From the NCBI GenBank assembly GCA_017479425.1, contig JAFVCD010000027.1, positions 1 through 57,607 on the forward strand: a stretch of 57,607 bases of DNA. The letters run 5' to 3'. Positions 1-57,607 of the stretch are shown piece by piece. Each line of letters starts with the position of its first letter. The stretch's first letter is position 1. The notes beneath the pieces were generated by a model. That model saw nothing but the letters and a program-made list of their open reading frames with translations. It was not told the DNA's origin and made no database searches. The position numbers were made by a program, and so were the translations under genes. Source of the stretch: Oscillospiraceae bacterium (GTDB lineage Bacteria; Bacillota; Clostridia; Oscillospirales; Oscillospiraceae).

Positions 1-1
1 G

Positions 2-3000
2 ACAGCCGAATCTCTTACCGTAACAATGAGCGCAGTGCCGCAGAATGCAAACACAGTAAGAGGCGAATTCAGCAAGGAGATCTCGCTGACCGGCGATAAA
101 TACGTTCTCGATGTCACCGGAAGCCCGACATTCTCCGCGCAGGACAGCGAAGGCACGATAACGGGATCGCTCAAGGATATAACAATTACAGACGGCGTCT
201 ATTCCATCAGCGATGTGACAGCCGAATCTCTTACCGTAACAATGAACGCAGTGCCGCAGAATGCAAACACAGTAAGCGGCGAATTCAGCAAGGAGATCTC
301 GCTGACCGGCGATAAGTACGTTCTCGATGTCACCGGAAGCCCGACTCTCAGCATACAGGACGGCGAGGGCACTATAACGGGCTCCTTCAAGGATATTGAG
401 ATCAAAGACAGTGCTTTTGCAATAGATGATGAGGATACGAGCGCTGATTCTCTTACCGTTGATAATGCTTCTGTCGACGCAGTATGCCCCATCAACGGCA
501 GCTACAAGGAGATCAGCGTTGAGGACGGAAAGTTCACCCTCGACAGCAGGGCGGAAGCTGTGCTGACAGTTTCTGGCGGCGACGGAACGATAACGGGTAA
601 GTTCTACAAGATCGTGGTGAAGGGCGGCTCAGTCGTTGACGATACCGGTGACACCAGAGTTGAGATCGACCACGATATGTCCGACGTCAATGAGAGCGCG
701 ATCGAGGTCATGGGCGGCGAGCTTATGTTCAGAAACGATCCCGTTATCACCGTAAACTCCGATAATACGACCGCAGTTCAAGTAACCGGCGGTAAGCTGA
801 CGATGGAAAACGGCAGCATAGTTGCCATCGGCGTTGCAGCTAAGGCGGTTTCCGTTGCCAAGGGCGGTGAAGTGATTTTCGGAAATCCCGATCTGAACGA
901 CCGCGTGATGCCGTCTGTTATGACCTCCGGCGGCAGCAGTATTGCGCTTTACGTCAATAAAAACGGCACAGCTACCATTTACCGCGGCAGCATCTATTTT
1001 GACGATGAGTCGAGCCGCGGAATACGCGTTACCTACGGCGGTCACGTTAAGCTTTATCCAAATGATGAATTCGGTACTGCTCATCCTCAGTGGCAGGAGA
1101 ATCCGCACATTCACATCTATGGCGGCAAGAATGCCTCTGCGGCGATCTGGATCGACTCCATGGCGTCATTTGAGATCCGCGGGCGCGGCGCCCTGATTGA
1201 GGAGCCGAACAGCAATTCCGACAGCTACGCGCTCTATATAAGCAGCGGAGCGGACACCGACGCCTCGATCATCGCCGGCGGAACCTTCAACGGAAAAATT
1301 TACTGGGACGGAGATGATACCAAGTCAAATCTTAATCATCTCATCGAAACCAACCATTACATCCGCTTTGACGGCAGCAGCGCAGACTTCGGCTGGTCGA
1401 ACGGCACTCAGGGCATAAGCCCGGATACTATTGATGAATCGGATACAGTCGGCAGCTTCTCCGGCTTCTCCGGCATTGAAAACGAGTTTGACGGCAAGTA
1501 CACAGATACTGTCGGCAGGAGAGGCGAGTATTACTCCGTGATCGACGCTGAGCACGAGCTCAGATATGCGATGGCAAACGGCGAGCCGTACCAGATACCC
1601 GCAGGAATCATTTATCAGAATAATGAGAATGTCGGAATAGACACAGATACTCACAGATACGGCTATGCTTACGATGCGATCGAGCTTGATAAAAACGACC
1701 CGACAGTATGGGCAATCGACAAAAGACAGGGCGACCTGGACATTACGGGCGATACTGCTATATATCTTGCCGGCAGGAGAATCAATTATTACGTTGATTT
1801 CGACTACTCTGATCCTGACCTTGTCAGCTTTAACGACGGAGAGAACGATAAGCTCCACACGATAGCGGTCACTGACGCAGGCACGAAGCTCACGATAGTT
1901 TCAGGCGTATTCGGCGCCGAGGGCACCGATGAGCAGCTCGCGGCAAACGAGGGCGGATATGCCGCCTCCGGCGCAATAAGCTATAAAGGCTATTTCTCAA
2001 AGCTCGGTGATGAAAACACCTCCGCAATAAAAGTTGAAAGCGGCGAGCTGACAATCACCTCCGGCATACTGACCGGCGGCGACAGCGGACTCTACATCAC
2101 GGGCGGCAAGGCAGTTATCGGAACTGCCGCTGAGGACGTCAATAACAGCGTTATCCTGAGCTACGCGAAAAACCAGGCGATCAGAATCGATGGTGGCGAT
2201 GTTACGCTGAACGGCGGCGCAAATCTCTCAGAACAGGACGGCGTCCTCGTAGAAAGCGGCACCCTCGCTGTAAACGGCGGACTGATCAGCGGTATGAACC
2301 AGTACTCCGGCTCGGGAATCCACATCACGGGCGGTGAGGTCACCGTTACCGGCGGCGCGCTCTACGGCAACTATAACACTGTCGGCGGCGTACAGTCAGC
2401 GAAGGACAGCGAGAGCGGCAGAAGCCTCGTCATTGACGATGGAACTGTTACTGTTGCAATCGACGAAGCTCACGAGGGCTACGCTGAGGACTTTACGCTC
2501 GAAACGGCAAAGCTTCACCACATCAACAACATCGTCGTAAACGGCGGAACTCTCAATTACAGCAGCGCGAGAAACCGCAATAACGGAGCGCTCACCGTCA
2601 CAGGCGGCACCGTAAACTACTTCGACGGCGTTACAGTCGGAGATACCACAATTTACGGAAAAGAGCACACAGAGGTTGACGATTTTACAACTAAGTTCTT
2701 TGTAAAAGACGGTGACTTTGGTGCCTTCCGGGTAACGGGCTATAACGACGATAATACCGTTGCCTATAAGACAGAGAGCTTCCGCAGCAGCGTACAGCTC
2801 CATGGCGGCTATTTCACCTCCATTGAAACTGATGTTCTCCTGGAAAACGGGCAATCAACTATTGAGGAGATCCACGGCGCGTGGAAAAAGGCGAAGTTCG
2901 ACGGCGAGAACGAAGAAACAAGGCGCGTCAACCACTATGTCGAGGCGGTTACAACCGCGAGAAATGAGAGAGGCAAGTGGAATCGCAATAACTCAATCCA

Positions 3001-5443
3001 GAGCGGTACAGTTTACTCGGGCGTTTCCACTGCAGCAGCCGGCGAGCAGGAGGCGATCTCCGTACGCAACGCGGTTGAGGAGTTCAGAGCCTGGGCTGAG
3101 GGTGCAGATGCAGATACGTACAAGCTCTACACTAATCTCTGGATAGGCGATAGCGTATGTGATGAGACGTTCTGCAATGCAGAGGTTGAGGCTCCGGTCG
3201 ATGTAAAGAGAGCAGAAGCCGAGCTCGAGCTTAACGGCTTCGGCATCTACGGCGATAAGAACGAGCCGGAAAGCTCAGTGCTTGCAATCTCCGGCAGCGC
3301 TGCGGTCAAGGGCGCGGATAATAGCGAAATAAGAAACCTCTCAGGCAACGCGATAGTAGTCAAGACCGGCGGCGAGCTGACTCTTGATAACAAGGCGGTC
3401 GTCATCGGAAGCTCCGCCGTAACGAATAACGGCACTCTTACGGTAAATGAAGCCACAGTCAGCGGCGATAACGCGATAATAAACACCGGTGCGGCTACTG
3501 TTAACGAGAACGCCGAGATCGTAGGCAAAAACGAAGCTATCATAAGCTCCGGTACGCTTACAGTTGAAAACGGCGTCATTACCGGTACTATGGGCGAAGG
3601 AATCATCAGCTCCGATACACTCACTGTAAACGGCGGCGCGATAAGCGGCAAGAACGGCATCACAAGCTCCGGCAAGCTCACGCTTAACGGCGGCGCTGTC
3701 AGCGGCGAGAGCGGTATTCTGAGCTCCGGCACGTTAACAGTAACGGACGGTACTGTTACCGGCACCGCAGGAGACGGTATCTCCACATCCGGCGACTTTA
3801 CGATGGAGAGCGGCACCGTTACCGGCACGGCAGACGGTGTTGTCAAGACAGCCGGCACCGCAGTTCTCAAGGGCGGTACGGTTTCAAGCATCAAGACCGA
3901 CGGCAAAATCAGTGACCTTCTTGACGAGGGTCTGACCCTCAGCGATGAGAGCGGTATTCTTGCAGGAGCTGATGCTCTCGCAAGAAGCTCAATAAAGGAC
4001 GGCGACAGCTCAGGTGATGAGGCTACCGGCGGCGACAGCGTAAAGTACGATGGCGATGAGATTACTTCAGTCAGCTATGAAACGAAGTTCACAGCCAGCT
4101 TCAGCGTTGCTGAAAGGACCTTTACCGAAATAACGCTTAAGGCAAACGACAAGGTTATGCTCTCAATCGAGAACGCGAAGAATGCCGCTCTCGATTCTGA
4201 CAGCATCACTAACGGCACGGCTACAGTCTATCTTGACAAGACCGGCTCGGCGGAGATAAAGGCAACTGCCACTGCGGGCAACAGCCTCGATTCGATAAAG
4301 GTTAACGATAAGGCTGTTTCCAATGTGGCGCACAAAAAGAGCGCGACCGTTACGATAACAGCAAAGGATTCCACCGTAACAGCCGATGGAAAGCCGTTCG
4401 GCGTTATAATAGACAGTGTGAGCGGAATCACTGTTACAAAGGACGAGGCAGCATATAAATATACCGTTACGGGAAAGAATGCTCTGAAGCCTGCTGTTCA
4501 GAGAATGAATGAACAAGACGAGTGGGAAGCCTTCGAGGACGCGGTTATTAACAAAACAGAAGAGGGATTCGAGGTTGACTTAGGCCTTGATTCGCTCGAC
4601 TCAGATTACAGAATCAAAGCATATATTGTAATCAACACTGCTCCGACAAGCTACGTTATCACGACGGATGAGGCGGAAAACGGCGAAATAGAATCATCTG
4701 CCGACAGTGATAATGCGGGCGCTTCCGTTGAGCTCACTCTCACTCCTTATGACGGCTATATCCCAGTCTCCGTCGAGATAAGGGACACTAATGACAATGA
4801 GGTTGAGGCTGAGCTTGTGGACGGCAAGTACGTCTTTACGATGCCTGCCTCCGATGTAACCGTAAAGGCGACGTTCACTAAGAAGGTCAGCCGCATCTTT
4901 GACGATGTCAGCGAGGAGGACTGGTTCGATCCTGCGGTGCAGTATTGCTATGATAACGGTCTTATCAAGGGCACTGCTGAAAATCTCTTCTCTCCGGCAT
5001 TCGATACGACCCGCGGTATGATAGTCACAATTCTCTATCGAATTGAGAAGGAGCCTGCTGTTGTCTCGCTTGCGGACTTTACCGACGTTTTGAGCGGTGC
5101 ATGGTACGCTGAGAGCGTGACCTGGGCGCAGCAGAATAAGATCGTCAACGGTTATCCTGACGGTTCCTTTGGCGCGGAGGATTACATCACCCGCGAGCAG
5201 CTCGCTGTGATCCTATACAAATACGCCGCACACAAGGGCTATGACGTAACAGCAAAGGCTGATGTAAGCGCCTATGCTGACGCTTCTGAGATAAGCGACT
5301 GGGCTGTCGGCGCAGTCGAGTGGGCGAATGCAAACGGCTTCATGAACGGCTATGATGGCAAGCTCAGTCCGAAGGGCTTTGCCACAAGAGCAGAGGCCGC
5401 GGCGATCATCTACCGCTTCTGCACGAGCGAAGCAGTAAAGTAA
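2..5443 (+). CDS. SLH-anchored repetitive surface protein (5' truncated by window)
   Basis: The reading frame is open to the first base, and the residues before the first in-window ATG already match the repeat unit, so the true start lies upstream. The visible part has about 1,813 residues. It opens with two near-identical 72-residue repeats (216-bp period, starting at 26 and 242), followed by a diverged unit. A long Gly/Thr/Asn-rich region of short beta-strand repeats resembles a beta-helix or adhesin-like fold. Near 4650-4890 lies a segment like the InlB B-repeat. Three SLH modules close the protein (about 4890-5430; motifs such as YPDGSFG and TREQLAVILYKY). SLH modules bind secondary cell-wall polymers, so the protein is inferred to sit on the cell surface. 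No enzymatic motif is visible. The ligand is unknown. Confidence 0.85.
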   Translation, partial: TAESLTVTMSAVPQNANTVRGEFSKEISLTGDKYVLDVTGSPTFSAQDSEGTITGSLKDITITDGVYSISDVTAESLTVTMNAVPQNANTVSGEFSKEISLTGDKYVLDVTGSPTLSIQDGEGTITGSFKDIEIKDSAFAIDDEDTSADSLTVDNASVDAVCPINGSYKEISVEDGKFTLDSRAEAVLTVSGGDGTITGKFYKIVVKGGSVVDDTGDTRVEIDHDMSDVNESAIEVMGGELMFRNDPVITVNSDNTTAVQVTGGKLTMENGSIVAIGVAAKAVSVAKGGEVIFGNPDLNDRVMPSVMTSGGSSIALYVNKNGTATIYRGSIYFDDESSRGIRVTYGGHVKLYPNDEFGTAHPQWQENPHIHIYGGKNASAAIWIDSMASFEIRGRGALIEEPNSNSDSYALYISSGADTDASIIAGGTFNGKIYWDGDDTKSNLNHLIETNHYIRFDGSSADFGWSNGTQGISPDTIDESDTVGSFSGFSGIENEFDGKYTDTVGRRGEYYSVIDAEHELRYAMANGEPYQIPAGIIYQNNENVGIDTDTHRYGYAYDAIELDKNDPTVWAIDKRQGDLDITGDTAIYLAGRRINYYVDFDYSDPDLVSFNDGENDKLHTIAVTDAGTKLTIVSGVFGAEGTDEQLAANEGGYAASGAISYKGYFSKLGDENTSAIKVESGELTITSGILTGGDSGLYITGGKAVIGTAAEDVNNSVILSYAKNQAIRIDGGDVTLNGGANLSEQDGVLVESGTLAVNGGLISGMNQYSGSGIHITGGEVTVTGGALYGNYNTVGGVQSAKDSESGRSLVIDDGTVTVAIDEAHEGYAEDFTLETAKLHHINNIVVNGGTLNYSSARNRNNGALTVTGGTVNYFDGVTVGDTTIYGKEHTEVDDFTTKFFVKDGDFGAFRVTGYNDDNTVAYKTESFRSSVQLHGGYFTSIETDVLLENGQSTIEEIHGAWKKAKFDGENEETRRVNHYVEAVTTARNERGKWNRNNSIQSGTVYSGVSTAAAGEQEAISVRNAVEEFRAWAEGADADTYKLYTNLWIGDSVCDETFCNAEVEAPVDVKRAEAELELNGFGIYGDKNEPESSVLAISGSAAVKGADNSEIRNLSGNAIVVKTGGELTLDNKAVVIGSSAVTNNGTLTVNEATVSGDNAIINTGAATVNENAEIVGKNEAIISSGTLTVENGVITGTMGEGIISSDTLTVNGGAISGKNGITSSGKLTLNGGAVSGESGILSSGTLTVTDGTVTGTAGDGISTSGDFTMESGTVTGTADGVVKTAGTAVLKGGTVSSIKTDGKISDLLDEGLTLSDESGILAGADALARSSIKDGDSSGDEATGGDSVKYDGDEITSVSYETKFTASFSVAERTFTEITLKANDKVMLSIENAKNAALDSDSITNGTATVYLDKTGSAEIKATATAGNSLDSIKVNDKAVSNVAHKKSATVTITAKDSTVTADGKPFGVIIDSVSGITVTKDEAAYKYTVTGKNALKPAVQRMNEQDEWEAFEDAVINKTEEGFEVDLGLDSLDSDYRIKAYIVINTAPTSYVITTDEAENGEIESSADSDNAGASVELTLTPYDGYIPVSVEIRDTNDNEVEAELVDGKYVFTMPASDVTVKATFTKKVSRIFDDVSEEDWFDPAVQYCYDNGLIKGTAENLFSPAFDTTRGMIVTILYRIEKEPAVVSLADFTDVLSGAWYAESVTWAQQNKIVNGYPDGSFGAEDYITREQLAVILYKYAAHKGYDVTAKADVSAYADASEISDWAVGAVEWANANGFMNGYDGKLSPKGFATRAEAAAIIYRFCTSEAVK
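26..457 (+). repeat. Tandem 216-bp coding repeats
   Basis: Two units with a 216-bp period begin at 26 and 242 and are almost identical at DNA level until about 345, after which the second diverges. They encode 72-residue blocks (core AVPQNANTV, then EISLTGDKYVLDVTGSPT). The array runs off the left edge of the window, so the copy number is unknown. High DNA identity suggests recent duplication or homogenisation. Confidence 0.85.
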
Positions 5444-5463
5444 AACGTAACCGATATATAAAA

Positions 5464-5497
5464 CAGAGCCTGCGGAAATCCGCAGGCTCTGATTTTA
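5464..5497. terminator. Bidirectional hairpin terminator
   Basis: A 13-bp perfect stem (CAGAGCCTGCGGA and its complement) with a 2-nt loop lies between convergent genes. It is followed by ATTTTAT on the plus strand and TTTTAT on the minus strand. Confidence 0.85.
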
Positions 5498-5511
5498 TGC
5501 AGTGATGACAA

Positions 5512-6261
5512 TTATATTTCTTCCGCTATTTTCAGCGCTAAATAGAGCTTTTCAAGCGAGTGGTTTGCTTTATGCAGCCCCTCAGGAGTGTAGACGGGGG
5601 AGTCGAGCACATCGCCGGAGGTGAGAAACGCGTATAGATCAAAACCGTGAAAGTCGCATACCGCCTGCACACCGGCAAGCTCCATATCGACAGCGATACA
5701 GCCCTCGCTTACGCGCTTTGCGCGCTCAGAGCAGGTCTCGCGGTAGAATGCGTCGGTCGTCCATACGCCGCCCTCGACATAAGGCGCTCCGAGCTCGTCA
5801 AAGAGCGCCCGTACATGCGGGGCATTTTTAATGCCGATGTAATCTGCCGGCGGGGCGTAATGGTAGCTCATGCCCTCGTCACGGTAGGCTTTAGTCGGGA
5901 TAATGTATTTCCCACGTGTCTTTTCTCCGACGAGCGAACCGCAGGAGCCGAAGATTATAAACCTCGTCGCTCCGGTCGCCCAGTTCAGCTCAATGACGGA
6001 GTTTGCCGCCATAGCAGAGCCGACGAAGACGTTGAATAGCCCATAGGTTCTGCCTCCTCGCCGAAAAGCGTAAATCGGAGTGCTTCCTCGAACTGAGCCG
6101 ATGCTGCCCACTTCAATGCACTCGAGAGCTTCGACGGCGTGAGCCATTATCTCGTGCGAAAACGTGAGAATGCAGGTGTCGAAAAGATGACCCTGCTCGC
6201 CGATAAAGGCGCGGGGGTGCGTTATGGATTCGGTCGATGTGTCGAAGGAGTCGGTAATCAT
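5512..6261 (-). CDS. Nucleoside phosphorylase (PNP/UDP family)
   Basis: A 249-residue protein of the PNP_UDP_1 family, which splits nucleosides with phosphate into a base and (deoxy)ribose-1-phosphate in the cytoplasm. Visible motifs are the phosphate/ribose-site segment FGSCGSL (about 103-109) and the C-terminal VDMELAG, whose Met-Glu pair binds ribose in the family. TSGDVLDSP follows, matching the usual purine/uridine side pocket region. Length fits uridine phosphorylase-like enzymes. The ATG overlaps the stop of the upstream metallophosphoesterase by 4 bp (ATGA), so the two are translationally coupled. Base preference cannot be read from sequence; uridine or purine nucleosides are both possible. 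It is the last gene of a three-gene operon headed by a BMP-domain protein, a family known to bind nucleosides. Confidence 0.85.
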   Translation of the reverse strand: MITDSFDTSTESITHPRAFIGEQGHLFDTCILTFSHEIMAHAVEALECIEVGSIGSVRGSTPIYAFRRGGRTYGLFNVFVGSAMAANSVIELNWATGATRFIIFGSCGSLVGEKTRGKYIIPTKAYRDEGMSYHYAPPADYIGIKNAPHVRALFDELGAPYVEGGVWTTDAFYRETCSERAKRVSEGCIAVDMELAGVQAVCDFHGFDLYAFLTSGDVLDSPVYTPEGLHKANHSLEKLYLALKIAEEI

Positions 6262-6956
6262 AGGCGTTTTTCCTTATTTGCATAGAAGTAATCCTCGCCC
6301 TCCGGCTCAACGCGGCGCGTTATCCATTTGAGGCGCTTGTGCTCAGTGGCGGGGTGAGGCTTGTCCGGAATTTCTACAACATAGCGGTTTGAGACGTTTA
6401 TTACCCGCGTGTCAGCGATTCGCTCCTCGCGCGGGATCGAAAGATCGTAGGTCATGTGAACGTGGCCGTGCAGCAACAGCGTGGGAGTAAACTCGTCAAT
6501 TAAGCGGTAGAACGCTTGAAAGCCCATGTGCGGCCGATCGTCGAGATCGCCGCAGCCTCGCGGCGGCGCGTGGGTGACGAGAATATCGAGCCCCTTTGCG
6601 CGGCGTATGCCGAAGCCGAGGCGCCATACAAGAGCGCGCATTTTGTGCTCGGTTATCTGAAACCTGCCCTCGCGGTATTTGCGGCAGCCGGGAAGTCCGG
6701 CTATTACAACTCCGTTGTAGCGAACAACTGCGTTGTCAATGCAGTCGCAGCCCTCCGGAGCGTCCCATTCATAGCACTCGTCGTGGTTGCCGTGGACGTA
6801 TAGGAGCGGAACATTTGCCATCGTGACGAGAAAGCGCAGATATTCCGGCTTCAGATCGCCGCAGGAGATTATGAGGTCGATACCATCAAGGCGCGATTTT
6901 GAGAAGTGATCCCAAAGCGCGGGATCTTCATCGTCGGAGATACAGAGGACTTTCAA
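6258..6956 (-). CDS. Metallophosphoesterase
   Basis: A calcineurin-like phosphoesterase of about 232 residues. Start chosen at TTG 6956, 1 nt after the stop of the upstream gene, with GAGGTG 8 nt before it. An upstream ATG at 7103 would lie deep inside the neighbour. Motifs in order: SDDEDP (in place of the usual D-x-H), SCGDLKPEYL, HGNHDE, THAPPRG and the C-terminal HGHVHM, which together form the two-metal site. The Glu-containing first motif is, to my recollection, normal for this clostridial subfamily. Likely soluble. Substrate unknown; its place between a BMP-like protein and a nucleoside phosphorylase makes a nucleotide or nucleoside-phosphate plausible, but that is inference. Confidence 0.85.
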   Translation of the reverse strand: MKVLCISDDEDPALWDHFSKSRLDGIDLIISCGDLKPEYLRFLVTMANVPLLYVHGNHDECYEWDAPEGCDCIDNAVVRYNGVVIAGLPGCRKYREGRFQITEHKMRALVWRLGFGIRRAKGLDILVTHAPPRGCGDLDDRPHMGFQAFYRLIDEFTPTLLLHGHVHMTYDLSIPREERIADTRVINVSNRYVVEIPDKPHPATEHKRLKWITRRVEPEGEDYFYANKEKRL

Positions 6957-6957
6957 T

Positions 6958-8874
6958 CTACTGCACCTCGATTTCCTGCGGAGCCTCGTCCTTGAGCACA
7001 CCGATGAGGCGCACAAGGCTCTGAGCCGATGGAGTGAGCTCGTCAAATGCCGGAATCCCACCATCGACGGAGGAGACGAGCTTATCCATGTGCATAAGCT
7101 CATCCATAGTGAAAAGCTTAGAGCCGTCGGAGATAACCGAACCGTCCTGACCGATGATCCTGCGGCGGAATATATCGAGCGCTTTTCCGGAGATACTGCG
7201 CTTCATATATTCAGCGAGGTACTTGACGCCCTCGGGAAGCGTGCTTCCAAGTGTAACGTCGATAACGCCCGCGTCCATGCCGAGCAGGAAATTGACCGCG
7301 TCCTTTGAGCCCTTAACGGAGTCGATGGAGCCGGTAAGGATCGCACGCACAGCCTGCTCGTAGAAGGTGCCCCACAGCCAGCAGGGCGAGGCGAGGGTTA
7401 GATGGCGACCCTCGTTGTAAAGAAACGTGCCGTAGTGACCGTAGTTCATATAGTCGTTGTCAAGGCTCGGCACGTCGTGACCGGAGATTACGGAAATGCC
7501 CTCATTCAAGAGTCCCTCGATCTGTCTGCCGCCCTTACCCGCCCAGCGGAGAATAATCTTCGCGTTGGGATTCGTCATCTCAGCGCCGAGGGCGAAGGCG
7601 TTTATCATCGCCGGTTCCCCGGCTGTCGGCGCAAAGGCGACGTAGCCGATCCTGCCGTCCTTGCTCATCGCACCGGCGATAGCGCCCGTTATGAACTTGC
7701 CCTCATAGCCGCGGAAGTAGTAGCCGCGCACAGAGGCGTATGGCACGTCGGGCGAGCAGGCGAAGAATTTGACCTTCGGATATTTTACAGCTACCTTCAA
7801 TGTCGCGCGCAGAAGATTTGAGCTTGTGACAAAAACCGCGTCGGCTCCGTCGCTGACCGCATTTTCCATAAGCCGCTCACCATCTTCCGAGGTGTCGGCA
7901 TTGAAGTAGGAGAGCGCGGTAACGCGCGAGCCGAAGAGGTCTTCAATGTACCTTCTGCCGTTGTCGTGCGACTCTGTCCAGCGCGAGGTCACGCGGTCAC
8001 GCTGGTGGATGAACGCCACGGTGACGTGCGACATATCGGGGCTCAGTATGCTCTGAATCAGGCGTTTTTTCGCCTCCGGAGGCACGGAGTCGAGGCTCTT
8101 TGTCTCCGCCTCCATATCGCTTGTGAGTGCATTTACGCTCTTTTTGAGCTCGCCGAGAGAAAGCTCCGTGAGCTCCTTGAAGGAATGTGCCTGGAGCCAG
8201 GTGAGGAGCGCGTCCTCAGTCCTCGACTTACCGTTGTATGCCTCGTCAAACTTTGAAAACGCCGAAACGAAGCTGCGCCTGAATTCCTCGGTCCATTTCT
8301 CGCCGGTTTTCTTTCCGAGGCAGGCGAGGAGCTTTGCGTACTGCCCGGGCTTTTCAAACTTGACTAAATAGAGCTCGGATACCTCGTAAAACTCGAGAAA
8401 TTCGCGGTATGCCCTGATCCTCGGCTCGTCAGAGTCAGGCGGAAGCACGCGGCGGATCTTTGCGGATACGTTCGGAGCGCCGAAGTGCCGCAGAACGCTG
8501 ACGCGCTTGTTGCCCTCCTGAACATACAGATCACCGAGGTACTCAACGCAGCTTATGCTGTCGCGTATGCCCTCCTCAAGGTGCGAGGCGGCGAGGGCGA
8601 TCCACTTGGAGGCAAACTCCGTATCATCGTCGAGAATCGGATAAAAGCTTGCGGAAAAAGCGTTGGTGCGCGCGCCTGTCACTGTTCCGACAACGCGGTC
8701 GATCGGGATATTCGCGGTGCCGATGTATATAGCGCCTGCAAGAGTCAGCTCGTCGAGCGTATCCTCCAGAACTGCGGGGTAGGGGTTCTGATTTCTTGTC
8801 AGCCTTTCGCGGTATTCCGCGCGCCCCTTTTTGAGCGCGGAGGCGTATTCGTTTCTGGCTTCGGTTATGTCCAT
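6958..8874 (-). CDS. Cytoplasmic ParB-like / BMP-domain fusion protein
   Basis: A 638-residue protein with no signal peptide or lipobox. Residues about 58-145 resemble a ParB/Srx-type fold, with VQEGNKRVSVLRHFGA (118-133) echoing the family's D-G-N-H-R helix. A charged linker (about 150-280) follows, then residues about 283-560 match the BMP (PnrA/Med) family. In lipoproteins this domain binds purine nucleosides and here includes GYEGKFITGAIAG and IGYVAFAP. BMP proteins normally work outside the membrane with an ABC permease, but none is encoded nearby. SD AAGGAATG precedes the ATG. It heads an operon with a phosphoesterase and a nucleoside phosphorylase. An intracellular nucleoside sensor or nucleotide-hydrolysing role is a reasonable guess, not shown. 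Confidence 0.75.
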   Translation of the reverse strand: MDITEARNEYASALKKGRAEYRERLTRNQNPYPAVLEDTLDELTLAGAIYIGTANIPIDRVVGTVTGARTNAFSASFYPILDDDTEFASKWIALAASHLEEGIRDSISCVEYLGDLYVQEGNKRVSVLRHFGAPNVSAKIRRVLPPDSDEPRIRAYREFLEFYEVSELYLVKFEKPGQYAKLLACLGKKTGEKWTEEFRRSFVSAFSKFDEAYNGKSRTEDALLTWLQAHSFKELTELSLGELKKSVNALTSDMEAETKSLDSVPPEAKKRLIQSILSPDMSHVTVAFIHQRDRVTSRWTESHDNGRRYIEDLFGSRVTALSYFNADTSEDGERLMENAVSDGADAVFVTSSNLLRATLKVAVKYPKVKFFACSPDVPYASVRGYYFRGYEGKFITGAIAGAMSKDGRIGYVAFAPTAGEPAMINAFALGAEMTNPNAKIILRWAGKGGRQIEGLLNEGISVISGHDVPSLDNDYMNYGHYGTFLYNEGRHLTLASPCWLWGTFYEQAVRAILTGSIDSVKGSKDAVNFLLGMDAGVIDVTLGSTLPEGVKYLAEYMKRSISGKALDIFRRRIIGQDGSVISDGSKLFTMDELMHMDKLVSSVDGGIPAFDELTPSAQSLVRLIGVLKDEAPQEIEVQ

Positions 8875-8908
8875 TATAGTTCATTCCTTACTAAGTTCTT
8901 TGACGGAA

Positions 8909-8937
8909 TATTATCATATTCTACAAGCAGTTACAAC
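8909..8937 (-). promoter_or_regulatory. Predicted promoter of the BMP/phosphorylase operon
   Basis: On the minus strand, TTGTAA (8937-8932), a 17-nt spacer and TAATAT (8914-8909) lie about 30 nt before the ATG. Confidence 0.5.
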
Positions 8938-8989
8938 AGTCAAGAGGACGTTATTTTGTTAATTTTCTGTTATATATTCGGCGGGATGA

Positions 8990-9017
8990 TTGAAAATCAC
9001 GGGAATGATGGTACAAT
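8990..9017 (+). promoter_or_regulatory. Predicted promoter of the ABC transporter
   Basis: TTGAAA (8990-8995), a 16-nt spacer and TACAAT (9012-9017). The leader would be only about 12 nt, so the weak SD GGTGA would lie at the very 5' end of the mRNA. Confidence 0.5.
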
Positions 9018-9035
9018 ACGATCGGTGATATTTGA

Positions 9036-12000
9036 ATGCTCCGAATCAGTAAAATCAGCAAAGTATATAAGACGGGCGCGCTGATACAGCGGGCTCTTGA
9101 CGGCGTTTCGCTCTCACTGCGCGACAGTGAGTTTGTGGCTATCCTCGGCCCATCCGGCTCGGGTAAGACAACGCTTCTCAATATAATCGGCGGACTTGAC
9201 CGCTACGATTCCGGCGATCTCATCATAAACGGCGTTTCAACGAAGAAATACACAGACCGAGACTGGGACTCCTACCGAAATCATACAGTTGGCTTTGTTT
9301 TTCAGAGCTATAACCTCATCCCGCACCAGACGATTCTCGAGAACGTGGAGCTTGCGCTGACCATCGGCGGCACAACGAGCAAGGATAAAACCGCCCGCGC
9401 GAAGGCCGCTCTTGAGCGGGTCGGGCTTGGAGATCACATCCACAAGAAGCCGAATCAGCTCTCAGGCGGTCAGATGCAGCGCGTCGCTATCGCGCGCGCG
9501 CTCGTAAACGACCCCGATATCCTGCTTGCAGACGAGCCTACGGGCGCCCTCGACAGCGACACCTCGGTGCAGGTCATGGAGCTTCTTAAGGAGGTCGCAA
9601 AGGATCGGCTTGTAGTTATGGTTACGCACAATCCCGAGCTTGCGGAGCAGTACGCGACAAGAATCGTAACTCTTCGCGACGGAGTTATCAGAAACGACAC
9701 GGACCCCTTCGACGATAAGACCGACGAGTCGCAGGCGGTGCATAAAAACCTCGGCAAGGCCTCGATGAGCTTTTTCACCGCGCTCAGACTTAGCTTCAAC
9801 AACCTGCGCACGAAGCTTGCCAGAACTATTCTCGTTTCGTTCGCAGGCTCGATCGGCATAATCGGAATTGCGATGATACTCTCGATGTCAAACGGCGTCG
9901 ATATGTATATTCAGAGCATAGAGGAGGAGACTCTGCAAAGCTACCCGATACAGATAACGAACACGAGCTTCGACCTATCCGGCATGGTCGCGTCAAGGAC
10001 TGACGCGGGCGACGATGAGCCGGAAAAACCAAAGACAGAGAAGGCTGTCCGTGAGCGCCACACGATCACAACTATGCTCTCCGGCGTTACTACGAACGAT
10101 TTGGAGAGCCTCAAAGCGTTTTTTGAGAGCGAGGGCAGGGACATAAACGCCTATGTGCGCGCGATTGAATATAATTACGGTGTGACGCCGCAGATATACA
10201 CCCTGCGCGACGGAAAGGTGCGGCAGGTCAACCCCGATAAGAGCTTCGCCGCGCTGGGCTTTTCCACCGGAGGCTACGGCTCGAGCCTTATGAGCTCGCT
10301 CACGAGCACCGATACTTTTCATCTGATGCCGGAGGATGAATCGCTCTACAAGACCGCCTATGACGTCAAGGCAGGCAGATGGCCGGAAAAATACAATGAG
10401 TGCGTGCTCGTTCTGTCCGGCACCTCGAGAGTTACCGATATGGCGCTCTACACCATGGGACTTAAAAACCCTGCGCGGCTCGATGAGATGCTGCGCCTCG
10501 CAGTCGAGGGCGGCACGCCGGAGACCGATATCGGTGAGCTGCAGTTTGACTACGCTGATTTTCTCGGCATTTCCTTTAAGCTGATCGCCGCCTCAGACCG
10601 ATTCTCATACGATGATGAGTACGGCGTATGGACTGACAGATCGGACGACGAGACCTTTATGCGCTCTCTTCTTGAGGGCGCGGAGGATATCTCCATTGTC
10701 GGCGTTGTTGTTCCGCGCGAGGACGCTTCAAATCTGGCGCTCTCAAGCGGTATCGGCTATCCCGCGAGCCTTGTGTATCACATCATCGACCTCGCGGATT
10801 CGAGCGCTTCTGTGAAGGCACAGCTTGATAATAAGGAAACGGATATATTCACCGGCAAGCGCTTTGACGACTATTCGACCGGCGCAGACTTCGACATGGC
10901 CTCGCTCTTCTCGATCGACGAGCAGGCGCTTGCAGACGCCTTTACCTTCGACCCCGAGCAGTTTGAGATCGACCCCTCAGACTTCGATATGAGCGATATG
11001 GAGCTTGACCCGGGCGATTATGACTTCGATATGCCGAGCATTTCGGGCGACGATCTGTCCTCGCTTCTCGGCTCTGTTAAGCTCGACCTGAGCGCTGAGA
11101 AGCTCAGCGGTATATTTGAGAAGCTTATTAAGAGCTACACCGACAGCGCCGGAGAGGACGGAGTTACCGAGCTCAGCGAGCTTCCGACGGCTATTCGCGC
11201 CTATCTCGGCACCGAGGAGGCGAGGGGCATAATCTCCGCCGACGCGCAGGCGGCGATCGCAAGCGCCCAGGAAAAGCTCGTCACGATAGACGATCTCAGA
11301 GAGAGCCTTGAGCGCATAATGGCGGGACTTGAGGATTATCTCGCTGAAAACCCCGTAGACAGTGCAGAGCGGCTTCGCACCGTAGCGGAATACCTCGCGC
11401 AGGAGGAGATTTCTGAGCTTATCCGCGCAGAGGCTGACCGCCTCAGTGAAAAGGCGGCGAGCGCGCTCGACCTCACCGGACTTGCGACAGACCTGACTAC
11501 GCACCTTGTCGAAGGCTATGAGGCATACGCCGCGGAAAACGATGAGGCGCCCACGATTACCGACGTAACGAACGATCTCAGAGCCTACCTTGAGGGCGAG
11601 GAGGCGCAGAGGATCATAACCGAGGGCGTTGCCGGAATTATCGACACCTCCGGCATTGAGACAGAAATAAATAAGCTCGTCGGCAAGTTCTCCGGCTCGA
11701 TATCAAGTCAGATCTCCTCGCTGATGACGAGACTTGTCGGCAAGATAACGGAGAAATTTTCCGATATTATCGGCGATATGTTCGCGGATTTCAGTATCGA
11801 CCCCGAGGCGATATCCTCGGCTTTCAGCACAAACTTCTCCGTCGAGGAGCTAAAGAGCCTTATGACGAGCATGATGAGCACCGAGCGCTCGAGCCTTGAC
11901 TCCAACCTCCGCAAGCTCGGTTATGCCGACCTCAATAAACCGTCGTCTATTACGATATATCCCACCGATTTTGACGGAAAAAGCGCCGTCAAGGGCATTC

Positions 12001-12515
12001 TTACTGGCTATAACGATATGCGCAAGGCGCAGAGCGAGGACGATAAGGTCATAAGCTACACCGACTATGTCGATACCCTTATGAGCGGCGTTACAGATAT
12101 TATCGATGCCGTGAGCTACGTTCTCGTGGCGTTTGTTTCGATCTCGCTCGTTGTGTCGAGCATAATGATCGGCGTTATCACCTATATCAGCGTGCTTGAG
12201 CGCAAGAAGGAGATCGGTATTCTCCGCGCAATCGGAGCGTCAAAACGCAATATCAGCGAGGTTTTCAACGCAGAGACCTTCATTATCGGCGCGCTCGCCG
12301 GTATTTTCGGCGTTGTGATAACGTGGATTCTCATTATTCCCACGAATATCATAATCCACAACGCGACCGGGCAGAACAATATCAACGCCGTACTGCCTGT
12401 TCCGGCGGCGCTTATCCTCGTCGCGCTCAGCATCGTGCTGACCCTCATCGGCGGCATAATCCCGTCGCAGAAGGCGGCTCGAAGCGATCCGGTTACGGCG
12501 CTCAGAAGTGAATAA
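9036..12515 (+). CDS. ABC transporter, fused ATPase and FtsX-type permease
   Basis: A 1,159-residue MacB-like protein. The ATPase domain (1-230) has Walker A GPSGSGKTT (38-46), the LSGGQMQRVAIARAL signature (142-156) and Walker B ILLADEPTG (162-170). One membrane helix follows at about 268-290. A very long segment (about 290-1015), acidic and rich in predicted helices, is inferred to be extracellular. Three membrane helices follow with the FtsX core (LERKKEIGILRAIGASKRNI, then GGIIPSQKAARSDPVTALR). The family couples ATP hydrolysis to mechanical movement of external domains, for example in peptide export, antimicrobial-peptide resistance or lipoprotein handling. No partner gene is adjacent, so the substrate is unknown. 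Fusion of ATPase and permease with an insert of about 700 residues is common in clostridia. Confidence 0.9.
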   Translation: MLRISKISKVYKTGALIQRALDGVSLSLRDSEFVAILGPSGSGKTTLLNIIGGLDRYDSGDLIINGVSTKKYTDRDWDSYRNHTVGFVFQSYNLIPHQTILENVELALTIGGTTSKDKTARAKAALERVGLGDHIHKKPNQLSGGQMQRVAIARALVNDPDILLADEPTGALDSDTSVQVMELLKEVAKDRLVVMVTHNPELAEQYATRIVTLRDGVIRNDTDPFDDKTDESQAVHKNLGKASMSFFTALRLSFNNLRTKLARTILVSFAGSIGIIGIAMILSMSNGVDMYIQSIEEETLQSYPIQITNTSFDLSGMVASRTDAGDDEPEKPKTEKAVRERHTITTMLSGVTTNDLESLKAFFESEGRDINAYVRAIEYNYGVTPQIYTLRDGKVRQVNPDKSFAALGFSTGGYGSSLMSSLTSTDTFHLMPEDESLYKTAYDVKAGRWPEKYNECVLVLSGTSRVTDMALYTMGLKNPARLDEMLRLAVEGGTPETDIGELQFDYADFLGISFKLIAASDRFSYDDEYGVWTDRSDDETFMRSLLEGAEDISIVGVVVPREDASNLALSSGIGYPASLVYHIIDLADSSASVKAQLDNKETDIFTGKRFDDYSTGADFDMASLFSIDEQALADAFTFDPEQFEIDPSDFDMSDMELDPGDYDFDMPSISGDDLSSLLGSVKLDLSAEKLSGIFEKLIKSYTDSAGEDGVTELSELPTAIRAYLGTEEARGIISADAQAAIASAQEKLVTIDDLRESLERIMAGLEDYLAENPVDSAERLRTVAEYLAQEEISELIRAEADRLSEKAASALDLTGLATDLTTHLVEGYEAYAAENDEAPTITDVTNDLRAYLEGEEAQRIITEGVAGIIDTSGIETEINKLVGKFSGSISSQISSLMTRLVGKITEKFSDIIGDMFADFSIDPEAISSAFSTNFSVEELKSLMTSMMSTERSSLDSNLRKLGYADLNKPSSITIYPTDFDGKSAVKGILTGYNDMRKAQSEDDKVISYTDYVDTLMSGVTDIIDAVSYVLVAFVSISLVVSSIMIGVITYISVLERKKEIGILRAIGASKRNISEVFNAETFIIGALAGIFGVVITWILIIPTNIIIHNATGQNNINAVLPVPAALILVALSIVLTLIGGIIPSQKAARSDPVTALRSE

Positions 12516-12519
12516 AGCA

Positions 12520-12548
12520 AAGGCAAGCCGTTAAACGCGGCTTGCCTT
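12520..12548. terminator. Bidirectional terminator overlapping a stop codon
   Basis: An 11-bp perfect stem (AAGGCAAGCCG and complement) with a 7-nt loop lies between convergent genes. The stop codon of the minus-strand gene is in the loop and its last residues are encoded by the stem. Confidence 0.8.
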
Positions 12549-14132
12549 GTATCTTTTATAGAGCATATATCCGATTCTTATTACGCCGTCGGCAATCATC
12601 AGAATGCCGAGCGCGAGCACGAAGGGATAGACGACGGAGCGCGAGATTATCAGAACTGCGCCGCCGAAAATTGCGGAAAAGATCGTCTCAAGTATGTAGA
12701 GAACCTTTATCAGTCGGTCGCTCTCGTGCGAAGCCTTGTCCGCGCAGCCGAAGGCGAAGGCGATGAACACAATGCCGAAAATCGTACTTCCCATGATGAA
12801 CATTGCCTGCTCCTTGATGATAAGAACGAGGCATAGCGCCAGCATCAGTGTTGTTAGCGCGGCTCGCTCTCGCAGACCCTCAATGCGAAAGCCGTTCAGA
12901 ACGAAGCGCCGGAGTGTGAGTATAAGCTGTATCGCCGCAAGCGCGACGAATATAAATGTCGCAGTCAGCTCGAGAATCGAATCCGTTGTGCAAAGCAGAA
13001 GAATTCCGAAGAGCACCATCAAAAGAGCGTGGGCGAAGTGACATTCAGTCAGCCATTGCCCGATTTTTCCGGGGTTGACCTCGATAACAGTGCCGTCGTT
13101 CAGCGCCTGACCGGGCAGGGAAGCGAGAGCTTTTTTTGTGACCTCGCTTGCGCCGCCGAGTGAAACTATCGCCTGCTCAAAGCGCAGAGGGGTCAGATCC
13201 TCGAGCTTTTCGGCGCCGCTTTTTGTCAGCGTGCTGAAGAGCTCGTTGATGAAAACGGGTCTGTCCTCGCTCTTGATAGTTCCGATCCAGTCGTTGAGCC
13301 TCTCACCGAGCCATTCTGAGAAGGCGTCGCGCTTGTCAATGCACATAAGCTCGCCGCCGTCAAAAAGCCATGTCGCCATCGAGTGCTGAATTACGCCGTC
13401 CGCGTTGGATTTTACTATAAGCGTGTCCGATATATCCGGCTCAAAGAGCTTTCCGACAACGTCGAACTCCGGCACGATGCGCACAAGCTTCCCATCGGCA
13501 CGCTTCAGCATCTCGGGGTCGGTGACCTCCGGGCAGAAGCCCGGCCCGTCGAGGCAATAGATGGTTTTCACCGCGCTGAGTTTATCGTCGGAGAGGTGCG
13601 CTGCGACATAGAGCGCGAGATTGCCGCCCTTTGAGTGACCGGTTATGTACCATTCGCGCCCGGGTATTATCAGCCTCTCCGCATAGTCGAGCGCCATGTG
13701 CTGAGCCTCGGTCTCTGTGAAGGATATCATAAAATCCTCCTGCCAGCCCGCGAGAGTGCTGTCGGTGCCGCGGTAGGCGATGAAGGAGAAGCTATCCGCT
13801 CTGAAGGTCACTGCTGAGAACTGGAGCGGCGGCTCTGTGCGTATTTCGTTAACGTAGTCGCTCATCTCAACGCTTCCGAAGCGCCGGGACGATGCGGCGG
13901 CGCGCAGAATATCTGTGTAGCCCATATCCGCGCCGGTGATCTCTACCGGTACCTTGCCCTCGTCGATGAGCGGCAGAACGTTGGACAGGAGCGGCTTTTC
14001 GCTCTGCGCGAATACCTCGTCGAGATCGAAGTAGGAGATCATGGCGAAAACGAGGTTATCAGCCGTGGAAAGCGGGTATTGCTCAAATGAAAACCGCCCG
14101 AGCCACTTGATATAATCCACTAATGTATTCAT
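12531..14132 (-). CDS. Lipase-like alpha/beta hydrolase with membrane C-terminus (DUF2974-like)
   Basis: A 533-residue protein. Start set at ATG 14132, preceded by GGGAGGTG at 7-nt spacing; the ATG five codons upstream lies inside that SD. The N-terminal half resembles the DUF2974/Mbeg1-like lipase group, with GHSKGGNLA (165-173) holding the putative nucleophile Ser167. VTFRADSFSFIAYRGTDST precedes it as the oxyanion-side strand region. From about residue 365 come roughly six hydrophobic helices similar to DUF308/HdeD-type membrane repeats. The hydrolase domain is probably cytoplasmic, since there is no signal sequence. Substrate is unknown. It is divergent from the DUF11 gene with overlapping promoter regions. 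The fusion suggests membrane-associated ester or lipid hydrolysis, which is inference. Confidence 0.75.
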   Translation of the reverse strand: MNTLVDYIKWLGRFSFEQYPLSTADNLVFAMISYFDLDEVFAQSEKPLLSNVLPLIDEGKVPVEITGADMGYTDILRAAASSRRFGSVEMSDYVNEIRTEPPLQFSAVTFRADSFSFIAYRGTDSTLAGWQEDFMISFTETEAQHMALDYAERLIIPGREWYITGHSKGGNLALYVAAHLSDDKLSAVKTIYCLDGPGFCPEVTDPEMLKRADGKLVRIVPEFDVVGKLFEPDISDTLIVKSNADGVIQHSMATWLFDGGELMCIDKRDAFSEWLGERLNDWIGTIKSEDRPVFINELFSTLTKSGAEKLEDLTPLRFEQAIVSLGGASEVTKKALASLPGQALNDGTVIEVNPGKIGQWLTECHFAHALLMVLFGILLLCTTDSILELTATFIFVALAAIQLILTLRRFVLNGFRIEGLRERAALTTLMLALCLVLIIKEQAMFIMGSTIFGIVFIAFAFGCADKASHESDRLIKVLYILETIFSAIFGGAVLIISRSVVYPFVLALGILMIADGVIRIGYMLYKRYKASRV

Positions 14133-14179
14133 TTCCACACCTCCCATTCAAGCTTCTTTACGACAATTATACCATAGTT

Positions 14180-14209
14180 TTCACAAGAAGTAAACCTCCG
14201 GCATATAAT
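14180..14209 (+). promoter_or_regulatory. Predicted promoter of the DUF11 gene
   Basis: TTCACA (14180-14185), an 18-nt spacer and TATAAT (14204-14209). The leader carries a small GNRA-loop hairpin (CAGGGC-GAAA-GCCCTG, 14216-14231) just before the SD. A minus-strand TATAAT at 14172-14167 overlaps this region and may serve the divergent hydrolase gene. Confidence 0.55.
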
Positions 14210-14254
14210 GTCGTGCAGGGCGAAAGCCCTGAAAAATATCGGGAGGAATTACTC

Positions 14255-15094
14255 TTGGCACAGTTTTATAATCAGGCGACGCTCACTTACACGGGCGGCA
14301 CCGTAAACTCCAATATAACTGTGGGCGAGGTCACGGAGGTAATCACCGCGACGAAAACGCCCATTACGAAGGAATACACCGCAGATTCAGACGTGACCTA
14401 TCTCATAAGCCTTGTAAACTCCGGCGACGTGGACGTGACCGGCGTCACTGTCGTCGATGACCTCGGCGGGTATACCGTCGGCACCGAGACTGTCTATCCT
14501 CTGAGCTATGTTGCTGACAGCGTGACTTATCTTGTGGACGGAACACCGTCCGCGGCACCGACGGTCACGGTTAACGGCACAGTGACCTTCTCCGATATCA
14601 CAGTTCCGGCAAACGGCAACGTCGCGATCATCTATGAGGCGGAAACCACTGCTTACGCGCCTCTCGGCGAGGGCGCGACTATTGCCAACAGCGCGACCAT
14701 CAACGGAAGCTGCATCGTCGATCCGATAATCGCCGCCGCGACAGTTCCGATGGACATGGCTCCGGCGCTGACGATCTCCAAATCCCTCACGCCGGACGTT
14801 CTCTCCGGCTGCACCGAGATAACCTACACCTTCGATATCCGCAATTACGGCGGTGCGGCTGACGCTGCGGCGCAGATCGCTCTTGCAGATACCTTCGACC
14901 CGCCTCTCACGGGTCTTGAGGTAACTCTCGGCGGCGCGGCATTCACTGCCTACACCTATTCCGAGACTACCGGCATTATGACCACCACCGCAGGAGCGAT
15001 AACCGTTCCCGCCGCGACCTTCACACAGAACACCGACGGCACCTGGACTACCGACCCCGGCGTTGTTACGGTGACAGTTACCGGCACGATGTAA
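14255..15094 (+). CDS. DUF11-repeat protein, TTG start
   Basis: A 279-residue protein. Start set at TTG 14255 because GGGAGG (14241-14246) lies 8 nt before it. The open frame extends back to an ATG at 14123, but that crosses the promoter. It begins AQFYNQATLTYTGG and continues with DUF11-like beta-sandwich repeats: TKTPITKEYTADSDVTYLI (about 32-50) and SKSLTPDVLSGCTEITYTF (about 175-193), each followed by a V-x-D-x-L/F strand typical of the family. DUF11 repeats occur in cell-surface and filament proteins. There is no signal peptide or sortase motif, so export is unproven. Composition is Thr/Ala/Val rich. It is monocistronic and followed by the hairpin/repeat locus at 15.1 kb. Confidence 0.75.
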   Translation: MAQFYNQATLTYTGGTVNSNITVGEVTEVITATKTPITKEYTADSDVTYLISLVNSGDVDVTGVTVVDDLGGYTVGTETVYPLSYVADSVTYLVDGTPSAAPTVTVNGTVTFSDITVPANGNVAIIYEAETTAYAPLGEGATIANSATINGSCIVDPIIAAATVPMDMAPALTISKSLTPDVLSGCTEITYTFDIRNYGGAADAAAQIALADTFDPPLTGLEVTLGGAAFTAYTYSETTGIMTTTAGAITVPAATFTQNTDGTWTTDPGVVTVTVTGTM

Positions 15095-15098
15095 AAGA

Positions 15099-15317
15099 AA
15101 TCGGCATAGCACTGCTATGCCGATACAGACTGTTGACAAAAAAGAAAAGCGTTGGATAAAGGTGGCGGGGATCTGTGAAGGGGCCGGCCAAGAGGACCCT
15201 TCACGTCGCATAATCCGCCCGCAGGCGTCATATTTTGCACGCTGAGAGCGCAAAATATGTTCGATGCGGAGACTTTGTCTACGCATTGAATCGGCATAGC
15301 TCTGCTATGCCGATACA
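15099..15317 (+). repeat. About 160-bp structured repeat (copy A) flanked by duplicated hairpins
   Basis: The unique core is 15128-15288 (161 bp), starting GACTGTTGAC and ending TACGCATTG. It shares most of its length with the inverted copy at 32.0 kb. It contains three potential hairpins: GTGAAGGG...CCCTTCAC, CATATTTTGC...GCAAAATATG and GATGCG...CGCATT. On both sides lies the same palindrome (arms TCGGCATAGC/GCTATGCCGA; 15101-15123 and 15291-15313), with one loop base different (ACT or TCT). The duplicated segment is 29 bp (15099-15127 and 15289-15317). The right palindrome encodes the last codons and stop of the minus-strand esterase gene. Confidence 0.85.
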
Positions 15318-15943
15318 TAGGAATCAATAAGCCACGCGATGCCGGCGGCGAGACGTTCTTCTGCGTCCTTGAAGTGGTTGCCCTTGTTCCACACGACCTC
15401 AATTCCGAGCCTTTGGGCAAGCGCGCGGGTATTATCTCCGACCTGCGCCATTATCAGATTGCGGGTCTTTTCCTCGCGGTCGCCGAGGCTCAGATAGACG
15501 AGCTCTGCGTTTATTTTGTGACCCTCGAGGTAATCGACCCAGCCGGGAAACCACAAGGATCCCGAGCAGCTTGCGGCGCCCTTGAAGATATACGTCTCGC
15601 AGCTTGACCAAAGCGCGAAAAGCCCGGCAAGCGAGTAGCCGGCTATCATCGCTCCGTTCTGCTCCTTTGCGGCTTTTATTACCCAATCGAGCGTTTCAGG
15701 GCCGTTTCCGGCAAAGTCCTGCCCGTTGAAAACGCCGTCAGCCTTCCACGGTGAGAGTTCGCCGTTCCAGTTGCTCACCGGAAACGCGACGAGCCGATAG
15801 GGGAGAGCCGCGCACCTTTCGCGGACAAGCCGTGCGATATTATCGGGCTCATCCATCGTATCGTATGCGAAGAAAACGCACGCACCGCCGCTGAGATTAT
15901 CCTCAACCCGGCAAGTTTTTCCGAATATCTCTTTCTCAATCAT
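15305..15943 (-). CDS. Alpha/beta-hydrolase (esterase-like)
   Basis: A 212-residue soluble protein. GYSLAGLFALW (about 101-111) gives the nucleophile elbow with Ser103. A C-terminal GNHFKDAEERL supplies the likely catalytic His, and SLGDREEKT the acidic residue region. It resembles the putative-esterase (EntD/Fes-like) branch of the fold. Its start overlaps the end of the phosphatase gene upstream by 8 bp, so the two are co-transcribed. Its stop codon lies inside a palindrome duplicated around the repeat element. Substrate unknown. Confidence 0.75.
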   Translation of the reverse strand: MIEKEIFGKTCRVEDNLSGGACVFFAYDTMDEPDNIARLVRERCAALPYRLVAFPVSNWNGELSPWKADGVFNGQDFAGNGPETLDWVIKAAKEQNGAMIAGYSLAGLFALWSSCETYIFKGAASCSGSLWFPGWVDYLEGHKINAELVYLSLGDREEKTRNLIMAQVGDNTRALAQRLGIEVVWNKGNHFKDAEERLAAGIAWLIDSYVSA

Positions 15944-16391
15944 TCTTAAGCTTCCTCAGAATTGCGTCACAGCCCTCGCTGACGTCGAGCCATGTCGCCT
16001 CAAAGTCTCCGGTGTACCACGGGTCGGCAACTGCGCCGGGACGAGGCGTCCAATCGAGCAGAAGTCTTATTTTATCCTCCGGATCGCCGCCGAATATGCG
16101 GAGCATACTGCGACGGTTTGACTCCTCCATGCCGAAAATGTAGTCAAAGCGAGAGTAGTCGGCTTTAGTTATCTGTCTTGCAGTCTTTCCGAGGGCACTT
16201 ATTCCGTGCTCTCGAAGCTTGCGCTGAGCCGGAGGATAGACGGGATTGCCGAGTTCCTCAGAGCTGGTGGCGGCGGACTCGATGTAAAAGCGGTCGGAAA
16301 GACCCGCACGCTCGACCGCGTCCTTCATATAAAGCTCGCACATCGGACTGCGGCATATATTTCCGAGGCAAACAAATAGTATTCTTGTCAT
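15936..16391 (-). CDS. Low-molecular-weight protein tyrosine phosphatase
   Basis: A 151-residue enzyme with the family P-loop VCLGNICRSP at the N-terminus (nucleophile Cys8, Arg14) and the general-acid loop DPWYTGDF (Asp123). It removes phosphate from protein tyrosine, or from arginine in some Firmicutes relatives. Length and motif spacing are standard. It follows a strong hairpin terminator of the RsbW-like gene, so expression may rely on read-through or a promoter not obvious here. SD GAAGGG lies before the ATG. It overlaps the esterase gene by 8 bp. Confidence 0.92.
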   Translation of the reverse strand: MTRILFVCLGNICRSPMCELYMKDAVERAGLSDRFYIESAATSSEELGNPVYPPAQRKLREHGISALGKTARQITKADYSRFDYIFGMEESNRRSMLRIFGGDPEDKIRLLLDWTPRPGAVADPWYTGDFEATWLDVSEGCDAILRKLKND

Positions 16392-16403
16392 ATTTTACCC
16401 TTC

Positions 16404-16434
16404 AAAAAAGCTCCTCCGGTATCGGAGGAGCTTT
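16404..16434 (-). terminator. Terminator after the partner-switching operon
   Basis: A 12-bp stem (AAAGCTCCTCCG and complement) with a 4-nt loop, followed by a T6 run on the minus strand. Confidence 0.85.
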
Positions 16435-16437
16435 CTG

Positions 16438-16836
16438 TCAAATCGTCTTTTTTATCGTGAGAATGTTCTTGCCGCCATCATAGCGGTAGTCGATGGAGTC
16501 CATCGTTTTCTTAACAAGAAAGATTCCGAGACCGCCGATTTCGCGCTCCTCAGCGGAGAGAGTCGTGTCCGGATCGACCTTTTTCGTGGGGTCGTAAGGT
16601 TTACCGGAGTCCGTAAATACCAGCGTAACAACTCCGTCGGCAAAGTCAAAGCCTACCGTAGCATCGCCGCCGTTCTCATAGGCGTAGAAAGCAATGTTGG
16701 AGAAAAGCTCGTCAATCGCAACGTCGATTTGCATCTGCGCCTTTATCGGGCAATCGAGCTTTTCAAGCTCCTCATCTACAAACGCCGTTACAGCGCCGAT
16801 GTTTTCGGTTGTGGCTGCCAAAGTAAGCTCAGTCAT
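16438..16836 (-). CDS. RsbW/SpoIIAB-like serine kinase or anti-sigma ATPase
   Basis: A 132-residue HATPase_c_2 protein. The ATG at 16836 is used because AAAGGAG lies 9 nt upstream; the ATG three codons earlier abuts the SD. N-box residues lie in IDELFSNI (Glu43, Asn47), the G1 box is FTDSGKPYDP (Asp76) and the G2 box is GGLGIFLVKK (101-110). Such proteins bind a sigma factor or other target and phosphorylate a STAS antagonist. It overlaps the end of the PP2C gene and is the last gene of a four-gene operon that also holds its expected phosphatase and STAS substrate. No sigma factor gene lies in the window, so its target is elsewhere or is not a sigma factor. Confidence 0.88.
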   Translation of the reverse strand: MTELTLAATTENIGAVTAFVDEELEKLDCPIKAQMQIDVAIDELFSNIAFYAYENGGDATVGFDFADGVVTLVFTDSGKPYDPTKKVDPDTTLSAEEREIGGLGIFLVKKTMDSIDYRYDGGKNILTIKKTI

Positions 16837-18382
16837 TTTCAACATCTCCTTTGCCTATGTATTCAAGGCAGAGCATTGTAAGATCGTCAAACTGCGGCGC
16901 TTCGCCGACAAAGCGGTTTACAGCGCTGTCAATGCCCTCAAGGATAGCCTGCGGTGACTCGTTTTCGACTTCCTTAAGCGCCTCGAGCATTCTGTCAGTG
17001 CCGAACAGCTCGTTATGCGCGTCTGTTGCCTCGGGAAGACCGTCGGTGTAGAGGAAAAGCTTGCTTCCGGGCTTGAGCTTTAGCTCGTACTCTTTGTATT
17101 TTACTCCGCTGAGACCGCCGATGACGAAGCCGTGCTTATCCTTGATAAGCTCGAAGCTGCCGTCGGGGTTTTTGAGAACGGGGTATTCGTGTCCCGCGTT
17201 GGCGCAGGTCAGCACTCCTGTGGTGAGGTCAAGCGAGCCAAACCACACCGTTACGAACATCTCCTCGCGGTTATTGGAGCAGATACGGTTATTCGCGGAC
17301 TCAAGAACATCCTTCGCACTCAAGCCGAGCAGCGCATAGTTCTGAATCAGTATCTTGCTCGCCATCATGAAGAGAGCCGCCGGAACGCCCTTTCCGCTGA
17401 CATCAGCCATAACGATACCGAGGTGGTTATCGTCGATGAGGAAGAAGTCGTAGAAATCTCCGCCGACCTCCTTGGCGGGGTTCATCGAGGCGAAGATATC
17501 GAAATCGTCGCGCTCTGGGAAGGGCGGGAAAATGCTGGGCAGCATATGCGCTTGAATACTCGCCGCCATATTGAGCTCGCTCTCAGTCGCTGCAAGGGTC
17601 TTGCCGCGGTCTGTGAACAGAACGCCGTAGATGAGGACAACGGATACGAGCGTCGCCGCATACTGTGTGGAAATACCGAAGAACGCGCCGGTGAGAACCT
17701 GATTTAGAAGCGGTATCGTTATAAAGCTCGCGGCTATTGCCTTCTGCCTGCGCGGAGCCTTTGAGCCGACGAGGCAGATAATGATCGCAATAACGGTGAT
17801 GAAAAGATAGATGAGCGAGAGAAGATACATCTCTCCTCGCATATAGTTTCCGGCCTCGTCAACGATGAAGTAAAGGGGATAGAAGAGGTTGACAAAGCAG
17901 GCAAGAAGCGCAGGAATAATCAGAATCTCCAGAGCTCTGCTGCACCATCTTGAAAATACGCTCTCAGTACCGAGGGTCATATCGACGTATTTCCAGAAAA
18001 GATAGATGATAACGACGCTGTTTGCGTAGTAAAGAACATTTACTATGAGATTCAGAACTCTAAGCGTCGGGACGCCCTGAACGAGCCAGGACGCGGCGTC
18101 GAGATACAGCGCGATCGAGTTTGCGGCGAGAATCGACACAAACATCTGGACGTCGACGCCAGAGTTGCGCTTATCGCGGAGAATGCTGAAAAGAATTGCC
18201 GCGCATATTGCTATTCCGAGAATGTCTGCGCCGCAGTTGAATACCCAGGTGCTCTCCATTCCGTCGAATCTACGCAGAGCGCAGAAGAGCACTGCGTTGA
18301 CGAACATAACGATAGAGATTATAAAGCTCACCGGAAGGGTATAGCGGTTTTCTCTCAGCCTCCGCTCGATTTTCTCGGCCAT
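16829..18382 (-). CDS. Membrane-bound SpoIIE/RsbU-type PP2C phosphatase
   Basis: A 517-residue protein. The first 260 residues form about eight hydrophobic helices, a sensor-like membrane domain. The C-terminal half (about 270-510) is a SpoIIE-type PP2C domain with EVGGDFYDFF, MADVSGKGVPAALFM, LYTDGLPEATD and FDDLTML supplying the metal-binding aspartates. These enzymes dephosphorylate STAS antagonists, freeing them to bind the anti-sigma kinase. It lies between the STAS gene (1-nt gap) and the RsbW-like gene (8-nt overlap), so stoichiometric co-expression is likely. The stimulus sensed by the membrane part is unknown. Confidence 0.92.
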   Translation of the reverse strand: MAEKIERRLRENRYTLPVSFIISIVMFVNAVLFCALRRFDGMESTWVFNCGADILGIAICAAILFSILRDKRNSGVDVQMFVSILAANSIALYLDAASWLVQGVPTLRVLNLIVNVLYYANSVVIIYLFWKYVDMTLGTESVFSRWCSRALEILIIPALLACFVNLFYPLYFIVDEAGNYMRGEMYLLSLIYLFITVIAIIICLVGSKAPRRQKAIAASFITIPLLNQVLTGAFFGISTQYAATLVSVVLIYGVLFTDRGKTLAATESELNMAASIQAHMLPSIFPPFPERDDFDIFASMNPAKEVGGDFYDFFLIDDNHLGIVMADVSGKGVPAALFMMASKILIQNYALLGLSAKDVLESANNRICSNNREEMFVTVWFGSLDLTTGVLTCANAGHEYPVLKNPDGSFELIKDKHGFVIGGLSGVKYKEYELKLKPGSKLFLYTDGLPEATDAHNELFGTDRMLEALKEVENESPQAILEGIDSAVNRFVGEAPQFDDLTMLCLEYIGKGDVEND

Positions 18383-18383
18383 A

Positions 18384-18680
18384 TTACTCTATGTTGAGAA
18401 TATCGGAGAAGCCGGTGACCTCGAATACCTCTTTTACGATCTCGTTAGCGTTGGTAACGACCATTTCGCCCTGCTTCATCATGGTCTTGTGTGCGCCGAG
18501 AAGAACACGAAGTCCGGCGGAGGAGATGTACTCGAGCTTGGAGAGATCGAAGGTGAGCTTGGTAAGTCCGGGAAGGGAAGCCTTGAGCTCCTCCTCAAGC
18601 TTGGGGGCGGTGGTGGTGTCGAGTCTGCCCTCAAGGGCGACGGTAAGTGCGGTTCCGTTAAGCTGCTTGTTGATTGTCAT
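18384..18680 (-). CDS. STAS anti-sigma factor antagonist (RsbV/SpoIIAA-like)
   Basis: A 98-residue single STAS domain with LEGRLDTTTAPKLE (16-29) and the phosphorylation loop LEYISSAGLRVLL (49-61). Ser54 aligns with the phosphorylated serine of SpoIIAA. Its C-terminal FEVTGFSDILNI is typical. It is expected to cycle between phosphorylated (by an RsbW-like kinase) and free forms (by the adjacent PP2C). The gene has a good SD (GGAGGAAT) and lies 1 nt upstream of the phosphatase gene. Confidence 0.92.
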   Translation of the reverse strand: MTINKQLNGTALTVALEGRLDTTTAPKLEEELKASLPGLTKLTFDLSKLEYISSAGLRVLLGAHKTMMKQGEMVVTNANEIVKEVFEVTGFSDILNIE

Positions 18681-18704
18681 GATTTTATTCCTCCAGTATT
18701 GAAA

Positions 18705-19313
18705 TTAGTTTTTCTTGTAGATTATCATTTCAACGGCTGAGCCGTTGATAAAGATCTTTACCTCGTCCGCAAGGGCGGTTACTATGGACTGCTCGAGATT
18801 GTCGGACTCCTTCTTATCGGAGCCCTCGTTCTCATAGAAGGACTCCATGTACTTTCTGAGCGACCAGCTCGTCATGGCGTTTGTCATGGAAACAGCCATC
18901 GGATCCTCCAGATGATCGTACATAAGTCCGTCGGCGTAGAACTCGGGAAGGGAAGAACTCTCAGCGTCGAGCATACGCTCAAAAACGTCCTTGAGCTTGC
19001 CGAGAATACCGGTTGCGGCGGAATTTTTGCCGGAAGTTGAGCTCTCAAGGAGCTTTTTGCGCTTCTCGGAGTTCATCATCGTCATGGTCTTGAGGTGAAG
19101 CTCGTACTGACCGTTCGTGTCCTCGATCCAGAAGAGAGCCTCCTTCTCTCCGGTGAGAGAGCGCATAAGCCCCATCATCTCCTCGCTGAGAAGGCGAAGA
19201 TGCAGACACTCTTTGGGGTCGAGCTTCTTGTATGCTGAGACGGCTTCCGCCTCACGCAGCGCCTCTTCCATGCCCTTGCCGCTTGAATTGACGACAATTA
19301 CATCAGATTTCAT
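18705..19313 (-). CDS. ATPase-like protein of the partner-switching operon
   Basis: A 202-residue protein that heads the operon. LHLRLLSEEMMGLMRSLTG (38-56) resembles the N-box helix of histidine-kinase-like ATPases. The middle TMTMMNSEKRKKLLESSTSG matches a divergent clostridial group often found beside STAS and PP2C genes. Canonical G1/G2 glycine boxes are not evident. The C-terminal LADEVKIFINGSAVEMIIYKK forms a terminal strand pair. It may be a second ATP-binding partner or a non-catalytic regulator. Start ATG has AAAGGAG at 8 nt, downstream of a near-consensus promoter. Function is inferred mainly from context. Confidence 0.7.
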   Translation of the reverse strand: MKSDVIVVNSSGKGMEEALREAEAVSAYKKLDPKECLHLRLLSEEMMGLMRSLTGEKEALFWIEDTNGQYELHLKTMTMMNSEKRKKLLESSTSGKNSAATGILGKLKDVFERMLDAESSSLPEFYADGLMYDHLEDPMAVSMTNAMTSWSLRKYMESFYENEGSDKKESDNLEQSIVTALADEVKIFINGSAVEMIIYKKN

Positions 19314-19348
19314 TGTTATACTCCTTTTGTGTATGACATTACTTAGAT

Positions 19349-19377
19349 ATCATAGACGAAAATGCTCAATAAGTCAA
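19349..19377 (-). promoter_or_regulatory. Predicted promoter of the partner-switching operon
   Basis: On the minus strand, TTGACT (19377-19372), a 17-nt spacer and TATGAT (19354-19349), about 35 nt before the ATG. This is a vegetative SigA-type match. The 301-bp gap 19314-19614 otherwise holds an AT-rich leader and a short inverted repeat (AGCAGGG/CCCTGCT, 19434-19453); I see no further gene there. Confidence 0.65.
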
Positions 19378-19614
19378 TAAATTTAAGTCTAAAAATCAAC
19401 CGACAAATTTACTTTAGTTCTTTAGCAGGGTGAGGCGCGATAAATCCCCTGCTTGCAAAAAAGTGTGAAATAGTTGGATAAATTGGAATATTTTTATGAA
19501 ATTCGTATGAAATCTTATTATCTGTTGGAAAAGAGCGGCAAAAAAATTTGTTGCGCCGGCGCTTTTCTGATTTTATACTCACTGAGCCTGAATTTTTCAC
19601 AAAGGGGAATAGAG

Positions 19615-19842
19615 ATGGAAATTGAAGTGATAGACGAGAGCGGTAATTATCTCGCGCTCAGCTATGAGGTCACGGAGGAGCGCGGCTTCTATGGCGCAAG
19701 CGTAACTCTCAACAATGTTGAGCACGCCGGCGCGACGTTTCTTACTGACAGGCGTGAAGCGCAGATGCTTTGCGATATGCTCTGCCGCAGTGCTGTAACT
19801 CCCTCGGTCTTTTTTGACGTAATTCGGGATTACATAACCTGA
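19615..19842 (+). CDS. Small conserved protein (DUF6514-like)
   Basis: A 75-residue protein. Start set at ATG 19615, with AAAGGGG about 8 nt upstream; the frame is open further back but without an SD. It begins EIEVIDESGNYLALSYEV, has YGASVTLNNVEHAGATFLTDR in the middle and ends in SVFFDVIRDYIT. This pattern resembles a short clostridial family of unknown function that I recall as DUF6514. Acidic and soluble. It precedes the LytTR regulator gene by about 60 bp but is probably a separate unit, since a promoter lies between. Confidence 0.65.
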   Translation: MEIEVIDESGNYLALSYEVTEERGFYGASVTLNNVEHAGATFLTDRREAQMLCDMLCRSAVTPSVFFDVIRDYIT

Positions 19843-19871
19843 TTGATTTTTTGCTCTGATTGTGATAGTAT
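19843..19871 (+). promoter_or_regulatory. Predicted promoter of the LytTR two-component pair
   Basis: TTGATT (19843-19848), a 17-nt spacer and TAGTAT (19866-19871), about 33 nt before the ATG. Confidence 0.55.
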
Positions 19872-19903
19872 TAAATTACCAAATAATACGGAAGGAAATA
19901 GCG

Positions 19904-20614
19904 ATGATCAGAGCTGCAATAGTTGAGGACGACGCTTCCTGCGCGGAAAACTTAAGAGCGCACATTTTCCGCTTCTCCGCTGAGCACGGAACTGACATAA
20001 CCGCCGAGGTTTTCGGCGGCGGCTTTGACTTTCTCTCAGCGCCGGACAGCTTTGATATCGTTTTTCTTGATATCTCGCTTCCCGGCATGAACGGTATGGA
20101 GATAGCAAGGCAGCTTCGCCGCCGCGACCCTGAGGTAATAATAATCTTCGTTACCCAGCTTGCGCAGTTTGCGCGCGACGGCTACGAGGTCGGAGCGCTC
20201 GATTATCTTATTAAGCCCGTGAGCTATCAGCTTTTTGACATCAAGTTTTCAACTGCCGCGCGGCTTATAAAGGAGAAGGAAGCCTCGTATATGATCGCTG
20301 TAAAGGACGGGCTTGTGCGCGTTACGGTTACGGATATCTATTACGTCGAGAGTCAGAAGCACTATATGGTCTTTCACACGGTGAGCGGAGATTACACAAC
20401 GAGGGTTACGATGAAAACCGTCGAGGAATATCTGTCGCAGCATCATTTTGCACGCCCGAATAACTCCTTCCTCGTAAATCTCCGCTGGGTCGACGCGGTA
20501 AACGGCTCCTCCGTCAACGTTCACGGGACCGAGGTCTCGATATCGCGCTCATGCAAAACTCCTTTTATGGAGGCGCTCACGAGATATCTCGGTGGGAGGG
20601 TCATCCGTGATTGA
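19904..20614 (+). CDS. LytTR-family response regulator
   Basis: A 236-residue protein. Start at ATG 19904 is preceded by GGAAGGAAAT. The receiver domain (1-115) has VEDD (7-10), phospho-acceptor Asp56 in FLDISLPG, Thr84 in FVTQ and Lys104 in LIKP. The LytTR DNA-binding domain (about 130-235) contains IYYVESQKHYMVFHT and ARPNNSFLVNL. LytTR domains bind pairs of short direct repeats about two helical turns apart, usually near the -35 region. It is encoded with the downstream GHKL kinase (8-nt overlap), an AgrA/AgrC-like pair. No pheromone precursor gene is evident nearby. Confidence 0.93.
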   Translation: MIRAAIVEDDASCAENLRAHIFRFSAEHGTDITAEVFGGGFDFLSAPDSFDIVFLDISLPGMNGMEIARQLRRRDPEVIIIFVTQLAQFARDGYEVGALDYLIKPVSYQLFDIKFSTAARLIKEKEASYMIAVKDGLVRVTVTDIYYVESQKHYMVFHTVSGDYTTRVTMKTVEEYLSQHHFARPNNSFLVNLRWVDAVNGSSVNVHGTEVSISRSCKTPFMEALTRYLGGRVIRD

Positions 20615-21854
20615 ATACATAGCTGACGCATACAGACTAAACTTCACGATACAGCTTTTAGCCGTCGAGCTTCTGCTGATCTGGTCTGCACCGAAAAAAA
20701 CGCGCTTTCCGCTGAGGCTTTTGCTTGGCGGGGCTGCGTACATAGCGTTCTGCCTGCTTTTTCCCGACCCGCTCGGCATACCCATCGTAGGCAGCTCCGT
20801 AATAAGACTCGCTGCGCTCGGGCTTATGCTCTTTTTATTTGAAGCGAGCTGGAGGCAGATACTTTTCGTCTGCGTTTCCGCGGATATTCTGCAGAACATA
20901 AGCCTTAACATAAGTCTTATGCTGCGCTATCAGTTCGATTTCAGTCCGCTTGCGATCGTACTTACATACATTGTTACGATCACGCTCATCTGCCTTGTGT
21001 GGGTTTTTGTCAGAAACTCGCTTGTCAGAAGCTTTGACTGGAACGAACGCGACAACGGCATTGCAAAGCTCGCAATAAGCATCGCCTGCGTAATGACGCA
21101 CTTTGCCGCGGAGTCCGCGCTCTATGCCATCGGACTTGATAAAAACCCGATATCGAGGTTCAGCCTTGCGCTGACGGGCATATTCATCATCGCGATACAG
21201 TATCTCCTTCAGAGCGTGGAGAAGATGAACAGCGAGCGAAAGCTTATGATAACAATGCTCGAAAATGAGCGTGAGAGGTACAACATCTCAAGGTCAAACC
21301 TTGAGGTCATCAACATGAAGTACCATGATATGAAGCACCAGCTCTCTGCGCTTAGAAGCGCAGGTGAGCGCGAGCGCGCCGCCGCCATGGAGGAGCTTGA
21401 AAACGCCATCGAGAGCTACGATACTGTCGCCCGCACCGGCAACGAGCCGCTTGATACGATTATCACGGAGAAGCTCCCGCACTGCCGCGCGAACGGAATC
21501 ACATTTAATTATATGGTCGACGCCGAAAGACTCAGGAACATAGCCTCGCTCGATATTTACAGTCTGTTCGGCAACGCAATCGACAACGCGATCGAGGCGG
21601 TAACCGAGCTTCCGGAGGGGGAGAGAAGCATTCTTCTCCGGGTTCTCGGAAGGGGAAATATGACCGTTATCCACGTGGAAAACACCTGCGCCGGAGAGCC
21701 GAAGATAGTCGACGGTAATCCCGTGTCCGAAAAGGGCGAGGGACACGGCTACGGCACCGTGAGCATACGCAGCATAGCGAAAAAGTACGGCGGAACGGTG
21801 ACCTTTTCTGCTGAAAACGGAAAATTCTCGCTCGATATGCTTCTTGCGGGCTGA
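20607..21854 (+). CDS. Sensor histidine kinase, GHKL/AgrC-like
   Basis: A 415-residue protein. GTG 20607 is preferred because GGGAGGG lies 6 nt upstream and overlaps the regulator's end; another GTG at 20592 is inside that SD. Six or so membrane helices occupy about 1-195. A dimerisation helix with KYHDMKHQLSALR (phospho-His near 240) follows. The GHKL ATPase domain has FGNAIDNAIEAV as N-box, then VIHVENTC and GHGYGTVSIRSIAKKYGG as the G boxes. It is expected to phosphorylate the adjacent LytTR regulator. The membrane domain suggests peptide or small-molecule sensing, but no ligand is identifiable. Confidence 0.92.
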   Translation: MIEYIADAYRLNFTIQLLAVELLLIWSAPKKTRFPLRLLLGGAAYIAFCLLFPDPLGIPIVGSSVIRLAALGLMLFLFEASWRQILFVCVSADILQNISLNISLMLRYQFDFSPLAIVLTYIVTITLICLVWVFVRNSLVRSFDWNERDNGIAKLAISIACVMTHFAAESALYAIGLDKNPISRFSLALTGIFIIAIQYLLQSVEKMNSERKLMITMLENERERYNISRSNLEVINMKYHDMKHQLSALRSAGERERAAAMEELENAIESYDTVARTGNEPLDTIITEKLPHCRANGITFNYMVDAERLRNIASLDIYSLFGNAIDNAIEAVTELPEGERSILLRVLGRGNMTVIHVENTCAGEPKIVDGNPVSEKGEGHGYGTVSIRSIAKKYGGTVTFSAENGKFSLDMLLAG

Positions 21855-21873
21855 GTAAATCGTCATAATTTAT

Positions 21874-21903
21874 GACCTGAGAGCTATTCTCGGGTCTTTT
21901 TTA
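21874..21903 (+). terminator. Terminator after the LytTR/kinase pair
   Basis: A 9-bp stem (GACCTGAGA with TCTCGGGTC, one G-U pair) followed by T6. Confidence 0.8.
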
Positions 21904-21933
21904 TTTAATCTGCACAAAAAACAATGCAAGTTG

Positions 21934-21993
21934 TGCCAATATAAGCGCCATTTATGCCAAAAGTTTTTTTATTACGCGGTCACAAGCTATAAT
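21934..21993 (+). promoter_or_regulatory. GH3 promoter with direct repeats 21 bp apart
   Basis: A TATAAT box at 21988-21993 has no good -35 hexamer at the proper distance (a T-rich run is there). Just upstream are two TGCCAA direct repeats (21934-21939 and 21955-21960), exactly 21 bp apart, or two helical turns. This geometry suits an activator such as a LytTR regulator, and one is encoded immediately upstream. The repeat sequence does not match the AgrA consensus closely, so the link is tentative. Confidence 0.45.
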
Positions 21994-22048
21994 TAAGCTA
22001 ACTTGGAGAATAGAGGAACTTCAAGCAATAAATTTACGGAGGTATGAA

Positions 22049-25000
22049 ATGAAAAGCAGAAAATTAGGCTTAAAGCGCGGCCTCGCGGCTCTTCTTGCTT
22101 CTATCTTTGTGCTGCTCCTTTTCGGCACTGCGATAGCGGAAGCGAACGCGGGCAAGATCAATTCCTTCCTCGGCACCTCGAGCTATAAGATCGAGAAGAC
22201 CGGTGAGTCTGCCGGCGACGGAATTTATTTTGAGTCTGAATTCAAGACTCTGAAAGAGGTCATCGACGCTAAAGAGGCTCTCGCCCGCGAGATCAGCGAC
22301 GAGGGTACCGTTCTCTTCAAGAACAACGGCGCTCTTCCTCTTTCAAAGACCGGCGACAAGGTTACCTTCTGGGGCCTTAACGTCATCGCTCCGACCTTCG
22401 GCGGACTTATCGGTTCCACCACTTCTGTCAACTATGAGGCGGGTCAGCAGACCATCACCCTCGTTGACGCAATGAAAGAGCTTGGCTTCTCTGTCAATGA
22501 GGAGATGCTCGCTCTCTACAACTCCGACGCTGCAAAGCCCTTTTACAGAAAGGCTGCTTTCTTCGGCCAGGAGGTTCCCGGTCACAGCCTTATCCCCGTA
22601 TTCTGGCCTATGTTTGAAACTGCCGACAGCTACATAATCGGCGAGCTTCCCGCTAATCTCTACACCGAGGCGGCACTGAACGCTGCAAAGGATACCACGG
22701 CTATCGTATTCCTTTCCCGCGACTCCTCCGAGGCCTCCGACTACGCGGTCAGCACGATGAAGGATCCCAATGGCGACAACTTCGAGCGCCCGATGGGTCT
22801 TTCCGATTACGAGAAGGCGATGATCGAGCTTGCAAAGGCAAACTCCAACGGCAAGGTTATCGTAGTCGTAAACGCCGACGTTACCATGGAGCTTGAGGAT
22901 CTCAAGCAGGACGACGGCATTTCCGCTATCGTCTGGGCAGGACTTCCCGGAGCCTACGGCTTCCGCGGTGTTGCCGACGTTCTCGCCGGCGACGTCAACC
23001 CCTCCGGCCACATCTCCGACACCTACGCTGTTGATTCCACCTCTGCTCCTGCAATGCAGAACTTCGGACTTTTCTTCTACACTAATGAAGACATTGATCC
23101 GGGTAATGACAAGGGCAACTGGTACATAGTAGAGTCCGAGGGCATCTACGTCGGCTATAAGTACTATGAGACCCGCTATGAGGACGCAGTTCTCGGTCAG
23201 GGCAACGCCACTACCGGCGCCGGCGCTACCGGCGGCCGTGCTTATTGGAACTATGCCGAGGAAGTAACCTATCCGTTCGGCTATGGCCTTTCCTACACTA
23301 CATTTGATCAGGAATTCCAGTCTGTTGACTTCAACATCGGCGGCGAGAGCAAGGCTGTTGTTAAGGTCACCAACACCGGTTCTGTTGCCGGTAAGGATGT
23401 TGTTCAGCTCTATGTTCAGTCCCCGTACACCGCAGGCGGACTTGAGAAGAGCGCTATCCAGCTTGTCGGCTTCGCCAAGACCGGCGTCCTTCAGCCTGGT
23501 GCATCCGAGACCGTTACTGTTGACTTTGACGCAAAGTACGTCGCCTCCTACGATGAGAACGCAGTTAAGGCTGACGGCACTGCCGGTGCTTGGGTTCTCG
23601 ACTCCGGCGATTACTACTTCGCAATCGGCAACGGCGCTCACGAGGCGATAAACAACGTCATCGCTCTCAAGCAGGGCAGCGCAGACTTCCTTGAGAAGAC
23701 CGCCGATACCGACGTAATCGATATGAATCGCGCAAAGAAGGTTTCTGTTGCTAATAAGGATATCGAGACCTACTCCGTCGGCGTTCAGAACGAGCTTCAG
23801 GACGGCGATATAAATAAGCTTCTTCCCGGCACCGCTGAGTACTTCACCCGCGCCGACTGGTCTAAGGGCTGGCACGGCACCTGGGGCGTAACCGCAAATG
23901 AGGCTATGCTCAAGAACCTCCACAACCAGGTTTATGAGCTCACTGAAAATGGTGATGGCCTTACTTGGGGCGCCAACAACGGTCTCCGCCTCATCGACCT
24001 CGTTCAGTTTGACGAGAACGGCAACTATCAGGGCGCTGTCGCCCTCGACGATCCTCTCTGGGATATGCTCCTTGAGAACGTAACTCTTGAAGAGGCAGTA
24101 AACTTCATGGAGAGAGCCGGAGATAACTTCGACCCGATCAACTCCATCGGCCTCCACGCCGTTACCGCTTATGACGGACCTGTCGGCTTCGTATCCGACC
24201 AGGTTCCCGGCTACACTGTAAACTGGTCCGAGAGCGAGAAGAATGAGCCCACTTATGTTGGACCTAATGATGAGTATGCTATGTGGCAGATGCCGACCTT
24301 CCCAACTGAGCCCGTTGTCGCCGCAACCTTCAACGTCGAGCTCGTTGAGCGCGAGGGCGAGCTTATGGGCGAGGACAGCCTCTGGTCGAACGCCTGCTCC
24401 ATCTTCGGGCCGGGCCTCAATAACCACAGAGCAACCTACAACTCCCGTAACCATGAGTACTATTCTGAGGACTCCATGCTCACCAACATCCTCGGCGTTG
24501 CAGTCTGCAAGGGCGGCAAGTCCAAGGGCCTTATGATGGAGCCGAAGCACTTCGCGCTCAACCATCAGGAGGCTAACCGCTCCGGTACCTCGACCTTCAT
24601 CACCGAGCAGGGCGCCCGTGAAAACGAGCTTCGCGGCTTCCAGGGCTGCCTCGAGGGCAACTACGCTCAGGGCGTCATGACCGCGTTCAACCGCCTCGGC
24701 ACCGTCTATGCCGGCGCTCACAGAGGACTTCTTACCGAGATCCTCCGTAATGAATGGGGCTACACCGGTTATGTCATCACCGATATGATCAACGGACCCG
24801 AGTATATGAACTGGCGCGACGTCACCCTCGCGGGCGGCGGCGGATGCCTCACCTCTACTGCATATGAGTCTTCTGTTATCGGTTCTGCTACAAGTGCTGA
24901 GAATATGAAGAAGATCCAGAAGGATACCGCGTTCCAGCAGGAGCTCAAGCAGATGCTCAAGTACGACCTCTACACCTTTGCAAATTCCAACACAATGAAC

Positions 25001-25147
25001 GGCATCACGAGCGATACGCGCATCGTCCGCACCTTCCCGTGGTGGGAGATCACCGTTATCGTCGCTGACGTAGTGTTCGGCGCCGCAACCGTCGCCCTCT
25101 GCGCGCTGTATGTCGTTGACCTCTGCAAGAAGCAGAAGGAAAACTGA
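22049..25147 (+). CDS. Glycoside hydrolase family 3, domain-permuted, membrane-anchored
   Basis: A 1,032-residue protein. An N-terminal hydrophobic segment (11-30) and a C-terminal helix (about 1000-1022, then CKKQKEN) suggest anchoring at both ends. The GH3 domains are in reversed order. The (alpha/beta)6 domain, with EGTVLFKNNGALPL, comes first (about 75-420), then an Fn3-like domain (VTNTGSVAGKDVVQLYVQSP). The (beta/alpha)8-type domain comes last, with KHFALNHQE and the nucleophile Asp912 in GYVITDM. Permuted GH3 enzymes are known from rumen clostridia as beta-glucosidases. Substrate could be beta-gluco-, xylo- or arabino-configured. SD GGAGGT precedes the ATG. A small membrane protein follows. 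Confidence 0.9.
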   Translation: MKSRKLGLKRGLAALLASIFVLLLFGTAIAEANAGKINSFLGTSSYKIEKTGESAGDGIYFESEFKTLKEVIDAKEALAREISDEGTVLFKNNGALPLSKTGDKVTFWGLNVIAPTFGGLIGSTTSVNYEAGQQTITLVDAMKELGFSVNEEMLALYNSDAAKPFYRKAAFFGQEVPGHSLIPVFWPMFETADSYIIGELPANLYTEAALNAAKDTTAIVFLSRDSSEASDYAVSTMKDPNGDNFERPMGLSDYEKAMIELAKANSNGKVIVVVNADVTMELEDLKQDDGISAIVWAGLPGAYGFRGVADVLAGDVNPSGHISDTYAVDSTSAPAMQNFGLFFYTNEDIDPGNDKGNWYIVESEGIYVGYKYYETRYEDAVLGQGNATTGAGATGGRAYWNYAEEVTYPFGYGLSYTTFDQEFQSVDFNIGGESKAVVKVTNTGSVAGKDVVQLYVQSPYTAGGLEKSAIQLVGFAKTGVLQPGASETVTVDFDAKYVASYDENAVKADGTAGAWVLDSGDYYFAIGNGAHEAINNVIALKQGSADFLEKTADTDVIDMNRAKKVSVANKDIETYSVGVQNELQDGDINKLLPGTAEYFTRADWSKGWHGTWGVTANEAMLKNLHNQVYELTENGDGLTWGANNGLRLIDLVQFDENGNYQGAVALDDPLWDMLLENVTLEEAVNFMERAGDNFDPINSIGLHAVTAYDGPVGFVSDQVPGYTVNWSESEKNEPTYVGPNDEYAMWQMPTFPTEPVVAATFNVELVEREGELMGEDSLWSNACSIFGPGLNNHRATYNSRNHEYYSEDSMLTNILGVAVCKGGKSKGLMMEPKHFALNHQEANRSGTSTFITEQGARENELRGFQGCLEGNYAQGVMTAFNRLGTVYAGAHRGLLTEILRNEWGYTGYVITDMINGPEYMNWRDVTLAGGGGCLTSTAYESSVIGSATSAENMKKIQKDTAFQQELKQMLKYDLYTFANSNTMNGITSDTRIVRTFPWWEITVIVADVVFGAATVALCALYVVDLCKKQKEN

Positions 25148-25164
25148 GAAGGAGGGAATGAATA

Positions 25165-25560
25165 ATGAAAGATAAGGTTTCTATCGTCGGCTTCGCGCTT
25201 GTCTGCGCTTCCACCGTACTCTCTGTCGTTGCCGCAATTCTTTATAACTTCGCTCTTCTTAAAAACGGAACGACCTATGTTCTTCTCGTTATTGCCGCCG
25301 TTCTCGGCGCCGCAGCTCTTGCCGCCGCGCTCAAGCTCGGCAAGGAGATTCCCAACATCGTCGTAGTCGCCCACACAGTTGTCGCAATGGCGGCCTTCGG
25401 CGTTTCCATCGCTCCGATGGTAAACGAGATCGCTCTCGTCTATGCCGGACTTAACCCCCAGTCGAACCTGACCGGCTACATCGTTTTCGCGGTGTTTGCC
25501 TGCGTGACCTGGCTCGTCGGCCTTGTTGCGGCCTTCACCGGCATTACAAAGAAGAACTGA
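25165..25560 (+). CDS. Small four-helix membrane protein
   Basis: A 131-residue hydrophobic protein with about four predicted helices (6-28, 38-57, 63-85, 104-126) and a short basic tail. It lacks recognisable catalytic motifs. SD GGAGGGAATG precedes the ATG, and the gene starts 17 bp after the GH3 gene, so it is in the same operon. It could assist or localise the membrane-anchored hydrolase, by context only. Confidence 0.7.
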   Translation: MKDKVSIVGFALVCASTVLSVVAAILYNFALLKNGTTYVLLVIAAVLGAAALAAALKLGKEIPNIVVVAHTVVAMAAFGVSIAPMVNEIALVYAGLNPQSNLTGYIVFAVFACVTWLVGLVAAFTGITKKN

Positions 25561-25572
25561 TCTGATAATCCT

Positions 25573-25605
25573 AAAAGGCGGCGGCATTTTACCGCCGCCT
25601 TTTTG
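25573..25605 (+). terminator. Terminator after GH3 operon
   Basis: A 12-bp stem (AAAAGGCGGCGG and complement) with a 7-nt loop and a T5 run. The next gene's ATG is only about 13 nt downstream, so read-through could feed it. Confidence 0.85.
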
Positions 25606-25617
25606 CGGGGTAGAACT

Positions 25618-26886
25618 ATGAAAAAACTAACCGATAAAATTGACCTCGTCGCCCTTGTGATAATCTCCGTCTGCGCCGTCTGGCTCACGATCGGCTATTT
25701 CGTGCTCGGCGAGCTTACCGCGGCGGTTACCATGCTCGCGATTCAGACTCTCTATGTGCTCGTCTCGCTCGCGGCATACCGCGGGAGAATGCCGTTTGTG
25801 CACGTTCTGACGGCGATTTTCGGCTTTGTACTCGGAAATATGATGAACTACAAGGAGACTACGGCTTATAACTTTGCCTTCTGGATCGAGGGAGCGGTGG
25901 GAACTCTTGCCGCCCTTGCCGGAACTGCTGCGATGGTGTATAATAAGGAAAAGCTGAAAAGGCTGCCGATATTCGAGGGAGTGACCACGTTTGTTGTGCT
26001 CGCTCTCTGCTTCGGCTCGTGGGGATGCTTTACTGCTGCCGATAAAACCGCCTCCGGCCGCGCTCAGCACACGATGTGGGCTGTTCCTATGCAGTTCGAT
26101 TCAGCGGAATGCGACAGACCCGGTACGCTCGAGGAGCTTATCTACGAAACTAAAGCCTATGCGACGGATAACCGAACTGTCACAAAGCGCGCGCTCGTCT
26201 ATCTGCCCTACGGCTACGATGAGGCAAAGCAGTATAACATTCTCTACCTGATGCACGGCACCGGCGACGATGAAAATTACTGGCTCAGCACCTATTCGTG
26301 GAACAAAACGATGGTCGATAATCTAATAGCAAGAGGTGAGATAGAGCCGCTTATCATCGTTACTCCGACCTTTTACGTTGAGGACGACTGTATGGACGGC
26401 CTCGACGCACTGACATATTCCTTCCGCGAGGAGCTGAGGGGAGACCTTATGCCGGCTGTTGAATCGAAGTATTCTACCTATGCCGGATCCCCCGACGATG
26501 AGGGCTTCAGGCTGAGCCGCGACCACAGAGCCTTTGCCGGCCTCTCGCGCGGTGCGGTCACGACTTATCACTCCGCGTTCTGCGGCTCGCTCGACTATTT
26601 CGCATGGTACGGCACCTTCTCCGGAAGCAGAACGGACAGAGAGTATTTTGAAAGCACCATCCGTTCAGAGAATCTGCGTGACTATCCCATAAACTATCTC
26701 TACGTCACAAGCGGAGCATTTGACTTCGCGCTCCCGCGCCAGTGTCAGGATAATGCCGGGCTTTTGGAGCTTGAAGATCGCCTCACGACCGGCGTGAACA
26801 CCGATTTCGACGTGTTCCCGATGCGTTATCACTCGCAGGGAAACTGGCACCTTGCGCTGTACAATCTTCTTCAAAGGATATTCTGA
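25618..26886 (+). CDS. Membrane-anchored esterase (CE1/esterase D-like)
   Basis: A 422-residue protein. Start at ATG 25618 with GGGG about 8 nt upstream. The first 145 residues hold about four membrane helices. The rest is an alpha/beta-hydrolase of the putative-esterase family: LVYLPYGYDEAKQYNILYLM, HGTGDDENYW as oxyanion region, and AGLSRGAVTTY with nucleophile Ser310. A C-terminal YHSQGNWHLALYN supplies the likely catalytic His. CE1 relatives remove feruloyl or acetyl groups from plant xylans, which would fit the glycosidase and arabinose genes nearby. This is family inference. The active site is presumably outside the cell. Confidence 0.82.
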   Translation: MKKLTDKIDLVALVIISVCAVWLTIGYFVLGELTAAVTMLAIQTLYVLVSLAAYRGRMPFVHVLTAIFGFVLGNMMNYKETTAYNFAFWIEGAVGTLAALAGTAAMVYNKEKLKRLPIFEGVTTFVVLALCFGSWGCFTAADKTASGRAQHTMWAVPMQFDSAECDRPGTLEELIYETKAYATDNRTVTKRALVYLPYGYDEAKQYNILYLMHGTGDDENYWLSTYSWNKTMVDNLIARGEIEPLIIVTPTFYVEDDCMDGLDALTYSFREELRGDLMPAVESKYSTYAGSPDDEGFRLSRDHRAFAGLSRGAVTTYHSAFCGSLDYFAWYGTFSGSRTDREYFESTIRSENLRDYPINYLYVTSGAFDFALPRQCQDNAGLLELEDRLTTGVNTDFDVFPMRYHSQGNWHLALYNLLQRIF

Positions 26887-26887
26887 A

Positions 26888-27859
26888 ATGAAAAAGTGGC
26901 AAATCATCACGATCTGTGTTATTCTTGCGGTTGCGGTCGTAACAGGGCTCAATCACAGACTTGTATGGACGCTCTGGCACAATATGTTCGCGCCGAAAAT
27001 AGAACTGGACACCGCTGAAAGCTGGTCAGGCGGGAGCTATGAGAGAGTCTTCTACGGCGAGAGCGAAGCGCAGTATATTGACCTCTATGTTCCGTCTTAC
27101 GCCGAAAAGCCTCAGCTTTTCGTCATGGTACACGGCGGCGGCTTTATCATGAACGACGCACAGTCGAGGCAGGCGCAGTTCTATTACCGCTACTTCCGCG
27201 ACCACGGCTTTGCCTGCGCGAGCGTAAACTACCGCCTTGCCGACGAGTCGCCGTTTCCTGCGGCGTGCGAGGACGTCAGCGCGGCTGTGAATTACCTTGC
27301 CGACAACGCGGATAAATACGGCTACAAGGCTGATAAAATCGTAATCTGGGGCGAGAGCGCGGGCGGACACCTCGCAACGCGAGAGGCTCTTACCGAGACT
27401 GGCGCGAATATCGCGGTGCTTGTGAGCTACTACGGCGCATATGACCTCAGAGCCGCCGAGGAGCAGTTTATCGCGCAGGGCGTGCCGAAATGGGTGCGTA
27501 CTATCGCAAACAGCTGGACAAACGGTCATCTTGGCGGATACGATTCCTGCGAGGAGTATTGGCTCAGAAAGAACTACGCCGAATGGACGCAGGACGACGT
27601 AATCGCCGCCTCTGTGCAGAATATAGCTGAGAATACCGCGGCTAATCCTTCACTCAAAACCCTCCTCGTTGTCGGAAACGCAGATATAACCGTTCCGACT
27701 CAGCAGACCCTGAATATGGAAAAGGCGCTATCAGCGCGCTACGGTGCTGAAAACGTGCGTCTTGATCTCTTCAACGGCGCTATTCACGCCGATGACAGAA
27801 TGTACACGGACGAGTATCTGGCTAAGGTCGAGAGCTTCATAAGAGAGGCGCTCGGTTGA
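26888..27859 (+). CDS. Carboxylesterase-like alpha/beta hydrolase (BD-FAE type)
   Basis: A 323-residue protein. ATG 26888 follows the previous stop by 1 nt, with AAAGGA upstream. An N-terminal hydrophobic helix (4-20) acts as signal or anchor. VMVHGGGFIM is the oxyanion hole of the hormone-sensitive-lipase/BD-FAE group. WGESAGGHLA carries nucleophile Ser157, LVVGNADITVP the acidic region, and FNGAIHADDR the catalytic His. It is co-transcribed with the upstream esterase, suggesting a pair of extracellular deacylating enzymes. Specificity is not readable. Confidence 0.85.
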   Translation: MKKWQIITICVILAVAVVTGLNHRLVWTLWHNMFAPKIELDTAESWSGGSYERVFYGESEAQYIDLYVPSYAEKPQLFVMVHGGGFIMNDAQSRQAQFYYRYFRDHGFACASVNYRLADESPFPAACEDVSAAVNYLADNADKYGYKADKIVIWGESAGGHLATREALTETGANIAVLVSYYGAYDLRAAEEQFIAQGVPKWVRTIANSWTNGHLGGYDSCEEYWLRKNYAEWTQDDVIAASVQNIAENTAANPSLKTLLVVGNADITVPTQQTLNMEKALSARYGAENVRLDLFNGAIHADDRMYTDEYLAKVESFIREALG

Positions 27860-27877
27860 GTATAAGGAGCTGATTTT

Positions 27878-28687
27878 ATGCCGAAGCTTTGCTGCCCCAA
27901 ATGCGGCGAGGCGCTGTGGGATGTGGGAAAGACCCTCAGATGTGCCGGCGGTCACTGCTATGACAGGGCAAAGCAGGGGTATGTCAACCTTCTGATGTCG
28001 AACGCCGCATCGTCAAAGCGCCACGGCGACGATAAAGAGATGGTTCTCTCCCGCAAAAGCTTTCTTGAAAAGGGGTATTACGAGCCTCTCCTGCAGCTAA
28101 TATGCAAAAAATGCGTGAAATACGGCTCTCCCGACGCGGATATCCTCGACGCCGGCTGCGGCGAGGGGTGGTACACCGCCGCCGTAAAGATGTCGCTGCC
28201 GCACAGCAGCGTCGTCGGAGTTGATATCTCGAAGGAGGCAATCGTTGAGGCGGCGAAGCGAAAAGCGGGGATTGAACTCGCTGTGGCGTCAGTCAGCTCG
28301 CTTCCTGTGATGGACGGCAGCTGTGATATTGTGCTCAGCATATTTGCGCCGGACGCTGAGAGCGAGTTTCGCCGAGTGTTGAGAAATGGCGGGTACCTTA
28401 TCCGCGCCGTTCCGCTCGAGGAGCATTTATTCGGGCTAAAGCGCGCGGTCTACGATGAGCCGTATTTAAATCCACCGGCGAATTACGCACCCGAGGGCTT
28501 CGAGCTTGTTGAGCGCGCCGAGCTCAGATATACGCTCTCATTTCAATCGAATGAGGATATCCTCGAGCTTTTCAAGATGACCCCGTATTACTATAAAACG
28601 GGCAGGGAGGATCAGGCGAAGCTGTTGAGCCTTGAAAAGCTGCAAACCGAAGCTGCCTTCTGCGTATTTATCCACAAAAAACTGTAA
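27878..28687 (+). CDS. rlmA: 23S rRNA (guanine-N1)-methyltransferase, RlmA family
   Basis: A 269-residue protein with an N-terminal zinc ribbon (Cys5/6, Cys9, Cys22 and Cys27 in CCPKCG...CAGGHCYD) followed by YDRAKQGYVNLLM, the RlmA signature. A class I methyltransferase core has LDAGCGEGWYT as the SAM-binding loop and SIFAPDAESEFRRVLRNGG. The family methylates G745 (RlmAI) or G748 (RlmAII) of 23S rRNA hairpin 35. Gram-positive members are usually of the G748 type, linked to macrolide tolerance. It starts 18 bp after the esterase gene with AAGGAG and is followed by a strong terminator. Confidence 0.88.
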   Translation: MPKLCCPKCGEALWDVGKTLRCAGGHCYDRAKQGYVNLLMSNAASSKRHGDDKEMVLSRKSFLEKGYYEPLLQLICKKCVKYGSPDADILDAGCGEGWYTAAVKMSLPHSSVVGVDISKEAIVEAAKRKAGIELAVASVSSLPVMDGSCDIVLSIFAPDAESEFRRVLRNGGYLIRAVPLEEHLFGLKRAVYDEPYLNPPANYAPEGFELVERAELRYTLSFQSNEDILELFKMTPYYYKTGREDQAKLLSLEKLQTEAAFCVFIHKKL

Positions 28688-28697
28688 AAACCCGCTT

Positions 28698-28728
28698 GTC
28701 ACTGGCACTTGTGCCAGTGACTTTTTTT
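28698..28728 (+). terminator. Terminator after rlmA
   Basis: An 11-bp perfect stem (GTCACTGGCAC and complement) with a 2-nt loop and a T7 run. Confidence 0.9.
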
Positions 28729-28778
28729 GCAGTTTTGGTAGAATATAATTGTATCAGAATATACAGGAGGTCGTTTTT

Positions 28779-30419
28779 ATGAAAAAACGGATTCTGAGTA
28801 TTTTACTCTGCGCTGTTTTGCTGCTCTCGCTCATACCGAGCGCTTTTGCGGCAAAGGAAATGTTCTTTGTTTATGCCGTCAAGGTCGAAATTGACGAGCC
28901 AAGTGCGGGACAGCACCCGGATTTTACCGTCACCCCGCACACCACGAGGTATTTTATCTCGAAAATTATCTGGCATGATATTACCGATGACGTTCAGCTC
29001 CATGCCGATGACGTTTTCAAGCCGGGTCATCAGTATAACGTCAGTATTTTCTTCTTCGCTGATGACGGACTGAGATTCTCTGATAAAAATCAGTCTTTTG
29101 CAGCGCTCAACGGTGAGGAAGCTGAGTATACCATAGACGAGGATGCCACCACCTGCAGCATCGAGAAGACTTTTCCTCCGATCGACGCTACTTCAATCAC
29201 CTCAATCGAGCTTACCTTCGGAGCGAAGGTCGGGGACGACATTGAAAGCTCGGTCAAGGCGGCGTTTACAGACGATATGCCCTATGTTCTCGACCACATC
29301 TCCTGCTATAACAGAACAGACGGCATTTCTCAGAACAGCGGCAAATTCCTCAGCGGCAAGGTCTACGGAATTTCAGCTTACATTCTTCCGAGGGACGGCT
29401 ATACCTTTGCCCAGGCGCCAAAGCTGACCGCCTCAGTAAACGGAACCAACGCTGAAGTCAACTATGTTGACAGCAGACCGGAGATGAGGACGATAGTTTT
29501 CAAGGCCGGCCCGCTTGAGGGCAAGGATCCTGACATTGTTGACTCAGTAAACGTTACCATCGAGCCGGCAAAGACCTACGAATACCACTCCTATATCGTA
29601 AAGCTCACAAACGGCTGTGTTGTCGGCGGCCTGACGTGGAAGGAGACTGACCAGAGCGGTACAATGATTCTTTCAGAGCTGAACCCGGACGAATACTTTA
29701 TGGGCGGCACGACCTACGCCGCTTTCGTGACTGTCAACGCGCCCGAGGGCAAGAAGTTCAGCGAAATGCCGACTGTAAAGGTAAACGGAGTCGTCTGCAA
29801 GCAGGGCACTGTCAGGAATACCTGGAGCTTCAATTCCGATACTCAGATAGTAGTCAAGGCTGTTTTCGACACTGACCCGACCGATGAGCCTGCGCCCGAT
29901 AAGGAGCAGGGCTATTCGCTCCAGACTCAGCCGGTTGAGAGAGAGGAGATCCCCGCCTCCGGAACTGCGTATGAAAATCACCAGATGATAGAGATCGACG
30001 GAGCCAAGACAGAAGTTCAGACCTATATGATCAAGGATAAGAACGGAAACGGCACAAATTACATTCGCCTGCGCGATCTTGCGTCACTGCTGAACGGCAC
30101 CTACGCTCAGTTTGATGTTGACTATGAGCAGGGAGTCGGAACAAACTGCATTACAAGAGCGGCGTACGATCACCCGAACGGGACTGAGGGCACTATTCCC
30201 TTTACAGGAGAGCAGCCGTATAAAGTTAATCTTGCGGATACGAGGATCGACGGATTTCCGAAGCCGCTTACAAGCTTCTTTATAAACGATTCAAACGGCG
30301 GAGGTCATACATATTTCAAGCTCAGGGATCTCGGCAACGTGCTTGGCTTCAACGTCGGCTGGACGAGCGAGCGCGGTGTCTTTATTGAAACAGATCAGCT
30401 CTATACTGCGGCAGATTAA
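28779..30419 (+). CDS. Secreted stalk-domain protein 1
   Basis: A 546-residue protein. ATG 28779 has CAGGAGG at about 8 nt. The signal peptide ends near ALCAVLLLSLIPSAFA (cleavage about residue 25). Three or so repeated beta domains follow (about 30-380), each with a V-x-I-x-x-P opening and a phrase like DVFKPGHQY. The C-terminal 150 residues resemble the stalk/copper-amine-oxidase N-terminal-like domain: NYIRLRDLASLLNGT and TYFKLRDLGNVLGFNVGW. No cell-wall anchor is visible. It lies 16 bp upstream of a paralogue with the same layout. An extracellular structural or binding role is likely; the ligand is unknown. Confidence 0.75.
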   Translation: MKKRILSILLCAVLLLSLIPSAFAAKEMFFVYAVKVEIDEPSAGQHPDFTVTPHTTRYFISKIIWHDITDDVQLHADDVFKPGHQYNVSIFFFADDGLRFSDKNQSFAALNGEEAEYTIDEDATTCSIEKTFPPIDATSITSIELTFGAKVGDDIESSVKAAFTDDMPYVLDHISCYNRTDGISQNSGKFLSGKVYGISAYILPRDGYTFAQAPKLTASVNGTNAEVNYVDSRPEMRTIVFKAGPLEGKDPDIVDSVNVTIEPAKTYEYHSYIVKLTNGCVVGGLTWKETDQSGTMILSELNPDEYFMGGTTYAAFVTVNAPEGKKFSEMPTVKVNGVVCKQGTVRNTWSFNSDTQIVVKAVFDTDPTDEPAPDKEQGYSLQTQPVEREEIPASGTAYENHQMIEIDGAKTEVQTYMIKDKNGNGTNYIRLRDLASLLNGTYAQFDVDYEQGVGTNCITRAAYDHPNGTEGTIPFTGEQPYKVNLADTRIDGFPKPLTSFFINDSNGGGHTYFKLRDLGNVLGFNVGWTSERGVFIETDQLYTAAD

Positions 30420-30435
30420 AAAAGGAGGAACAAAC

Positions 30436-31983
30436 ATGAAAAAAAGGATCATCAGCTTAATTCTCTGCGCCGTTCTGTGCGTAAGCCTTCTTCCGATGAG
30501 CGCCTTTGCGATCGAGGTGATCGAGAGGGTGGAATTGGATTTCACAATCCCCGTTGCGGGCAAGGTTTACCATGATGGCGACAGCAACGTGAAAATCTGG
30601 GGCTACGGCGTATCGCTCGATTTCTTTGCGGGTTACTCGACCTCGTCTGAGGAAGTACATGACGGCGACGAGTTCCAGATTGGCGAGGAGTACTATGCAA
30701 TAGCGTACTTCAAGGCAAACGACGGCTATATGTTCTCAGATAATGTAACGGCGAAGGTCGGCGATTTTCGCACCGAGACGACAATCAAGGGCGAGCTTCT
30801 CGAGGTCGTCGTACATTTCCCTCCCGCAAGATGGGATGTCGGCACTGTTTATCTGCGTATTGACGAGCCAAAGACCGGCGAGAAGCCGAGCTATAATGCC
30901 TCCCCGGAGAGCGAGAATTATCACATCGCAAGAGAGGGCGTTGCTTGGTATGAGGTAGGAGCGGATAATAACATCAATAAGGCGCTCTCTGAAAACGACG
31001 TTTTCGAGGCCGGGAAGAAATATGCTGTTAACGTCATCGTAGTCTGCGATGACGAGCAGCGGATGTTCACCGAGGACACAAACGGCGAGGTCAACTTCAA
31101 GCCGACTGAGTATTTTGACGTATACAATGACACAGAGGGCGCGGTAACCTTCTTTTTCGACGCTCTGCCTGAGGCTAAGGTTATTGATGCTGTTTCCGTC
31201 AGTCTGACTGCGCCGAAGGTCGGCGCCAATCCCGCGCTGACAGGCACAGTCCCCGCAAATGCAAACTATAAAATTGAAGACGTCAACTGGTTCTGCGATG
31301 AGGATGGCCGCTCGCTCACCGCAAGCGATAAGTTCGAGGCTGGCAAGACCTATATCCTCAATATAACGCTTACCGCCATAAACGGCTATGATTTTGTCAA
31401 TACTGTAAAGGGAACGCTTAACGGCTTTGAGCTTCAGGCAATGAGATATCCCGACAAGGTCATTCTGACCAGGTATTTTACCATTCCCGAGATCGTGATC
31501 GAGAGCGTTGATATCGGTGAGAAGGGTATTGCCTATGAAAATGTCAGCACTATTACTGTAGATGGAGTAAAAAAAGAGCTCAAGGCGTATATGATCCTGA
31601 GTGATAATGGCTACGGCACAAACTATATGCGCCTGCGCGATATTGCCGCTCTGCTGAACGGCACAAACGCTCAGTTCGACATCGTGTGGACTGCCGATTA
31701 CGGTACAAACGTATTCACACACACTCCGTACGATCATCCGAACGGCTCCGAGGGCAAGATACCGTTCCACGGAGAGCAGGTTTACACAGTAAACCACGCC
31801 GACACCATCATTGACGGCGTCGCAACGAGCATAACGTCCTTCTTCATTACCGATGATAACGGCGGAGGTCACACCTTCCTCCAACTTCGTGACTTCGGCA
31901 AGGCGTTCGGCTTCAACGTCGGCTACACCGCTGAGCGCGGCGTGTTTATTGAGACGGACAAGCCCTATTCCTTCGCTGACTGA
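30436..31983 (+). CDS. Secreted stalk-domain protein 2 (paralogue)
   Basis: A 515-residue protein. ATG 30436 has AAAGGAGG about 7 nt upstream; a longer open frame would run back into the first gene. It has a signal peptide (ILCAVLCVSLLPMSAFA) and repeated beta domains with the same YEAGKKY/FEAGKTY-like phrase. Its stalk domain has NYMRLRDIAALLNGT, FLQLRDFGKAFGFNVGY and the shared ending RGVFIETD. It is clearly a tandem duplicate of the upstream gene with diverged binding modules and is co-transcribed with it. It is followed by the palindrome and repeat element at 32.0 kb. Confidence 0.75.
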   Translation: MKKRIISLILCAVLCVSLLPMSAFAIEVIERVELDFTIPVAGKVYHDGDSNVKIWGYGVSLDFFAGYSTSSEEVHDGDEFQIGEEYYAIAYFKANDGYMFSDNVTAKVGDFRTETTIKGELLEVVVHFPPARWDVGTVYLRIDEPKTGEKPSYNASPESENYHIAREGVAWYEVGADNNINKALSENDVFEAGKKYAVNVIVVCDDEQRMFTEDTNGEVNFKPTEYFDVYNDTEGAVTFFFDALPEAKVIDAVSVSLTAPKVGANPALTGTVPANANYKIEDVNWFCDEDGRSLTASDKFEAGKTYILNITLTAINGYDFVNTVKGTLNGFELQAMRYPDKVILTRYFTIPEIVIESVDIGEKGIAYENVSTITVDGVKKELKAYMILSDNGYGTNYMRLRDIAALLNGTNAQFDIVWTADYGTNVFTHTPYDHPNGSEGKIPFHGEQVYTVNHADTIIDGVATSITSFFITDDNGGGHTFLQLRDFGKAFGFNVGYTAERGVFIETDKPYSFAD

Positions 31984-31997
31984 TATTGAATAAATTT

Positions 31998-32208
31998 AGA
32001 GCCGGTTCAGATCGAACCGGCTCGATGCGTCGACAAAGTCTCCGCATCGAACATATTTTGCACTCGGAGAGCGCAAAATATGACGCCTGCGGGCCTATTT
32101 GCGACGTGAAGGGGCCTCTTGGCCGGCCCCTTCACAGATCCCCGCCTACTTAATCCAACGGTTTTCCTTTTTATAGACAGTCAGAGCCGGTTCAAATCGA
32201 ACCGGCTC
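31998..32208 (-). repeat. About 160-bp structured repeat (copy B, inverted) flanked by duplicated hairpins
   Basis: The unique core is 32024-32182 (159 bp). Read on the minus strand it starts GACTGTCTAT and ends GACGCATC, matching copy A at 15.1 kb over most of its length. It is enclosed by two copies of a palindrome (arms GAGCCGGTTC/GAACCGGCTC; 31999-32023 and 32184-32208) that differ by one loop base (AGATC or AAATC). The palindrome differs completely from the one at copy A. The GTGAAGGGGCC hairpin is a perfect 11-bp stem here. The right palindrome is followed by ATATTTTTTAT, the left preceded by AATAAATTTA, as expected if one bidirectional terminator had been duplicated. Confidence 0.85.
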
Positions 32209-32215
32209 ATATTTT

Positions 32216-33388
32216 TTATATTCTTGCGACGCCCGTTTTTCTCGCCGCCTCAGACGCCGCCTTCGCGACAGCGCCGCAGATGCGCGGGTCAAAGGCTTTA
32301 GGGAGGATGTGCTCACTGCCGAGTTCGTCGCCGACAAGGTCGGCAAGAGCGTTCGCCGCGGCAATCTTCATCTCATCGTTTATCTCGCTCGCTCTTACGT
32401 CGAGCGCGCCGCGGAAGATACCGGGGAAGCAGAGAACGTTGTTTATCTGATTGGGATAGTCGCTTCTTCCGGTGCCGACGACAGCCGCGCCTGCGGCCTT
32501 TGCGACTTCCGGCATTATCTCCGGAACGGGGTTAGCCATAGCGAAGATTATCGGATCAGGAGCCATGGACTGAACCATCTCCGCAGTCACAAGGTTCGGC
32601 GCTGATACGCCGATAAAGAGGTCTGCGCCGTAGAGAGCTTCCTTTAACCCACCGCGGGCAGCTGGATTTGTCATATCCGCAAGCTCGGCAAGGTACTTGT
32701 CGTTTGCCAGATCGGGTCTGCCGGGATAGACTACGCCGTTGATATCGCATAGCACTGCATTCCGCAGCCCCATTTTCCACAGAAGCTTGAATATCGCCGT
32801 TCCCGCCGCGCCTGCACCGGAGAATACGGCCTTGAGCTCCGGGAGCTTTTTGCCTGTTACCTTCAGCGCATTGATGACCGCAGCCGCTACCACTACCGCC
32901 GTTCCGTGCTGATCGTCGTGGAAGATGGGGATATCGGAGATCTCTTTAAGGCGGTTTTCAATCTCAAAGCAGCGCGGCGCAGAGATATCCTCAAGGTTTA
33001 CTCCACCGAAGGAGCCGAGCAGCATCGAAACTGTCGAAACGATCGTATCGACGTCCTTTGAGCGGATGCAGAGCGGAATCGCGTCGACCCCGCCGAAGCC
33101 CTTGAAGAGCGCGCATTTGCCCTCCATTACCGGCATACCCGCCTCGGGGCCGATATCGCCGAGACCGAGAACAGCCGTCCCGTCGGTGATTACGGCGACT
33201 GTGTTCCAGCGGCGCGTAAGCTCATAGGACTTATTGATATCCTTCTTTATTTCAAGGCAGGGCTGTGCAACACCGGGTGTGTAGGCAAGGCTCAGCGCCT
33301 CGGCTGAATCCAGCGGAGAGCGGGTGCTGACCTCTATCTTGCCCTTCCATTCATAGTGCTTTTTGAGTGATTCGGAAGCGTAGTCCAT
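32216..33388 (-). CDS. Malic enzyme (NAD(P)-dependent)
   Basis: A 390-residue enzyme converting malate to pyruvate and CO2 with reduction of NAD(P). Motifs: SLAYTPGVAQPCLEI near the N-terminus, GLGDIGPEAGMPVMEGK (metal/substrate loop), FHDDQHGTAVV (metal-binding acidic pair) and FSGAGAAGTAI as the Rossmann loop. The C-terminal FAMANPVPEIMPE is also typical. The short bacterial form lacks a phosphotransacetylase domain. SD GGAGGAAAAGAC lies before the ATG, 12 bp after the exonuclease gene, so it is third in a minus-strand operon. Cofactor preference cannot be decided from sequence. Confidence 0.95.
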   Translation of the reverse strand: MDYASESLKKHYEWKGKIEVSTRSPLDSAEALSLAYTPGVAQPCLEIKKDINKSYELTRRWNTVAVITDGTAVLGLGDIGPEAGMPVMEGKCALFKGFGGVDAIPLCIRSKDVDTIVSTVSMLLGSFGGVNLEDISAPRCFEIENRLKEISDIPIFHDDQHGTAVVVAAAVINALKVTGKKLPELKAVFSGAGAAGTAIFKLLWKMGLRNAVLCDINGVVYPGRPDLANDKYLAELADMTNPAARGGLKEALYGADLFIGVSAPNLVTAEMVQSMAPDPIIFAMANPVPEIMPEVAKAAGAAVVGTGRSDYPNQINNVLCFPGIFRGALDVRASEINDEMKIAAANALADLVGDELGSEHILPKAFDPRICGAVAKAASEAARKTGVARI

Positions 33389-33400
33389 GTCTTTTCCTCC

Positions 33401-34156
33401 TTAAAGGTCGATTTCGAGCATAACGGGGCAGTGATCGCTGCCAAATACGTCGGAGAGTATCTCAGCGGCCTTGATCTTGTCGCGGAGCCTGTCTGAAACG
33501 ATGAAATAGTCGATTCGCCATCCCGCGTTGTTCGCCCGAGCGTTGAACCGATAGCTCCACCAGGAGTACGCGCCCGACCTGTCGGGGTAGAGATAGCGGA
33601 AGGAATCGGTAAAGCCAGAGGATAGAAGCGCGGTCATTTTCGCGCGCTCCTCGTCGGTAAAGCCGGCGTTCATACGGTTCGTTTTAGGGTTCTTTATGTC
33701 TATTTCCTCGTGGGCTACGTTGAGGTCGCCGCAGTAGATAACGGGCTTCGTTTTATCAAGCTCAGTGAGATAATCGCGTATCGCGTCCTCCCACTGCATA
33801 CGGTAGTCAAGACGCTTTAATCCGTCCTGCGAGTTCGGGGTGTAGCAGCAGACAAGGTAGAAATTATCATATTCCGCGGTGATTACCCGACCCTCGTGGC
33901 GGTGGATATCGTCGCCGAAACCGTATGTAACGTTAAGAGGCTTTACGCGGGTGAAAACCGCAGTTCCTGAATAGCCCGCCTTGTCGGCGCTGTTCCAGAA
34001 TTTTTCATAGCCGTCCAATTCAAATTCCGCCTGCTCGGGCTTCATTTTGGTCTCCTGAAGGCAGATCGCGTCTGCGTTCGAGGCGGCGCAGAAATCGAGA
34101 AAGCCCTTTGAGAGGCAGGCGCGCAGTCCGTTTACGTTCCAGGAAATAAGCTTCAT
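33401..34156 (-). CDS. xthA: Exodeoxyribonuclease III / AP endonuclease
   Basis: A 251-residue member of the exonuclease III family for repair of abasic sites. Motifs are ISWNVNGLRA (N-terminal Asn), LQETKMKPEQ (metal-binding Glu), YCGDLNVAHEEID (Asp/Asn pair) and GSDHCPVMLEI (catalytic Asp-His). Length is normal. It overlaps the membrane-protein gene by 4 bp (ATGA), so the two are coupled. Confidence 0.95.
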   Translation of the reverse strand: MKLISWNVNGLRACLSKGFLDFCAASNADAICLQETKMKPEQAEFELDGYEKFWNSADKAGYSGTAVFTRVKPLNVTYGFGDDIHRHEGRVITAEYDNFYLVCCYTPNSQDGLKRLDYRMQWEDAIRDYLTELDKTKPVIYCGDLNVAHEEIDIKNPKTNRMNAGFTDEERAKMTALLSSGFTDSFRYLYPDRSGAYSWWSYRFNARANNAGWRIDYFIVSDRLRDKIKAAEILSDVFGSDHCPVMLEIDL

Positions 34157-34815
34157 GCTCTTGCTCCTTTTGTAAGTATTTTCGCTGTTTCAAATATGCT
34201 CTGATGAATAACCTCGCGCGGCTCGAATTTTATCGCGCGGCAGACTATGTTCATCGCTATGCCGGCGCCGAAGGTGCTGATAACGGTGCCGATACCGACA
34301 GGGCCGCCGAGCGCCCAGCCGATTGCGAGCGCAGCGCACCACTGGAGAATCTCAATCGTGCCGATTGAGAGCCTTCGCAGCCGCTTGCCGACTCCGATTA
34401 CAAAGGAGTCGCGCGGGCCGCACCCGAGGCCGGTGCTAGTGTGCATATACTGACCCGCCGCCATAATGAATAGACCGAGCACAAGTACTGCGATGCTTAC
34501 TGCGATATTGTCCGGATGGGGCAGGGGATTGAGGCTATTGAACATATCTATGAAGTTTCCGGTGAGAAGCGCGTCGATTATCGTGCCAAGTCCGATCTTC
34601 TCGCCCATAGCGAGGTCTATGAGCACGATAATAACGCTTATTGAGGTCATCGCGAGCCCGTAATTGAGCGGCGTGTGGTACGAAATGCCCATACCGAGGC
34701 AGTCAAAGGGCGCAAGCCCGATGTTTGCCCAGATAGTCAGATGTACGCCGAGGGAAAAGACGAGAAGTCCCGCCGTTCCGAAGAGGGCTTTTTTGAGATT
34801 ATCTTTTCTTGTCAA
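34153..34815 (-). CDS. YczE/YyaS-family membrane protein
   Basis: A 220-residue integral membrane protein with about five helices. The N-terminal FSLGVHLTIWANIGLAPFDCL and mid STGLGCGPRDSFVIGV are characteristic of the YczE group. Start codon is TTG at 34815, supported by AAGGT 8 nt upstream. B. subtilis YczE is linked to surfactin/bacillaene synthesis, but the biochemical role is unsettled. It heads an operon with exonuclease III and malic enzyme, with no obvious functional link. Confidence 0.82.
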   Translation of the reverse strand: MTRKDNLKKALFGTAGLLVFSLGVHLTIWANIGLAPFDCLGMGISYHTPLNYGLAMTSISVIIVLIDLAMGEKIGLGTIIDALLTGNFIDMFNSLNPLPHPDNIAVSIAVLVLGLFIMAAGQYMHTSTGLGCGPRDSFVIGVGKRLRRLSIGTIEILQWCAALAIGWALGGPVGIGTVISTFGAGIAMNIVCRAIKFEPREVIHQSIFETAKILTKGARA

Positions 34816-34847
34816 CGCTTTTTACCTTATTTTCGTTTTTTCAGCTT

Positions 34848-34876
34848 ATCTTAGCATAATATGATCTTTTTCGCAA
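34848..34876 (-). promoter_or_regulatory. Predicted promoter of the yczE-xthA-malic enzyme operon
   Basis: On the minus strand, TTGCGA (34876-34871), a 17-nt spacer and TAAGAT (34853-34848), about 30 nt before the TTG start. It lies in the divergent intergenic region with araA. Confidence 0.5.
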
Positions 34877-34964
34877 TATATGATATTTCATAATTTAATG
34901 TGGAAAAAAACAGAGAATTGTGATATAGTGAGTAAGTAAATTATAATGCCGGAGGAGTGCATTT

Positions 34965-36428
34965 ATGAAAAAAGAATTCTGGTTTGTAGTCGGCTCGCAG
35001 TTTCTTTACGGGCAGGACGTGCTCGACACCGTCGCCGCGAGAGCGGAGGAGATGGCGCGGGAGCTCAGCAAGGTGCTTCCTTATCCGCTTGTCTACAAGG
35101 TCACGGCAAAGACTAATAAGGAGATTTCGGACGTTGTAAAAGAGGCAAATTACCGCGACGAGTGCGCGGGAATCGTGACTTGGTGCCATACCTTTTCACC
35201 GAGCAAGATGTGGATCGACGGACTCAGAGATCTTCAGAAGCCGTGGTGCCACCTTGCAACGCAGTATAACCGCGGGATACCGAACGAAGAAATAGATATG
35301 GACTTCATGAACCTCAACCAGGCGGCGCACGGCGACCGCGAGCACGGCTTCATCGGCGCGCGCCTCAGAAAGCCGCGCAAGATAATCGCGGGTTACTGGA
35401 AGGATGAGAGCGTTCAGAAGCGCCTTGCAAAATGGCAGAGAGTGTGCATGGGCGTCTGCGCCTCCAAGGAAATGAAGGTCATGCGCTTTGGCGACAATAT
35501 GCGCGAGGTCGCAGTCACCGAGGGCGACAAGGTCGAGGCGCAGATAAAGCTCGGCTGGCAGGTCAACACATGGGCTGTGGGCGATTTAGTCAAAGAGATG
35601 GCTAAGGTCACCGAGGCTGAGATCGACGAGCTATATAATGAATACACCTCAAAATATGACATCGCCACCGACAATATTTACGCTATCCGCTATCAGGCGA
35701 GGGAAGAGATAGCGATGAAGAAGATGATGGACAGACAGGGCTGCAGGGCGTTTTCTAACACCTTCCAGGATCTCTATGGAATGGAGCAGCTTCCCGGACT
35801 TGCCTCCCAGCACCTTATGAGCCTCGGCTACGGTTACGGCGGCGAGGGCGACTGGAAGGTGAGCGCCATGACGAGCATCATGAAGGCTATGGGCGAGGGC
35901 GGCAACGGCGCCTCCGGCTTTATGGAGGACTACACTTATCACCTCGTCGAGGGTGAGGAGTATTCTCTCGGCGCGCATATGCTCGAGGTATGCCCCTCTC
36001 TTGCGGCAGATAAGCCGCGTATCGAGACCCACCACCTCGGAATCGGAATGAACGAGAAGGATCCCGCGCGCCTTGTATTCGAGGGCAAGGCAGGCAAGGG
36101 AGTTGTTGCAAGCCTTATAGATATGGGCGGCAGGCTTCGCCTCATCGTTCAGGACATCGAGGCTGTGAAGCCCATTATGCCGATGCCGAATCTTCCGGTA
36201 GCGAGAGTAATGTGGAGAGCGCTTCCCGACCTCACAACCGGCGTCGAGTGCTGGATAACCGCCGGCGGCGCGCATCACACTGTTCTCAGCTACGACGTTG
36301 ACGCTGAAATGCTCCGCGACTGGGCGAGAATTATGGATATTGAGTTTGTACACATCGGCGCGGACACCACGCCGGAGAAGCTCGAGGAGGAGCTTTTAGT
36401 AAAGGATTTAATATGGAAACTGAAATGA
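34965..36428 (+). CDS. araA: L-arabinose isomerase
   Basis: A 487-residue cytoplasmic enzyme converting L-arabinose to L-ribulose. The N-terminus [19 protein letters not shown] is the family signature. [15 protein letters not shown]-like [13 protein letters not shown], and the metal-site segments containing [17 protein letters not shown] and IETHHLGIG follow. Length is standard. SD GGAGGAG lies 8 nt before the ATG. It is first of an araA-kinase-araD operon that continues into two STAS-kinase genes. No arabinose transporter or AraR regulator lies in the window. Confidence 0.96.
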
Positions 36429-37963
36429 AAAACTGCACTCTCGGAATAGAGTTCGGCTCTACCCGCATTAAGGCGGTGCTTATCGACGAAAACCACATCC
36501 CCGTCGCCTCCGGCTCGCATGAGTGGGAAAACCGCCTCACTGACGGTATCTGGACCTACACGATGGAGGATATACACGCAGGACTGCGCCGCGCCTACGC
36601 CGACCTTGTAAAATGCGTCGGTCACCCCATCGAAGAAGTCGCCGCGATCGGCGTATCCGGCATGATGCACGGCTATCTGCCCTTTGACAAGAACGGAAAA
36701 CAGCTTGCGGAGTTCAGAACGTGGCGCAATACCATAACCGGAGAGGCGGCGGAGAAGCTGACCGCCCTTTTCGGCTTCAATATCCCGCAGAGGTGGTCTA
36801 TTGCGCACCTCTATCAAGCCATACTGAACGGCGAGAGCCACGTCAAGGACATCGCACGGCTGACAACGCTCGCCGGATATATCCATTATGAGCTGACGGG
36901 AGAGCACGTTATGGGCGTTGGCGAGGCTTCGGGAATGTTCCCCATAGACAGCGCGACCTGCGACTTTGACGAGGGTATGATACAGAAGTTCAACGCTCTC
37001 ACGGGACTTGACCTCAGAGCGATTCTTCCGAAGGTGCTTCCAGCAGGCGCGAACGCGGGTTATCTTACGGAGAGCGGCGCTAAGTTCCTTGACCCTGCCG
37101 GAAACCTGAAGCCCGGCATCCCCGTCGCGCCTCCCGAGGGCGACGCCGGAACGGGTATGGCGGCGACAAATTCCGTCAGAGTACGCACCGGAAACGTCAG
37201 CGCCGGAACGAGCGACTTTGCGATGATAGTCACCGACAAGCCCCTCGGAGTTCACCGCGAGATAGATATGGTAACAACGCCGGACGGCGCGCCGGTTGCG
37301 ATGGTGCACTGCAACAACTGCACCTCGGATATTAACGCGTGGGTCAATCTCTTTGCCGACTACTCCGCGCTTATGGGCACGCCGGTAGACAAGGGTGAGC
37401 TTTACACGAAGCTTTTCAAAGCCGCGCTGGAGGGCGAAGCGGACTGCGGCGGCCTTATGAGCTTCAACTACTTCTCCGGCGAGGGCGTTACCGACCTCAA
37501 CGAGGGCAGACCGCTCTTTATGCGCGCGCCCGACGCAAAAATGACGGTTGCAAACTTCATGCGCACGCATCTTCTCTCGGCTCTCGCAACGCTGAAAATA
37601 GGACTTGACATCCTCACAAAGGAGGAGAACGTGGCAATCGACAAGCTCTACGGTCACGGCGGCTTCTTCAAGACCCCCGAGGTCGGTCAGAGAATGCTCT
37701 CCGCGGCGGTGAATGCGCCCGTCAGCGTAATGGAGACTGCGGGCGAGGGCGGCCCCTACGGTATGGCGCTCCTCGCGGCGTATATGGTCAGAAAAGCTGA
37801 AAATGAATCGCTTGCAGATTACCTTGACAGCAAGGTATTCAATAATGCGAAAAGCTCGACGCTTATGGCAACAGACGACGACGTCGCGGGCTTCAATAAG
37901 TTCCTTGAAACGTACAAAAAAGCGCTCGAGGTCGAAAAATGCGCTGTGGAGGTGCTTAAGTAA
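36413..37963 (+). CDS. FGGY-family L-ribulokinase
   Basis: A 516-residue sugar kinase with the FGGY N-terminal phosphate motif [16 protein letters not shown] and [13 protein letters not shown]. It has [16 protein letters not shown] and [14 protein letters not shown] in the middle, and [16 protein letters not shown] in the C-terminal domain. It lies between araA and araD, so L-ribulose is the expected substrate. The sequence looks more like the clostridial FGGY type than classical AraB, so I leave the symbol empty. It overlaps araA by 16 bp; ATG 36413 has AAAGGA 6 nt upstream, and an in-frame ATG at 36425 (ATGA overlap) is an alternative. Confidence 0.88.
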
Positions 37964-38649
37964 TGCTTGAAGAGCTGAAACAAAGGGTTTTAGAGGCGAA
38001 TTTGCTGCTTCCGAAGTTCGGACTTGTTACCTTCACATGGGGCAACGTCAGCGGAATCGACCGCGAGAGCGGACTTGTAGTCATAAAGCCCTCCGGCGTT
38101 GAGTACGACGGAATGACGGCGGAGGATATGGTCGTCGTAGACCTCGACGGCAACAGAGTAGAGGGAAAATTGAAGCCCTCCTCCGATACCGCGACCCACG
38201 TCGAGCTGTACAAGGCTTTCCCGAACATCGGCGGCGTCGTACATACGCACTCAAGCTACGCAACGAGCTGGGCGCAGTCCGGGCGCGACATTCCGTGCTA
38301 CGGAACCACTCACGCCGACTACTTCTACGGCTCCGTGCCGTGCCTGAGGTGCCTCACCAAAGAGGAAATAGACGAGGCCTACGAGCGCAACACCGGAAAG
38401 CTCATCGTTGAGCATATGGCGGAGCGCTATGAGGCGACCCCTGCGGTGCTGTGCAAGAACCACGGACCGTTTAGCTGGGGCAAGGACCCCGTCGACGCCG
38501 TTCACGCGGCGGTGGTGCTCGAGGAGTGCGCGAAGATGGCGTACAGAACCGAGCTGATTAACCCAAATGTCAAGCCCGCGCCGCAGGAGCTGCAGGATAA
38601 GCACTACTTCCGCAAGCACGGCGCAAACGCATATTACGGACAAAACTGA
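37963..38649 (+). CDS. araD: L-ribulose-5-phosphate 4-epimerase
   Basis: A 228-residue class II aldolase-fold enzyme making D-xylulose-5-phosphate. Motifs: [34 protein letters not shown] (zinc His pair), [12 protein letters not shown] and [11 protein letters not shown] (third zinc His). Length is standard. The ATG shares one base with the kinase's stop codon (TAATG), so translation is coupled. It completes entry of arabinose into the pentose phosphate pathway. Confidence 0.95.
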
Positions 38650-38664
38650 TTAGGAGCAAATTAT

Positions 38665-39849
38665 ATGAAAACGCAATTTGAAAACAATTCACTCACGCTA
38701 TTCCTTGAGGGCCACATCGACTCCTCCAACGCTCCTCAGCTCGAAGCTGAGGCGATGGATGAGCTGAATAAGTACCCTGAGGCGGAAATAATCGTCGACT
38801 GCGATAAGCTCGAGTACATTTCCTCCGCAGGACTTCGCGTAATTCTCAAAATCAAGAAGATGAAGGGCGAAAAGCTCACGGTTGTAAACGTATCACCCGA
38901 GGTTTTTGAGATTTTCGATGTGACCGGCTTTACTGAAATGCTCAATATCAAGAAGAAGCTCCGTGAGATATCCGTTGAGGGCAAGGAGAAGATCGGTCAG
39001 GGCGGCAACGGCGCCGTATACAGACTTGACGAGGATACGATAGTCAAGGTCTACAAGCCGTGGATGGGCTTTGCAGATATCGACAGAGAGCGCAGCTTTG
39101 CAAAGACGGCGTTTGTGAACGGTATTCCTTCTGTCATCGCTTATGATACAGTCAAGGTCGGCGACTGCCTCGGCGTTGTATTTGAGATGCTCAAGTCCGA
39201 CACCCTCGGCCACGCGATGCGCGACAACCCCGATAAGCTTGAGAAGTACGTCGACCAGTACGTCGCTCTTGCGAAGACACTGCACTCTACCCACGTTCCG
39301 CAGGGAAGCTTCGCAACGATCCAGTCTGTTTTGCACCTTCGCGCGGATAATCTTACGGAGTGGTGCACTCCTGAGGAAATCAGCCTTCTTCACAGCATTA
39401 TCGACGACATTCCCGAGGCTGATACCGTTACGCATAATGACCTGCACCCCGGCAACATCATGATACAGAACGGCGAGCTCGTTCTCATCGATATGCCCGA
39501 GGTCACGATGGGTCCGGCAATCTGCGATCTTGTTTCCATCTTCCGCGATATGATCTCCGCACCGAAAAACTCCGGAACGATAATTGAGGGCAGCGTCGGA
39601 ATGCCGGCGGAGATGATAAGCAGAGTGGGCAATATGTTCTTCATGAAATACACCGGCATAACCGACCCTGCCGAGCTTGAAGCATATTATAAGAAGCTCG
39701 GACTTCTCTTCGCGTTTAACGTAGTGCTCGTTGTCGGCTCCGGCGCCGAGCGCTCGAGGCAGATGGCGAAGCATATCATGGATAATCTTCTGCGCGCTGT
39801 TGTCATCCCCAACGAGCAGGCGATCAGATATTTATTTAAGACGATGTGA
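38665..39849 (+). CDS. STAS domain fused to kinase-like domain (1)
   Basis: A 394-residue protein. The STAS domain (1-95) has LEGHIDSSNAPQLE and LEYISSAGLRVIL, with Ser54 at the position phosphorylated in SpoIIAA. From about 105 follows a small-molecule/protein-kinase-like domain resembling family TIGR02172: glycine loop IGQGGNGAVYRL (110-121), Lys128 in IVKVYK, the catalytic loop THNDLHPGNIM (256-266) and metal-binding Asp276 in LIDMPEV. Both halves look intact. A kinase tethered to a STAS antagonist could phosphorylate its own or another STAS Ser. That is inference. SD TAGGAG is present, 15 bp after araD, so it is likely in the ara operon. Confidence 0.85.
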   Translation: MKTQFENNSLTLFLEGHIDSSNAPQLEAEAMDELNKYPEAEIIVDCDKLEYISSAGLRVILKIKKMKGEKLTVVNVSPEVFEIFDVTGFTEMLNIKKKLREISVEGKEKIGQGGNGAVYRLDEDTIVKVYKPWMGFADIDRERSFAKTAFVNGIPSVIAYDTVKVGDCLGVVFEMLKSDTLGHAMRDNPDKLEKYVDQYVALAKTLHSTHVPQGSFATIQSVLHLRADNLTEWCTPEEISLLHSIIDDIPEADTVTHNDLHPGNIMIQNGELVLIDMPEVTMGPAICDLVSIFRDMISAPKNSGTIIEGSVGMPAEMISRVGNMFFMKYTGITDPAELEAYYKKLGLLFAFNVVLVVGSGAERSRQMAKHIMDNLLRAVVIPNEQAIRYLFKTM

Positions 39850-39858
39850 GGCGAAAAA

Positions 39859-41037
39859 ATGAATTCCAGGTACGATAACGGCATTCTTACGCTTTTCCTT
39901 GAGGGGCATATCGACTCCTCAAATGCTGCCAAGTTTGAAAACGAAGCGATAACAGAGCTGAATAATTATCCCGGCGCGGAAGTGATCCTCGACTGCGATA
40001 AGCTTGAGTACATCTCCTCAGCCGGACTTCGCGTGGTTCTTAAGATCAAAAAGCTGAGGGGAGCGAGCGTGAAGCTCGTGAACGTATCCTCTGAGGTATA
40101 TGAGATACTTGAGGTCACCGGCTTTTCAGAAATGCTCGAGATACACAAGAAGCTCCGCTCGGTATCGGTCGAGGGCTGTTCTCTGCTCGGTCAGGGCGCG
40201 AACGGCACAGTCTATCGCTTTACTCCCGATGAAATGATAAAGGTTTTCCGCACGGGGCTTACTCTCGACGTGATCGAGGAGGAGCGCGAAGCGAGCAAAA
40301 AGGCGTTTCTTCTCGGCGTTCCGTGCGCGATACCGTTCGATACTGTGCGCTGCGGAGACAGCTACGGCACGATCTACGAGCTTTTGAAGGCAAAGACGAT
40401 AGCTGAGCGAATCCGCGAGAATCCCGAAGAGCTTCCGGAGCTTGCCGAAAAGTCCGCAAAGCTTCTGCGCGAAATGCACGAAATCGAGATCCCCGAGGGA
40501 AATATGCAGAGAGCGGATAAAAAGCTGCACGAAACCATCGACGCACTCACTGACGATTTTACAGCGGATGAGATCGAGCTTATGCATCGCATCTACAACT
40601 CGATACCGCAAATGAACCGCTTTATACACAACGATTATCACCCCAAAAACGTTATGGTCTCCGGCGGCGAGCTTATTCTTATAGACCTCGGCGACGCTGG
40701 CGCGGGTAATCCTATCATAGATATAATACACAGCTACATGGTCTACAATCTGATCGGCGCCGATATCCGAGCCGAGAAGCCCGATGAGATATGCTTTGTC
40801 GGCATTACTTACGCCGAGGCTGAGCGTTTCTGGAAGATATTCTCGAGAGTCTACTGGGGCAGCGAAGAGAAGTCCAAGGAGATGGACGAGAAAGTCGCGC
40901 CCTTCGCGACTATGATGTATCTCACCGTCAGCATGGCTCACCCGAGGCTTCCGAAGGAGTATCATCCGGTCTACGTGGACAGAGTCCGCAAAAACGTTTT
41001 CCCGCATGCTGAAAAAATGCTCAAAGCATTTGAATAA
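39859..41037 (+). CDS. STAS domain fused to kinase-like domain (2)
   Basis: A 392-residue paralogue with the same architecture. The STAS domain has LEGHIDSSNAAKFE and LEYISSAGLRVVL (Ser54). The kinase domain has LGQGANGTVYRF (110-121), Lys128 in IKVFR, IHNDYHPKNVM (256-266) and Asp276 in LIDLGDAG. The STAS half is more similar between the two proteins than the kinase half, so the pair may have different kinase targets but a shared STAS partner. It starts 9 bp after the first. A strong hairpin follows. Clearly a tandem duplication. Confidence 0.85.
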   Translation: MNSRYDNGILTLFLEGHIDSSNAAKFENEAITELNNYPGAEVILDCDKLEYISSAGLRVVLKIKKLRGASVKLVNVSSEVYEILEVTGFSEMLEIHKKLRSVSVEGCSLLGQGANGTVYRFTPDEMIKVFRTGLTLDVIEEEREASKKAFLLGVPCAIPFDTVRCGDSYGTIYELLKAKTIAERIRENPEELPELAEKSAKLLREMHEIEIPEGNMQRADKKLHETIDALTDDFTADEIELMHRIYNSIPQMNRFIHNDYHPKNVMVSGGELILIDLGDAGAGNPIIDIIHSYMVYNLIGADIRAEKPDEICFVGITYAEAERFWKIFSRVYWGSEEKSKEMDEKVAPFATMMYLTVSMAHPRLPKEYHPVYVDRVRKNVFPHAEKMLKAFE

Positions 41038-41043
41038 TGAGAC

Positions 41044-41075
41044 AAGGAGCGCTGTCAGATAAGACAGCGCTCCTT
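41044..41075. terminator. Hairpin between convergent genes
   Basis: A 13-bp perfect stem (AAGGAGCGCTGTC and complement) with a 6-nt loop. It overlaps the last codons and stop of the minus-strand phosphatase gene. T-runs are short, so termination strength is uncertain. Confidence 0.65.
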
Positions 41076-41852
41076 AAGCTTTTCGATCTGTTTTTCCGTG
41101 ATACCAAGCCCATTGTGAATATAATCGAGCACCGAGCCGTATTTTTCATTCAGATGCGCTATCGACTCGCGCAAGAACCGCTCTTCGACCGATTCAAAGA
41201 CGCCGAGTCCCATTTCTGTCAATGCCTCATCCCAGCCGAGCGAGGAGAAATACCGCTTCATTTTGTCGATCGAGGCGGAGTTATACTCGTTTGTCAGCAT
41301 ATAATCGGAAACTACGGTCTCTTCGTCCACACCGAGCGCCGTCATCAGGAGCATCGCGGCAAGCCCTGTTCTGTCCTTGCCGCTCGTGCAGTGCCATAAA
41401 ACAGCGCGGTCGGGAGCCGCGGCAAGAATGATGCGGAAAAAATCACCGAATCCGCGCTTGCCGCTTTCGCAATCGAGGTATTTCTTATAAAGCGCCGTGC
41501 CGAACAGATCGTAGCGCGCCATAATGTCTATGATTGCCCGTATATCGTTAAGGTCGCTCTGAATATCTGCAAACGCGGCAAATTCGCTGTCAGTCATCTG
41601 CATAACGTCGATATTGTGGTACTCTGCGCCGCTTATCACCGGATCCTCGAAGCCGGCGATCTCCATCGGCATACGGAAGTCGATTATATCGCTGACCTTG
41701 TAATAATCGCGCAGCAGAGCAGCTTCTTCATCTGATATGCCGTTCAGCTTCGCAGTGCGAAGCAAAAGACCGCTTTTTATATGCCGACCGTCGGCGGCAG
41801 CGTATCCGCCCAGCTCGCGCGCGTTTTTGACGGATTTCAGAGTAAAACCCAT
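41055..41852 (-). CDS. Tyrosine/phosphoinositide-type protein phosphatase
   Basis: A 265-residue dual-specificity-like phosphatase (Y_phosphatase3/Tyr-Ser group). Start at ATG 41852 has GGAGGTCAC upstream; a longer frame to 41882 lacks an SD. NARELGGYAAADGRHIKSGLLLR is the family's N-terminal signature and WHCTSGKDRTGLAA is the P-loop with Cys155 and Arg161. VIDFR-type SDIIDFRMPME precedes it. Cytoplasmic; relatives act on phosphotyrosine, phosphoserine or phosphoinositides. It stands alone between a STAS-kinase pair and the cotJ operon. A role in reversing the kinases' action is possible but speculative. Confidence 0.88.
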   Translation of the reverse strand: MGFTLKSVKNARELGGYAAADGRHIKSGLLLRTAKLNGISDEEAALLRDYYKVSDIIDFRMPMEIAGFEDPVISGAEYHNIDVMQMTDSEFAAFADIQSDLNDIRAIIDIMARYDLFGTALYKKYLDCESGKRGFGDFFRIILAAAPDRAVLWHCTSGKDRTGLAAMLLMTALGVDEETVVSDYMLTNEYNSASIDKMKRYFSSLGWDEALTEMGLGVFESVEERFLRESIAHLNEKYGSVLDYIHNGLGITEKQIEKLKERCLI

Positions 41853-41890
41853 TTTGTGACCTCCGTAGCTTTTTCTATACATTATATAAC

Positions 41891-41925
41891 AAATCTCCTG
41901 CCGGTCAAGACAGGAGATTTATATT
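41891..41925 (-). terminator. Terminator of the cotJ operon
   Basis: A 10-bp stem (AAATCTCCTG and complement) with a 10-nt loop lies just after the cotJC 3' segment, followed on the minus strand by TTTGTTATAT. Confidence 0.65.
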
Positions 41926-41926
41926 T

Positions 41927-42348
41927 TCATTTATCGAACGAAGGATTAATAGCGTAGATATTCTTTTTATCCATCTTCTCTGTGGCGAGCCTCAGAGCCT
42001 CACCGAAGCGCTGGAAGTGTACTACCTCGCGCTCCCTGAGGAATCTGATAACATTGTTGACGTCCGGATCGTCGGAGAGGCGCAGGATGTTGTCGTAGGT
42101 CACGCGAGCCTTCTGCTCAGCGGCAAGATCCTCTGTGAGATCGGCGATAACGTCGCCCTTGACTGCGAAGGTCGCGGCAGTCCACGGAGTGCCGGAGGCA
42201 AACTGCGGATAAACTCCGGTGGTGTGGTCGACGAAATACGCCTCCATGCCGGCTTTTTTGATCTCCTCCTCGGTCATATTGCGCGTGAGCTGCTGGACTA
42301 TGCTGCCCACCATCTCGAGGTGTCCCAGCTCCTCTGTACCTATATCGG
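41927..42348 (-). CDS. cotJC: cotJC 3' segment (interrupted gene)
   Basis: The C-terminal two-thirds of a CotJC/manganese-catalase-type spore-coat protein. Read from the junction core it gives DIGTEELGHLEMVGS and continues to YAINPSFDK, about 134 codons. Metal ligands of the second ferritin-like helix pair (EELGHLEM, later EQKARVTYDNIL and REREVVHFQRF) are present. It has no start codon with an SD of its own. The 5' segment lies 4.7 kb away at 47040-47243. Joining the two at the shared core gives one continuous frame of about 198 codons, so this is an interrupted and potentially restorable gene rather than simple decay. Confidence 0.92.
42331..42348. other. Attachment-site-like repeat, left end
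   Basis: CCTC-T-GTACCTATATCGG. It matches 47050-47067 at 17 of 18 positions; the 13-bp core GTACCTATATCGG (42336-42348) is identical. On the cotJC strand the core encodes part of DIGT. Confidence 0.9.
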
Positions 42349-42441
42349 AGTCAAAATGGAGAGGTCAATGCTCACAATGCAAAGCAGACACATAAGAATT
42401 AGATGGCAGATCATAAGCGGACAGCTTTTTATTTTGCTCAT
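42340..42441 (-). CDS. 33-residue hydrophobic peptide at element end
   Basis: A short ORF with a textbook SD: GGAGGT at 42454-42449, 7 nt before ATG 42441. It encodes a Cys- and Leu-rich peptide (starts MSKIKSCPLM, centre LILMCLLCIVSI) that looks membrane-active. Its stop codon TAG lies inside the attachment core (42342-42340). It reads outward from the element toward the cotJC 3' segment. It exists only in the integrated form with this end; after excision the circle junction would change its C-terminus. No homology recognised. It may be a toxin-like, regulatory or chance peptide. Confidence 0.45.
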   Translation of the reverse strand: MSKIKSCPLMICHLILMCLLCIVSIDLSILTPI

Positions 42442-42471
42442 AAAAACTACCTCCATAATTGTATTTTTTCT

Positions 42472-42738
42472 ATGTATCATATCAGAGAAAAGATATCAAA
42501 TGAAATAAAACGGCCTCTGCAACGCATAAACTCTCCCATAGAGGGGGGTAAGCATATATACGATAAAGGTGTTTACGGGTCTGTGATAACAGCAGATGGC
42601 GTTTCACAGAACTTCCTTTTTGAGTTTGAGAGAGCCGTACTTATCGCGCTTAAGGAGGAGGGGGTGATTGACGAGCTTCAATACAGCTTTGCAGAGGAGA
42701 AGCTCAAGACACAAAAGGGCAGAAATAAATCTGACTAA
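42472..42738 (+). CDS. Small element-borne protein (SHOCT-like tail?)
   Basis: An 88-residue ORF beginning MYHIREKISN and ending in EEKLKTQKGRNKSD. The segment ALKEEGVIDELQYSFAEEKL resembles the short SHOCT motif found in small clostridial proteins. No convincing SD precedes this ATG; the frame is open back to ATG 42403, which would overlap the opposite-strand peptide. Position at the element end opposite the recombinase makes a recombination accessory factor conceivable, with no direct evidence. Could also be a non-expressed remnant. Confidence 0.45.
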   Translation: MYHIREKISNEIKRPLQRINSPIEGGKHIYDKGVYGSVITADGVSQNFLFEFERAVLIALKEEGVIDELQYSFAEEKLKTQKGRNKSD

Positions 42739-42742
42739 TATA

Positions 42743-42771
42743 TTTCATTTTTCGTTTAAATATGATATAAT
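42743..42771 (+). promoter_or_regulatory. Predicted promoter of the element's cargo operon
   Basis: TATAAT at 42766-42771 with a weak -35 (TTTCAT, 42743-42748) at 17 nt. It lies about 58 nt before the HD gene and would drive HD, MATE-ATPase and possibly the recombinase. Confidence 0.45.
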
Positions 42772-42828
42772 CTAAAATAAAAATTACTGATTACTGACCG
42801 ACCAGTACGAAAGAGAGCTGATTTAGAT

Positions 42829-43698
42829 ATGAACGAAGACTTCCTTATAGAACGAAGGCTCATGAAAATATCGCCTGAGCTTCATCAGAGAACCAAGGAC
42901 AGCGCCTTTGTTCTGCAAAATATGCTCGAATCCTATCTGCCGCGCTTTCCGGATTTTACCGATCACTCCATTCTGCACAGTATGGACGTGCTCGATTTCT
43001 GCAATAAGCTTGTCGGCGTCGATCAGGCTGAGAAGCTCAGCGCCGCGGAGTGCTATGTGCTTATTATGGGCTGCTATCTGCACGATATCGGCATGGGTGT
43101 TAACGCTAAGGACTATGAGCTGTTTTCTAAGGAGATAGACTTCGGGGACTATCTGCTTACACATTCGCTGGATGACGCTCGCAATGTCACGCGCGCCTTT
43201 CACAATGAATACAGCGGGCTGTTCATAAGAAAATACGCTTCTCTTTTCGATATTCCCTGCGAGGAGATGCTTTTCGCGATAATACAGGTCTCGCGCGGTC
43301 ACCGTAAAACAGACTTGTACGATGATAAAGAATATCCGAATCTGACAAGTGAGTACGGGGTAATCAGAACTGCTTATCTTGCGGCGTTAGTTCGGCTTGC
43401 CGATGAGATCGACGTTGCCTCAGACCGCAATCCCGAGCTGTTATTCGACACTTCAAAATATTCCGATCCCATCAGCAAACGCGAGTTCGGAAAGCACGAG
43501 TCTATCCGCAGAGTTGAGATCGAGGATGACAGAATAGTGCTTCTTACAAAGCCGAAGAGCCCGGAATTCGTTCCGCTTATCGAGGAGCTTGCCGGCAAGA
43601 TTCAGAAAACTCTTGACTATTGCCGCGACGTTGTGGAAAAGAGAACTGAATTTCATATCACTCAGTCGAAAATTGCGATTCTTCCGTGGGAAGAGTGA
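42829..43698 (+). CDS. HD-domain protein
   Basis: A 289-residue soluble protein with an HD metal-dependent phosphohydrolase core: DHSILHSMDVLDF (45-57), CYLHDIGMGV (82-91, the His-Asp pair) and LVRLADEIDVASDR (about 187-200). This arrangement resembles the HD domains found beside Hsp90-like or histidine-kinase-like ATPases (HD-CE type). The C-terminal third is mixed alpha/beta and ends ITQSKIAILPWEE. The SD (AAAGAGAG) is 12 nt away and weak. It lies 14 bp before a transporter carrying an ATPase domain of that superfamily. Substrate unknown. Confidence 0.8.
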   Translation: MNEDFLIERRLMKISPELHQRTKDSAFVLQNMLESYLPRFPDFTDHSILHSMDVLDFCNKLVGVDQAEKLSAAECYVLIMGCYLHDIGMGVNAKDYELFSKEIDFGDYLLTHSLDDARNVTRAFHNEYSGLFIRKYASLFDIPCEEMLFAIIQVSRGHRKTDLYDDKEYPNLTSEYGVIRTAYLAALVRLADEIDVASDRNPELLFDTSKYSDPISKREFGKHESIRRVEIEDDRIVLLTKPKSPEFVPLIEELAGKIQKTLDYCRDVVEKRTEFHITQSKIAILPWEE

Positions 43699-43712
43699 GA
43701 GGAGAGATGATT

Positions 43713-45506
43713 ATGAGCACTGCGATAAAAGCAAAGGGCGCGAAGAACGATACCATTATCCGAAAGCTGTTCCAGACGACGATGATTACAATGATGATCG
43801 CGGAGCTTTCCGGCGCGCTTTCCTCTGTTATCGACGGCCTGATTACCGGCTTCAGCCTCGGTCAGATAGAGCTTGCGGCGTTGGGAGTTTGTCTGCCGTA
43901 TTACAGTATTCTAAGCATAATCAGCGGAATTCTTATGATCGGCTGCTCCGCAATGTGTACAAGTGCGATAGGAAGAGGCGACTCAAAGGAAACAAGCAGC
44001 GTTTTTTCATTGACAGTTCTTATCGGCGGCGCGCTCTCAGTCGCGCTGACTGTTGTCGGACTCTTATTTCCCGAGAGTATTGCAAGCCTGTTCGGTGCGA
44101 AAGCTGAGGCAGCTGACCTTCACAGAGAAACCGTAAATTATCTGCGCGGAGTAGTGATCGGCGCTCCGGCGCTCGTTTTCTTCGTTGTGCTTACTCCGAT
44201 TCTCCAGCTTGACGGCGATACAAAAAGACCTCAGCTCGCCTCCGCGCTTATGGCGATTACCGATATTGCGGGCGATCTTCTGAACGTCTACGTTTTCCAC
44301 GGCGGAGTTTACGGAATGGCGCTGGCAAGCTCTGTAAGCCATATCGTCGCATTTATCACGATTCTTTCGCATTTCACAAAAAAGAGCGGGCTTTTCCGAT
44401 TCTCCTTATCCGCGATTCGCTTTGATATGATACCGGCGCTGACGAAGGGCGGACTTCCGCGCGCGGTCTGTATGCTGAGCCGCACTCTGCTTCCGATTTT
44501 CATGAACACTCTTGTGCTCGCGCTTGTTGGAAGCACCGGTGTTACGGCGCTTTCCGCTCAGAGCACGCTGTCCTTCACTATCGCATCTCTCGGATGGGGA
44601 ATCGGCGGCGCCGTTTCGATCATGGGCGGTATGATGGTCGGTGAGCAGGATGAAAAAGGGCTCGAGGAGGTTGTCAAAACCGCGCTTTGGGATATCCTCA
44701 TCGGCGTTACTGCAATTTCGGTAGTTGTTTTCCTCGCCGCTCCGTTTATTGCCGCTCTGTTCGTTCCTGAGGCAGGTGACACTCAGAAAATGACTGTCGA
44801 CGCGATCCGCTCGTATACGTTCGCTCTGCCGTTCTTTGCGTTCAACGTGATGTGCGCAAACTATTTGCAGGCGATAACGAGAATTCTTGCCTCGACGCTT
44901 GTAAATATCGGCATTGAGGTCGCCTTTACTGCTGTTTCCGCTTATATACTGAGCTCCTTGTTCGGTACGATGGGTATATGGCTCTCTTATTTCTGCGGTC
45001 AGGCTATTCTCAGCCTTGTGCTGTTCGTAATTGCCGCCGTTAAGAAAGACCCCGCGCGACATGGTCTTGCGGCGCACATGGTGCTGAAAAAGGATTTCGG
45101 CGTGCCGGAGGAGGATCGCATCGAGCGCTCACTCAATACTATGGATGAGGTCGTCGCGTTCTCTGAGGATGTCAGCAGCTTCTGCATGGAGCATAAGCTC
45201 GGAAGCAAGGAGTCGAACAGACTCGCGCTATGCGTTGAGGAGATGGCGGGAAACGTCATTGAGCACGGCTTCACCGGCGATAAGCCACACCACCTTGATG
45301 TTCGTGTTCTAATCAAGGGCGAGAGCGTCATACTCCGTATGAGAGATGACTGCGAGAAGTTCGATCTCTGCGAAAAGGCGCAGAAGTGGTCGTTTGATCC
45401 AGAGCATCCGGAGAAAAATATCGGCATCAGGATCGTTCTCAAGCTCGCGAAGGATATATCTTACACGAATACGATGAATACAAACAATCTCATTATTACA
45501 GTCTGA
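43713..45506 (+). CDS. MATE transporter fused to RsbW-like ATPase domain
   Basis: A 597-residue protein. ATG 43713 is preferred (GAGGAG 8 nt upstream); ATG 43707 is too close to the SD. Residues 1-450 hold about 12 helices of a MATE-family exporter, with the FQTTMITMMIAELSGALSS opening and a repeated half. Residues about 480-597 form a histidine-kinase-like ATPase: N-box ALCVEEMAGNVIEHGF (Glu509/510, Asn514), G1 box LRMRDDCEKFD (Asp545/546) and a G2-like KNIGIRIVLKLA. This places an anti-sigma-kinase-like module on the cytoplasmic end of a transporter. It may phosphorylate a STAS protein in response to transport, or gate transport with ATP. Carried by the cotJC element. Confidence 0.88.
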   Translation: MSTAIKAKGAKNDTIIRKLFQTTMITMMIAELSGALSSVIDGLITGFSLGQIELAALGVCLPYYSILSIISGILMIGCSAMCTSAIGRGDSKETSSVFSLTVLIGGALSVALTVVGLLFPESIASLFGAKAEAADLHRETVNYLRGVVIGAPALVFFVVLTPILQLDGDTKRPQLASALMAITDIAGDLLNVYVFHGGVYGMALASSVSHIVAFITILSHFTKKSGLFRFSLSAIRFDMIPALTKGGLPRAVCMLSRTLLPIFMNTLVLALVGSTGVTALSAQSTLSFTIASLGWGIGGAVSIMGGMMVGEQDEKGLEEVVKTALWDILIGVTAISVVVFLAAPFIAALFVPEAGDTQKMTVDAIRSYTFALPFFAFNVMCANYLQAITRILASTLVNIGIEVAFTAVSAYILSSLFGTMGIWLSYFCGQAILSLVLFVIAAVKKDPARHGLAAHMVLKKDFGVPEEDRIERSLNTMDEVVAFSEDVSSFCMEHKLGSKESNRLALCVEEMAGNVIEHGFTGDKPHHLDVRVLIKGESVILRMRDDCEKFDLCEKAQKWSFDPEHPEKNIGIRIVLKLAKDISYTNTMNTNNLIITV

Positions 45507-45557
45507 AGCTGAGTGATCACAAAAGAAAAGGAGTGATAATTTCAAAGAGGTGCTTTT

Positions 45558-47048
45558 ATGATTAAGGTCGCAGTTTACTGCCGCGTTTCGACGGATAAGG
45601 ACGATCAGGCGAATTCCTTTCAGGCGCAGCAGAGATACTTCAAGGAATATATAGACAGAATGCCGGAGTGGGAGCATTACCGCACCTACGCCGACGAGGG
45701 CATCTCCGGCACCTCGACGATTAAGCGCGCTCAGTTCAACAGAATGATCGCGGACGCGCGTGAGGGGCGCTTCGGGCTTATCATCACAAAAGAGGTAAGC
45801 CGGTTTTCCAGAAATATACTTGACACCATCTCCTACACCCGAGAGCTCAGAGCTTTGGGTGTGGGAGTTCTTTTTGTGAACGACGGAATAAACACGCTTG
45901 AGCCGGACTCAGAGCTGCGACTCTCGATCATGGGCTCAATCGCGCAGGAGGAGAGCCGAAAGACATCAACGCGTGTCAAGTGGGGTCAGACGAGGCAGAT
46001 GGAGCGCGGAGTGGTATTCGGAAGGTCGCTGCTCGGCTATGACGTTAAGGGCGGGAAAATTTCAGTCAATCCCGAGGGGGCGGAGATCGTAAGGCTCATA
46101 TTCCGCAAATACGGCATTGAAAATAAGAGCACGTCCGAAATCTCGCGTGAGCTCAGGAATGAAGGGTATAAGACGCTTTCCGGCAGTGATTATTGGTCGC
46201 CCGCGCACATTATTAAGATACTGAAAAATGAAAAGTACGTCGGGGATCTCGTGCAGAAAAAGACGATAACGCCGGATTATCTCTCACACACGAAAAAATA
46301 CAACCACGGCGAGGAGCCTATGATTACGCTGAGAGATCACCATGAGCCTATAATCGACCGAGAGCTGTGGAATGAAGTTCAGAAAGAGCTGAAAAGGCGA
46401 AATAAGCACTCTGTGCGCTCAATTGGGCGGTCTGCGATATATGCTTTTTCCGGAAAAATAGAGTGCGGAGAGTGCGGAGCGAGCTTTGTATCGCGCAGTA
46501 AAAAGCGCGCGGACGGCAGCTTTGTGAGGCGTTGGTGCTGTGCAGCGGCGACAACCCGAGGCGCAAAAGCCTGCGGCGTAGGCAGAGCAATACGCGACAA
46601 CACGGCGTCGGAGTTAATGCGTAACGCCATAGCTTTACTGTGTTTTGACAGAAATATGATTATTGATAATCTGACAAAAATTGTAACAGAGGTGATTCGA
46701 TCCGGCGAGGAAACAACTGAGAAGCTGGCGAATGAAGTCGACAGAATCTTGAAGAAGAAGGCGACGGTGCTCGACAGCTATTTTTCCGGAATCATCACAG
46801 AAGAAGAAATGCGCCTGATGACCGAGCGCTACGATGGCGAAATTTCGGCATTGAGAGAGAAAATCGCAATTATTCCGCTGTGCGAGTTTGACAAAATAAG
46901 AAACAAAGTTGCGGCTGTGGTTAATGGTGAGAACGGATGTGATATATTATACAGAATGCTTCTTGACCGGATGACGGTATATAAGGAGGGTAGAGTTGAG
47001 GTTCGGCTTAAGGAGATACCTGAGGCGTTTTATTTTTCGCTATTTTGA
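45558..47048 (+). CDS. Large serine recombinase
   Basis: A 496-residue site-specific recombinase. The catalytic domain begins KVAVYCRVSTDKDDQ with nucleophile Ser11, followed by YADEGISGTSTIKRAQFN and ITKEVSRFSRNILDT. A Recombinase domain (LLGYDVKGGKISVNPEGAE...) and a zinc ribbon (ECGECGASF, WCCAAAT, CGVG) follow. A coiled-coil-like region (about 390-450) completes the usual phage-integrase/SpoIVCA-like plan. Length matches the family. SD AGAGGTG lies 8 nt before the ATG. Its stop is 1 nt from the right attachment repeat. It is the obvious enzyme for integrating into, and excising from, cotJC; excision normally also needs a directionality factor. Confidence 0.95.
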   Translation: MIKVAVYCRVSTDKDDQANSFQAQQRYFKEYIDRMPEWEHYRTYADEGISGTSTIKRAQFNRMIADAREGRFGLIITKEVSRFSRNILDTISYTRELRALGVGVLFVNDGINTLEPDSELRLSIMGSIAQEESRKTSTRVKWGQTRQMERGVVFGRSLLGYDVKGGKISVNPEGAEIVRLIFRKYGIENKSTSEISRELRNEGYKTLSGSDYWSPAHIIKILKNEKYVGDLVQKKTITPDYLSHTKKYNHGEEPMITLRDHHEPIIDRELWNEVQKELKRRNKHSVRSIGRSAIYAFSGKIECGECGASFVSRSKKRADGSFVRRWCCAAATTRGAKACGVGRAIRDNTASELMRNAIALLCFDRNMIIDNLTKIVTEVIRSGEETTEKLANEVDRILKKKATVLDSYFSGIITEEEMRLMTERYDGEISALREKIAIIPLCEFDKIRNKVAAVVNGENGCDILYRMLLDRMTVYKEGRVEVRLKEIPEAFYFSLF

Positions 47049-47243
47049 ACCCTCAGTACCTATATCGGTAAGAAGACCCCTAAGCTCGGGGTATGGCATC
47101 GAAAACCTCTGGCTCAGATAGCGCAGTGAAGCGCCCAGCTCACCGTCGGGACCTCCGTACTGAGAAATAATAAACTTCGCGAGAGCGGGGTTGGTGTTGC
47201 GTATCTTTACCGGATATTGAAGACTTTTAGTATAGCTGAACAT
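47040..47243 (-). CDS. cotJC: cotJC 5' segment (interrupted gene)
   Basis: The N-terminal 64 residues of CotJC (MFSYTKSLQYPVKI...PELRGLLTDIGTE) followed by three element-encoded residues and a stop. The ATG at 47243 overlaps the stop of the CotJA/CotJB gene (TGATG), so translation is coupled. CotJC is a manganese-catalase-like inner spore-coat protein. The break lies directly in the DIGTEELxHLE motif that holds metal ligands. The truncated product would lack most of the four-helix bundle. See the 3' segment at 41927-42348. Confidence 0.92.
   Translation of the reverse strand: MFSYTKSLQYPVKIRNTNPALAKFIISQYGGPDGELGASLRYLSQRFSMPYPELRGLLTDIGTEGSK
47050..47067. other. Attachment-site-like repeat, right end
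   Basis: CCTC-A-GTACCTATATCGG. Only the fifth base differs from the left copy at 42331-42348. The 13-bp core is 47055-47067. It lies 1 nt downstream of the recombinase stop codon. Confidence 0.9.
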
Positions 47244-47719
47244 CAGTCGGTCGCTCCTCTCTGATTGAACTCCCACGGCCACGGACCTTCGATCCACGTA
47301 TAAGAGTCCATATCCTCAAGGTCATACAATGTCAGCGGGCCGAAGCGCGCTGCAAAGCGGCGGTTTGCCTCTTTCGATAGCTTTATAGTGTCCTTCATAA
47401 GCTTGAAGGCGGCGGCATCGTCCTTGTGTGTGTCAAGATAGAGCTGCAGCTCGTTTACCATGAAGCGTAGCGCCATGACCTCACCGAGCGGGGTACCGGC
47501 GTAAGGATTTGTTCGGTTGACTGTATTCTTGAAGGGCAGCTCAAGACCGGGAAACAGCGTTCCACGGCTCAGCGCGTCTGCGGGGTTATATCGCGGCTCG
47601 GCGTCCTTCTGTACCGGAACGTAGGGAACGGAGAGGGGAGCGCAGGCGGGCAGCTCGCCGTAGCGCCATGTGCATTCCTCCGTGCCGTTATCGTTCATCG
47701 GCTCTTTCTTTTCGTCCAA
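47243..47719 (-). CDS. cotJB: CotJA-CotJB fusion spore-coat protein
   Basis: A 158-residue protein. Start is TTG 47719, with AGGAG 7 nt upstream. Residues about 28-66 (LSVPYVPVQ, YNPADALSRGTLFPGLELPF) match CotJA, a short coat-associated protein. Residues about 76-153 (LGEVMALRFMVNELQLYLDTH, then KLSKEANRRFAARFGPLTLYD and EGPWPWE) match CotJB. In Bacillus these are separate genes of the cotJABC operon; here they share one frame. It overlaps the cotJC start by 3 nt. The proteins are made in the mother cell and incorporated in the spore coat. Confidence 0.9.
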   Translation of the reverse strand: MDEKKEPMNDNGTEECTWRYGELPACAPLSVPYVPVQKDAEPRYNPADALSRGTLFPGLELPFKNTVNRTNPYAGTPLGEVMALRFMVNELQLYLDTHKDDAAAFKLMKDTIKLSKEANRRFAARFGPLTLYDLEDMDSYTWIEGPWPWEFNQRGATD

Positions 47720-47754
47720 GTTATCACTCCTATTCCGGGGGCTTTGCCCTTAAC

Positions 47755-47780
47755 ATACTATGCGGGAAAGCACAATTAGT
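47755..47780 (-). promoter_or_regulatory. Mother-cell sigma (SigE/SigK-type) promoter candidate for cotJ
   Basis: On the minus strand, AC (47780-47779), a 16-nt spacer and CATAGTAT (47762-47755). This fits the -10 pattern CATAnnnT shared by sporulation sigma factors SigE and SigK and the AC of SigK -35 elements. The transcription start would be about 30 nt before the TTG start codon. Confidence 0.5.
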
Positions 47781-47878
47781 GCCGGCTGTCGCTGCTGAGT
47801 GACCGACCGTTCCGCAAACATTGACTTTTTCACGGGAACGTGGCTATAATAAGGTCACACAGGAAGGGGGATATTTTT

Positions 47879-50371
47879 ATGGAAGAGCTTATTACGATCC
47901 TCAGAGCCCACGCAGAGAAATATCCGCTTATGCGCCCTCAGGACGCGGTAAAGCTTATCTATCAGAACGAGTTCGGCGGCGGGCACCTGATCTTAGATCA
48001 CGGCTGGAGCCTCAATTATATCCGCAAGGAGCAGTCCGAAACTGTTAAAAACCCGCAGCTGCCGCAGCTTGAGGATATAGGAAACGGTATCGTGCGGGTA
48101 AACCTCGCATCGACTGAAATGTCGCCCGAAACGCTGAACGAAATATTTATAAAAAGCGCCGAGATGCACCGGGGCGATATGTCGTCGTTCATAGAGAAGC
48201 TTGAGATACTCAGATTGAACGCAGATATCTTTCCGTTCTCCGCAGAGGAGCTCAATTCATATCTCGATTATTATATTTCTCAGGGCTGCCCGATGGTTTC
48301 GCACTCCGATGAGTACAGAAACGCGTATCATCCGGCTTACAGAGTGGTGATGAAATCGCTTATCAAAACCCCTCGGCAGGAAATTGAGGAGCTTAAAGCG
48401 CGCATTGTAGAGCTTGAAAGGCGCGTATACGGCTATCAGCCTCAGCCTCAGTACCGTCCTCAGCCTCATTATATTCAGCAAAACCCACAGCCTGTACAGA
48501 AGCCTGCTGTCGAGGCTCAGAAAAAGCCAAAATTCAGCGAAACAAGCATCGGAAAATACGGCGTCGGCATCGTAGCGGGACTGCTTATTCTTCTTGCGGT
48601 CGCGCTCGGGATCAGAAACTACTGGCAATATATCCCGGGAATAGCCAAGTTTTCCGCGATTCTCCTTATCGGAACTGCAGTCGAAGCGCTCGGATGGGTA
48701 AACCTGCGCAGGACCGGAAAGAAAAACGGCTTCTGGTCGAGCGTTACCGGAACTGGTGCGGCAGTAGTGTTTATCGCGCTCGTTGCCGGAAATCTTGCCT
48801 GGTCGCTATATGGACTTGTACCGACGGGGCTTCTGCTCGTTGCGTGGTTTGCCGTCAACTTTATCCTTGCGATGAAGGCCGATTCTGTCGCTTTCTACGC
48901 CGTGACGTATCTCGGCGGGGCGGTCAGCGTGCTGCTCTCAGCGCTTAAGCTCAGAGAGGGTATGGAGCTCAGCGGCGAGATAGGTATGCTGATTATAATT
49001 GCGGTGATTATCGCATTCGGTATTGTTCTGCGCAGAAAGAACAAGGCTCTGCCGTTTTTCGGCTTTGCCTTCGGAGCCGCTTCATTCGCGCTCATACTCT
49101 GGAGCGTTTACGGAGGGTTTGACCCCGGCGACGGCAGTATGCCGCTCGGCATTGGGCTTCTTGCGCTGACGGGTGTTATGCAGCTTGAAGGCGCGCACCT
49201 TATGGAGCGGGAGAGCCGAATTTCAAAATGGGTGAACGCGATTGCCTCCTTTATCGCCGCGTTCGGGGTTTTCACTGCATCGTCTAACCTGTTTTCCGCC
49301 TATCTTAACGCCTCTGCTGAGGTTAAGGACGCGGTTTTTGCCTCTGTCAGCCTTGTGATCTCAGTCGGGACTGTGCTCTTCGTGAGCAGAAGGGCTGACG
49401 AAAGGCTGCTCGCCGTGTCGCTTTTTACCGCGGCTTCGCTCTCGCTTATATCGCAGAGCATTTTCGGAAGTGCAGGAATTATTCCGGCACTCTCGGCGGC
49501 GCTTATTCTCGCGCTTCCGGCGCGGAAGAACATCTATCTGCGCCTCAGCGCTTATGCTTCTTTTGCCGTAGCTCTGTGGATGAATATGGATAACGGTTGG
49601 GATTATACCGACTCTGAGAGGACTGTTTCCGCAATCGCACTCATAGTGCCCTGCGCCGTTGAATATGTAATGACTATCCTCGATAAGGATATGAAGCTCA
49701 GAAAAACGATCGGTATTCTGGCGCTCTCCACCGCGTTCATCGCCTCCGTTCCGATAGATTTTGAGGTGATGTGGAAGCTTCTCGTATTCTCAACTGCAAT
49801 TATTTTCCACAGAATCGCTGTTATGGAGAAAGTGAGTAAAGCTGACGCGGATTCAATAATAGCATGGATATTTGTCTATATCGCGCTCGCGTTTATCCAT
49901 ATTACAGTATATATTTACGCTCTTTTCAACGAAAAGCCGCTTGTAGAGGCGCTGGCATCGGTAATTCTGATATCTCTTTCTGTTGCGGGTATCTATGACG
50001 CAATAAGATACAAATCGCTTCCGATTGCGATACTGTATGTAGCTTTGGCGAATTTCAACGTGTTCTACCTTACGCAGCTGATCCTTGACTCCGAAGCTGT
50101 TCTGACGGTCAGCGTTGCGGGTATTGTTATTGCGGCGGGTCTTATCTGCGTGGGCTTTATCGTCAGAATGAAGAGTCTCAGGATACTAGGGCTTGTGAGT
50201 ATGCTTGTCTACGTTCTCAAGATAGCATTTCTGGATGTGCCGAGCCTCGGAGGCTCAGGACTGAACGTCATACTGCTCGCAGGTGCGGGACTCGTTTGCT
50301 TCGGCATCAGCTTTGCATATAATAAGCTCGATAAGTATTTTACAGGGCGGGAAAGCGAATTGAGTGAGTAA
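47879..50371 (+). CDS. Polytopic membrane protein (DUF2339-like) with unusual N-terminal domain
   Basis: An 830-residue protein. ATG 47879 has GGAAGGGGG upstream; a frame from 47840 crosses that SD. Residues 1-165 form a soluble domain (YPLMRPQDAVKLIYQNEFGGGHLI, AYHPAYRVVMKSL) that I recall as a stand-alone clostridial protein. Next come a short coiled-coil helix (EEIELKARIVELERRV-like) and a Pro/Gln linker. From about 225 to the end there are some twenty hydrophobic helices in the style of DUF2339 proteins. Function is unknown for both parts. It is followed by its own hairpin. Confidence 0.7.
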   Translation: MEELITILRAHAEKYPLMRPQDAVKLIYQNEFGGGHLILDHGWSLNYIRKEQSETVKNPQLPQLEDIGNGIVRVNLASTEMSPETLNEIFIKSAEMHRGDMSSFIEKLEILRLNADIFPFSAEELNSYLDYYISQGCPMVSHSDEYRNAYHPAYRVVMKSLIKTPRQEIEELKARIVELERRVYGYQPQPQYRPQPHYIQQNPQPVQKPAVEAQKKPKFSETSIGKYGVGIVAGLLILLAVALGIRNYWQYIPGIAKFSAILLIGTAVEALGWVNLRRTGKKNGFWSSVTGTGAAVVFIALVAGNLAWSLYGLVPTGLLLVAWFAVNFILAMKADSVAFYAVTYLGGAVSVLLSALKLREGMELSGEIGMLIIIAVIIAFGIVLRRKNKALPFFGFAFGAASFALILWSVYGGFDPGDGSMPLGIGLLALTGVMQLEGAHLMERESRISKWVNAIASFIAAFGVFTASSNLFSAYLNASAEVKDAVFASVSLVISVGTVLFVSRRADERLLAVSLFTAASLSLISQSIFGSAGIIPALSAALILALPARKNIYLRLSAYASFAVALWMNMDNGWDYTDSERTVSAIALIVPCAVEYVMTILDKDMKLRKTIGILALSTAFIASVPIDFEVMWKLLVFSTAIIFHRIAVMEKVSKADADSIIAWIFVYIALAFIHITVYIYALFNEKPLVEALASVILISLSVAGIYDAIRYKSLPIAILYVALANFNVFYLTQLILDSEAVLTVSVAGIVIAAGLICVGFIVRMKSLRILGLVSMLVYVLKIAFLDVPSLGGSGLNVILLAGAGLVCFGISFAYNKLDKYFTGRESELSE

Positions 50372-50372
50372 A

Positions 50373-50407
50373 AATAGTCGGGTACTGTCAAATCGTACCC
50401 GACTATT
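50373..50407 (+). terminator. Hairpin after the DUF2339-like gene
   Basis: A 13-bp perfect stem (AATAGTCGGGTAC and complement) with a 9-nt loop; no clear T-run follows. Confidence 0.6.
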
Positions 50408-50462
50408 GCTGTGTCGTATCGGCGCGAAAAATGCATTTTGTGGTCAATTTATACTTAAAGAG

Positions 50463-50491
50463 TTGATTTTTTCAATATGTAGTGATAAAAT
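50463..50491 (+). promoter_or_regulatory. Predicted promoter of the amylase-pgi operon
   Basis: TTGATT (50463-50468), a 17-nt spacer and TAAAAT (50486-50491), about 35 nt before the ATG. Confidence 0.6.
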
Positions 50492-50525
50492 AAATCGATT
50501 ATATGCGTAGACAAGGAGTTCTTTT

Positions 50526-53500
50526 ATGCGTGCATATCACAATTCGCGTGATACAGTTTATCGTGCGCCATTCGGCGCGGCTAAGAGAAACGAGGCAGTT
50601 TACCTCACAATAGACGTTTTCGACGATGAAAACGCCTCCTGCAAGCTCAGAACGTGGCAGGACGGCATCGGAGAGCGCCTATATGATATGGACAGAACGG
50701 AGATAGAGGGCGGCGTCCGCTTTACAGTTCAGTACACGCCTGATACGACCGGACTTGTCTGGTATATGTTCTATGTTACCGAGGGAAACGGCCACACTCA
50801 GAAATACGGCGCGCACCTCGGAAAGACCGGCGGAGACGGCGACCTATGGTATGAATTCGACCCGCCTTCCTTCCAGATGACGGTGTTTGACGAGCGAAAG
50901 GTGCCCGACTGGTACAAAAACGCCGTTGTCTATCAGATTTTCCCCGACCGCTTCAGCCGAGACGAGGCGTGGCGCGAGAGGGCGGAAAAGGCGATCGCCG
51001 AGCATAATAAAAACGGTACGCCGAGGGCTATCGTCGATAACTGGGACGAGAAGCCGAACTACAAGCGCTATCATAACGGCGCTATCGAGAGATGGGACTT
51101 CTACGGCGGCAGCTTGAAGGGAATTGAGGAGAAGATTGATTATATAGCCGACATGGGCTATACGGCGCTCTATCTCAATCCGATATTCGAGGCTCACTCA
51201 AATCACCGTTATGACACCGGCGATTACCGCAGGATTGACCCGATGCTCGGCACCGAGGAGGATTTCGAGCATCTCTGCGCCGAGGCTGAGAAGCGCGGCA
51301 TTTCGATTATTCTCGACGGTGTGTTCAATCACACCGGTTGTGACAGCATCTACTTCAACCGTTACGGAAACTACGATTCCGACGGCGCATATCACTCTGA
51401 GACGAGTCCGTACAGAAACTGGTATCGCTTCACTGAGAGCGGCTATGAGGCGTGGTGGGGAGTAGAGGACCTTCCCGACTGCGAGGAGGCCGACAAGGGC
51501 TATCAGGACTTTATCTACGGCGACGATGACAGTATTGTCCGCCATTGGCTCAGAAAGGGCGCCAAGGGCTGGCGACTTGATGTTGCTGATGAGCTTCCCG
51601 ACTTCTTTATCGAGGGCATAAAGACCGCCGCGGTTGCGGAAAAGGGCGATGAGGCTCTCGTCATCGGCGAGGTCTGGGAGGACGCCTCCAATAAGATTGC
51701 CTACGGCGAAAAGCGCCAGTATCTCATGGGCAAAGAGCTCGACAGCGTTATGAACTATCCGTTCCGCGATTGCGTCAAGGAATTCTTCCTCAAGAAGATC
51801 ACGGCGCAGGAGGTTGCGGAAAAGCTCTGGTCGCTCTACGAGAACTACCCGCGCGAGGCTTTTTACTCAACTCTCAACTCCCTCGGAACGCACGACAGAG
51901 CAAGAATACTCACAGTTCTCGGCGACGCTGACCCGAATCTTCCGGAGAATAAGAAGTTTGAATTCAAGCTCTCCGACGAGAAACGAAATCTTGCAAAGGC
52001 AAGGCTGCTCGTCGCTACCGTTATGCAGATGACCATGCCCGGCGTGCCGTGCGTTTACTACGGCGACGACGCCGGACTTGAGGGTTACACCGATCCCTAT
52101 AACCGCGGCACGATGCCGTGGGATGATATTGACGAGACCTGCAACGAGATAGTCCGCAACTGCATCGCGCTCAGAAAGAGCGTTCCCGCGCTCGTTGACG
52201 GCGATTTTGAGCCGTTTGCTCTCTCTGACGATATTCTCGGCTTCAAGCGCACGAAGGGCGATGAGACCGTTATTGCGCTCTTCAACCGCCAGCAGGGAAA
52301 GAATACGGATATCGAGATCCCGGCTTACGGCGATTGCGTACACGAGCTTATGCGCGGAAGACGCGCCGAGATCAAGGACGGCAAGCTGAAATTCAACCTC
52401 TGGGGCACGAACGCCGCGGTTTTCTACTTCACCCCGAAAAAGATGCTTGCCGAGCCGATGCCCGAGGGCAGGGGGGTTCTCTGCCACATAACGAGCCTTC
52501 CGAACGAGAAGGGCGCCGGAACGATCGGAAAAGAAGCCTTTGAATTTATCGACTTTCTCAAGGCTCACGATCAGAAATACTGGCAGATCCTTCCGCTGAA
52601 CCCGCCGGACGAGTGGGGCTCGCCCTACGCCGGCGCCAGCGCCTTTGCGGGCAACGAGGCGCTTATCGGCATGAGCGACGCTGAGATGGCGGCGAGATTT
52701 GTTACCTTTGTGCCCGAAAAGGATTACGAGGATTATTGTAAAGATAACGCATATTGGCTCGACGGCTACGGTATGTACTGCGCCCTCAGCGAGCGCTATA
52801 ATCACAAGGCGTGGCAGGACTGGCCGAAGAAATACCGCAGATATGACCCCGCATTCTACAATGATGAGAAGCTTCGCCGCAGAGCGGACTTCTTCCGCTA
52901 CCGTCAGTACATTTTTGACAAGATGTGGAAAGAGGTTCGCGCCTACGCGAAGAAGAACGGCGTTATGATAATCGGAGATATCCCGATGTACGTCGCCGCC
53001 GGCTCAGCCGACGTGTGGACTTCGCCTGAGATGTTCTCGCTCGACGAGAATTATCATCCCTTCTGGGAGGCGGGGGTTCCGCCTGATATATTCTCGATGG
53101 AGGGCCAGCTCTGGGGCAATCCGACGTACAACTGGGATAAGATCCGCGAAACAGGCTACGACTGGTGGATAAAGCGTATGAAGCGCGCGTTTGATCTCTA
53201 TGATTTCGTCCGCCTCGACCATTTCCGCGGCTTTGAGCAGTACTGGGCGGTGCCGCACGGCAAGAGCGCGAAGTTCGGCCACTGGGTCTACGGCCCGGGT
53301 ATGGAGCTCTTTGAAACAGCCGAAAAGGCGCTCGGCTCGCTTAAGATAATGGCTGAGGATCTCGGCTTCATAACACCCGCGGTCAATTCGATGCTCGCCC
53401 GCATCGGCGTTATGGGAACTGAGGTCATCCAGTTCTATGACGGCAACGTCCTCAAGCCATACGATTATCGCTCCGATAAAATAATATACCCCGGAACTCA

Positions 53501-53783
53501 CGATTCCTGCACATTAAAGGGCTGGGTAATACTGAACCTCGCAAAGCACGATCCCGAGAAGGCTTCGCTGAAGATACTCGATATGATCTACTCATCCGAA
53601 GCGCCCGTTATCATCACGCCGCTTCAGGATCTCTTCGGACTTGACGACGAGGCGAGGATGAATACGCCCGGAACGACCGGCAAAAACTGGAAGTGGCAGG
53701 CAAAAAAAGACGATTTCGCAAAGTACGAAAAGCGTATTGACAGAATTTTAAAAATAAAAAAGGGGGACAAAATCGATGAATAA
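50526..53783 (+). CDS. Bifunctional GH13 amylase / GH77 4-alpha-glucanotransferase
   Basis: A 1,085-residue fusion. An N-terminal starch-binding-like beta domain (1-130) precedes a GH13 neopullulanase/maltogenic-amylase domain (about 135-640): VVYQIFPDRFSRD, DGVFNHTG, nucleophile Asp352 in GWRLDVAD, acid Glu382 in GEVWED and Asp457 in LGTHDR. From about 645 a complete GH77 (MalQ-type) domain follows: GVLCHITSLPN, QILPLNPPDEWGSPYAG, GDIPMYVA, Asp898 in VRLDHFRG, Glu944 in MAEDLG and Asp993 in GTHDS. No signal peptide, so it works in the cytoplasm on maltodextrin or glycogen. One half trims and the other transfers glucans. It overlaps pgi by 8 bp. Confidence 0.93.
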   Translation: MRAYHNSRDTVYRAPFGAAKRNEAVYLTIDVFDDENASCKLRTWQDGIGERLYDMDRTEIEGGVRFTVQYTPDTTGLVWYMFYVTEGNGHTQKYGAHLGKTGGDGDLWYEFDPPSFQMTVFDERKVPDWYKNAVVYQIFPDRFSRDEAWRERAEKAIAEHNKNGTPRAIVDNWDEKPNYKRYHNGAIERWDFYGGSLKGIEEKIDYIADMGYTALYLNPIFEAHSNHRYDTGDYRRIDPMLGTEEDFEHLCAEAEKRGISIILDGVFNHTGCDSIYFNRYGNYDSDGAYHSETSPYRNWYRFTESGYEAWWGVEDLPDCEEADKGYQDFIYGDDDSIVRHWLRKGAKGWRLDVADELPDFFIEGIKTAAVAEKGDEALVIGEVWEDASNKIAYGEKRQYLMGKELDSVMNYPFRDCVKEFFLKKITAQEVAEKLWSLYENYPREAFYSTLNSLGTHDRARILTVLGDADPNLPENKKFEFKLSDEKRNLAKARLLVATVMQMTMPGVPCVYYGDDAGLEGYTDPYNRGTMPWDDIDETCNEIVRNCIALRKSVPALVDGDFEPFALSDDILGFKRTKGDETVIALFNRQQGKNTDIEIPAYGDCVHELMRGRRAEIKDGKLKFNLWGTNAAVFYFTPKKMLAEPMPEGRGVLCHITSLPNEKGAGTIGKEAFEFIDFLKAHDQKYWQILPLNPPDEWGSPYAGASAFAGNEALIGMSDAEMAARFVTFVPEKDYEDYCKDNAYWLDGYGMYCALSERYNHKAWQDWPKKYRRYDPAFYNDEKLRRRADFFRYRQYIFDKMWKEVRAYAKKNGVMIIGDIPMYVAAGSADVWTSPEMFSLDENYHPFWEAGVPPDIFSMEGQLWGNPTYNWDKIRETGYDWWIKRMKRAFDLYDFVRLDHFRGFEQYWAVPHGKSAKFGHWVYGPGMELFETAEKALGSLKIMAEDLGFITPAVNSMLARIGVMGTEVIQFYDGNVLKPYDYRSDKIIYPGTHDSCTLKGWVILNLAKHDPEKASLKILDMIYSSEAPVIITPLQDLFGLDDEARMNTPGTTGKNWKWQAKKDDFAKYEKRIDRILKIKKGDKIDE

Positions 53784-55311
53784 CGTATTCTACGCACCGA
53801 AAAACGATTTTATGCTTGACTGGGGCGGGATGGGCCTCGACGAAGCGTGGCTCCAGGAGATGGAGCCGAAAATCAACGCCGCGCTGGCTGGAATGAAGAA
53901 GCTTGACGCCGGAGAGGTCGTAAACGTTGACGAGGGAAGAATGGTCGGTCACTACTGGCTCCGCAACTCCGCCAAGGCGCCCACCGCGGAACTCAAGGCT
54001 GAGATCGACGACTGCCTTGCGAAGATCGCGGACTTCACCGCAAAGGTACACTCCGGCGAGATTCTCTCCGGCACCGGCAAAAAGTTCAAGAACGTCATTG
54101 TAGCCGGCATCGGCGGCTCATCGCTCGGCCCCGTATTCGTTGATAAAGCCCTTGCAACTCCCGAGGATAAGATGAAGCTCTACTTCCTCGATAACACCGA
54201 CCCCGACGGAATGGATAAGGTTTTCCGCGCCGTAAAGCCCGAGCTCGAGGAGACCCTCACCGTCGTTATCTCCAAGTCCGGCGGCACCATCGAGACCCGC
54301 AACTGCCAGGAGGAGGCCAAGGCCTTCTACCGCGCTAACGGACTTGACTTCGCAAAATTCGCAGTCTGCGTTACCGGCACCGGCTCCAAGCTCTACAACA
54401 CCGCCAAGGGTGAGGGCTGGATCGACATCTTCCCGATGTGGGACTGGGTCGGCGGCAGAACGAGCGTTATGAGCGCAGTCGGACTTCTTCCGCTTTCTCT
54501 CAAGGGCATCGACGTCGCCGCGTTCCTCAAGGGAGCCGCCGATATGGACGAATTAAACCGCGCCGACGATTATCTCAATAACCCCGCCGCTATCATGTCC
54601 CTCGGCTGGTACAAGTGCTCCGGCGGCAAGGGCGGCGAGACTATGGTCGTGCTTCCGTATAAGGATTCTCTCGACCTCTTTGCAAAGTACCTCCAGCAGC
54701 TTGTTATGGAGTCGCTCGGCAAGGAGCTCGATCTTGAGGGTAAGACCGTAAAGCAGGGACTTGCAGTCCTCGGCAACAAGGGCACCTCAGATCAGCACTC
54801 CTACGTTCAGCAGCTTGTCGGCGGCCCGGACAACGTATTCGTCACCTTCGTGCAGATCCTTAAGGACCGCGAGGGCGCGAGCGCGATCGTAGGCGAGGGC
54901 AGCACCTCCGGCGACTACCTCAACGCCTTCATGCTCGGCACCAAGAAGGCTCTCGAATCCCACGGCAAGCGCACAATGACACTCACCGTTCCGTGTGTTG
55001 ACGCATACAACGTCGGTCAGCTCATCGCAATCTTCGAGCGCTCTGTCGGCATCTATGCAAACCTCATCGGCATCAACGCCTATCATCAGCCTGCTGTCGA
55101 GTTCGGTAAGAAGGCCGCCGGCGGACTCATCGAGCTCAAGAACAAGGCTCTCGAGGCTCTTACCGATAAGCCCGTCACCGCCGCAGAGCTTGCCGCCACT
55201 CTCGGAGCCGCGGAGGAGGACGTTTTCCGCCTCATGCTCCACGCAAGCGCAAACGGCGCCGCGAAAATGACAAAGTGTGACGATATCACAAAGTCCGTTT
55301 TCTCCAAGTGA
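53776..55311 (+). CDS. pgi: Glucose-6-phosphate isomerase
   Basis: A 511-residue glycolytic enzyme interconverting glucose-6-phosphate and fructose-6-phosphate. VAGIGGSSLGPVFV, VISKSGGTIETRN (sugar-phosphate-binding loop), WDWVGGRTSVMSAVG (PGI signature) and NKGTSDQHSYVQQ are visible. SD AGGGGG precedes the ATG, inside the end of the amylase/glucanotransferase gene. Its coupling to a glucan-degrading enzyme makes a compact glucan-to-glycolysis unit. Confidence 0.96.
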   Translation: MNNVFYAPKNDFMLDWGGMGLDEAWLQEMEPKINAALAGMKKLDAGEVVNVDEGRMVGHYWLRNSAKAPTAELKAEIDDCLAKIADFTAKVHSGEILSGTGKKFKNVIVAGIGGSSLGPVFVDKALATPEDKMKLYFLDNTDPDGMDKVFRAVKPELEETLTVVISKSGGTIETRNCQEEAKAFYRANGLDFAKFAVCVTGTGSKLYNTAKGEGWIDIFPMWDWVGGRTSVMSAVGLLPLSLKGIDVAAFLKGAADMDELNRADDYLNNPAAIMSLGWYKCSGGKGGETMVVLPYKDSLDLFAKYLQQLVMESLGKELDLEGKTVKQGLAVLGNKGTSDQHSYVQQLVGGPDNVFVTFVQILKDREGASAIVGEGSTSGDYLNAFMLGTKKALESHGKRTMTLTVPCVDAYNVGQLIAIFERSVGIYANLIGINAYHQPAVEFGKKAAGGLIELKNKALEALTDKPVTAAELAATLGAAEEDVFRLMLHASANGAAKMTKCDDITKSVFSK

Positions 55312-55332
55312 TCGCGGAATAATTGAACATAA

Positions 55333-55367
55333 ACAGGCTCTCGCATTCTAAGAATGCGGGGGCTTGT
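55333..55367 (+). terminator. Terminator after pgi
   Basis: A 16-bp stem with three G-U pairs (perfect inner part CGCATTC/GAATGCG), a 3-nt loop and a weak AT-rich tail. Confidence 0.65.
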
Positions 55368-55387
55368 ATATTTGCATAAATTATCTA

Positions 55388-55416
55388 TTGCATTTTTATA
55401 TAATATATGGTAATAT
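55388..55416 (+). promoter_or_regulatory. Predicted promoter of the PilZ operon
   Basis: TTGCAT (55388-55393), a 17-nt AT-rich spacer and TAATAT (55411-55416), about 57 nt before the ATG. Confidence 0.55.
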
Positions 55417-55473
55417 AGCATCGAATATAAGGGAAACTATCCTTTCAGCATATATCACAAGGAGTTAATTTTT

Positions 55474-56160
55474 ATGGCTGGCGAACTCAAGCTCAGATCA
55501 GGCACAAAACTGCAAATTGCATACGATGTTCCTTTCGGTCAGGAGCCGAAGTTCAATCTCGTTTCGACCTTCTTCAAGTCGATCGACAATACCTTCTTCC
55601 TGATTTCGATTCCGATGGTACAGGGCAAGCCGATGGAGCTTGACGACGGTGAAAAGCTGCTCATCCGCTATATGCAGGGCGGCGTTGAGAACATCGTCTC
55701 CGGCTATCCCGACGATATCATCAAGGAGGGCATTCGCCGCTACTGGAAGATCCGCCGCGTTACCGAGCAGAGAGTGTTTGCTCAGCGTGCCGACAAGCGT
55801 CTTACTGTCACGCTGCCGATCAAATACCTCCAGCAGACGTGGCCAGTCAATTCAGATGGCTTTATCGACCCGGAGGACGGCATGACCCTCGATATCTCGA
55901 ACGGCGGCGCCGCGCTTTTTGTCAATCGCCGCTTTGAAGTCGGCGAGATGTGCGATATAACGTTCCCGCGCGTCGGAACGAACCCCGAGGGTGCCGCGAT
56001 AAACGACCTCACCGGCGTAGTGTGCTGGCTGCGTGAAGCTCCGAAAGGGAACATCTACCGCTACGTCACCGGTGTCAAATTCCGCTTCGGTGACGGACAG
56101 CAGGATCGCCTTGCCGCTTATACTTCAAACATTCAGAAAAAATACAAGATCGTGGGATGA
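55474..56160 (+). CDS. PilZ-domain c-di-GMP receptor (YcgR-like)
   Basis: A 228-residue soluble protein. Residues 1-95 form a YcgR-N-like beta domain (LRSGTKLQIAYD, FFKSIDNTFFLIS). The PilZ domain (about 98-220) has the RxxxR motif Arg105-Arg109 in QRADKR and the second motif DISNGGAAL (140-148). Both are needed to bind cyclic di-GMP in the family, so the site looks functional. YcgR-type proteins act on flagellar motors or polysaccharide export. No flagellar or diguanylate-cyclase gene is in the window, so the target is unknown. SD AAGGAG lies before the ATG. Confidence 0.88.
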   Translation: MAGELKLRSGTKLQIAYDVPFGQEPKFNLVSTFFKSIDNTFFLISIPMVQGKPMELDDGEKLLIRYMQGGVENIVSGYPDDIIKEGIRRYWKIRRVTEQRVFAQRADKRLTVTLPIKYLQQTWPVNSDGFIDPEDGMTLDISNGGAALFVNRRFEVGEMCDITFPRVGTNPEGAAINDLTGVVCWLREAPKGNIYRYVTGVKFRFGDGQQDRLAAYTSNIQKKYKIVG

Positions 56161-56163
56161 CCT

Positions 56164-57168
56164 ATGGCGGATAAACTCTCGCATAAAGACATCGTCCGAG
56201 TTGAAAAAATCAAAGATCGCCTGAATAAAGAGGGCATAACCGACGTTTCCGATGAAGAGATCGTTTCGCTGTATCTGCCGGAGCGCAAGGCGAAGCGACT
56301 CGGAATGGCGTTTCTGAGGCTTGATAAGATAAAAATCTTCATCATTTCCGCACTTGCGCTGATCGCTGTTATCTTCATTTTCGCATTTATGCAGGAAAAG
56401 GCGGGCAACTTCACGATTAACCTCGACCGTCTTGAGCTGTTCCGCAAGGGAATTTCAATCTCGGCGGACGCTGATTTCACCTCTCCGACGGCGCGACTTG
56501 TCGCACAGCCGGTCATCGACGTAACGAACATCGCGCGAAGCGACATTCCGCCGGAGATCGACGGGGTCGACGGCGACCATTCCGGCGAGAACTACATGGC
56601 GTACACCTATTACGTCCGCAACGCCGGCAAGGAAACTGTCGATTACATAGCCTCGCTCGTAATAACGAGCGCCTCCAAGGGCGTTGAGGAGGCGTCGCGC
56701 GTCGCAATTTGGCGAAATACGAATCTTCTGGGCGTTTACGCGAAGCGCGCGGCGGACGGCGAGCCCGAGCCGGATACGCTTCCGTTCGTTTCAGACAGAA
56801 TCGTTTTCAGATACGCAAAGCCTCAGTTCGAGATAGGCGACGTTGATAAATACACCATCGTAATATGGCTCGATGGCGACGATCCCGAGTGCGTCGATAA
56901 GATAGTAGGCGGCGGCATCCAGTTCAGAATGGATATCTCCGCGGATAACGACGATTGGGAGCCGCTTATAGTCTACTACCTGCAGGATATTGTCGACTCG
57001 CTCGTTACCGGCGATAAGCCCATAAACCCCGCGGGCGTGGACAGCCCGGACTTCGACGCCTATGAGAACGTCACCTGGCAGACAAGACACAATCAGGATA
57101 ACGTCTATGAGGATGTTGTTGAGGAAGAATCTATAGAGGAAGAAGCTTCCGAAGAGCAAATTTCCTGA
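56164..57168 (+). CDS. Single-span membrane protein of unknown function
   Basis: A 334-residue protein. A basic N-terminal cytoplasmic part (1-56, with NKEGITDVSDEEIVSLYLPE) precedes one membrane helix (57-76). An outside domain (about 80-300) of beta character follows, in which NYMAYTYYVRNAGKETVDYIA recalls surface-exposed beta-sandwich proteins. It ends in an acidic tail (EEESIEEEASEEQ). It starts 3 bp after the PilZ gene and is co-transcribed with it, so it may be linked to c-di-GMP output at the cell envelope. No family recognised. Confidence 0.7.
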   Translation: MADKLSHKDIVRVEKIKDRLNKEGITDVSDEEIVSLYLPERKAKRLGMAFLRLDKIKIFIISALALIAVIFIFAFMQEKAGNFTINLDRLELFRKGISISADADFTSPTARLVAQPVIDVTNIARSDIPPEIDGVDGDHSGENYMAYTYYVRNAGKETVDYIASLVITSASKGVEEASRVAIWRNTNLLGVYAKRAADGEPEPDTLPFVSDRIVFRYAKPQFEIGDVDKYTIVIWLDGDDPECVDKIVGGGIQFRMDISADNDDWEPLIVYYLQDIVDSLVTGDKPINPAGVDSPDFDAYENVTWQTRHNQDNVYEDVVEEESIEEEASEEQIS

Positions 57169-57178
57169 ATATAATCAC

Positions 57179-57253
57179 CCGTGGTGCTTTGCTTGCCCCC
57201 GAAATTTACCGCGAGCATAACTCTATCAAGCGGGGGCAAGCAAAGCACCACGG
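57179..57253. repeat. 23-bp perfect inverted repeat
   Basis: Arms 57179-57201 and 57231-57253 are perfect reverse complements (inner part CTTGCCCCCG/CGGGGGCAAG) around a 29-nt spacer. It starts 10 bp after a stop codon. It could be a bidirectional terminator or the end of a mobile or structured element. CACCACGG recurs at 57268-57275. Confidence 0.85.
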
Positions 57254-57275
57254 ATTATTTATTTATTTCACCACG

Positions 57276-57431
57276 GTACACCCGATACGCCGCATAGTAT
57301 CGTTGTACATATATAAATCGGAGCGCACGACTCTTTGTGCGAAGAGGCGGGATCCTCACCGGTAAAAACGGTGAGAGAGACTGCACAACACTCTTTTAAC
57401 CGGGCCCGGTGGGAGTGCTGCCTGTTCGCAC
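57276..57431 (-). ncRNA. Candidate structured non-coding RNA (unassigned)
   Basis: No convincing gene lies in 57169-57607. The core 57337-57431 folds as a three-way junction: closing stem GTGCGAA/TTCGCAC plus AGGC/GCCT, one arm CTCACCG/CGGTGAG (57355-57375) and one arm CACTC/GAGTG (57389-57417) capped by the palindrome CCGGGCCCGG. A separate hairpin (GTACA/TGTAC with GATAC/GTATC) sits at 57276-57308. A weak minus-strand promoter (TTGACT near 57494, TAGGAA-like -10) lies upstream, which favours the minus strand, but strand is not certain. I found no tmRNA, RNase P, SRP or known riboswitch core. Confidence 0.35.
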
Positions 57432-57607
57432 GGAGAAATGCGTAAACCCGAAATCTATTCCTAAAAAAGTCCAATGGTAATAAGTCAATAGAGTAAAACA
57501 GAAAAAATTCGAGTAGAATGAAGGATAATTGGCAGATAAGCGAGAAAAAAGAGTAAGCTACCGCCAGCCCTGCCTGCATATTTTTTTGAACAGGGCCTAA
57601 ATCATGA

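What the first reader, a model, noticed from the sequence alone, without database searches (positions are those of the whole stretch)
41927..47719. cotJC is split by a 4.7-kb serine-recombinase element that could excise to rebuild the gene (skin-like)
The 5' segment of cotJC ends and the 3' segment begins at two copies of an 18-bp repeat (17/18 identical, 13-bp identical core). Joining at the core gives a continuous CotJC frame of about 198 codons reading DIGTEELGHLEM exactly across the junction, with no lost or extra base. A large serine recombinase ends 1 nt from one repeat. The host operon is a mother-cell spore-coat operon with a SigE/SigK-type promoter candidate. Precedents in the literature are skin in sigK and SP-beta in spsM. 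Both segments have kept normal family motifs, which argues against long-term decay.
Basis: partly seen in the sequence, partly recalled or inferred. Interest (0 to 1): 0.93.

Follow-up and report, generated by a model that had tools for sequence, protein, structure and literature searches.

The report
Self-removing DNA inserts in spore-coat gene
A rumen bacterium's spore-coat gene is cut in two by a small mobile insert that carries its own DNA-recombining enzyme and can probably remove itself to rebuild the gene during spore formation, and related species carry such inserts at three exact spots in the same gene.

Summary
Confirmed, and larger than reported. cotJC is split by a 4,720-bp element carrying a large serine recombinase (LSR) between 18-bp repeats (17/18); joining gives a 198-codon CotJC. 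Two sister species carry the same element at the same base. The separated halves remain under strong purifying selection (dN/dS 0.009-0.108), although element and host flank diverged together; so the gene is very probably rebuilt. LSR relatives have a cotJC piece cut near the same codon in 55 of 60 loci. Two unrelated LSR clades hit two other exact sites in cotJC: 21 of 23 and 12 of 14 loci. At least 61 of 300 sampled species of the family are affected, six at two sites. A one-contig genome has only the split copy. The smallest element is 2.4 kb. A small unnamed gene lies upstream of most LSRs (57 of 73 loci), often with a CATA box at fixed distance: my candidate excision factor. Excision itself was not observed. 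It works like skin, SP-beta, gin and yin. I found no report of cotJC being interrupted; nearest is a C. difficile prophage beside an uninterrupted CotJC-like gene.

The parts
41927..42348 (-). cotJC 3' segment (codons about 62-198), no start codon of its own at the cut
   Evidence: Pfam Mn_catalase 9e-24; joined frame
42331..42348 (.). left 18-bp repeat (attachment site on the 3'-segment side)
   Evidence: family D9
42524..42533 (+). GCATAAACTC, sigma-E/K-like -10 box candidate upstream of the small ORF
   Evidence: position-specific enrichment in relatives
42583..42738 (+). small ORF, 51 aa from a GTG (111 aa from ATG 42403), candidate directionality factor; its start codon is uncertain in this genome
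   Evidence: HMM match E 3e-13; alignment with G003 and G004
42744..42771 (+). sigma-A-like promoter candidate TTCATT-N16-TATAAT before the cargo genes, similar in all three species
42829..43698 (+). HD-CE domain protein, cargo
   Evidence: Pfam 4.7e-41
43686..45506 (+). MATE transporter fused to an anti-sigma-type ATPase domain (HATPase_c_2), cargo
   Evidence: Pfam 5.7e-29 and 1.5e-11
45558..47048 (+). large serine recombinase, 496 aa
   Evidence: Pfam Resolvase, Recombinase, Zn_ribbon_recom; PHROG 95 integrase 2.3e-121
47051..47068 (.). right 18-bp repeat (attachment site on the 5'-segment side)
47056..47243 (-). cotJC 5' segment (codons 1 to about 62)
   Evidence: Pfam Mn_catalase 7.2e-19; joined frame
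47243..47719 (-). cotJA and cotJB domains in one ORF, upstream genes of the host operon
   Evidence: Pfam CotJA 2e-11, CotJB 7.2e-23
47759..47780 (-). AC-N16-CATA, mother-cell-type promoter candidate of the cotJ operon (consensus recalled)

Best explanation
A small, non-prophage cotJC-intervening element. Its large serine recombinase once integrated it at the GGTAC core of codons 62-63 of cotJC. It stays in place in growing cells and in the forespore, so it is inherited. In the mother cell a sigma-E/K-type promoter turns on a small directionality factor coded in the element; with it the recombinase joins the two repeats, releases a 4.7-kb circle and restores a 198-codon cotJC in the cell that makes the coat and then dies. 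Shown here: anatomy, exact join, codon-level constraint on both halves, co-divergence of element and host flank in three species, recurrence at one codon, a small gene upstream of most related recombinases with a positioned CATA box. Inferred: excision, mother-cell timing, role of the small protein.
For: Join and core. dN/dS of the separated halves 0.009-0.028 (5') and 0.016-0.108 (3') between G000, G003 and G004, with element genes and the host flank gene at similar dS for G000-G003 (1.05-1.20 and 1.11). No stop in 43 interrupted 5' halves and 13 interrupted 3' halves. Relatives of the recombinase: cotJC piece in 55 of 60 loci, 27 of the best 30 and 7 of 20 further loci in the family sample. 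Recombinase and cotJC distances correlate, rho 0.59, 0 of 999 permutations, 39 loci. One-contig genome G130 has only the two halves. Small ORF in 57 of 73 loci, 49 of them within about 110 nt of the recombinase; CATA at -28 to -35 in 11 of 24 representatives against 4 of 138 other ORFs and 0 of 24 recombinase starts. spoIVA, sigE-like and sigK-like genes present. The same layout (recombinase plus small sigma-E-driven factor) is proven for C. difficile skin (PMC5025042, passages).
Against: No excised form was seen; an attP pattern scan of viral contigs gave 0 hits. In the window genome the small ORF has no clear start codon. The window genome is 84% complete. Anaerocolumna genomes with the split gene also have an intact cotJC elsewhere (G328, G329), and one element carries an intact cotJ copy inside (L104). 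The CATA count without position is weak (11 of 25; 2 of 300 shuffles reach it; reverse strand 9), and the positional test was made after seeing it. Only 3 of 13 viral-contig relatives show a (weak) cotJC match. The 3'-half comparison rests on 4 pairs.
Confidence: 0.8

Rival explanations
1. Ordinary mobile element with a preferred site in a gene that is silent in growing cells. It excises only at random, as any phage may, and the halves look conserved because each insertion is recent.
For: Many relatives are large or prophage-like: G015 about 43 kb, terminase and portal genes in G020. Insertion into late sporulation genes costs little in growth (general knowledge).
Against: The window element diverged together with its host flank in three species and the halves kept dN/dS of 0.009-0.108 meanwhile; recombinase and cotJC distances correlate over 39 loci; the small gene has a positioned CATA box.
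Confidence: 0.14
2. The two halves are made separately and assemble as a split CotJC, so no excision is needed.
For: Both halves are conserved at the codon level.
Against: In the window the 3' half has no start codon at the cut, its first ATG lies some 10 codons in, and the 5' half runs only a few codons into the element; the cut is always near one codon for one recombinase family.
Confidence: 0.03
3. Dead interruption: the element is immobile and cotJC is dispensable or replaced by another copy.
For: Anaerocolumna genomes have a second intact cotJC; one element carries its own cotJ copy (L104).
Against: No other copy in G000, G003 or G004, G130, G330, G331 or G332; no stop codons in 43 and 13 halves.
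Confidence: 0.03

Closest known systems
skin of Clostridioides difficile in sigK (recombinase CD1231, directionality factor CD1234; PMC5025042, abstract and passages read)
   Same: Large serine recombinase plus a small factor of similar size (72 aa); factor driven by sigma-E, recombinase by sigma-A; mother-cell gene rebuilt.
   Different: Target is sigK, a regulator; the element has 19 genes. Here the target is a coat gene, the element has four genes, and excision is not proven.
gin in gerE of Bacillus cereus ATCC10987 (GirC, 42-aa GirX; PMC5595907, first part and passages read)
   Same: Not a prophage; serine recombinase plus a tiny factor; short gene split at a short core.
   Different: 28.6 kb with three recombinases, found in B. 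cereus and B. toyonensis strains; here 2.4-7.9 kb where both halves lie on one locus at the site A cut (13.7 kb in G332), in many species.
yin in yabG of Clostridium botulinum and SP-beta in spsM of Bacillus subtilis (PMC10747680 and PMC4191935, passages read)
   Same: Sporulation gene interrupted by an LSR element; excised circle seen.
   Different: Prophages or prophage-like; the yin paper reports one strain only. The window element has no phage structural genes.
phi027 prophage of C. difficile R20291 beside CDR20291_1465 (PMC11222575, abstract and passages read)
   Same: A prophage attachment site next to a CotJC-like gene.
   Different: The gene is described as a 678-bp ORF downstream of attR; the passages read report no interruption and no regulated rebuilding.
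fdxN element of heterocystous cyanobacteria, recombinase XisF (function recalled)
   Same: Developmental excision by a large serine recombinase; the window recombinase matches the XisF model at 1.2e-31, below its cut-off.
   Different: Other phylum, other gene, other cell type.

Membership tests
LSR-type sporulation gene-intervening elements (skin, SP-beta, gin, yin) | Interrupts a sporulation gene at a short direct repeat so that joining restores the frame exactly | tested here: met
LSR-type sporulation gene-intervening elements (skin, SP-beta, gin, yin) | Codes for a large serine recombinase near an end | tested here: met
   stop two bases from the right repeat
LSR-type sporulation gene-intervening elements (skin, SP-beta, gin, yin) | Codes for a directionality factor | tested here: inconclusive
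   small ORF in 57 of 73 loci (13 of these seeded the model), no known family, start codon unclear in the window
LSR-type sporulation gene-intervening elements (skin, SP-beta, gin, yin) | Mother-cell-specific expression of recombinase or factor | tested here: inconclusive
   CATA box at fixed distance in 11 of 24 representatives; sequence only
LSR-type sporulation gene-intervening elements (skin, SP-beta, gin, yin) | Excised circle and rebuilt gene detected during sporulation | not testable with these tools
   needs cells or reads; attP scan of viral contigs gave 0 hits
LSR-type sporulation gene-intervening elements (skin, SP-beta, gin, yin) | Interrupted gene stays functional across lineages | tested here: met
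   indirect: dN/dS and absence of stops
Prophage or prophage remnant | Carries phage structural, packaging or replication genes | tested here: not met
   window element: small ORF, HD-CE, MATE fusion and integrase; the three large proteins have no structural match

The most novel reading that the evidence does not exclude
cotJC carries removable DNA introns: three separate recombinase lineages, each fixed on its own codon (about residues 30, 62 and 135), have turned one coat gene into a two- or three-exon gene in about a fifth of the sampled species of a gut and rumen family, and excision of one or two elements gates CotJC production in the mother cell.
Probability: 0.7. Interest if true: 0.88.

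Novelty: new variant of a known kind. Interest (0 to 1): 0.8.

Why it matters
The published cases of genes rebuilt in spore formers that I saw are single genes in a few Bacilli and Clostridia. Here one coat gene is split in at least 61 of 300 sampled species of one family, by three recombinase lineages, with elements down to 2.4 kb and genes in three parts. This makes it possible to ask, by comparison and in cultured gut isolates, whether such elements are parasites tolerated in a silent gene or switches that hosts keep. It also offers sets of compact site-specific recombinases with candidate directionality factors, and it suggests that automatic annotation will often miss cotJC.

Tried and rejected
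Second intact cotJC in the genome: none found. Assembly artefact: rejected, since three species assemblies and a one-contig genome agree. Decay: rejected. Prophage: rejected for the window element. Free attP in viral contigs by exact pattern: 0 hits. CATA box without position: weak (reverse strand 9 of 25 against 11), then tested by position after the fact. Small ORF by family libraries: no Pfam match below 0.05 in eight tried; my notebook's word SHOCT-like was recall and has only one E 0.11 match behind it. Site A recombinases as one exclusive clade: 24 of 25 sampled cotJC-linked ones form one clade (support 0.95) without the nine unlinked ones, but L196 groups with an unlinked one. The idea that GGTAC alone decides which genes are hit: seven intact genes have it (L005, L015, L142, L150, L152, L155, L164), so it is at most necessary. 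In one search the window, L071 and L103 rows were misaligned by my anchors, and L096 was, L195 was not found and L215 repeats L080. In one search the frame is partly set by anchoring on conserved codons, so the informative number is the shared core. Structure prediction was not used.
Full report
WHAT IS THERE. The window is one contig of a 1.77-Mb assembly, 84% complete. On the minus strand lie an ORF with CotJA and CotJB domains, the first 62 codons of cotJC, a 4,720-bp element, and the rest of cotJC to codon 198. The ends are 18-bp repeats, 17 identical. Joining them gives a 198-codon CotJC; joins shifted by one or two bases end at 74 and 134 codons. The element codes for a small ORF, an HD-CE protein, a MATE transporter fused to an anti-sigma-type ATPase domain, and a large serine recombinase whose stop lies two bases from the right repeat. 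The only phage-type match of known function is the integrase itself.

OLD AND STILL UNDER SELECTION. G003 and G004 have the same element at the same base. Between G000 and G003, dS is 1.10, 1.20 and 1.05 in the three large element genes and 1.11 in the neighbouring host gene; between G000 and G004 it is 0.17, 0.22, 0.33 and 0.35. So the element was most likely there in the common ancestor. Between G000 and G003 the 5' half of cotJC took 3 nonsynonymous against 22 synonymous changes and the 3' half 5 against 38; over the three pairs dN/dS is 0.009-0.028 and 0.016-0.108. Dates are not uniform along the locus: the left-flank STAS gene has dS 0.05-0.09, and for G000-G004 the two cotJC halves have dS 0.76 and 0.12, so parts have been exchanged between species. 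In the wider set, 43 interrupted 5' halves and 13 interrupted 3' halves hold no stop codon (one 5' half, L089, has an indel); their median dN/dS (0.137 from 201 pairs; 0.114 from only 4 pairs) is near that of 60 intact genes (0.101; 0.154) (L104 was left out because it also carries an intact copy). A gene that is never rebuilt should not look like this.

A RECOMBINASE FAMILY ON ONE CODON. A pattern-based scan of 84,980 species genomes with the three recombinases gave 60 loci; 55 of 60 have a cotJC piece in the locus, cut near residue 62 (some alignments run on by chance). Of the five without, L078 and L105 end at the contig end, L102 shows none, and L109 and L110 are distant relatives (37-39% identity). 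Of 13 viral-contig relatives only 3 show a weak cotJC match. Among 300 species sampled from the family, 95 have a recombinase at E 1e-70 or better; of the 50 loci I looked at, 27 of the best 30 and 7 of 20 further ones lie at cotJC. In a tree of a sample, 24 of 25 cotJC-linked recombinases form one clade without the nine unlinked ones (support 0.95). Recombinase and cotJC distances correlate over 39 loci (rho 0.59, 0 of 999 permutations). Of 17 distinct loci with both sides of the cut, 16 joined in frame (L096 failed by my anchor), with a shared core of 5-18 bp in 13 and only 2-3 bp in L097, L103 and L104. The rejoined element ends form an attP with mirrored arms, by eye, in the window, L052, L053, L071, L098 and L217; in L081, L089, L196 and L218 I do not see them. 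G008 and G009, same genus, have uninterrupted cotJC with GGTACA at the site; G008 has the window's GATATAGGTACAGAGGA.

TWO MORE SITES. In the same genus cotJC is cut near residue 30 in G015 (about 43 kb apart on one contig), G017 and G028, and near residue 135 in G033; G020 and G029 have the 3' piece beside a site B recombinase. The three recombinase types share 25-28% identity. Scans of the 300 species show that B and C are dedicated too: 21 of 23 site B loci (the two misses end at contig ends) and 12 of 14 site C loci at 52% identity or more have a cotJC piece, while 0 of 11 C relatives below 43% do. Sampled B and C recombinases form exclusive clades (21 of 21; 11 of 11). Together at least 61 of 300 species are affected (A 34, B 21, C 12), six at two sites; 232 of the 300 have a cotJC match at all. 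Outside that sample, an Oscillibacter assembly (L077) has cotJC in three parts split by 3.5-kb and 4.5-kb elements; joining all three gives 198 codons. The genomes of Agathobaculum massiliense (G330) and Anaeromassilibacillus sp. An250 (G332) also show three pieces. G130, one contig and rated 100% complete, has only the two halves, 3.1 kb apart. The smallest element, in G056, is 2,437 bp and little more than the recombinase. Against this, two Anaerocolumna genomes have an intact cotJC besides the split one, and in L104 the element itself carries an intact copy.

THE SWITCH. A small ORF without a Pfam family lies upstream of the recombinase in 57 of 73 loci, in 49 of them within about 110 nt (the search model was built from 13 of these loci). 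It also occurs beside relatives without cotJC, so it goes with the recombinase, not the target. In the window trio it lies 2.8 kb away with the cargo between; G004 has a ribosome site and ATG, the window only a GTG without one or a distant ATG. Of 24 representatives (75% identity clusters; start assigned by ribosome site; L054 dropped for want of a start), 11 have CATA at -28 to -35 of the start against about 0.8 expected; other large ORFs of the same loci have it in 4 of 138, the recombinases themselves in 0 of 24. This positional test followed the weaker unplaced count. The host cotJ operon has CATA at -20 to -60 in 22 of 35 loci. CATA is the -10 core of sigma-E and sigma-K promoters (recalled). 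In C. difficile skin a 72-aa factor with a sigma-E promoter (start of transcription 14 bp upstream) restricts excision to the mother cell while the recombinase is made all the time (PMC5025042, abstract and passages); gin uses a 42-aa factor (PMC5595907, passages). The window element, with a sigma-A-like promoter before cargo and recombinase and a CATA box before the small ORF, has that layout. spoIVA is present above its cut-off; a sigE-like and an unsplit sigK-like gene are present below the NCBI cut-offs.

VERDICT. The kind is known: a 2023 paper lists sigK, spsM, spoVFB, gerE and yabG as interrupted genes (PMC10747680, passages). I found no report of cotJC as a target: the searches listed none by title or abstract; of the papers holding the word cotJC I opened one, on C. 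difficile, where a prophage lies beside a CotJC-like gene (PMC11222575, abstract and passages). Most subscription papers are not in that library. New here are the target, three dedicated recombinase lineages on one gene, the small sizes, the three-part genes and the frequency.

Noticed in passing
G029 contig C2 (L219, L220); G032 contigs C2 and C44 (L224, L225): The sigK-like gene is itself split near residue 112 in two genus members (about 23 kb apart on one contig in G029); a recombinase ORF lies beside one piece in G029. G029 also has cotJC cut at site B.
   Followed up: partly
L104 (Lachnospiraceae SUG789 assembly) 4116-8353: The cotJC element carries an intact cotJC of its own (4866-5459) with an ORF matching CotJB upstream.
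   Followed up: partly
L201 / L218 (G130), L195 (G325), L199 (G249): Three site A elements carry a pyrimidine-nucleoside phosphorylase-like ORF beside the recombinase (family match run for L201 only).
   Followed up: partly
L217 (G332, Anaeromassilibacillus sp. An250) about 3300-14400: The 13.7-kb site A element carries glycosyltransferase- and polysaccharide-type ORFs as cargo, judged by eye from the translations.
   Followed up: no
L040 (G028) 11659-13137: The site B element of G028 sits in the opposite orientation to those of G015 and G017; the shared core GGNGGNCC is nearly palindromic, which could allow both.
   Followed up: partly
G033 contigs C3 and C15 (L043, L044): The two pieces of the site C interruption lie deep inside two long contigs (175 kb and 28 kb from the contig starts they face), so the insert is very large or the region is rearranged.
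   Followed up: partly
window 47243-47719: CotJA and CotJB domains are read in a single ORF.
   Followed up: no
window 38665-41882: Two STAS-kinase-like ORFs and a tyrosine phosphatase gene left of cotJC; dS of the second STAS gene (0.05-0.09) and of the phosphatase gene (0.16-0.25) is far below that of the right flank (0.35-1.19), a sign of recent exchange between the species.
   Followed up: no
L050 (G015 contig C18); G026 contig C1: Two genus members have a second, distant CotJC-like gene (36-38% identity) besides cotJC.
   Followed up: no
window 42829-43698: The HD-CE cargo protein weakly matches part of a defence reverse-transcriptase model (RT_UG24, E 4.6e-9), so the cargo may have a defence role.
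   Followed up: no
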